DNA of 30,286 bases from a virus. Location: positions 1-30,286 of IMG/VR virus record IMGVR_UViG_3300036398_002140; one strand, written 5' to 3'. Made by a program: the position numbers and the translations under genes. How positions within the stretch are numbered: position 1 is the first letter of the stretch; every line of letters begins with the position of its first letter. Below are positions 1-30,286 of the stretch, piece by piece. The notes below the pieces were generated by a model that worked only from the letters and a program-made list of their open reading frames with translations, was not told the DNA's origin and ran no database searches.

Positions 1-113
1 TCTTCCTTCACATTCATTTTACCGCCATAGCGGTGATAGTCATAACTCGGTGAAGAGAAATGAGTCTTGAGTGCTAGATAGGTGCTGTAACATTCAAACG
101 GTGTCACTCTCAT
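1..113 (-). CDS. 59: gp59-like helicase loader, N-terminal part (runs off the window)
   Basis: The 37 residues seen begin MRVTPFECYSTYLALK and continue with SYDYHRYGGK. This is the opening typical of T4-like gp59 proteins, especially the marine versions, which load the gp41 replicative helicase onto gp32-coated single-stranded DNA at forks. The start ATG (113-111) overlaps the stop of the upstream gene in an ATGA, so the two are translationally coupled. Only the N-terminus is visible, so the helicase- and gp32-contacting parts cannot be judged. The T4 neighbourhood 59-33 supports the call: gp33 lies about 1.2 kb upstream here. Family assignment is from memory of the N-terminal signature. Confidence 0.75.
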   Translation of the reverse strand, partial: MRVTPFECYSTYLALKTHFSSPSYDYHRYGGKMNVKE

Positions 114-655
114 GCCCACCACACTGGCACTTGTCGTTTCTTCCAACTAGCCATGCGCTGTTTATCACCGATGTAATAATTGCGATAAGATTTTACAGAG
201 TCACCTTTGACCTTGTATTTGTCTGGCATCGCAGGTGTAGGTTGAGTGAATGGTTTGGTTGCAATGTTTTCTGGGATGCAGTTTACAAGCCACTTGACAA
301 GTCCGATTTCCTCGCACTTGTGTACCTTACCATACCGATGCGTGTATTCCTTACACAACTCGACGAGCAGATAAGCGAGCCACTGATAGTTGGCTTTGCT
401 CTCTCGCGCCCAGATAGCGGAAGGATGATTGATATGCGTGGCTTTGTAAAGCAGACTGTCACCAGCGAAACTGTTGTTGAGTTTCCAGCGTTTGATGCGT
501 CGTCCGCTGGAATCATCAACATACTGTTGTCCGTCTAGGACACGATGCGCCGTGGAAAGCAGTTGCGAATATTCCAAAATCATTTTAACGACATGCTTGT
601 CCACGTGCATTTCAGCACACGTTTTAGGTTCTAGGTGAAGCGCAAATATATTCAT
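110..655 (-). CDS. Conserved phage protein of unknown function, 181 aa
   Basis: I recognise the opening pattern MNIF-x-L-x-P, then DKHVVKM near residue 19 and LLSTAHRVLDG near residue 33, from a protein common in tailed-phage genomes. I know no proven function. It is soluble and basic with several conserved-looking His residues, and ends in VPVWW. It has no signal peptide or membrane segment. It is preceded by its own promoter (662-690) and its stop overlaps the gp59 start, so it leads a short unit with the helicase loader. That context suggests a DNA-metabolism role, which is inference only. Confidence 0.8.
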   Translation of the reverse strand: MNIFALHLEPKTCAEMHVDKHVVKMILEYSQLLSTAHRVLDGQQYVDDSSGRRIKRWKLNNSFAGDSLLYKATHINHPSAIWARESKANYQWLAYLLVELCKEYTHRYGKVHKCEEIGLVKWLVNCIPENIATKPFTQPTPAMPDKYKVKGDSVKSYRNYYIGDKQRMASWKKRQVPVWWA

Positions 656-661
656 AATGAT

Positions 662-690
662 ATTATACCCTAAAATGTGTTGTTAGTAAA
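662..690 (-). promoter_or_regulatory. Promoter P1, TTTACT-17-TATAAT
   Basis: On the minus strand -35 TTTACT (690-685) and -10 TATAAT (667-662) are 17 bases apart, upstream of the start at 655. The extended frame ATTTTACT...GTATAATA is shared with six other sites in the window, which makes chance unlikely. It looks like a host sigma-70-type promoter used for early or middle transcription. Confidence 0.75.
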
Positions 691-691
691 A

Positions 692-1345
692 TTATGCTTC
701 TTTCTTTTTGCGTGTTACTGGCTTCTTTGTCTTCGGAGTATGGATGGTTCCGATGATGTTATCAACGCAACCGAGAGCCAATGCTTCCTCGGACGACATA
801 TAGAAGTCATGACGCATGTTGTAGATTTCTTCCAACTTAGCTGGAGTAATCTTAGTTTGACGAAGAGTGATATCTTCGATGCGATCTTGTAAGCGCGATG
901 CTTCCAAGAATTCTGTTTCTACTTCTTTTAGTGTACCGATGATACCAGTCGAAACTTGGTGGTACATGTGAGTAGAATCAGCATAGCACGAACGAACATG
1001 ACCGCTAATAGCAATCAGGAAGCCACAGCTCATAGCTGTACCAGTCACGATTGTATGAATCGGTGTGCTAGATTCGCGCATGATTGACAACAGACCGAAG
1101 CACTGGTAGACCATACCACCATAGCTGTCAATGTAAATGTTAATGGGTCGTGGCGAATATTCAAGATTGTGAAGCGCATACAGCTTCTTGATATATTTGT
1201 CATGCTTCTCGATAGCAAGAATGCTTTCAGTCAGAGCAGCGATGCTGTCTTGGTCGACTTGCTTTGTAAAGAATAGATCGCGCTTCTTCGGTTGCGGTAG
1301 ACTTACTTCTTCACTCGAATCAATAACAGTTGTTTCTTCGCTCAT
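692..1345 (-). CDS. ClpP-like serine protease, 217 aa
   Basis: The fold signature of ClpP/crotonase-type peptidases is clear. A strand INIYIDSYGG (about 68-77) is followed by the nucleophile region TGTAMSCGF with Ser106, then MYHQVSTG with His129, and an acidic position near Asp180 in the RHDFYMSSEEALALGCVD stretch, which matches the family ending. The triad therefore looks intact. A charged N-terminal extension and a Lys/Arg-rich tail flank the domain. It has no signal peptide, so it acts in the cytoplasm. Phage ClpP-like proteins often serve in head maturation, but here the gene lies between gp33 and gp59 rather than with capsid genes, so regulated proteolysis is an equally good guess. Confidence 0.85.
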   Translation of the reverse strand: MSEETTVIDSSEEVSLPQPKKRDLFFTKQVDQDSIAALTESILAIEKHDKYIKKLYALHNLEYSPRPINIYIDSYGGMVYQCFGLLSIMRESSTPIHTIVTGTAMSCGFLIAISGHVRSCYADSTHMYHQVSTGIIGTLKEVETEFLEASRLQDRIEDITLRQTKITPAKLEEIYNMRHDFYMSSEEALALGCVDNIIGTIHTPKTKKPVTRKKKEA

Positions 1346-1360
1346 AATATATTCCTTTAA

Positions 1361-1597
1361 TTATAATGGTAATTTAGCTGTCCTTTCTAACAGATTAAGA
1401 TCTTTACATTCAGCTTCTAGCTTTGACTTAATCACATCAGATTTCTTAACAAGGTTCCCGATAGCTGTTGGTTCCATGTCATTCTCTTCGCAGAAAGAGA
1501 GGATGGCTTCGAGATAGCCCATCCCCATTTTTACTTTGCTTTCTACTGCCATAGCAAATGTATTGGCATCAAATTTCTTTTCAAGTTTATCTAGCAT
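1361..1597 (-). CDS. 33: gp33-like late-promoter transcription coactivator, 78 aa
   Basis: Residues 22-70 follow the T4 gp33 core. MGYLEAILSFCEEND aligns with the MSYLEATTAFLEEN segment of T4, and a later NLL matches its conserved helix. gp33 bridges the RNA polymerase beta flap to the gp45 sliding clamp and makes late transcription replication-dependent. The N-terminus is shorter than in T4 (78 against about 112 residues). The protein ends LLERTAKLPL, not the acidic-hydrophobic LDFLL-type tail that T4 gp33 uses to hold the clamp. The start overlaps the end of the upstream hydrolase gene by 11 bases. T4 alignment is recalled, not computed. Confidence 0.82.
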   Translation of the reverse strand: MLDKLEKKFDANTFAMAVESKVKMGMGYLEAILSFCEENDMEPTAIGNLVKKSDVIKSKLEAECKDLNLLERTAKLPL

Positions 1598-2117
1598 AGA
1601 AAATATGCGCTCCTACTTTTGCTACGCGCTTCTTTTTGTAAGACCATTTCGGTTTTACAGATGTATTGTGGAAGTACATAACACGTTTGTTTAATGTACC
1701 GTTTTCATATCGTTCGATGATTTCTTGAACGACATCCCTAGTTTGATCATTGATGTGGTGCGGTTTTACTCTGCGAACATTAGTAAATTGCGCTTTTTGG
1801 TATGCTACACCACAAATTGTTTTTGGATAGTATTTACTATTCGCGCGATTGAAGACTGTCGCTCCGACGAGAATAGCACCCTGTGCTTTGTTACCTCTGG
1901 TTTCATTATAGATTACTGCCTCTAAACAGGCAATGTCACTCTTGGATAACGCTTTGATTGGTTTAGATTTGACTGGGTTAGTAATTGGAAAGGTTGGTGT
2001 TAGTTCTTGAAACAGTTTGTCATTATCTAAAAGTTTTGCATCAGCACTTCGTTGATTTATTACAGTCAGACTTGCCAGTACAACAGCAAGGATAACCGAT
2101 TTCTTCATAAAAGTCAT
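1587..2117 (-). CDS. SleB-type cell wall hydrolase with signal peptide, 176 aa
   Basis: After an N-terminal signal sequence (about 1-27, ending SADA) the protein has the Hydrolase_2/SleB pattern: CLEAVIYNETRGN with the catalytic Glu72, then ATVFNRANSKYYPKTICGVAYQKAQF, and a final KVGAHIFY. These enzymes cut peptidoglycan as lytic transglycosylases. Export to the periplasm would place it at the wall without a holin. The first ATG is chosen because AAGGA lies six bases upstream of it. It sits directly before gp33 and after a terminator hairpin, with a possible late-promoter variant CTAAATA (2154-2148) in front. It is the second wall-cutting enzyme in the window, beside the GH19 endolysin. Confidence 0.85.
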   Translation of the reverse strand: MTFMKKSVILAVVLASLTVINQRSADAKLLDNDKLFQELTPTFPITNPVKSKPIKALSKSDIACLEAVIYNETRGNKAQGAILVGATVFNRANSKYYPKTICGVAYQKAQFTNVRRVKPHHINDQTRDVVQEIIERYENGTLNKRVMYFHNTSVKPKWSYKKKRVAKVGAHIFYAR

Positions 2118-2157
2118 CGCATTTCCTTTTTTGGTTGGACGAAAAATTATTTAGTAG

Positions 2158-2183
2158 AATGGGGGAGTTTGACCTCCCCCATT
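2158..2183 (-). terminator. Hairpin terminator after the winged-helix gene
   Basis: A perfect 10-bp inverted repeat (AATGGGGGAG / CTCCCCCATT) with a six-base loop follows the stop at 2203. The T-run on the minus strand comes about 10 bases later rather than at once, so termination strength is uncertain. Confidence 0.6.
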
Positions 2184-2202
2184 TCTTAACAACTATTAAG
2201 TA

Positions 2203-2466
2203 TTAGTTGCGGGTAAACAGCGTAGAACCGCCAGCGTTGTAAGCAGCAGCAATCATGCGACGGCTTGGGGTGCCAAGACGATAGCTGACTTTGCCATTGC
2301 TATCAGTGTTGGTGTAAACAGCATAGCCTTCAGAGCGAAGCTGACGGATGACTTCAGAAGCCGAAGTGACTTTGTAGCTGTTGGTGATTTGGGCGGTCGT
2401 CAGAGTCTTGCCGTTTTTCAGGGCATTCAGGACGGTTTCTTTCTGCGAGTTAGTATTCTTACTCAT
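2203..2466 (-). CDS. Winged-helix DNA-binding protein (HTH_39-like), 87 aa
   Basis: The first 65 residues read as a small winged helix. QKETVLNALKNGKTLTTAQITNSY is followed by a recognition-helix region SASEVIRQLRSEGY and a wing with TNTDSNGKVSYRLG, the usual pattern of phage HTH_39-type domains. The tail (66-87) is short and Gly/Ala-rich. Such proteins bind DNA and often regulate transcription; the target is unknown. The gene is monocistronic, flanked by promoter P2 and a strong hairpin, and lies beside one cluster of the dispersed AAATCAACGACTTA motif. That makes it a candidate for the protein that reads this motif. This last point is inference. Confidence 0.78.
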   Translation of the reverse strand: MSKNTNSQKETVLNALKNGKTLTTAQITNSYKVTSASEVIRQLRSEGYAVYTNTDSNGKVSYRLGTPSRRMIAAAYNAGGSTLFTRN

Positions 2467-2522
2467 TGTGTTTCCTCATGATATTAAACATAAATGTAAT
2501 ACTGGCTTTTACCAGTCCAATT

Positions 2523-2551
2523 ATTATACCCTATTTCGGGGTCAAAGTAAA
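2523..2551 (-). promoter_or_regulatory. Promoter P2, TTTACT-17-TATAAT
   Basis: -35 TTTACT (2551-2546) and -10 TATAAT (2528-2523) on the minus strand drive the winged-helix gene at 2466. The motif-bearing repeats at 2605-2685 lie upstream. The 2467-2738 stretch otherwise holds no gene that I can support. Confidence 0.78.
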
Positions 2552-2604
2552 ATAATGGCGAACCGAGCCAGACAGGGGGTGGGTCACAAAATAGACCTCG
2601 GTTG

Positions 2605-2688
2605 CAAGTCGTTGATTTATAAGGGATTTTTAGAGCTGGGTTTCATTCCACTTAAACGAAAAACCTCAATAAAATCAACGACTTAGGT
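2605..2688. repeat. Dispersed motif AAATCAACGACTTA, two inverted copies
   Basis: One copy lies on the minus strand (2625-2605, one end mismatch) and one on the plus strand (2666-2685), able to pair over about 13 bp. The first shares the 20-mer CCCTTATAAATCAACGACTT with 9748-9767. The second shares the 20-mer TCAATAAAATCAACGACTTA with 28505-28524. On the minus strand the second copy is flanked by ACCT...AGGT and then a T-run, so it may also end transcription of the SprT-like gene. Confidence 0.85.
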
Positions 2689-2738
2689 GAAAAAGTGACA
2701 AAGATTATGGTAAAATGTGGGTCAGGGTCGGATTTTGG

Positions 2739-3218
2739 TTAAAACATACTCTGTAGGGTCGTTCCCATGTTGTATGCTTTGCCATAATCAATCACTAGTC
2801 CTTTTTCGCGTCCGTGCGCTTCAATTTCCCAAGGGCGATCCCAGTAGTGCATTTCCCACTCATATCGCTTTCCTAGCCATTTACAGATTTCGTTGTTTGT
2901 GCTTGGGAGTTGGCGGAGTTCGCGTTTTGCATATTGCTTGATATGCACCATTTCGTGAGCGAGAGTTCTAAGGTAGTTTACCAGAAGGATATCGTCTGGT
3001 GCGAAAATCTGAATGTGGTATTTCTTTGGTGGATCTTCTTCGTCTGTCCAAACACAATCAGCGAGATCGGTGACGTCATGAATGTACGGATGATGCTCTA
3101 TCTTTACAGAGAGAGTTTTTGATAGTTCGTCTTTGAAGAACTTCTTCGCGAAGAACTTACAGAATTGTTTAGCGTGCAACCTTTGCTCTTCTGTACCACC
3201 CTTAATAGTGATTCTCAT
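2739..3218 (-). CDS. SprT-like zinc metalloprotease, 159 aa
   Basis: The catalytic motif is LAHEMVHIKQ with His88, Glu89 and His92, followed about 40 residues later by RPWEIEAH, whose acidic residue (131 or 133) is the likely third zinc ligand. This layout matches SprT/WLM-type minimal metalloproteases found in many phages. The protein is cytoplasmic and single-domain, with a Lys/Phe-rich N-terminal part. Its substrate is not predictable; in cells the family cleaves DNA-protein crosslinks. The start overlaps the end of the upstream exonuclease gene by 17 bases, which suggests a joint DNA-processing unit. Confidence 0.72.
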   Translation of the reverse strand: MRITIKGGTEEQRLHAKQFCKFFAKKFFKDELSKTLSVKIEHHPYIHDVTDLADCVWTDEEDPPKKYHIQIFAPDDILLVNYLRTLAHEMVHIKQYAKRELRQLPSTNNEICKWLGKRYEWEMHYWDRPWEIEAHGREKGLVIDYGKAYNMGTTLQSMF

Positions 3219-3885
3219 TTCGGAACTGTTCCCTTAGATCTTTAAGCTGGTTGATGTGTTCGTCAACATAGGCATGATATACGTGGGTCTTTCCTGTTTC
3301 TTCTGTGGCAATAAAGATTAAAACATGGTCGATTTTCATACCAGTTCTCTCTTCCCACATTTTAGCATAACCAGCACCTTGGCAAAAGTAGTTGGTTATT
3401 TGTTCCTTGGACTTTTCTTTACGAGAAGTCTTCCAGTCCATTACTGCATATTTAGCCATATACTTCCCTATACAGTCAACCGTGCCAGCGACTTCTAATT
3501 CGTCTGACCATAGTCTGGCTTCTACTGCTAGGATTTCTTCCAAGCCCATGTCAATTTTCTCTTTGAGAGTATTGAACATTTGTATTGCGTCGGGCATGGC
3601 TTTTTGTGCTACATTAGCAAAGCCCTCTGTATCGTCGAGGATATAGTGTTCTGCTAATGTATGCATCGATGTACCACGGCTGGATGCCATACGCGATACA
3701 CGATTTGCTTCAGCTTCGCCTACTCTGGCTCGCCATGCTTTAATACCATCGCGACCGAGCAGACCTGTAACACCAGTCAGGGAAGGATAATTTTTCCCTG
3801 ATGGTGTCTTATAGGTGCGCTTACCATCTTCATTAACCTGCACGATTTGCGGGATAACGAATTCATCAATTCTATTTTTGAACAT
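3202..3885 (-). CDS. PD-(D/E)XK exonuclease (Cas4/RecB-like), 227 aa
   Basis: Motifs in order are RGTSMHTLAEHYI (His75), a Glu near 122 in AVEARLW, GTVDCIG with Asp137, and AVMDWKTSRK with Asp150 and Lys152, then a Gln/Tyr-rich helix ITNYFCQGAGYAKMW. This is the full active site of the PD-(D/E)XK exonuclease group used by phages for DNA degradation and recombination. The ATG at 3885 overlaps the upstream stop in TGATG and is preceded by AAGAAG. A GTG one codon earlier is possible but less likely. It is coupled to the CxxCxxCC protein upstream and to the SprT-like protease downstream. Confidence 0.8.
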   Translation of the reverse strand: MFKNRIDEFVIPQIVQVNEDGKRTYKTPSGKNYPSLTGVTGLLGRDGIKAWRARVGEAEANRVSRMASSRGTSMHTLAEHYILDDTEGFANVAQKAMPDAIQMFNTLKEKIDMGLEEILAVEARLWSDELEVAGTVDCIGKYMAKYAVMDWKTSRKEKSKEQITNYFCQGAGYAKMWEERTGMKIDHVLIFIATEETGKTHVYHAYVDEHINQLKDLREQFRNENHY

Positions 3886-4313
3886 CACTTCTTCTTTGGT
3901 CCGTAGAACCCGAGTTGTATATCTTGAAGGAATTTTTTAGATTCGGTTGTTTTTAACTGTCTTGCTTCTACTACTGAAGAAACTCCCAAGTCTTCCTTCG
4001 CTTTCTTCACACGTTCAACTTTTACCAACGCTTGTTCTGGTGTAATCTCGTTTCGGAGAACTCGCTTTAACAAAGCACACTTATAGCCAGAACAGGTCTT
4101 TGGTTTTTTGGGATCTTCGTAGATCGAACAACTGCCATTTATATGCATAGAACAAGGAGTAAGAAACACATGATTAATTTGATTGTCTTTCTTCTTGGTT
4201 TCTAAGCCAAGTGAACCCATATAGTCGGCTTCTTCTTTTGAACAAACGACATTGCCGAACAATGTTCCGTCGCAACACATACCGCAAGCAACACAGAGAT
4301 CAGACGGAGTCAT
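3885..4313 (-). CDS. CxxCxxCC (YkgJ-type) metal-cluster protein, 142 aa
   Basis: The N-terminus carries CVACGMCC (Cys7, 10, 13, 14). Later PCSMHINGSCSIYE and PKTCSGYKC supply more cysteines, which is the pattern of the zinc or iron-chelating CxxCxxCC family (PF03692). The rest is a Lys-rich helical tail. The family lacks a settled biochemical role. ATGA coupling to the upstream periplasmic-protein gene and TGATG coupling to the PD-(D/E)XK nuclease show that it is translated as part of this operon. PD-(D/E)XK nucleases of the Cas4 kind contain Fe-S clusters, so a helper role is conceivable, but that is speculation. Confidence 0.75.
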   Translation of the reverse strand: MTPSDLCVACGMCCDGTLFGNVVCSKEEADYMGSLGLETKKKDNQINHVFLTPCSMHINGSCSIYEDPKKPKTCSGYKCALLKRVLRNEITPEQALVKVERVKKAKEDLGVSSVVEARQLKTTESKKFLQDIQLGFYGPKKK

Positions 4314-4777
4314 ACTTTAGTCGTAAAGTAGCATTGACCGACACGAGCAATAGCTTGCTTCATGTCATCAAGTTCGAAGCCAAACACGAAGTCACTATAA
4401 TTTCCAACCGCATAAACTTTCATTGCGGTAGAATTAACGATGATGTCTAGATTTTCAACTGAACCTTCGAGTTCCACGATAACGGTGCTAGAGTCGCGCG
4501 AATAAACCATAACTGGAACACGGATCCCGTCAAAGTCAGCTTCAGCTGCGCTCTCGAAAGGATTTTCCTTACTGGCTTTGATATTCCACTTTGCATTAAT
4601 TGCGGAAAGATAGAGTTTATCGTCAAACCAACCAAATCGTGTTTCGCCGATATTACCTTTGCCCCAATCAATTCCGTTTCTTGCGATACAGAACTCTGAT
4701 TCGGGAATCATCTCCCAGTCCGCTGCGACGGACTGGGAGGATACTGCAAGCATTGCTGCTAATAAAATCTTTTTCAT
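4310..4777 (-). CDS. Exported protein of unknown function, 155 aa
   Basis: A clean signal peptide is visible: MKK, then a hydrophobic LLAAMLAVSSQS and the cleavage-type VAA-D near residue 19. The mature part is mainly predicted strand, contains two Cys (about 30 and 149) that could form a periplasmic disulfide, and has no motif I recognise. It opens a run of coupled genes (CxxCxxCC protein, nuclease, SprT-like). Its place outside the cytoplasm does not match theirs, so operon sharing may reflect timing rather than function. Confidence 0.65.
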   Translation of the reverse strand: MKKILLAAMLAVSSQSVAADWEMIPESEFCIARNGIDWGKGNIGETRFGWFDDKLYLSAINAKWNIKASKENPFESAAEADFDGIRVPVMVYSRDSSTVIVELEGSVENLDIIVNSTAMKVYAVGNYSDFVFGFELDDMKQAIARVGQCYFTTKV

Positions 4778-4783
4778 ATATTC

Positions 4784-5488
4784 CTATGCCAGACCCATCT
4801 CCGTCTTAGTGACAATATAATCGCGAACCAAACCAGATCGTACGATATCGGTTTCTAAAAACTCAATGTGGTCAAATTTTTTCATTTTATCTAAGATACT
4901 CATGAAGTCATGAATACCGCTCTTTTCTTTTGCATTCTTTAAGTCAGTTTGGCGGAAGTCACCGCAAAAGACAATCTTTGTCCCTTCGCCTACACGAGTG
5001 ATAACTGAGTCAAGTTCCGCGAACGAAAGGTTCTGAATCTCGTCTACAATCACTACTGCATTGTCAATAGTCAAACCACGAATAAACGAGGTTGACATGA
5101 ATTCTATTACATTTTTATTCTTGAGAATATCGTAAGCGTCACCACGACACAGCAGGTTGTTTACGATTTCTCGATAGGGTTGCTCATAAACTCTTAGTTT
5201 CTCATCCAATGTTCCTGGCATAAAGCCAACGTCGCGTGTTGCCACTGCGCTTCTAACAATGTAGATCTTTTTGAATGTACCATATTCCAACATTTCCTTT
5301 AATGCAAGGTATAACGAAATAAATGTTTTACCTGTACCAGCAATTCCGTGTAGCAGTAGGTGGTTATCATAAAACGAGCGAAACACTATATTCTGCGTTT
5401 CCGTCATCGGATTGATCTCTCTTAACTCTAAACCTAAACTATTAATCTTTACCACTTTCTTAGCTGCTGTTTTGGCGGTTCTTTTCAT
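4784..5488 (-). CDS. phoH: PhoH-like ATPase, 234 aa
   Basis: Walker A GIAGTGKT is at residues 48-55 and Walker B VVIVDEIQN is around 145-153. The FCGDFRQTD sensor-like motif near 195 and the FIRGLTIDNA segment are typical of PhoH. The length fits the compact phage form. PhoH is a P-loop ATPase or helicase-like protein very common in marine phages; its true role in infection is unsettled. A Lys-rich N-terminus precedes the domain. It is followed closely by the exported protein and preceded by a 75-residue phage protein. Confidence 0.9.
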   Translation of the reverse strand: MKRTAKTAAKKVVKINSLGLELREINPMTETQNIVFRSFYDNHLLLHGIAGTGKTFISLYLALKEMLEYGTFKKIYIVRSAVATRDVGFMPGTLDEKLRVYEQPYREIVNNLLCRGDAYDILKNKNVIEFMSTSFIRGLTIDNAVVIVDEIQNLSFAELDSVITRVGEGTKIVFCGDFRQTDLKNAKEKSGIHDFMSILDKMKKFDHIEFLETDIVRSGLVRDYIVTKTEMGLA

Positions 5489-5521
5489 TGAAGATCCTTG
5501 TTGTTTTAGTTTATGGAATCA

Positions 5522-5749
5522 TCACCAATCGTTTATTGTGTTCCCCCTGTGTTTGGATTTAATCTTTTGTAGAACTTCGCGGAAACCAGCGTCTGGCTTC
5601 TTAGCGTCGTTATAGCTGAATGTTGTTGGCGTTTCATGCCATTGTATGACGTGCGGATTCTCCGAGAGGAATGTTTCCATCTCAGAGATCTTCATAAACT
5701 TTTCGAAGACTTCTTCAGTTTCAGTGTTTTTGAGATTGTACAGTGGCAT
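5522..5749 (-). CDS. Conserved small phage protein, 75 aa
   Basis: The start MPLYNLKNTETEEVFEKFMKISEM and the end KPDAGFREVLQKIKSKHRGNTINDW follow a pattern I know from T4-like marine phages. It resembles an FmdB-type beta hairpin that has lost its cysteines. There is no proven function. It overlaps the upstream membrane-protein gene by 29 bases and precedes PhoH by 33 bases. Confidence 0.7.
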   Translation of the reverse strand: MPLYNLKNTETEEVFEKFMKISEMETFLSENPHVIQWHETPTTFSYNDAKKPDAGFREVLQKIKSKHRGNTINDW

Positions 5750-5972
5750 CTTTAATCTGCTCTATAAAGTGATCAATTAACTCATCGTTAAGTGCTGGAA
5801 GAATCTGTTTTGCTTGTTTGCGTGTTAGGGTTTTCTCGTGTATGAGCTGAGAAAGAACTACGCTTCCGCCACAAATAGAACCCTTGATAAAACCAGCGGT
5901 CTTACCTTGTCGGTGCATGTACCAACCATAAATTGCTAGGATAATCAAAGCAAATACAATTGTCATTTCCAT
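5721..5972 (-). CDS. Small N-terminally anchored membrane protein, 83 aa
   Basis: One membrane helix (about 4-19, IVFALIILAIYGWYM) is followed by a cytoplasmic helical domain with HEKTLTRKQAKQILPALNDELIDHFIEQ. I do not recognise the family. Its start overlaps the end of the 57-residue gene, and its end overlaps the next gene by 29 bases, so it belongs to the compact 7773-5522 operon. Confidence 0.65.
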   Translation of the reverse strand: MEMTIVFALIILAIYGWYMHRQGKTAGFIKGSICGGSVVLSQLIHEKTLTRKQAKQILPALNDELIDHFIEQIKDATVQSQKH

Positions 5973-6136
5973 CGATAATCCTCTTCGTCATCAAACTCAT
6001 CTTCGGTATATTCCAGCAGATGGTCGAGATCGTTAGACCTAAGCGCATTTTTGAGATTTCGTTCTTTGCGTTCAGGACGTTTTGGTTTTTTGATGTTGTC
6101 TTCCCTTTCGTGAAAAGATGCGCGCTTTATAGTCAT
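5963..6136 (-). CDS. Short charged protein, 57 aa
   Basis: The reading frame starts MTIKRASFHEREDNIKKPKR and ends in a strongly acidic stretch, EYTEDEFDDEEDYRWK: a basic first half and an acidic second half. The start overlaps the upstream stop in ATGA, and the stop lies inside the start region of the membrane protein, so translational coupling at both ends argues that it is real although short. The function is unknown. The split charge suggests a protein- or nucleic-acid-binding accessory factor. Confidence 0.6.
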   Translation of the reverse strand: MTIKRASFHEREDNIKKPKRPERKERNLKNALRSNDLDHLLEYTEDEFDDEEDYRWK

Positions 6137-6606
6137 ACAGTTTGTTTCTTAGCTTCTTTTTCAGCTTTAGCGTTATCTTCTGCAACTTGCTTGGGAAACA
6201 ATTGCGGATATGCCTTCCTAGCAACATGAGCCGACATCGGTTTCCACGGTGTACGATGCTCCTTCATAGCAAGAATTAATTTGGCATCCTCGGGATGTAA
6301 TCCTTCGAGGTACTGAATGAACAATTGTTCGCGACGAACCTTGGCGATGTTGTTTCCAGGAAAGAAAAGATACATCTTCTTCCACTCTGAATACAGACGC
6401 TCTTCTAGGTCGGTAGCTTGTTCTTGAGTTGCTTGTTTGTAGGGAGGTTCGCCAGAAGGAAGATCTAAGTTGATATCTTCGTCGAACATAACTTTAAGGA
6501 CACCTTGTAGGACTACACTATCATGTTTGTGTAGGTGTTCTACTCGGGATTGTACATCGGGAAGCGCAGCAGCTTCCTCGAGAATTTGGGAGATGCGTTT
6601 CATCAT
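6133..6606 (-). CDS. DUF6433-type conserved phage protein, 157 aa
   Basis: The middle section VRREQLFIQYLEGLHPEDAKLILAMKEHR and the earlier VLKVMFDEDINLDLPSGEPPYK match what I remember of the DUF6433 family, which is widespread in T4-like marine phages. It is helical and soluble with a Lys/Ala-rich tail. No function is established. In these phages it often sits beside RNase H and other replication genes, as here. It starts in a TAATG overlap with the end of the RNase H gene. Confidence 0.78.
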   Translation of the reverse strand: MMKRISQILEEAAALPDVQSRVEHLHKHDSVVLQGVLKVMFDEDINLDLPSGEPPYKQATQEQATDLEERLYSEWKKMYLFFPGNNIAKVRREQLFIQYLEGLHPEDAKLILAMKEHRTPWKPMSAHVARKAYPQLFPKQVAEDNAKAEKEAKKQTV

Positions 6607-7460
6607 TAGAATTCCGAAATGTTTTCCATTAAAAACTTTAGTTTGTGTTTGATAAAGTAGTTGAACAGTTGGTTCCTATCTTTACCTGCTTCCGAGTCAT
6701 ACTCTTGGATAATCCTATCCTTAATCTCACTCGGTATATTATTTAGTGAAATCAAAAGCTCGTTTCGTTTCCAGTTGCGTTGCTCTTCGTCTTTCAACTG
6801 CTCGAACGGAGTAGTCATAAAGTAGTCAAGTCGCTTCTGGGTGATGATACCCTGTCGCGTACCAGTAACAAGGCAGTCATCCTTAGACAGGATGTTCGGA
6901 ATTCCGTCGCTGGTATCGCCACGGATAATATGCTCGCGCAGGAACTCGTCGGCATCCGTACAGCTCAACATGCGTTTGCGAGTAGGATCGTATTGCTCGA
7001 CGTTATTATAGCATTGCAGTTGTTTGAAGTCTTTGTCACCAGAGACAATCATAATCTTTTCAGCATTACCAAACTCAACACCGAACTTGTGTACGAGGAC
7101 ACCGATAACATCATCGGCTTCAGCGTTATCTACGTGAATGACACGATACGGAAAGTATGCTTTCAACTCCTCACGGACTTTAGCGAATGTGTCAAACACA
7201 GTCGTCCAGTCCATATCAGAAGCATCACGGCTCTTGCGACGGTTGGCTTTGTAGTATGGAAACGCGCCACGACGCCAGCTGCTGGAGTCACAGGCGATAA
7301 CCATCTCACCATAGTCGGCTGCAAACTTCTTACGGATATTACGCAATCCGTTCAGAATCATGTGGCGAAGCAGATCTTCATCTAGCTTGGCATTTTGATG
7401 AGAGCCAAGCTGAGTCATCAGATTAGCAATCATCACTTGTTGTAAATCAATAATAAACAT
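6606..7460 (-). CDS. rnh: T4-type RNase H (FEN-1 family 5'-3' nuclease), 284 aa
   Basis: The acidic metal-binding motifs of the FEN/T4 RNase H family appear in order: an N-terminal IIDLQQ, ACDSSSWRRGAFPYYKANRRK, NAEADDVIGVL, SGDKDFKQL and RGDTSDGIPN. The protein ends ISEF, much as T4 RNase H ends. The enzyme removes RNA primers and adjacent DNA behind the fork, working with gp32 and the clamp. Length is close to that of T4 (305 residues). The gene lies two bases after the upstream 103-residue gene and is coupled to DUF6433. Confidence 0.9.
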   Translation of the reverse strand: MFIIDLQQVMIANLMTQLGSHQNAKLDEDLLRHMILNGLRNIRKKFAADYGEMVIACDSSSWRRGAFPYYKANRRKSRDASDMDWTTVFDTFAKVREELKAYFPYRVIHVDNAEADDVIGVLVHKFGVEFGNAEKIMIVSGDKDFKQLQCYNNVEQYDPTRKRMLSCTDADEFLREHIIRGDTSDGIPNILSKDDCLVTGTRQGIITQKRLDYFMTTPFEQLKDEEQRNWKRNELLISLNNIPSEIKDRIIQEYDSEAGKDRNQLFNYFIKHKLKFLMENISEF

Positions 7461-7461
7461 T

Positions 7462-7773
7462 TTATTCTACCATTTCATGGAAATCTTCTGCAGTTATTTG
7501 CAGAGGATGTACGATACCTCGTTGACGAAGCAACATAGAATACATAGCTTCGCGGAACAGGACATAGTCTTTTACATTAACATCTAGCGGTTTGATACCA
7601 CGATTTACCAAAATAACCCATGCAGCTTCGAGCGCAAGATCAGCAATGTCGGTGACTTCACCGTATGCGTTTGCGAACTGGTCTACCAAATCAGCCACTT
7701 TCTTACTCGTGTCGTTCTCTTCTTGGATTGCTTTGAAGCGATCCGAAACATCAATTACATTATTGTCACTCAT
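7462..7773 (-). CDS. Hypothetical protein, 103 aa
   Basis: A soluble, mildly acidic protein with a predicted helix-rich body (SKKVADLVDQFANAYGEV, ALEAAWVILVNRG) and a C-terminal segment FREAMYSMLLRQRG. I do not recognise the family. Its start overlaps the end of the 85-residue gene in ATGA, and RNase H follows after two bases, so it is part of the replication operon. Confidence 0.6.
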   Translation of the reverse strand: MSDNNVIDVSDRFKAIQEENDTSKKVADLVDQFANAYGEVTDIADLALEAAWVILVNRGIKPLDVNVKDYVLFREAMYSMLLRQRGIVHPLQITAEDFHEMVE

Positions 7774-8027
7774 AGGTATTTCGCCTTTCTTCCTCGCTTC
7801 ATTGGCACGACTGGTTCTTCGATCTCGTCGATCATTTCATCGCGCGGATCGCGGAAAGATAGCGGTAGATCGGTGCCAGCATTTATCTTTACTGTATAAC
7901 CCAGCTCGCGCCAGCTGACAGCGTGTTGAATAGCAGTTGTTTTATCATTATAGTCTAGTTCTAAGCAATGACCTTGGCGTGGTCGCTTGTGATAAAAGAT
8001 TTGTACCGTCCAGTATTGTTTACGCAC
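7770..8027 (-). CDS. Hypothetical protein with GTG start, 85 aa
   Basis: Starts at GTG 8027-8025, which overlaps the stop of the small membrane gene, so coupling decides the start. The N-terminal half is strand-rich (YWTVQIFYHKRPRQGHCLELDY), then a helix and a basic tail ending in KRGRKAKYL. The basic tail may contact nucleic acid. No family recognised. Confidence 0.55.
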   Translation of the reverse strand: MRKQYWTVQIFYHKRPRQGHCLELDYNDKTTAIQHAVSWRELGYTVKINAGTDLPLSFRDPRDEMIDEIEEPVVPMKRGRKAKYL

Positions 8028-8121
8028 TTAGAAACCCCAATATAAATCCGATTATGAATGGCAAGGAAGAAATAATCATTAAAGCAATCATTATAATAAA
8101 CAAAAAGATAATTCCTTTCAT
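8020..8121 (-). CDS. Tiny single-span membrane protein, 33 aa
   Basis: The peptide MKGIIFLFIIMIALMIISSL... is almost wholly hydrophobic and would span the inner membrane once. Its ATG overlaps the stop of the 361-residue gene as TAATG; an in-frame ATG two codons earlier is also possible. Its stop overlaps the following GTG start. Such tight coupling on both sides supports translation. Function unknown. Confidence 0.5.
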   Translation of the reverse strand: MKGIIFLFIIMIALMIISSLPFIIGFILGFLSA

Positions 8122-9206
8122 TACCATACCTTGTAAAGAATAGTGGTATCATTCATGCGACCGTTGGCAGCACGTCCTTCAGTTTTCAACTGCTTGAATT
8201 GACGTTCAGCGTTGATACGAGTATCGATGAGCGGAAGGATGTCAAGCGGTTTACGAAGCTTCTTGATAAGGGATTTGGTTCCGTCAAAGTTGATAATACT
8301 AGTACCTTTGACCGAGAAGCCACCCTCGAGCGCATAGTATAGGGAAAGATCGCGCGTCTTAGTATTGAACGCGACCAGATACTTGGCACCAAGCAGTTTA
8401 GCTGGGTCGATAGAAGCGACGCGGAACTCTGCGTTCTCTTTCTGATACTTCAACTTTCCGATAATCTTTTCGACTTTCGGTGGTTTCTTGGCGCGTGGTT
8501 TGCGAGCAGCAGATTTCGTAACAGCTTTAATCTGTTTGAATTGAGTATTCATGTCAGTCAGCAGTTCAATAGTTTGCTTGACTGCTTTCCAGCTGACGTG
8601 ATTGTAGCCCTCGAGAAGTTGCTCGTCTTCCTTATCGGTCAGTTCGTTAAGTTCTTCTAGCAATAAAGAATACTCAGACGACAGTTCGTCTAGGTGGAAC
8701 TTAGTTGCTTTCATAGCCATCAACGTCTTATAGAAGTCGACTTTAATCTTCTCTCCCGCGAGCGAGCGCGCGATGAGATCGTCCATGAATTCAAGCATTT
8801 CGCTAGGAACAGCTTTCGGCTTGACAACTTTGTTTACGATGATGGGATTACCGTCTTCGTCAAGTTCCGGACGCTTGGAATCTAGGACAGTATCAATACT
8901 TTGTTTGATGGTCGCGTGATACTTCGGATCGATAGTGGATCCGTTCGTGTATAGACGCGCGAGAGATGCGGTGGTCGGAATTATTTTCCGGACCTTACCA
9001 GACACAGCAGAAATGTCATCTTTGCTGTACTTGTTCTTAGTCATGTATCCTACAAGCCACTTCTTGGCATTGTCAGGAGTCCACTGATTGTTAAACCAGT
9101 TGAGTGCACGAACAAATTCCACACCCTCTGGGTTATGGATTACAGGTTCGCCACCAACGGCATCATATTGTTTACGCGGTTTGCGTTTCTTTTCTGGCTG
9201 AGCCAT
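8121..9206 (-). CDS. Large conserved-looking phage protein of unknown function, 361 aa
   Basis: A Lys-rich N-terminus (EKKRKPRKQYD) is followed by a helical segment, a coiled-coil-like stretch (about 170-215, LDELSSEYSLLLEELNELTDKEDEQ), a second basic patch SAARKPRAKKPPKVEK near 235-250, and a strand-rich C-terminal domain (about 255-361). The two basic patches suggest nucleic-acid contact. It has its own promoter P3 just upstream and heads the operon that runs through RNase H to PhoH. I do not recognise a family; proteins of this kind occur in T4-like phages. Confidence 0.7.
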   Translation of the reverse strand: MAQPEKKRKPRKQYDAVGGEPVIHNPEGVEFVRALNWFNNQWTPDNAKKWLVGYMTKNKYSKDDISAVSGKVRKIIPTTASLARLYTNGSTIDPKYHATIKQSIDTVLDSKRPELDEDGNPIIVNKVVKPKAVPSEMLEFMDDLIARSLAGEKIKVDFYKTLMAMKATKFHLDELSSEYSLLLEELNELTDKEDEQLLEGYNHVSWKAVKQTIELLTDMNTQFKQIKAVTKSAARKPRAKKPPKVEKIIGKLKYQKENAEFRVASIDPAKLLGAKYLVAFNTKTRDLSLYYALEGGFSVKGTSIINFDGTKSLIKKLRKPLDILPLIDTRINAERQFKQLKTEGRAANGRMNDTTILYKVW

Positions 9207-9223
9207 AAATATCCTTTAGAACT

Positions 9224-9252
9224 ATTATACTACGGTTTTGGTTGAAAGTAAA
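9224..9252 (-). promoter_or_regulatory. Promoter P3, TTTACT-17-TATAAT
   Basis: -35 TTTACT (9252-9247) begins two bases after the stop of the SWIM gene, and -10 TATAAT lies at 9229-9224, 18 bases before the next start. It starts the long 9206-4784 transcription unit. Confidence 0.78.
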
Positions 9253-9253
9253 A

Positions 9254-9652
9254 TTATACAACGCTGGCATTTTGCGTATGCTTGCATTGACGGCGAAATT
9301 GAAATCCAGCACAGGTGCACGTCCATCGACCACTTTCGTTAGTGACGTGATATGTGTTTCCTTTGCTTCCTGGAACTTCAATGTGTACGATCTTGGTTTG
9401 TTGAACGACAGGCTTCGTTGCACCTTTAATCATTTTCAGGTCAAAGACATGACGCAGATTAATGATGCGATGACCGAATGGCATGGATTTGTCTGCGAGA
9501 GCAAACTCTGTGTTGCTAATCGGATATGGCGGATTGATAACCTTTCCGCGATAAGTCGTGAATCGGAACTCGTTATCCGAGAACAGATAAGATTCCTTGA
9601 AACTAGTTGTTACCTCGACTTCCGAGGAAATCAATGGCATACGGTCAAACAT
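9254..9652 (-). CDS. SWIM zinc-finger protein, 132 aa
   Basis: The C-terminus holds a SWIM signature: TYHVTNESGRWTCTCAG, then QCKHTQ, that is C-x-C-xn-C-x-H preceded by the usual YxV strand. SWIM domains bind zinc and mediate DNA or protein contacts. The first 90 residues are strand-rich and unfamiliar, containing YRGKVINPPYPISNTEFALADKSMPFGHRI. The gene stands alone between promoters P4 and P3. Its upstream region carries the three-copy AAATCAACGACTTA cluster, so it may be tightly controlled. Confidence 0.7.
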   Translation of the reverse strand: MFDRMPLISSEVEVTTSFKESYLFSDNEFRFTTYRGKVINPPYPISNTEFALADKSMPFGHRIINLRHVFDLKMIKGATKPVVQQTKIVHIEVPGSKGNTYHVTNESGRWTCTCAGFQFRRQCKHTQNASVV

Positions 9653-9674
9653 AGTATTCTCCTTCCATACAATT

Positions 9675-9702
9675 ATTATACTCCTATAAACCGAGAAGTA
9701 AA
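9675..9702 (-). promoter_or_regulatory. Promoter P4, TTTACT-16-TATAAT
   Basis: -35 TTTACT (9702-9697) and -10 TATAAT (9680-9675) lie 23 bases before the SWIM gene start at 9652. The nearest copy of the dispersed motif begins 16 bases upstream of the -35. Confidence 0.75.
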
Positions 9703-9739
9703 ATAATAAAACCTTTATAAATCAACGACTTAACAAGGT
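9701..9739 (-). terminator. Second hairpin and T-rich run behind the cyclase gene
   Basis: On the minus strand ACCTTGTTAA and TTATAAAGGT can pair (8 of 10) around a loop that contains the GTCGTTGAT core, followed by TTTATTATTTT. It overlaps the upstream edge of promoter P4. Confidence 0.5.
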
Positions 9740-9794
9740 ATAAAAAACCCTTATAAATCAACGACTTATAAGGGTCTTAAAAATCAACGACTTA
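9719..9794 (+). repeat. Three direct copies of AAATCAACGACTTA
   Basis: Exact 14-base copies lie at 9719-9732, 9755-9768 and 9781-9794, with start-to-start spacing of 36 and 26. The middle copy sits in a perfect hairpin. The 36-base spacing recurs at 28511/28547. Confidence 0.9.
9742..9774 (-). terminator. Rho-independent terminator of the curli/cyclase operon
   Basis: On the minus strand the perfect 9-bp stem CCCTTATAA / TTATAAGGG encloses a nine-base loop GTCGTTGAT and is followed at once by TTTTTT (9747-9742). It ends transcription after the stop at 9800. The loop is the core of the dispersed motif. Confidence 0.8.
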
Positions 9795-9799
9795 GCGTA

Positions 9800-11827
9800 T
9801 TATTTGGAAGTCGCTCGGTAAATACCGTCCCAGCCATCTTTTCGCTTCATTCCGCTAATTCGCTCAATCATGATATCATAGTATTCAGCCATCTTTCCAT
9901 CAAAATGGAACTTTAATTGTTCGGCTGTCGCGATCGCAAGTTTGAACTCTTGGTTGTAATAATACTCCAAGAACAATTTGTGTTTATTGATTCCAGCTTT
10001 GTCATCAGGAACAACGGTGAAAATATGTACACCCTCTGTCTTTCCTTTTACCGCAATGTAGTCCAGCTCAATAATCGGGAACTCGTCTTCAACATATTCA
10101 GCAGTTTTTGGACCAATGATTAACTTAACACCATAGGACTTACTTTGTCCTTCTAATCTTGCAGCCAAGTTGACACCGTCGCCCAAGCAAGTATAATCGA
10201 AACGCTGAACAGACCCCATATTACCCACAACAACAACATCAGTGTTAATGCCAAGTCCCATACCAAATGCAGGAATCCCTTCTTTGGATATTTCTTCATT
10301 AAATTTCTCCAGGTCACCTAGCATAGCTAAACCTGTACGCAAAGCATTCTTCGCGTGTTGGGCATCATCAAGAGGAGCATTCCAAAAAGCCATCTGAGCG
10401 TCGCCAATGTATTTGTCTAGCGTACCCTCGTTCTCAATAATCTTCTGTGTCATCGCAGTCATGTAACGATTCATAATTTTAGTCAGACCCTGTACGTCTT
10501 TTCCGTAGTGTTCTGAAATAGTTGTAAAGCCACGAACGTCAGTAAACATAATTGACAGTTCGCGTGATTCGCCACCTAGTTGTAGCAGATCTGGGTTTTC
10601 TTGTAGCTTCTCAACCATCGCTGGTGACAAGTATGTACCGAACTGCTTCTTAATCTGTTGCTTGAGTAGGAAGTTCTCGAGGAACTTAGCAAATGAAGCA
10701 TGAGCGAATATAACAAGCATGCCTAGAACTGGTAGCGAAGCATCAAGTAGCAGATACTCAGTTTTCCAGTAGTGATATGATGCATAACCAAACCCACCAG
10801 CAATTAGAATAACCAACGGAAGAACTAGTTTCATTGGTGCTTTATAAACAGCCAGAATAATTAACAGACCGACGAATAGAATAATAACCAGCTCAAGGAA
10901 GTCAGCGTAGTCAGGGCGAACGATTGTGTTGCCATTCAGAACTGTTTGTAATAGATTAGCCTGAACTTCATGCGGATACATTGAGCCGACAGAAGTAGGA
11001 ACTGGGTTGGCTACACCCTCAGCGGTGACACCCCAGATAAGAAACTTGCCAGCTGTATTTTCAGGTGTGATGTCAGCAGCAGAGATAGAGTCAAACTTAT
11101 TCCAATAAGAAATATAGACAGAGCCATCAGCAGTTGTTTTAATTGGCTCAAACTTAGGAATGCGAACAGCTTCAACACCAGCTTCACCAACTTTCATTTG
11201 ATACGAGATATCACCAGCAGCGACGCGAATAGTTTCAAGCGCAACTGATGGATAGATTTGCTCATTAGCGCCAACGACCATTGGTAGTTTGCGGATTGTA
11301 CCATCAACGTCACCGATAGTAGAGGATACACCTACACCGCTTGACGCTTCAGCTAGAATTGTTACTGGCGGTAGAATACCAGACCAGCTGTTTACATAAT
11401 CAAATGGATTGCCGCCGAGAGTTGCGGTTCCTACGTGTGGACCAAGACCTTCAATAGATTGGTCAGTTGGTGCTGACGAAATGATGGTGGCTCTTCGCGC
11501 GAGCGCGTCCGCGAATACTTGGTCTTTACCGAAGCGATCTTCTTCTGAATAGATAACAGTAAATACGCTGATGCTGTCTTCTGCAGTTCTATCTAAAAGA
11601 TTAGCAAACTTATCGCGCGACCAAGACCATTGACCGTATTCTTTAATTGCTTTCTCGTCGATATTAACCAGTAGAACATCGCTAGACTTAATCTGCTCGT
11701 GGCTACGTTGTAGCGAATCAAAGTAAGTTAGTCGTGTGGCTTCAACCAAGAATGGGTCATAGAAGCGCAGGGCGACCAAGAGTCCGAGTGTAATTAATGC
11801 TAGATACCACTTTGTTAGGAATTTCAT
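9800..11827 (-). CDS. CHASE2-domain membrane adenylate cyclase (class III), 675 aa
   Basis: An N-terminal membrane helix (about 8-24) leads to a periplasmic CHASE2 sensor (about 30-300), then three membrane helices (about 311-328, 333-352, 359-378), a short linker and a class III cyclase domain (about 420-605). The catalytic set is complete: metal Asp430 (FTDVRGFT) and Asp476 (KYIGDA), Lys472 and Thr546 at the purine-specifying positions, Asn553 (VNLAAR) and Arg557. The product should be cAMP; Thr in place of the usual Asp occurs in bacterial adenylate cyclases of this class, so cGMP cannot be excluded. The gene overlaps the FecR gene by four bases, and it ends the operon before a strong terminator. 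In bacteria CHASE2 cyclases often neighbour FecR-domain genes, so the two probably form a sensing pair. Confidence 0.92.
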   Translation of the reverse strand: MKFLTKWYLALITLGLLVALRFYDPFLVEATRLTYFDSLQRSHEQIKSSDVLLVNIDEKAIKEYGQWSWSRDKFANLLDRTAEDSISVFTVIYSEEDRFGKDQVFADALARRATIISSAPTDQSIEGLGPHVGTATLGGNPFDYVNSWSGILPPVTILAEASSGVGVSSTIGDVDGTIRKLPMVVGANEQIYPSVALETIRVAAGDISYQMKVGEAGVEAVRIPKFEPIKTTADGSVYISYWNKFDSISAADITPENTAGKFLIWGVTAEGVANPVPTSVGSMYPHEVQANLLQTVLNGNTIVRPDYADFLELVIILFVGLLIILAVYKAPMKLVLPLVILIAGGFGYASYHYWKTEYLLLDASLPVLGMLVIFAHASFAKFLENFLLKQQIKKQFGTYLSPAMVEKLQENPDLLQLGGESRELSIMFTDVRGFTTISEHYGKDVQGLTKIMNRYMTAMTQKIIENEGTLDKYIGDAQMAFWNAPLDDAQHAKNALRTGLAMLGDLEKFNEEISKEGIPAFGMGLGINTDVVVVGNMGSVQRFDYTCLGDGVNLAARLEGQSKSYGVKLIIGPKTAEYVEDEFPIIELDYIAVKGKTEGVHIFTVVPDDKAGINKHKLFLEYYYNQEFKLAIATAEQLKFHFDGKMAEYYDIMIERISGMKRKDGWDGIYRATSK

Positions 11828-12915
11828 TTCTTCTGCCTTATAATAATTGTATTGCTGTCACCACCATTGATGACCACATTGAACTCTTTACCATCAAGAT
11901 TAAAGATAATGTTGTAAGCTGTTTTCTCATCAAGCACTAATTTAATCTTTCCGTTGTTATCCTTAGATATAGTTATAATATCTTTATTTAATACTGTTAG
12001 CAAACCTGTCTGCGCGTCAAGTCCGATATCTGTACCTGTAATTTCAGCAGCAGTGCGAACCTCACCCAACTTCGCTTCTTGTAACTTATCTACTTCAATC
12101 ATAACTGGGATAATGTCAGCCAGATAATCTACTTCAAGATAGTTAATGTCAATATCATTAAACTCTAGCGCGTCTCTTTCTTGTTCGATTGCTAGGTAGT
12201 CTACGTCAAGTTCGTTGTAAGCAAGCGCATCTTCCTCTAGTATCATCTCATCTTCTTCCTGCTCTACTACTTTAGGAGGATTAACAATAAGCATATTGTT
12301 GATCTGGTCTAAGGAAAGGTCGAGGATGGCTGGTTTAGTTGGAGCTGAGTCGCTCGAGAATGCAACGGTTGACTGCATAGATTTGTTTAGTACCACCGAG
12401 CCACCGTTGGTAGCAACTAAGATTTCACCAGATGGTGCACCGTTCTCATCGGGGAGAAGGATTACTAAACTACGACCGAGTTCGTCGACGGTGATTGTGA
12501 AGTCTGTACCGCGAACTGCGATCTGTGATGTGGGTGTTTTAATTGATACATTTTTCTTATCAATTTTATTCATTTTCCCAGTAGCAAATCTGGCTGTCCC
12601 ACTTGCGAAGTTGACAGCCAATTTGCCTTTACTTGGATTAGGATCGTAAACGAATTCATCTATTACGACTTTACTCTGTTCGGTGACTCGAAGTATCGAG
12701 CCATCTAGGAAATCGATCTTCATACGACCATTTCCTGTTCTTACGTCATCACGCATCTCGATTCCCAGCTGTAATTTAGCTGGGAGCGGAGTCTTTCTTA
12801 CAACTGAACCTGTTCCCTTCAGCTCGGTGATTGAACCAATCTTAGACTCAGCAGCCAGAGGTGCCAGTGTTAGACTGATAAACACAAATGGTAGAAGGAG
12901 TTTGTGCAGTTCCAC
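11824..12915 (-). CDS. Periplasmic FecR-domain protein, 363 aa
   Basis: A signal peptide (MELHKLLLPF..., cleavage near Ala22) precedes a FecR domain (about 50-145) with RTGNGRMKIDFLDGSILRV, a SGTARF strand and the hallmark IKTPTSQIAVRGTDF. A very acidic middle part contains an internal repeat, ALAYNELDVDYLAI (230-243) and ALEFNDIDINYLEVDYLADI (249-268), then a strand-rich C-terminus. It lacks the transmembrane anchor of classical FecR anti-sigma regulators, so it is predicted to be soluble or surface-associated in the periplasm. The start is GTG at 12915, so the whole signal peptide is coded inside the end of the curlin-like gene (68-base overlap). A later GTG would leave a signal peptide without positive charge. 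The ATGA overlap with the cyclase implies coupled synthesis. Confidence 0.85.
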   Translation of the reverse strand: MELHKLLLPFVFISLTLAPLAAESKIGSITELKGTGSVVRKTPLPAKLQLGIEMRDDVRTGNGRMKIDFLDGSILRVTEQSKVVIDEFVYDPNPSKGKLAVNFASGTARFATGKMNKIDKKNVSIKTPTSQIAVRGTDFTITVDELGRSLVILLPDENGAPSGEILVATNGGSVVLNKSMQSTVAFSSDSAPTKPAILDLSLDQINNMLIVNPPKVVEQEEDEMILEEDALAYNELDVDYLAIEQERDALEFNDIDINYLEVDYLADIIPVMIEVDKLQEAKLGEVRTAAEITGTDIGLDAQTGLLTVLNKDIITISKDNNGKIKLVLDEKTAYNIIFNLDGKEFNVVINGGDSNTIIIRQKK

Positions 12916-13564
12916 TAGTTGTACTCTCTATGGTGATTGAGTTGGTTTCAGTTGCGCCAGCCTGTGTAATGTTGAAGTTTGTATAATCGCCAGTGTGGTC
13001 GATGTTTACGCTATGTCCAGCAAAACCAGTTGCGCTTGTTGTTACGTTATTGTAATTACCAACCATTGTGATGGTGCTTTCAGCATTCTCTGAGTTTACA
13101 GTAGCATTGAAGTTATTGTAATCACCAGTAATATCCCATGTGAAAGTAGAACCGTCAGCCACATCAGCTGTACCAACATTCATTAGCAGAGTATTATTTC
13201 CGCCAGTGATATTAATGTCATACTCTGTGTCGTCTGCACTAAACGAACCGTTCGGGTTGTTGTTTAATGTAATTTCGTTATTATCGCCATATCCTAAAAT
13301 GCTTGCTAGGATACCGTTGCCATATAACCAACCATATAGCGAGTTGTTATTACCAGTTTGTGTTATGGTAATATCTTGTTGGTTGCCGTTAAAGTAAAAC
13401 GGTGTTTGACCGTCATCAGAACCTATGGTGTTATTTTCACCAGTTTGTTCCATGACAATTGTAGCCTGTTGACCAACCTGATTAATATAAATCTGGTTGT
13501 CACTAGCTTGACCCAATACTGTACCTGTCATCAAAAGCATCACGAAGAAGATGGCGTTCTTCAT
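12848..13564 (-). CDS. Curlin-repeat (CsgA/CsgB-like) amyloid protein, 238 aa
   Basis: After a signal peptide (1-18, ending VLG) the protein is a run of beta-turn-beta units rich in Asn, Gln, Thr and Ile. Curlin-type pieces INQVGQQATIVMEQTGENN and ITITQTGNNN are followed by units turning on G-x-x-N: residues 41, 71, 93, 121, 147, 169 and 192. That is about seven units. Gln is replaced by Asn/Thr in the later ones. The product is expected to cross the outer membrane through CsgG and fold as an amyloid or as a beta-solenoid at the cell surface. The last 20 residues, with two Cys, overlap the FecR gene and do not follow the repeat. No separate nucleator (CsgB) or CsgE/CsgC is visible. Confidence 0.82.
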   Translation of the reverse strand: MKNAIFFVMLLMTGTVLGQASDNQIYINQVGQQATIVMEQTGENNTIGSDDGQTPFYFNGNQQDITITQTGNNNSLYGWLYGNGILASILGYGDNNEITLNNNPNGSFSADDTEYDINITGGNNTLLMNVGTADVADGSTFTWDITGDYNNFNATVNSENAESTITMVGNYNNVTTSATGFAGHSVNIDHTGDYTNFNITQAGATETNSITIESTTSGTAQTPSTICVYQSNTGTSGC

Positions 13565-13576
13565 TTACTTTTCCTT

Positions 13577-14416
13577 TTATTTGAATTGCCAGTATCCTTT
13601 CGCCTTACCATTTTTGATAAGTTGTAACACTGCTTCTTCTATTGCTTTTTGCGTTGCGATGTTTACAGACTCGTTTTGAGCTGTTCCGTTTTCAACTTCA
13701 ACGAGTGCCGTTCCTGCTTCTACGAAACGAAACACATCCTGCGAGTATCCTACCGACAGAATTGTCTTAGTTGAAATGACATCTATAAGAACTTCGCCTG
13801 TCGCAACCGAAACCAAACGAAGTGAAACTGTAACTGTATCTTTGACATAGCGTTTGGACGCACCGATACCCAAGTATCTTGCACCAGCACCGCCTGTCAT
13901 CGTGTTAGTATCATAACCAACAACTCCACCCTCTATGATTAAACCAGCAAAGAGCAGTGGTGGCAGTTTATTTATACCTTCGCCCTCGTAAGACTCACGA
14001 GTAGACTTAATAAGCTGGCGTTCTTTAGAAAGATTTTCTAATCCTTTGCGCTCTACTACTTGGAACACTTCGCCATAGCCAGCACCGCGAAGAGCGCGAA
14101 TTAGAAACACCTCTGGGGCTTGCGTTACAGCAGTCGAAAACGAAGATAGGTTTTCGCTAGGTTTGCGCTGACCTGTTAAATCAGCAAACGAATAGATCGC
14201 GATCGTCGGCTTCTGGACCACAGGTGGCAGATCTCTGAGTTCTCTATTGAAGACGAACTCTTGAATCTCAGCTTGGTCGATCTTCTGTATATGTAATCCG
14301 TTAAACTTTTCTGATGTCTCTACCACTTTTCCGCCAGCAGCGTGTAGTGTATAGCAACCAGTTAAATTAACCGAAGCAACAGAAACCGCTAATAGGAATA
14401 GTGACGCTCGTAACAT
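13577..14416 (-). CDS. csgG: CsgG-like outer-membrane secretion lipoprotein, 279 aa
   Basis: The lipobox LTGC puts Cys21 as the lipidated residue. The body follows CsgG closely: PTIAIYSFADLTGQ, SSFSTAVTQAPEVFLIRALRG, GLIIEGGVVGYDTNTMTGGAGARYLGIGA, LRLVSVATGEVL and KTILS. CsgG forms the nonameric pore that exports curli subunits. In the constriction loop Phe93 matches Phe56 of E. coli, but the region (KPSENLSSF) is one residue longer, with Ser in place of Asn55 and no clear Tyr51, so the pore eye may differ. The start lies 50 bases inside CsgF, and no later start keeps the lipoprotein signal, so the overlap is real. Confidence 0.93.
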   Translation of the reverse strand: MLRASLFLLAVSVASVNLTGCYTLHAAGGKVVETSEKFNGLHIQKIDQAEIQEFVFNRELRDLPPVVQKPTIAIYSFADLTGQRKPSENLSSFSTAVTQAPEVFLIRALRGAGYGEVFQVVERKGLENLSKERQLIKSTRESYEGEGINKLPPLLFAGLIIEGGVVGYDTNTMTGGAGARYLGIGASKRYVKDTVTVSLRLVSVATGEVLIDVISTKTILSVGYSQDVFRFVEAGTALVEVENGTAQNESVNIATQKAIEEAVLQLIKNGKAKGYWQFK

Positions 14417-14828
14417 CTGTGGGATCCGTTAAATTAGTTATGATAAGTTTTAATACTTCTGCTCCGTTCTCATCAACCGTCGACTGATAGTTAATGTTGT
14501 ATCCTTGTAGGTTAAGCGAACCAGAACCAGTTGCGCCTTCTGCGAATAGATTGGTCACTAGCTGTCTTGATAATTCAGCGTATATTCTTGACTCTACGTT
14601 TTTCAAGAATCGGTTCACAGTTGAGTTGTTTTCCGCTGCGATGGCAGCCTTCAACTCGTCTTCTAATTTCTTGGCGATGGCTTCTTTACGAGAAGTTTCT
14701 TGATTCTCAATAGTTAGATAATGTGATGATGTACCCTGTCCGTTGAAGGATGGGCTTTTGAATTGAAAGGTTATATCGCCAGCTAACGCGCTGAAAGGTA
14801 ATAGACTAAGCAGCAGGAGTTTCTTCAT
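14367..14828 (-). CDS. csgF: CsgF-like curli assembly factor, 153 aa
   Basis: Signal peptide MKKLLLLSLLPFSALA is cut before GDITFQFKSPSFNG, which matches the mature CsgF start (GTMTFQFRNPNFGG) that plugs the CsgG pore in E. coli. A helical insert (about 45-85) is followed by the conserved strand block NLQGYNINYQSTVDENGAEVLKLIITNLTD and a final VTIPISGF. Length is near that of CsgF (about 138). CsgF couples secretion to nucleation at the cell surface. AGGAG lies just upstream. Its 3' end encodes the CsgG start in another frame. Confidence 0.9.
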   Translation of the reverse strand: MKKLLLLSLLPFSALAGDITFQFKSPSFNGQGTSSHYLTIENQETSRKEAIAKKLEDELKAAIAAENNSTVNRFLKNVESRIYAELSRQLVTNLFAEGATGSGSLNLQGYNINYQSTVDENGAEVLKLIITNLTDPTDVTSVTIPISGFCCFG

Positions 14829-14875
14829 CAGTCTTCTCCTCTTTCTTTTTCTTTCCGTTAGTCTCTAACAAAAAT

Positions 14876-15166
14876 TCAAGTGTCAGTATTTTTATCAGAC
14901 TTAGGCTTATGCTTATTCGCATGTTTCTCTTCCTCTTTCATTTGTAGGACAACGCTGACTTTTTGTTGCAATCTAATTAAGTCATTATCTAACATACGAA
15001 TACGGTCAATCAATGCAATTAAAATACCGCTGGTTTGTCCAATCAACGGTGTTAATTCTTTTGTAACAAAGCTGTAAATAAAGAATACGAAATATCCCAT
15101 CCCGACCGCAGCGACGATAGGAAAGCCATATTGTTTAATCAACTCAATGACTACATCAGGATTCAT
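14876..15166 (-). CDS. Single-span membrane protein with helical tail (paralogue A), 96 aa
   Basis: One membrane helix (about 13-34, YGFPIVAAVGMGYFVFFIYSF) is followed by an amphipathic helix (TSGILIALIDRIRMLDNDLIRLQQKVSVVLQMK) suited to coiled-coil pairing and a Lys-rich tail. It is a paralogue of the gene at 15330-15617: both have GFPIAAA-type membrane starts and an IIIALxxRxxxxxxDIIR helix. The layout resembles holin-like or membrane-scaffold proteins, without a firm family match. Coupled by ATGA to the 55-residue gene. The product could assemble in the inner membrane under the curli pore, or act in lysis with the neighbouring endolysin. Confidence 0.7.
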   Translation of the reverse strand: MNPDVVIELIKQYGFPIVAAVGMGYFVFFIYSFVTKELTPLIGQTSGILIALIDRIRMLDNDLIRLQQKVSVVLQMKEEEKHANKHKPKSDKNTDT

Positions 15167-15330
15167 TTTGTTTCTCTAAGCGTAGCAATATATTTTTTAT
15201 CTGATACCATATTGCTAAGTGTATCAGCTGTTCTTCTTAGGAACATACTTTCAGTGGTTATGCCATCTTCATTTTCCATAATTCTTGCATAGTCATGCAT
15301 TATAGTAATTAAGTCTTCTAGTGTTGACAT
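15163..15330 (-). CDS. Short soluble protein between the two membrane paralogues, 55 aa
   Basis: The frame starts MSTLEDLITIMHDYARIMEN and ends YIATLRETK, probably two helices with no membrane segment. Its start shares a base with the upstream stop (TAATG) and its stop overlaps the next start (ATGA). This places it firmly in the operon despite its size. No family recognised. It may pair with the helical tails of the flanking membrane proteins, which is a guess from context. Confidence 0.65.
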   Translation of the reverse strand: MSTLEDLITIMHDYARIMENEDGITTESMFLRRTADTLSNMVSDKKYIATLRETK

Positions 15331-15617
15331 TAGTCTCTCCTTGCGTCGTTTTTGCCGTCTGCTCTTGCGAGTCTATCGAGATCTGGTCTTAGACCTAGCG
15401 CAGAACTAACAACCGCATCAACTCGGATGATATCATGATTCATGGTTTTCACACGATTATCTAATGCGATGATTATACCCTGCAACCCTTGGATCTGTTT
15501 TACCACACCAGTCAATATGAACTTAATTACGAAATAGACAAACACGCCAGCAGCCATAGCTGCAGCGATAGGAAATCCAACTTCGGCAATTATCTTAAAT
15601 ATAGCGTCGTAGCTCAT
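15330..15617 (-). CDS. Single-span membrane protein with helical tail (paralogue B), 95 aa
   Basis: First gene of the operon. A membrane helix (about 13-36, VGFPIAAAMAAGVFVYFVIKFIL) is followed by an amphipathic helix LQGIIIALDNRVKTMNHDIIRVDAVVSSAL and a charged tail DRLARADGKNDARRD. It mirrors the gene at 14876-15166 in layout and sequence, so the two arose by duplication. The likely promoter is the late element at 15647-15640, 23 bases upstream. Function is unknown; a holin-type or pore-supporting role is possible. Confidence 0.7.
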   Translation of the reverse strand: MSYDAIFKIIAEVGFPIAAAMAAGVFVYFVIKFILTGVVKQIQGLQGIIIALDNRVKTMNHDIIRVDAVVSSALGLRPDLDRLARADGKNDARRD

Positions 15618-15638
15618 ATAATCTCTCTTATAGTCAAC

Positions 15639-15652
15639 CTATTTATAAATAG
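15639..15652. promoter_or_regulatory. Bidirectional T4-type late promoter (palindrome)
   Basis: CTATTTATAAATAG is a perfect 14-base palindrome that contains TATAAATA on the plus strand (15644-15651) and on the minus strand (15647-15640). TATAAATA is the T4 late -10 element read by gp55/gp33-modified polymerase. It lies between the divergent endolysin (15703, +) and the curli operon (15617, -), so both should be late genes. Confidence 0.82.
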
Positions 15653-15702
15653 ACTGACGTGGTTAATCCTTACATTATAACAATATTAACAAAGGAGCAG
15701 TC

Positions 15703-16317
15703 ATGAGTTTAGTTGCATTACAAAAGAAAATCGGTGTTACCGCTGACGGTGCATTTGGTCCAGGAACATTAAAAGCTGCGATGGCATTCTATAAAATGTC
15801 ACCAGTTCGCGCTGCGCATTTCTTCGCGCAGACTGCCCATGAGTCAGGTAATTTCAAAGCATTCTCTGAAAACCTAAACTACTCGGCAGATGGCTTAACC
15901 AAAATCTTCGGTAAATACTTCGACGCTGCAGCTGCAGCAAAAGCTGCGCGCAATCCAGAAAAGATTGCTAACAGAGTTTATGCTAATCGTATGGGCAATG
16001 GAAACGAAGCTTCGGGCGACGGCTGGAAGTATCGTGGTCGTGGCGCTCTTCAGTTGACTGGTAAAGACAACTATAAAGCATTTGCTGATTATCTAAAGAA
16101 GCCAGAAATCATGGACAACCCAGACTTGGTTGCTACCGAGTACTCGTTCGAGTCCGCGATCTTCTTCTTTGAAAAGAATAAACTATGGGCTATTTGTGAC
16201 CAAGGCGTCGGCGACGCAGCGATTACCGCATTGACAAAAAGAATCAATGGCGGTACTCACGGTCTTGACGATAGAAAAGAGAAAACCAAAAAGTTCGCCG
16301 CAATGGTGGGCGCATAA
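15703..16317 (+). CDS. GH19 chitinase-like endolysin, 204 aa
   Basis: A short N-terminal peptidoglycan-binding-like segment (1-35, LQKKIGVTADGAFGPGTLKAAM) is followed by a glycoside hydrolase family 19 domain. Key parts are FFAQTAHESGNF with catalytic Glu47, NLNYSADGL, NRVYANRMGNG, and WKYRGRGALQLTGKDNY with the substrate-binding loop. It has no signal peptide, so release needs a holin or membrane collapse. AAAGGAG is placed well before ATG 15703. It is, with the next peptide, the only plus-strand unit in the window and is driven by the palindromic late promoter. Confidence 0.92.
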   Translation: MSLVALQKKIGVTADGAFGPGTLKAAMAFYKMSPVRAAHFFAQTAHESGNFKAFSENLNYSADGLTKIFGKYFDAAAAAKAARNPEKIANRVYANRMGNGNEASGDGWKYRGRGALQLTGKDNYKAFADYLKKPEIMDNPDLVATEYSFESAIFFFEKNKLWAICDQGVGDAAITALTKRINGGTHGLDDRKEKTKKFAAMVGA

Positions 16318-16327
16318 GGAGTAATCT

Positions 16328-16417
16328 ATGGAAAAGGTAACAGCATTCGTTCTAGCTTATAATAAAGAAATCGTTCTACTAGTCGTCGGCTTTGTTCTCG
16401 GCGCAGTTATTTTTTAA
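16328..16417 (+). CDS. Membrane peptide behind the endolysin, 29 aa
   Basis: MEKVTAFVLAYNKEIVLLVVGFVLG... has one membrane span (about 15-29) and follows the endolysin stop by 10 bases with AAGGAG in between. Its position is that of a lysis accessory (holin- or spanin-like), but the length is very small and no family is recognised. Its stop overlaps the end of the convergent glycosyltransferase gene. Confidence 0.5.
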   Translation: MEKVTAFVLAYNKEIVLLVVGFVLGAVIF

Positions 16418-17415
16418 GATTTCAATGTAATAAACTTGGAAGCTGGCGTACTGGCTTTCAAACCCTCAAGGAGAGCTTGCCATTGGTAGGCTCTCCTTTT
16501 CCAATTAAAGCGCAGGTCGGCATATGCTTTAACGTAGTTGGCTTCTTCAACGTGCCTACCAGCCTTTACATCTTCAATAGTTTCATCTAGGACTGCTAGA
16601 TGACGACCAGCGTGTTCGTTAGGATCTTCGTGCCAGCCATACATTCTGGTTAATGCGCCAGAGGTGTCGTAGAGTGCACCATAATTAGGATGAATACAGA
16701 TTACACCTGCACTCATTGCTTCAATAAGAGAGATGCACGACGATTCAACCCAGATATTTGGATAAGCAAAAATATCGGCATCCTGCAGGGCTGCGCGTAT
16801 TTCTGCGTTCGGAACCGACCCATGATAGTTAATCTTCGGGTGATTCTTGCATCGTTCAAACAAGGCTTCATACTGTGCGTCACGTTCGCCCCAACCATAA
16901 ATCTTGAATGACGAATAAACATCCAGTTGAATGTTGTCGTGCTTCTCACATAGTTTCTCGAACACAGGAACTAGGAGTTCTAGTCCACGGTGCGGTGTGG
17001 TGTGATAGATAATACGAATAATACCATCAGTTCTAGAAGGCTTGACTTTATATTCAATAGGTTCAATTGCGTTCTCTAAAACAGAAGAACGATGATAAGG
17101 AACACCGAGATACTTGTTGAACATATCAGCTTGCCAGTTCGAGTTATACACGATGTGGTCAAACTGTTGCCATGTTTCTTTTAGGTGAGTCGCCGCAGGA
17201 TCCCAAGGTAGATCCTGATGCCAATAGATTTTAATTTTGTTTGGATCCAGATCCTCGTGCACGCGCGAGATGAAGATTTGAAAATTATCCAGCAATCCTT
17301 CAGGCATGCGCGAAGCAAGCGCATGCTTCATCAGCTCTGTACCGCCCATGGCGTTTGGTGCAATTTTATCTTCAGCGAACGCCACAATTATCTCTCCATT
17401 CTGTAACCCATTCAA
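16414..17415 (-). CDS. GT4-type glycosyltransferase, 333 aa
   Basis: A GT-B glycosyltransferase of family 4 type: N-terminal APNAMGGTELM, a middle IIRIIYHTTPHRGLELLVPVFEKL, and the donor-binding stretch NIWVESSCISLIEAMSAG with the E-x7-E motif (Glu224, Glu232). It moves a sugar from a nucleotide donor to an unknown acceptor, perhaps a virion protein, phage DNA or host surface sugar. The ATG at 17415 overlaps the epimerase gene by 44 bases. A GTG at 17385 with GGAGAG six bases upstream is an alternative start that would drop ten residues. It is the last gene of the glycan island. Confidence 0.85.
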   Translation of the reverse strand: MNGLQNGEIIVAFAEDKIAPNAMGGTELMKHALASRMPEGLLDNFQIFISRVHEDLDPNKIKIYWHQDLPWDPAATHLKETWQQFDHIVYNSNWQADMFNKYLGVPYHRSSVLENAIEPIEYKVKPSRTDGIIRIIYHTTPHRGLELLVPVFEKLCEKHDNIQLDVYSSFKIYGWGERDAQYEALFERCKNHPKINYHGSVPNAEIRAALQDADIFAYPNIWVESSCISLIEAMSAGVICIHPNYGALYDTSGALTRMYGWHEDPNEHAGRHLAVLDETIEDVKAGRHVEEANYVKAYADLRFNWKRRAYQWQALLEGLKASTPASKFITLKS

Positions 17416-18238
17416 TCACTTCTCGGTTAGCTGACCAACCAGGAACATTTGGTTCTTTACACATTACAAACGCAACTTCATAATCACGCGGTTTAGCATG
17501 ATGGTATTTGTGTCTAAATGCTTTCGCGACTTCTAGGATTTGCGTCGCTTTTCCTGTGCCGATATGATAGGTCTTGCCCTCGCTCGATAGATTTCCTACG
17601 ATATGCAACGCATCAATCGTATCATCGATGTGAGTAAAGTCACGCGCTTGTGCGCCAGTACCGTAAACCACTAGCATCTCATCCTTCTCGTACAAGTCAA
17701 TATACTTACGGATGATGGTGGTGTAATCGCCGAGCAGACTTTCGCGCTTCGAGCCGAATACGTTGTAGAACTTAACTACGTCGAAGTTTAGAGCGAAGTG
17801 ACGGCGATATAGCTGAAGCATCTCATCACAGACTACCTTTGAGAAGGTGTATGGGTTGTTTAGCTTGTCAGCGAACTCAGTAGTAGACGACGAAGCAAAG
17901 ATTAGTTTTGTTTTCGGATTAGTCTTCTTGATATACTCACAGACCGCAACAGTTGAGTTATAGTTGTTGAGTAAAGTTTCTTCGCAATGTTCGAACGAGC
18001 GAGCGATGCGCGCGCAGTTAGCGAAGTGAAAGATAATATCGAAGTCTTCGTCACTAGCCTTGAAGAAGGTTTCTACATCTTGAATTAAAGTGACAGCTTG
18101 TTTGTTGATATTAAACAAGTCGCCAGTAGAAAGATTATCCACTACGGTGACGTCATTATGCTCGACTAAACTATCAACTAGATGCGATCCTACGAATCCT
18201 AGACCGCCTGTTACCAAAATCTTTTTATTCTTAATCAT
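17372..18238 (-). CDS. NAD-dependent sugar epimerase/dehydratase (extended SDR), 288 aa
   Basis: Rossmann motif TGGLGFVGSH has the G11-x2-G14-x2-G17 pattern, with a DNLSTG NAD-ribose site (about 34-39) and the catalytic Tyr130-x3-Lys134 (PYTFSK) preceded by SSSTTEF. This is the GalE/UDP-sugar epimerase subgroup. The probable product is an epimerised or modified nucleotide sugar for the adjoining glycosyltransferases. Length is slightly short of the usual 310-330 residues. It follows two glutaredoxin genes closely. Confidence 0.85.
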   Translation of the reverse strand: MIKNKKILVTGGLGFVGSHLVDSLVEHNDVTVVDNLSTGDLFNINKQAVTLIQDVETFFKASDEDFDIIFHFANCARIARSFEHCEETLLNNYNSTVAVCEYIKKTNPKTKLIFASSSTTEFADKLNNPYTFSKVVCDEMLQLYRRHFALNFDVVKFYNVFGSKRESLLGDYTTIIRKYIDLYEKDEMLVVYGTGAQARDFTHIDDTIDALHIVGNLSSEGKTYHIGTGKATQILEVAKAFRHKYHHAKPRDYEVAFVMCKEPNVPGWSANREVIEWVTEWRDNCGVR

Positions 18239-18239
18239 A

Positions 18240-18509
18240 TTATTCTGCCAAGAAAGTCTGTTCAGGTAGATATTGTTCTTTGATAGTATTCCAGTTCTTT
18301 ACTAGGTCATCGTAACCGCCGATTAGATTACCATCGATGATAATTTGCGGAACGGTGCGAGCATTTGGGGCTGCTTCAAGCAACTCTTCACGCGTGGCAT
18401 TTACACCGACCATCTTTTCTTCAAAAGTATATCCCTTTGATGAAAGAAATTGTTTTGCCGATACGCAGTATGGGCAGTTTGTTTTGCTAAAAATTATAAT
18501 GTTTCTCAT
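18240..18509 (-). CDS. Glutaredoxin (CPYC), 89 aa
   Basis: Classic glutaredoxin: IIIFSKTNCPYC (Cys12, Cys15), then TVPQIIIDGNLIGGYDDL with the cis-Pro and glutathione-binding residues. Length matches Grx3-type proteins and the phage nrdC group. It should reduce disulfides with glutathione, for example for ribonucleotide reductase, which is not in this window. It directly follows a second, more divergent glutaredoxin. Confidence 0.92.
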   Translation of the reverse strand: MRNIIIFSKTNCPYCVSAKQFLSSKGYTFEEKMVGVNATREELLEAAPNARTVPQIIIDGNLIGGYDDLVKNWNTIKEQYLPEQTFLAE

Positions 18510-18511
18510 AA

Positions 18512-18733
18512 TTAATCCTTAAAGTTTTCGTTTACCCATTCAGAGCTACCAACATATTCTCCATCAATGAAGATAGAAGGTAATGCTCGTTTTCCTGTTG
18601 CTTGTTCGAGTTCTGGGATACTAAAATCCTTGAACACTTTCTTTTCTGTGAATTCTATGTTATGCTTTTGGAATATTTCTTTAGTAATAATACAAGCAGG
18701 ACAAGAATCCATAGTCCATATTTCGTACTTCAC
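18512..18733 (-). CDS. Glutaredoxin-like protein (CPAC), 73 aa
   Basis: TMDSCPAC (Cys11, Cys14) opens a short thioredoxin fold, with RALPSIFIDGEYVGSSEW giving the cis-Pro loop. It is shorter than the CPYC neighbour and lacks the final helix. The start overlaps the end of the GT29-like gene in ATGA. Two different glutaredoxins side by side suggest two electron targets or a relay. Confidence 0.85.
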   Translation of the reverse strand: MKYEIWTMDSCPACIITKEIFQKHNIEFTEKKVFKDFSIPELEQATGKRALPSIFIDGEYVGSSEWVNENFKD

Positions 18734-19518
18734 TTTGGTATGGCTCCTGGTCTATACTTGTTAATCAGCTTAGTTGATATTTCCGAAGAGAGATCCGTAT
18801 TCATAGGATGTATGAACATTTTGTTTTCTGACTCACTAACCCTCTTTAATATGTAGTCCTTTTCTTTATCGGCTCCATGTGGATTGTGTTCATGATTATC
18901 CATAGGAATAGGAACGTGCCAACTGTATATTTGTTTTTGTTTCCCACCAAGTTCAAACTTTAAGGTTGACTCAAAGAAATCAAACCCAACAAAATCTAAT
19001 TGAGATTGTGTTTGTATAATTTTATCGAAATAAAGAAAACACATTGTACCCTGAGATATTCTGGGTGCTTTCTTCCACTCTGTAGATTTTGGTGGAGAAT
19101 AAATCTCTGAGATCAATTTCTTGTGGAGATCAGAATCACCAAGAATAAAATAATCTTTATAGATTTGAAATCTATTAGTAGCCATACAAGATGGAAACAT
19201 CAGAGATGTTGCTTTCGGATCATACAACCCTATCTGCGTGTAATTAAATATTTTGAACCTAGCATCTTTCCATGATTGGAACATACTCGCGCGCAAGCTA
19301 CCGAAGAACCAAACATCAGTTTTGGTTCCTAGATGTTTCTTTGTTTCGACTGTGGGAATGCCCTTGCCAAATCTAACAACCACATCATAGCTGTCAATTA
19401 AGTCACCATACTCATGATTGAAAAGGGAAGCTGCATTACCAACCAGCAATACACGTTTCCCTTTACAATATTCTCTTAGTTTGGCAGTAGACCTGTCATT
19501 CAGTTCTTGGTTGAACAT
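18730..19518 (-). CDS. GT29 (sialyltransferase-like) glycosyltransferase, 262 aa
   Basis: All main sialylmotif regions can be placed. Motif L is KRVLLVGNAASLF...IDSYDVVVRFGKG...HLGTKTDVW (about 21-70). Motif S is RISQGTMCFLYFDKI...LDFVGFDFF (about 153-182). The VS motif is H214-x4-E219 in PHGADKE. GT29 enzymes use CMP-sugars, mostly CMP-sialic acid. No CMP-sugar synthesis gene is seen here, so the host must supply the donor or the donor differs. It has no membrane anchor, unlike eukaryotic members. Acceptor unknown: virion glycan or host surface are the options. Confidence 0.75.
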   Translation of the reverse strand: MFNQELNDRSTAKLREYCKGKRVLLVGNAASLFNHEYGDLIDSYDVVVRFGKGIPTVETKKHLGTKTDVWFFGSLRASMFQSWKDARFKIFNYTQIGLYDPKATSLMFPSCMATNRFQIYKDYFILGDSDLHKKLISEIYSPPKSTEWKKAPRISQGTMCFLYFDKIIQTQSQLDFVGFDFFESTLKFELGGKQKQIYSWHVPIPMDNHEHNPHGADKEKDYILKRVSESENKMFIHPMNTDLSSEISTKLINKYRPGAIPK

Positions 19519-20179
19519 ATTTCATAAACTCTTCTGCGAACTCGCAGTTTTCATAACCAGCGTGTAGAGGAGTTCCGTCAGTGTAGTGTAACACTTTAGG
19601 ATCGATTCTGTCGTTGTAGTATCCGACCAAATAGTTATACGTCTTATCAACTTCACCTACCGATGCATCCCAAGTCCATTCTAAGCCATGAAGATAACTG
19701 GCAGGTGCTTCTGAAACAACTTCTGGTGTAAGAGCGCGAGTCTTAGGATGTTCGCAATTAAACAACATCATAGACGACCAGTTCTTTTTAGGATACCAGA
19801 CTTGCTTCTTACCATTCATCTTCTCTTCTTTGAGTTGCTCGGGTGAGATGTTGTGTTTGACGACCGTGACTGCGTCGAGCGGATCAACTCTTTGGAGAAG
19901 TTCCCGAGGTGAGCAACGCCAGATAAAATCTGAATCGCAAAATAATGCATAACCATAATACCCTTTTAGGTATGGTGTAAGGAATCGTGTGAATGCGAAC
20001 TCGGTTGATTCATACTCGTGGTCTTTGCGCCAGTATAATCCGTTCTCTAATAAATCAGAACGCTTAATATATTCTACATGAACAGTAGTATCTTGTGCGG
20101 CGATAGATCTACGACACGCGTGTGCTGCTGCGTCTTGTGATGAATCATAACCTATGAATACTGTAAAGTCTTGTTTCAT
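19496..20179 (-). CDS. GT8-like (GT-A fold) glycosyltransferase, 227 aa
   Basis: FTVFIGYDSSQDAA begins the nucleotide-sugar-binding fold, and the metal-binding D-x-D is in YALFCDSDFIW (Asp82, Asp84). A helix-rich middle and a C-terminal VLHYTDGTPLHAGYENC resemble GT8/Stealth-like transferases with the HxxG-type end. The donor is unknown. It overlaps the methyltransferase gene by four bases and the GT29-like gene by 23 bases, so the three are translated together. Confidence 0.75.
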   Translation of the reverse strand: MKQDFTVFIGYDSSQDAAAHACRRSIAAQDTTVHVEYIKRSDLLENGLYWRKDHEYESTEFAFTRFLTPYLKGYYGYALFCDSDFIWRCSPRELLQRVDPLDAVTVVKHNISPEQLKEEKMNGKKQVWYPKKNWSSMMLFNCEHPKTRALTPEVVSEAPASYLHGLEWTWDASVGEVDKTYNYLVGYYNDRIDPKVLHYTDGTPLHAGYENCEFAEEFMKYVQPRTE

Positions 20180-20817
20180 TTTCTTTTACCGATTACCGTA
20201 TCAACAACTGGGTCACGCGAATCTTCAGTATGAATTAAAACATAATCGCGCTTACACACAGATTCAACTTTCTGTTTCCACCAATCCATAGATTGAATTG
20301 TGCAGTGTAGGTTCTCACCGTCTTCAAATGATTTGAATGCTTTATTACCAGAGATAGAGAACATCAGAACTCCATCTGGCTTACAGAAAGAAGCGATGTC
20401 AGCAAGCACAGTATCAACGTCTTCTTCTGGGATGTGTTCCATAACGTCAGCGCAACCAACTACGTCAAACTGCCAGCCTTCTGGTGGTTTGGTAGAAAAT
20501 GGTGGGAAGCATGGATCATAAAGATAGATGCTTTGAATCTTATCTGGCAGAAAACCCCACAAACCATTTTTATACGATTCATATGGACGCCATGGCATAT
20601 TACCTTTACCACAACCATAATCAAGCAAAGTTACAGCGCGACCTTTTTCTTCTGTGATACGCTTTAAGTGTTTTGGGAATTTGCGTAGAAACTGAATACC
20701 AGTGAATAATTCTTTCTGGTCGTGTGGGATAATTTTTCCTGTTTGCGCAGCACGGAAGCTATCCTTTGCAGTATGCAATCCTTCGTATCGTTTAATATAT
20801 TCATCTAATCTTGACAT
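20176..20817 (-). CDS. SAM-dependent methyltransferase, 213 aa
   Basis: Motif I VTLLDYGCGKGN (about 62-73), an acidic partner in IYLYDPCFPPF, VVGCADVMEHIPEEDVDTVLADIASFCKPDGVLMFSI as motifs II-III: a Rossmann methyltransferase of the class that modifies small molecules or sugars. I start it at MSRLDEY (ATG 20817) because AAGGA stands 11 bases before, and because the earlier ATG would overlap the zinc-ribbon gene. Placement at the head of the glycosyltransferase block suggests sugar O-methylation, as in capped surface glycans; this is inference. Confidence 0.82.
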   Translation of the reverse strand: MSRLDEYIKRYEGLHTAKDSFRAAQTGKIIPHDQKELFTGIQFLRKFPKHLKRITEEKGRAVTLLDYGCGKGNMPWRPYESYKNGLWGFLPDKIQSIYLYDPCFPPFSTKPPEGWQFDVVGCADVMEHIPEEDVDTVLADIASFCKPDGVLMFSISGNKAFKSFEDGENLHCTIQSMDWWKQKVESVCKRDYVLIHTEDSRDPVVDTVIGKRK

Positions 20818-20819
20818 GT

Positions 20820-21005
20820 TTAATATGTTCCTTTTGTTTTGAACCAATCACCCTTCAGCTGGAAGGAGCCACTACTACTTATAATCTCGTTTCTAGGGTA
20901 TTCTTTTCCGCAGACAGGACAAGGCTGTGGCTTGTCAGAGTCAGACATTTTAACCAGCCGTTCAAACAATCCGTGCTCTTCGCAATTATATTCGTAGATT
21001 GCCAT
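20820..21005 (-). CDS. FmdB-type zinc-ribbon protein, 61 aa
   Basis: The start MAIYEYNCEEHGLFERL and CPVCG later fit the FmdB putative regulator family, except that the first knuckle is Cys-x2-His instead of Cys-x2-Cys; it can still hold zinc. The protein ends in SSSGSFQLKGDWFKT. A longer frame from 21047 exists, but MAIYEY lies one base past the DexA stop and is the standard family start. Role unknown. Confidence 0.75.
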   Translation of the reverse strand: MAIYEYNCEEHGLFERLVKMSDSDKPQPCPVCGKEYPRNEIISSSGSFQLKGDWFKTKGTY

Positions 21006-21006
21006 A

Positions 21007-21642
21007 TCAAAATGGGATTTCGTCATAATTAAAAATACCACAGTCACGCAGTTGCATAACTTCCATCAAGACATCGCACACTGGGTCGTGCTTAGCAAAT
21101 CCTTCAATAACTTTCGGTGCTTTATCGAAAGCATCATTAGTGTAGCCATTCAGCTTTTCTGGGAATGCAGTCAAATCGATTGCTGTACGAAGATCGCGAA
21201 TCTTCCACCAGTGAATAGGAAATTGCTTTTGGTCGAGACCAGTCTGCTTAAACATAGAATCAAGAACCATGATGTCAAGAGTTCCGCGTTGCCAAGCCCA
21301 ATCTGTATCTTTATTGTAACCTTGCTTTACTAGCCAAGCGGATAACTGTTCGTAGAACTGCTCGACGGTAAGATCTTCTGGTGTCGGGGATAGAATAGAT
21401 TTAAGCTGTGGCGCATAAGCAAGTTGCTCTTTCCACCACTTAACTGTGTCTGGGTCACTTGTTCTTTGATATACAGAGGATTGTTCGTCAATGCTCAGTT
21501 TGAATGTCTTCACTCTGTGTCTTAAACTATTCAACGGAGTGTGAGAATCCTCTTTCAAATCATAGACGAGAAACGAAGCCAATAAACAAATGCAGTTAGA
21601 ATCACTGCCAAGTGTTTCAATATCAAAGATTAGTTGCTTCAC
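21007..21642 (-). CDS. dexA: DexA-like 3'-5' exonuclease, 211 aa
   Basis: A DEDD exonuclease like T4 exonuclease A: IFDIETLGS (Asp7, Glu9), then QRGTLDIMVLD (Asp123), WWKIRDLRTAI, and KHDPVCDVL with the H185-x4-D190 motif. The enzyme removes nucleotides from single-stranded ends; relatives also act on RNA. Length fits T4 DexA (227). The start overlaps the end of the peroxiredoxin gene in ATGA. It is a standard member of T4-like DNA metabolism, and thus an anchor for the phage assignment. Confidence 0.85.
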   Translation of the reverse strand: MKQLIFDIETLGSDSNCICLLASFLVYDLKEDSHTPLNSLRHRVKTFKLSIDEQSSVYQRTSDPDTVKWWKEQLAYAPQLKSILSPTPEDLTVEQFYEQLSAWLVKQGYNKDTDWAWQRGTLDIMVLDSMFKQTGLDQKQFPIHWWKIRDLRTAIDLTAFPEKLNGYTNDAFDKAPKVIEGFAKHDPVCDVLMEVMQLRDCGIFNYDEIPF

Positions 21643-27295: not shown

Positions 27296-28200
27296 AGATC
27301 GATCTCGCTTCGCATACCAATAAAGACAGGGAAGCGCGGTTTATCTTTGACACCAACCTCGAAGTGTTTGTACTTCGCCAGCTTGCCAAGATACTTATCG
27401 CGGTTCGCCCAGATTTCATCACGGACTTCTTGCGTGTAACCAGAACCGATGTTAAACTCGATACCAGTTTTGATATCACGCACAACCAACGCACCAAGTG
27501 TATTCATAGCCATTAGGTTATCCTTGTGGCTAGAACGGAAGCTGTTACCCAGTTCGTTCACTTGCTTGTCATTCATGTTCTTGTAAAGTTCTTCGAAGCC
27601 AAGGATCTCAGCTTCGCTGTCGCTGAATCGCTTCAGCTTAAAGATGTTGGCTTCACGATTAGTAGAACGACCATGCTTGTACTTACCAGTCAGGCTTCGC
27701 ACCATGACACCCTCGTAGCCATCTTCGACCAATGCTTTCTCGAACCCCAACAAAGTGCTTTCGCAGTCAACAAAGTTCTGTGGCATGATATGAATGCGGT
27801 CAGAAGGAACTGCTTTTGCCAGTCGTTTCTGAATGCGCTCATAGCGTGTTTTGTATTCTTCGTCAGCATGCGCTTCGGTCGCATCATCGAACACGCAGAA
27901 CCGCACATCAGGTTCACCGTCCTCGCTCATTACACCAGAGACAGTGACATTATACACATTCTCAGCATTACTCTTGCCAACAATCAGCTCGCCGTCAAAA
28001 CCATTGTACTTGTCTTGACCGAACAGAAGCTGAACGTACTCATTAGGAATACGTTTCAGATTGCGAGAGTAGACGACTCCGTCGCGAATGACGGCACGAA
28101 TGCCGTCAAGTTTCGCAGACAGATACATCGGATACGGAAGCTTCTCTATCTCGTCTTGAGTTAGAGTCGCAGCGAGCAAAGGCTTGAAACCTTTAGACAT
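27292..28200 (-). CDS. ATP-dependent DNA ligase, 302 aa
   Basis: Nucleotidyltransferase motifs in order: I SAKLDGIRAV with the AMP-accepting Lys30; Ia YSRNLKR; III FDGELIVG (68-75); IV DGYEGVMVRS; V NIFKLKRF; and an OB-fold end (GALVVRDIKTGIEFNIGSGY, RFPVFIGMR). Its compact size is typical of T7-like and other minimal phage ligases rather than T4 gp30 (487 residues), so the replication set is not purely T4-derived. It seals nicks between Okazaki fragments. Confidence 0.9.
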   Translation of the reverse strand: MSKGFKPLLAATLTQDEIEKLPYPMYLSAKLDGIRAVIRDGVVYSRNLKRIPNEYVQLLFGQDKYNGFDGELIVGKSNAENVYNVTVSGVMSEDGEPDVRFCVFDDATEAHADEEYKTRYERIQKRLAKAVPSDRIHIMPQNFVDCESTLLGFEKALVEDGYEGVMVRSLTGKYKHGRSTNREANIFKLKRFSDSEAEILGFEELYKNMNDKQVNELGNSFRSSHKDNLMAMNTLGALVVRDIKTGIEFNIGSGYTQEVRDEIWANRDKYLGKLAKYKHFEVGVKDKPRFPVFIGMRSEIDL

Positions 28201-28202
28201 GA

Positions 28203-28424
28203 TTAGTTCCAGTCGCGGTAGTCGTGGTTGGGTTTGATTTTGGTGCTGAAGTAAGTGCCTTTCGATTCGGCATTCAGCAGAGATTCGAACTTCTTGTTAG
28301 AAACATCGATGTAGCTGTATTTGCTACCCGACTTAAATTCAACATACAGTTCTTTGTCAGCTTTATCGTACGCAACTTTGGCGAGATTGCTGGACTTCAC
28401 TTTGACCCATTTCAAATCATTCAT
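28203..28424 (-). CDS. KTSC-domain protein, 73 aa
   Basis: The KTSC pattern (PF13619) is plain: KSSNLAKVAYDKADKELYVEFKSGSKYSYIDVSNKKFESLLNAESKGTYFSTKIK. The domain occurs alone or beside RNA-related proteins, and its role is unclear. The start at 28424 is chosen because GGAG lies six bases before it; the ATG four codons earlier has no ribosome site. It leads the ligase unit behind promoter P7. Confidence 0.85.
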   Translation of the reverse strand: MNDLKWVKVKSSNLAKVAYDKADKELYVEFKSGSKYSYIDVSNKKFESLLNAESKGTYFSTKIKPNHDYRDWN

Positions 28425-28465
28425 ATATTTCTCCATAGTTAATAAACATCATTTACAACATCAAT

Positions 28466-28494
28466 AGTATAACCTGAAACCATCCTGCAGTAAA
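28466..28494 (-). promoter_or_regulatory. Promoter P7, TTTACT-17-TATACT
   Basis: -35 TTTACT (28494-28489), -10 TATACT (28471-28466), one base off the other six. The first motif copy (28511) begins 16 bases upstream of the -35, as at P4. Confidence 0.7.
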
Positions 28495-28504
28495 AGAATA
28501 AACT

Positions 28505-28560
28505 TCAATAAAATCAACGACTTACGCAAGACCTAAAAACTCAATCAAATCAACGACTTA
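28505..28560 (+). repeat. Two direct copies of AAATCAACGACTTA
   Basis: Copies at 28511-28524 and 28547-28560 are 36 bases apart. The longer TCAATAAAATCAACGACTTA at 28505-28524 equals 2666-2685. The second copy has TCAATC in place of TCAATA. Confidence 0.9.
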
Positions 28561-28584
28561 AAAACCCATGTAAATCAGTGGGTT
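28560..28584 (-). terminator. Terminator after the 89-residue gene
   Basis: AACCCA / TGGGTT with a ten-base loop CTGATTTACA, then a T-run on the minus strand. The loop partly echoes the dispersed motif (TGATTTA). Confidence 0.65.
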
Positions 28585-28608
28585 GGCAGACTGCGGCTCG
28601 GACAGCTT

Positions 28609-28878
28609 TTAGAAGTCGTCGTCGCGCGCAATCGAGGTAGTGAATCTTGTTTCGATAAAAACTTCGCTCGGTAGATACTCGTGAATCACTTCTTCTTCTA
28701 CCGCATTGTCGAGATACGTTTCGGCTTCGGCGAGGGAAGTAAAGTAAACATCTTGTCCGCTCTGCTGAAAATTGAACCATGAAAAGCTGTCGCCCTCTGG
28801 CTGGTATTGCGGATAGAATCGCGTCTGTTGTTTGACGAATCGTCCGACCGTGACCTGTCTTGTTCTGTATCTGTTCAT
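28609..28878 (-). CDS. Hypothetical protein, 89 aa
   Basis: MNRYRTRQVTVGRFVKQQTRFYPQYQPEG, then an acidic helix AEAETYLDNAVEEEVIHEYLP and a short strand end. AGGAG lies six bases before the ATG. No family recognised. It ends its unit just before a terminator. Confidence 0.6.
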   Translation of the reverse strand: MNRYRTRQVTVGRFVKQQTRFYPQYQPEGDSFSWFNFQQSGQDVYFTSLAEAETYLDNAVEEEVIHEYLPSEVFIETRFTTSIARDDDF

Positions 28879-28902
28879 TAATGACTCCTAGTGAACTATT
28901 AT

Positions 28903-29370
28903 TTAGTCGAGGATGACAATTGTCTCATGCTTTAGACCCCACTCACGAAACAACCTGAACGTGTTGTCAAATCCATATCGTTCCCAGACTTCAGGCTGTG
29001 ACATGTAGTCGTTCTTCTCGCGCGTGGTGACTGTGACAACCCTAGTGATTCCGCGCTGGTAAATCCTTCGCGCGCATTTCTGACAGGGATGAAGCGGATA
29101 GACGTAGATGGTCGACCCAGTAATGTTGTCATGCTCGCAATGATTCAATGCGTTGTGTTCTGCATGTATAATGCGCTTGAGCTTCTCCTCGCGGTCAGCG
29201 TACCACTCTGGGCGATCTTCCATGTTTGCAGGAAACCCATTATAACCCACCGATGCGATTGTTTTGTTCGGACGTGCGATGACTGCCCCGACCTGAGTCG
29301 ACGGATCCTTGCTCCAGCCAGCCACCACAGACGCGAGGTGTCCGTAGCGCATGTCCCATTTGTTATTCAT
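28903..29370 (-). CDS. cd: dCMP deaminase, 155 aa
   Basis: Zinc motifs IIHAEHNAL (His69, catalytic Glu71) and YPLHPCQKCAR (Cys96, Cys99), with GYNGFPANMED upstream, define deoxycytidylate deaminase as in T4 gene cd. It makes dUMP for thymidylate synthesis. The start MNNKWDMRYGHLA overlaps the previous stop by eight bases; the longer frame adds an unlikely 16 residues and a large overlap. Confidence 0.93.
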   Translation of the reverse strand: MNNKWDMRYGHLASVVAGWSKDPSTQVGAVIARPNKTIASVGYNGFPANMEDRPEWYADREEKLKRIIHAEHNALNHCEHDNITGSTIYVYPLHPCQKCARRIYQRGITRVVTVTTREKNDYMSQPEVWERYGFDNTFRLFREWGLKHETIVILD

Positions 29371-29554
29371 CGTAATCAATCCAATTTCTTTCGCCGTCGC
29401 TAAACACCGCAGAATCATTCCCTATGATTTCTACCTCTAGGTCATAGTGGTGAATGTCATAGTCAGTGAAGCTATGCTCTTCGTGATAGACACGGAATAC
29501 AAACTCGTTGTCAAGTGTTCGGATCAGAAATCCTTTTAATCCCTTTGCGTTCAT
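29363..29554 (-). CDS. Hypothetical acidic protein, 63 aa
   Basis: MNAKGLKGFLIRTLDNEFVFRVYHEEHSFTDYDIHHYDLEV, an immunoglobulin- or OB-like strand pattern rich in Asp and Glu, ending NWIDYDE. The start overlaps the stop of the 42-residue gene in ATGA. No family recognised; its position before dCMP deaminase may only reflect shared timing. Confidence 0.6.
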   Translation of the reverse strand: MNAKGLKGFLIRTLDNEFVFRVYHEEHSFTDYDIHHYDLEVEIIGNDSAVFSDGERNWIDYDE

Positions 29555-29679
29555 GGGAACATCTCGTCGGAGTCAAGCATTTCTTTCTGCTCTTCGCGTG
29601 TGGTCTTGTCTGTTGCTATCACCCAGACCAGCGACACGAATGCAGTAATAATAAAGATAGCTAGGATTATGTTTTCCAT
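29551..29679 (-). CDS. Small membrane protein, 42 aa
   Basis: MENIILAIFIITAFVSLVWVIA gives one membrane span and TDKTTREEQKEMLDSDEMFP a short acidic cytoplasmic tail. TAATG and ATGA overlaps at its two ends show that it is coupled into the operon. Function unknown. Confidence 0.6.
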   Translation of the reverse strand: MENIILAIFIITAFVSLVWVIATDKTTREEQKEMLDSDEMFP

Positions 29680-30266
29680 TATTCTACCTTCTTGAATTCT
29701 GTAATGTAACTGTTGTCAGTAATCATCTCACTGCGATTCTCGACTGAGTAGATATTCATATCAATCTCATAGCCAGGATTTTTGGTGATAGGATTATACA
29801 CCCAAGCATTATCATGCCAGATGATACGATTGTTAGGATAGACGTAGTAGTTGCCCTCATCCATCTGAAACACGTGACCGCATTTGTGCTCTGGCGTTTC
29901 AGAGAAGTTCGTGTCAAGCATGGCGCGATTCTCAAAAGACCAGTCAAGTGTAAACAAATAAATCCCACTGCGCTGTTCGCCCGAGGGAGTAATAAGTTTG
30001 GCACGTAGGCGATTGAGTCGCGACCGAACCTGAACGTCCACGTAGGAACTAAAGCAATCCCAGTAGACATGCTCGTTGAGCGGTCGAATAGGTGCATCAG
30101 GCTTCCAGCAAAATGCGGTGATTGGTCGGCGAGTCCAGTTGACACCGTTCTCTAGGAAGGCTTCGAACAATGGAACTCGTCGCTCCATAGAAGCCACAGT
30201 ATGAACGTCACAGGGAGTAAACTCACCATGACCTTTCTTATGATTAAACAGATACTCGTTTCGCAT
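29679..30266 (-). CDS. Hypothetical phage protein, 195 aa
   Basis: A soluble protein with many aromatic residues: HKKGHGEFTPCDVHTV, NWTRRPITAFCWKP, LNEHVYWDCFSSYVDV, NYYVYPNNRIIWHDNAWVYNP. It appears to be mainly strand. I do not recognise it. The last 20 bases of the window, upstream of its start, carry no identifiable element. Confidence 0.65.
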   Translation of the reverse strand: MRNEYLFNHKKGHGEFTPCDVHTVASMERRVPLFEAFLENGVNWTRRPITAFCWKPDAPIRPLNEHVYWDCFSSYVDVQVRSRLNRLRAKLITPSGEQRSGIYLFTLDWSFENRAMLDTNFSETPEHKCGHVFQMDEGNYYVYPNNRIIWHDNAWVYNPITKNPGYEIDMNIYSVENRSEMITDNSYITEFKKVE

Positions 30267-30286
30267 GAGACAAGTAATCGTAGGGA

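Follow-up and report, generated by a model that had tools for sequence, protein, structure and literature searches.

A conserved phage operon of curli secretion genes, FecR and a CHASE2 adenylate cyclase, with a putative role in tying amyloid export to cAMP

Why phages devote several kilobases to the surface and the signalling of a cell that is due to be killed is the question raised by an operon in the window, i.e. the whole stretch of 30,286 nucleotides analysed here (IMG/VR record IMGVR_UViG_3300036398_002140). Eight open reading frames on the minus strand, from 9800 to 15617, overlap or are separated by gaps of less than 50 bases throughout (Table 1), and these positions confirm the tight one-directional packing given in the preliminary description. 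The CsgF, CsgG, FecR, CHASE2 and cyclase assignments made there were all matched in a Pfam search, the curlin being the weakest of the family calls, while the GH19 endolysin gene is probably outside the module. When the operon and window positions 1-8000 were compared with known phages at the DNA level, similarity extended over just 3-4% of these stretches. The terminase family phrog_2 matched 11 of 11 records (four proteins checked) and the terminase model PF17288 none of the 11; because phrog_2 is also matched in 11 of the 14 genomes used as controls, the contigs are called viral on the strength of IMG/VR together with the phrog_2 match.

Table 1. Positions of the operon genes and adjoining features in the window.
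Feature	Position	Strand	Evidence
TMa, 95-aa one-helix membrane protein, paralogue A	15330..15617	-	phrog_18771 5e-34; one hydrophobic peak
55-aa ORF between TMa and TMb	15163..15330	-	lineage-specific; without significant family
TMb, 96-aa one-helix membrane protein, paralogue B	14876..15166	-	phrog_18771 5.7e-34; one hydrophobic peak
CsgF, 153 aa	14367..14828	-	PF10614 1e-14
CsgG outer-membrane pore lipoprotein, 279 aa	13577..14416	-	PF03783 7.8e-51
Curlin-repeat protein, 238 aa, presumed substrate	12848..13564	-	PF07012 in relatives; PDB 8c50
FecR-domain protein, 363 aa	11824..12915	-	PF04773 3.7e-13
CHASE2 membrane adenylate cyclase (class III), 675 aa	9800..11827	-	PF05226 6.1e-37; PF00211 1.5e-16
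Presumed T4-type late promoter motif TATAAATA upstream of operon	15640..15647	-	
Opposed TATAAATA upstream of endolysin gene	15644..15651	+	
GH19 endolysin, divergent neighbour	15703..16317	+	PF00182 3.5e-7; phrog_181 endolysin 2.2e-66

Linkage was used to ask if these genes belong together. Among the best 80 relatives kept in a scan, CsgF, curlin, FecR and cyclase were all found in 25 of the 25 CsgG-anchored viral loci with room, and the other four genes in 25 of the 29 FecR-anchored ones, where curlin was present in all 29. As these loci hold the other four genes, the homologues are not scattered without linkage, and the idea of one system stands. The order CsgF-CsgG-curlin-FecR-cyclase on one strand was kept in 86 of the 87 loci holding all five. 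The genes at 9800-15617 make up a genuine phage operon under tight conservation. It may be noted that each of the four scans kept its best 80 relatives, out of 263 in the first and at least 546, 598 and 592 in the others, due to which distant relatives are sampled too thinly. Close copies of the window lie within the first two sets, and some contigs are common to the TMa and cyclase scans. The counts are therefore non-independent, the copies being related and contigs being shared also across the four scans. Every locus without room is omitted from the anchored counts, and six contig-repeating loci are omitted solely from the counts of gene order, membrane pair and second curlin.

Contrary to what the preliminary description had supposed, the full set is not new, and the label of an undescribed system was dropped: the accessible sections of Wittmers et al. 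2022 (PMC9599517) give the order HK-CsgF-CsgG-CsgA/B-FecR-(CsgA/B)-AC in podo- and myoviruses, pelagiphages, and the window follows this published phage T8SS order from CsgF to AC. What is new here is the near-total linkage, a curlin-like strand in FecR, a membrane pair without a kinase domain in the window, the late motifs, the large-contig copies and three cellular operons without the membrane pair. The whole set was present in 8 of the 10 viral contigs of 202-349 kb checked, and CsgF-CsgG-curlin-FecR-cyclase without the pair in three cellular genomes. These broaden the known range of the module and bear on its direction of movement. Another 22 csgG loci were taken from the same class or order as one of the cellular genomes (G002), and in all 22 neither FecR nor a CHASE2 cyclase was found nearby except for one 10-bit fragment (L229). 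In one set of 22 loci many contigs resemble phage contamination of bins. A strictly bacteria-to-phage origin was not kept. The three FecR-cyclase bacterial operons fall inside the phage group of the CsgG tree, sister to L118 (100/98), but the test does not reject a single clade of phages (p-AU 0.094, six rows omitted, five of them long-branched or meeting long branches, plus L177). A quick cyclase tree likewise leaves a single phage clade open.

When the operon acts is suggested by TATAAATA, which we take to be a T4-type late promoter motif. In the best-80 scans, where TMa comes first, the motif precedes it in 24 of the 81 distinct upstreams against an expected 1.5 (and is lacking in 57); before CsgF it is present in 27 of 99 (2.5 expected), compared with 0 of 96 for CsgG, 0 of 101 for the first curlin, 1 of 84 for FecR and 0 of 61 for the cyclase. 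The exact motif was found in none of the 18 upstreams where TMb comes first. The earlier proposal of late expression gains support from these motifs before the operon. In this lineage the operon and the endolysin gene are divergent with back-to-back motifs, an arrangement consistent with CsgG-CsgF being a pinholin or gated secretin for lysis timing, in which case the membrane pair would be holin-like and act with the endolysin. Buchholz et al. 2022 (PMC9004378, sections at hand) proposed a lysis-timing role for the Melnitz pore, and 23 of the 49 membrane-pair members weakly match the holin family phrog_4898 (best 4.6e-5). However, two of the holin matches cover fewer than 20 residues of membrane helix, the module keeps its curlin along with the N-terminal motif of CsgF, and a simple holin leaves no role for the sensor cyclase and FecR. 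The lysis model of the preliminary description gains from the divergent endolysin with its opposed motif in this lineage. In HTVC008M and Melnitz the stretches around the operon that were covered show no annotated lysis gene next to it, and we regard a lysis role as distinctly improbable.

Both the pore lipoprotein CsgG and CsgF of type VIII (curli) secretion are present in the window: CsgG matches solved CsgG structures (3e-41) and has the lipobox LTGC, read from sequence, with C21 kept in at least 90% of 31 aligned rows, and CsgF can be aligned over its N-terminal stretch with the CsgF chain of PDB 6l7a (E 0.014). CsgE was found in none of the seven records searched, two complete phage genomes among them; its lack in phage and alphaproteobacterial modules is already known (PMC9599517, in the part consulted).

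For the substrate, the window curlin itself gave no Pfam curlin match at E<=1 in the protein scan and reached 14.8 bits to PF07012 in the DNA search, under the cut-off of 20.7. Support for the curlin call comes from its relatives: PF07012 is matched by 15 of 32 aligned curlin proteins (best 2.1e-7), its cut-off is passed jointly with in-frame neighbours in a contig whose CsgG is 98% identical to that of the window (G792), and a five-row curlin profile finds PDB 8c50, a 'curlin associated repeat-containing protein', at 1.9e-9. The call thus holds for the family, which supplies the curlin-repeat substrate of type VIII secretion through these relatives and the 8c50 profile, though the window copy stays sub-threshold. 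Three copies of the repeat core [ILVFTM]x[ILVFTM]x[QH]xGxx[NT] are present in the window curlin, against 0.06 expected from shuffling, and both K and R are absent from its mature part. The seven units described earlier were not reproduced, with GxxN present 6 times (a count that alone is within chance, p 0.15) and the structure model being beta-rich (pLDDT 89) with 17 strands of at least 3 residues. A Foldseek search with this model returned nothing at E<=0.001, the CsgA fibril being at rank 41 (E 2.0). A second curlin lies between FecR and the cyclase in 57 of 97 loci, none being present in the window operon. Melnitz was reported to be without curlins (PMC9004378, in the text available), yet two are annotated in its record and both pass the PF07012 cut-off.

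On the signalling side, the cyclase shows the CHASE2 domain, membrane helices and catalytic residues of a CHASE2 class III cyclase. Asp430, Asp476, Arg557 and Lys594, which we presume to be catalytic, are kept in 30 of 30 sequences, Asn553 in 24 of 30, and the adenine-site residue is T in 12, S in 12 and D in 6. FecR has a periplasmic FecR/CSSD domain (PF04773), with residues 53-210 resembling the PupR cell-surface signalling domain 6ovk (Z 15.9, 2.6 A, 136 aligned). Such a fold would agree with an uptake pore or an iron-linked regulator, FecR being a ferric-citrate sensor, that feeds the infected cell; uptake and iron were suggested by Wittmers et al. (PMC9599517) and uptake by Zaragoza-Solas et al. 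But the protein begins with helix 2-21 before the domain, its hydrophobic peak starting from residue 6 and being signal-like, the cytoplasmic sigma-binding N-terminus of FecR-type anti-sigma regulators is absent from it, and a curlin gene stands beside FecR in all 29 FecR-anchored loci with room. The uptake or iron reading is therefore very unlikely in our view.

The other end of FecR is a curlin-like strand. Among distinct FecR copies, 90 of 93 and 82 of 87 carry its motif, with about 6 expected in each from shuffles, and apart from FecR such an ending is common in the curlins alone. The same tail motif occurs in 71 of 86, 13 of 17, 25 of 82 and 32 of 48 curlins and in 0 of 106 and 2 of 84 CsgG proteins. 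In looser form it is reached by other proteins as well, such as 18 of the 67 cyclases in the first set (4.8 expected); these counts are of distinct C-termini from complete frames with at least 60 bits. An ungapped curlin-repeat profile gave a mixed result, favouring the FecR tail in 15 of 28 cases and CsgF tails in 8 of 31, with the best stretch within the last 10 FecR residues in just 4 of 28. This tail could make FecR mainly a CsgB-like anchor or nucleator whose domain holds to the envelope and whose end seeds or caps the fibre, with the cyclase sensing the envelope independently, and the N-terminal part of FecR does bear a weak likeness to 5ix9, a domain by which an antifreeze protein is anchored at the cell surface (E 0.019, Z 7.0). 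FecR beside a CHASE2 sensor is a known pairing (PMC5192318). Of 30 cyclase loci, 5 have FecR within 1.5 kb and 25 do not; one of the 5 is the curli operon of G002, and around the FecR-CHASE2-cyclase neighbours in the other four, curli genes are lacking over the same distance. Since these four pairs have no such gene close by and the cyclase follows FecR in 25 of the 29 FecR-anchored loci, signalling is favoured and the anchor reading appears unlikely. Sensing of export by FecR and CHASE2 is plausible, and the FecR tail is a candidate physical link.

The remaining part is the small membrane pair. TMa and TMb are 30-32% identical and share phrog_18771, confirming that they are paralogues. At E<=1 TMa matched no Pfam family bar YvrJ (0.15) and TMb none. 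We infer from their position before csgF that they are the published 'HK' genes; a histidine kinase was rejected for the window pair, which are of 95 and 96 aa and match no kinase family at E<=1, and among 49 TMa/TMb relatives no kinase domain appears in the 25 of 34 families shown. TMa ends in DGKNDARRD, of which D91, R93 and D95 are invariant in 16 of 16. The published module has one or two small genes before csgF, the window having two; on the whole, at least two pair members are present in 96 of the 117 csgF loci with 1.5 kb upstream, one in 18 and none in 3. In best-80 scans, the 41 TMa-anchored loci with 9 kb room hold TMb in 41, cyclase in 41, FecR in 38 and CsgG in 35, and the 28 cyclase-anchored loci with room hold TMa in 28, TMb in 28 and CsgG in 27. 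This reveals the cyclase as the most constant neighbour of the pair. By phmmer the 55-aa ORF is found only in contigs with CsgG or FecR 96-100% identical to that of the window (L004-L010, L084-L088). The constant pair and the conserved FecR tail are handles on a puzzle left by the earlier papers.

To rationalize these observations, we consider it slightly more likely than not, on sequence grounds, that the operon is a late phage version of type VIII (curli) secretion to which a cAMP-making FecR-CHASE2 sensor is joined. It would be activated late in infection from the T4-type promoter; the curlin would pass the inner membrane via Sec and exit through CsgG-CsgF; FecR, in the periplasm, may meet it by its own curlin-like C-terminal strand and relay the state of export or assembly to CHASE2, cAMP then being made in step with export. 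The amyloid may change the surface of the doomed cell, so that rivals are blocked or neighbouring cells or particles are held. Melnitz-infected cells showed no clumping as per the available text of Buchholz et al. (PMC9004378). A doubtful but possible extension takes FecR to be an amyloid-reading sensor: the strand, copying the curlin end, would dock on periplasmic curlin, and FecR-CHASE2 would answer backed-up or ended export by making cAMP. Phages with widely differing genome sizes, as well as a few bacteria, would then rely on one and the same circuit, in which the membrane pair would be a needed, unrecognised phage part.

Compared with known systems, the operon is closest to the pelagiphage T8SS module (PMC9599517, as given in its accessible sections), which has the HK-labelled gene(s), CsgF, CsgG, CsgA/B, FecR and cyclase in the same order; the window lacks a second curlin, has the extra 55-aa ORF, and its genes in the 'HK' place, matched by position only, are without a kinase domain. 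The curli clusters of HTVC008M and Melnitz (PMC7029224, PMC9004378) are the same operon, with CsgG 52% and 46% and cyclase 39% and 43% identical to the window, respectively, although each has a second curlin-repeat gene and neighbours unlike those of the window. Bacterial curli (T8SS) operons have adjacent CsgF, CsgG and curlins as in the phage, but the 22 csgG loci related to G002 are without FecR and CHASE2 cyclase nearby, bar the 10-bit fragment, as opposed to three cellular genomes with both; the enterobacterial type also has the CsgE gate, which was found in none of the 7 records searched. The BiofilmReg operon likewise places a signal-peptide FecR-domain protein beside a CHASE2 membrane sensor, where the output is a kinase and curli genes are absent as described in the part of PMC5192318 consulted, whereas the phage operon has a cyclase and curli genes. 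With the PupR/FecR anti-sigma regulators the phage FecR has the periplasmic signalling-domain fold in common; it is without their cytoplasmic N-terminal part and ends instead in a curlin-like strand.

The curli operon of the window, a 30,286-base IMG/VR virus record, is real and of a kind known since 2022, and the new anatomical facts described here make its mechanism testable. Its eight consecutive ORFs run in one direction, as the preliminary description had stated, and either overlap their neighbours or leave gaps of fewer than 50 bases. The family calls for CsgF, CsgG, FecR, CHASE2 and the cyclase are each backed by Pfam. The curlin call holds for the family, where PF07012 is matched by 15 of 32 aligned proteins and a profile search leads to the curlin repeat protein 8c50, but it is weaker for the window copy, which gave no Pfam curlin match by protein scan and 14.8 bits, under the cut-off, in a DNA search. 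The predicted curlin model is confident and beta-rich (mean pLDDT 89.3, pTM 0.82), with no significant match on comparison with the PDB. TMa and TMb, the two small membrane proteins, are paralogues that both belong to phrog_18771. The 55-aa ORF that separates them turned up solely in L004-L010 and L084-L088, near copies of the window whose CsgG or FecR is 96-100% identical to its own.

Coordinates of the operon and of other features
Feature	Location	Strand	Remark
Eight-gene curli operon	window 15617-9800	-	TMa to cyclase
Glycosyltransferase-like and nucleotide-sugar-epimerase-like genes	window 16414-18238	-	adjoin endolysin
Eleven tRNA genes and a permuted tmRNA	window 23533-26180	-	
Integrase family phrog_7685	window 26423-27295	-	weak match, E 1.2e-4
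curlin-CsgF-CsgG-curlin-curlin-FecR	L176:8493-13740		gammaproteobacterial bin; no cyclase in reach

Four IMG/VR scans, anchored on CsgG (263 relatives), FecR (at least 546), TMa (at least 598) and the cyclase (at least 592), were used to survey co-occurrence, keeping the best 80 from each; the last two scans have contigs in common. The operon genes proved to be linked. All 25 CsgG-anchored loci with room on both sides (best 80 of 263) carry CsgF, curlin, FecR and cyclase. The 29 such FecR-anchored loci (best 80 of at least 546) all have CsgF, CsgG and curlin, and 25 have the cyclase, the others being L099, L107, L119 and L122. On one strand and in one order, the five genes were found in 86 of 87 five-gene loci from the best 80 of each of these scans; in the exception, L124, the search picked up the cyclase only as a weakly matching piece on the opposite strand. 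A second curlin lies between FecR and the cyclase in 57 of 97 loci. Upstream of csgF, 117 loci with 1.5 kb available showed at least two membrane-pair genes in 96 cases, one in 18 and none in 3. Among deposited phages, the FecR search returned six records (two of HTVC008M, four of Melnitz); the CsgG search returned these plus OR851715.1, an unannotated 1,499-base 'Salmonella phage' record with a CsgG 39% identical to the window's, which is perhaps host DNA; and the cyclase search returned the same six plus two Acinetobacter phage records.

The membrane pair regularly accompanies the cyclase. In 41 TMa-anchored loci flanked by 9 kb on each side (best 80 of at least 598), TMb was present in 41, cyclase in 41, FecR in 38 and CsgG in 35, with counts unchanged at stricter scores; in the 6 without CsgG the fetched stretch stops inside a curlin or FecR gene. 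Among the 35, the pair and CsgG lie on opposite strands in 23; in the other 12 the pair is upstream on the same strand (8) or downstream (4). The 28 cyclase-anchored loci with 6.5 kb of room (best 80 of at least 592) have TMa and TMb in all 28 and CsgF, CsgG and FecR in 27 each. That the pair is constant with the cyclase, even when on the opposite strand, argues for a shared function. Wittmers et al. 2022 (PMC9599517) label the genes before csgF as histidine kinases. In HTVC008M, one of the phages in that paper, the genes at this position, presumably those so labelled, belong to the TMa/TMb family. The window proteins (95 and 96 aa) have one membrane helix each and match no kinase family at E<=1; of the 34 Pfam families matched by 49 relatives, the 25 listed include no kinase. 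As to function, the sole hint comes from matches to holin family phrog_4898 in 23 of the 49 (best 4.6e-5), and there are single matches to spanin families. This re-reading of the pair is absent from the titles and abstract openings of the open-licence literature matches listed.

TATAAATA, the consensus of T4 late promoters, occurs twice in the 85-base gap from the endolysin gene to the operon, the copies facing opposite ways. In all, 4 copies lie in the window against 1.43 expected, a number reached by 6 of 100 shuffles. Among distinct 120-base upstream stretches, with the expectation from shuffling, the exact motif is carried by 24 of 81 for TMa as first gene (1.5 expected), 27 of 99 for CsgF (2.5), 5 of 39 for the second curlin (0.9) and 1 of 84 for FecR (1.1). 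It is absent before CsgG (0/96), first curlin (0/101), cyclase (0/61), TMb as later (0/69) or first gene (0/18) and TMa as later gene (0/8). The sugar-related genes beside the endolysin possibly serve surface modification. No glutamine riboswitch reached the Rfam threshold within the window.

In the cyclase, the two metal-binding Asp, the Arg and the Lys are present in all 30 sequences compared and the Asn in 24 of them; the adenine-site position holds T in 12, S in another 12 and D in the remaining 6. The best-matching solved proteins are adenylate cyclases. Six phage cyclases (L003, L074, L126, L132, L141, L153) combine D at the adenine site with S in place of the Asn, so their product or activity may differ.

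FecR begins with a signal-like helix, and residues 53-210 of its model resemble the PupR cell-surface signalling domain 6ovk (Z 15.9, 2.6 A, 136 residues) and 4m0n (Z 14.0). Past a poorly predicted middle part, the model is confident over residues 306-361, a series of strands whose end resembles Y-x-I-x-[LI]-x-Q ... N-x-I-x-I-x-Q. All 28 rows of alignment A9 share I359 and Q361; in alignment A12, Q361 is again 28/28 and I359 nearly invariant. In the first set, 41 of 93 distinct FecR copies carry a strict form of the motif. A looser version, [ILVMF]x[ILVMFT]x[QE] with its end in the last 5 residues, was written after that set was seen and matched 65 of 83 copies in a second, then unseen set; in the final selection it matched 90/93 and 69/87 against 9.0 and 5.9 in shuffles, and it is above chance in first-set cyclases too (18/67 against 4.8). 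A third form of the motif, which takes Q inside the last 12 residues, was settled on with both sets already seen and gave 90/93 and 82/87 in FecR (shuffles about 6 in each set), 71/86 and 13/17, then 25/82 and 32/48 in curlins, 0/106 and 2/84 in CsgG, 8/93 and 12/82 in CsgF, 9/67 and 0/125 in the cyclase, 0/70 and 0/97 in TMa, and 0/83 and 3/109 in TMb, all copies counted being kin to each other. With a rigid repeat profile the signal was weaker: 15 of 28 FecR tails reached p<0.05, against 1/37 CsgG, 0/27 cyclase, 0/19 TMa and 1/31 TMb, but 8/31 CsgF. We read the tail as a curlin-like end strand and infer that it binds curlin; it is absent from the titles and abstract openings of the open-licence matches listed. 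In alphaproteobacteria (L205, L208 and others), the FecR module lies inside very long open frames (e.g. 5,659, 6,679 and 6,913 residues), which may be giant adhesins.

Contigs from the TMa and cyclase scans reach 349 kb. Terminase was checked in 11 records, namely ten of 202-349 kb and the 84-kb G792, whose CsgG is 98% identical to the window's. The large subunit (phrog_2) matched in 11 of 11, with four proteins from five fetched regions confirmed by protein scan; a second model, PF17288, matched 0 of 11. Because phrog_2 finds matches in 11 of the 14 genomes used as controls too, it is IMG/VR together with this match that supports the virus label. The full set of TMa, TMb, CsgF, CsgG, curlin, FecR and cyclase is present in 8 of the ten large contigs; in L351 and L385 the fetched stretch stops before CsgG.

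A genome-contig scan with 31 aligned phage CsgG gave 22 loci, many of which look like phage pieces in bins because the membrane pair is present. Phage-type operons in bins named Pelagibacter, Flavobacteria or Rhodobacteraceae (L163, L164, L168-L174, L182), most with the pair and none seen on the 3-kb L169, are probably phage contamination. Two Caulobacteraceae bins (L165, L166) have CsgF-CsgG-curlin-curlin-FecR-cyclase without the pair, with an amidohydrolase and an acyl-CoA dehydrogenase close to the L166 operon, and G778 has CsgF-CsgG-curlin-FecR-cyclase on a 705-kb contig. The FecR tail is retained in L165 and L166 and degenerate in G778. CsgG was found in 6 of 385 genomes of the class of G002, a bacterium with a FecR-cyclase curli operon, and in 42 of 398 of its order. 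Around 22 other csgG loci from this class or order (one set of 5 and one of 17, several-kb flanks), neither FecR nor cyclase lies nearby, L229 of the first five having one 10-bit cyclase fragment. In the CsgG tree, phages, L165, L166, G778 and L176 form one group (96/97) against 37 other cellular rows; with six rows, most of them long, left out, the other cells separate at 100/100. L165, L166 and G778 are nested within the phages, but a tree with the phages in a single clade is not rejected either (p-AU 0.094, same six rows left out). The cyclase tree gives the same split against 28 other CHASE2 cyclases (SH-aLRT 100, quick method). Similar cyclases often occur where there is no curli: in the class of G002, 84 of 190 genomes match at 1e-40, G002 among them; FecR is within 1.5 kb of the cyclase in 5 of 30 fetched loci, one being the G002 curli operon.

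The preliminary description took the full set to be undescribed as one system; this does not stand, the kind of system being known since PMC9599517. Among the other sources, PMC7198788 reports one contig of a T4-like virus, assigned to Bacteroidetes, that carries curli genes, PMC7029224 has a partial operon and sibling capture, PMC5192318 describes FecR adjoining a CHASE2 kinase, and PMC5498481 is a further source. PMC9004378 proposes the Melnitz pore as one for lysis timing, with clumping not seen, and reports a two-piece tmRNA there too. As to cells, PMC9599517 states that FecR and the cyclase are not inside bacterial T8SS operons; since L165, L166 and G778 carry both, that statement has exceptions.
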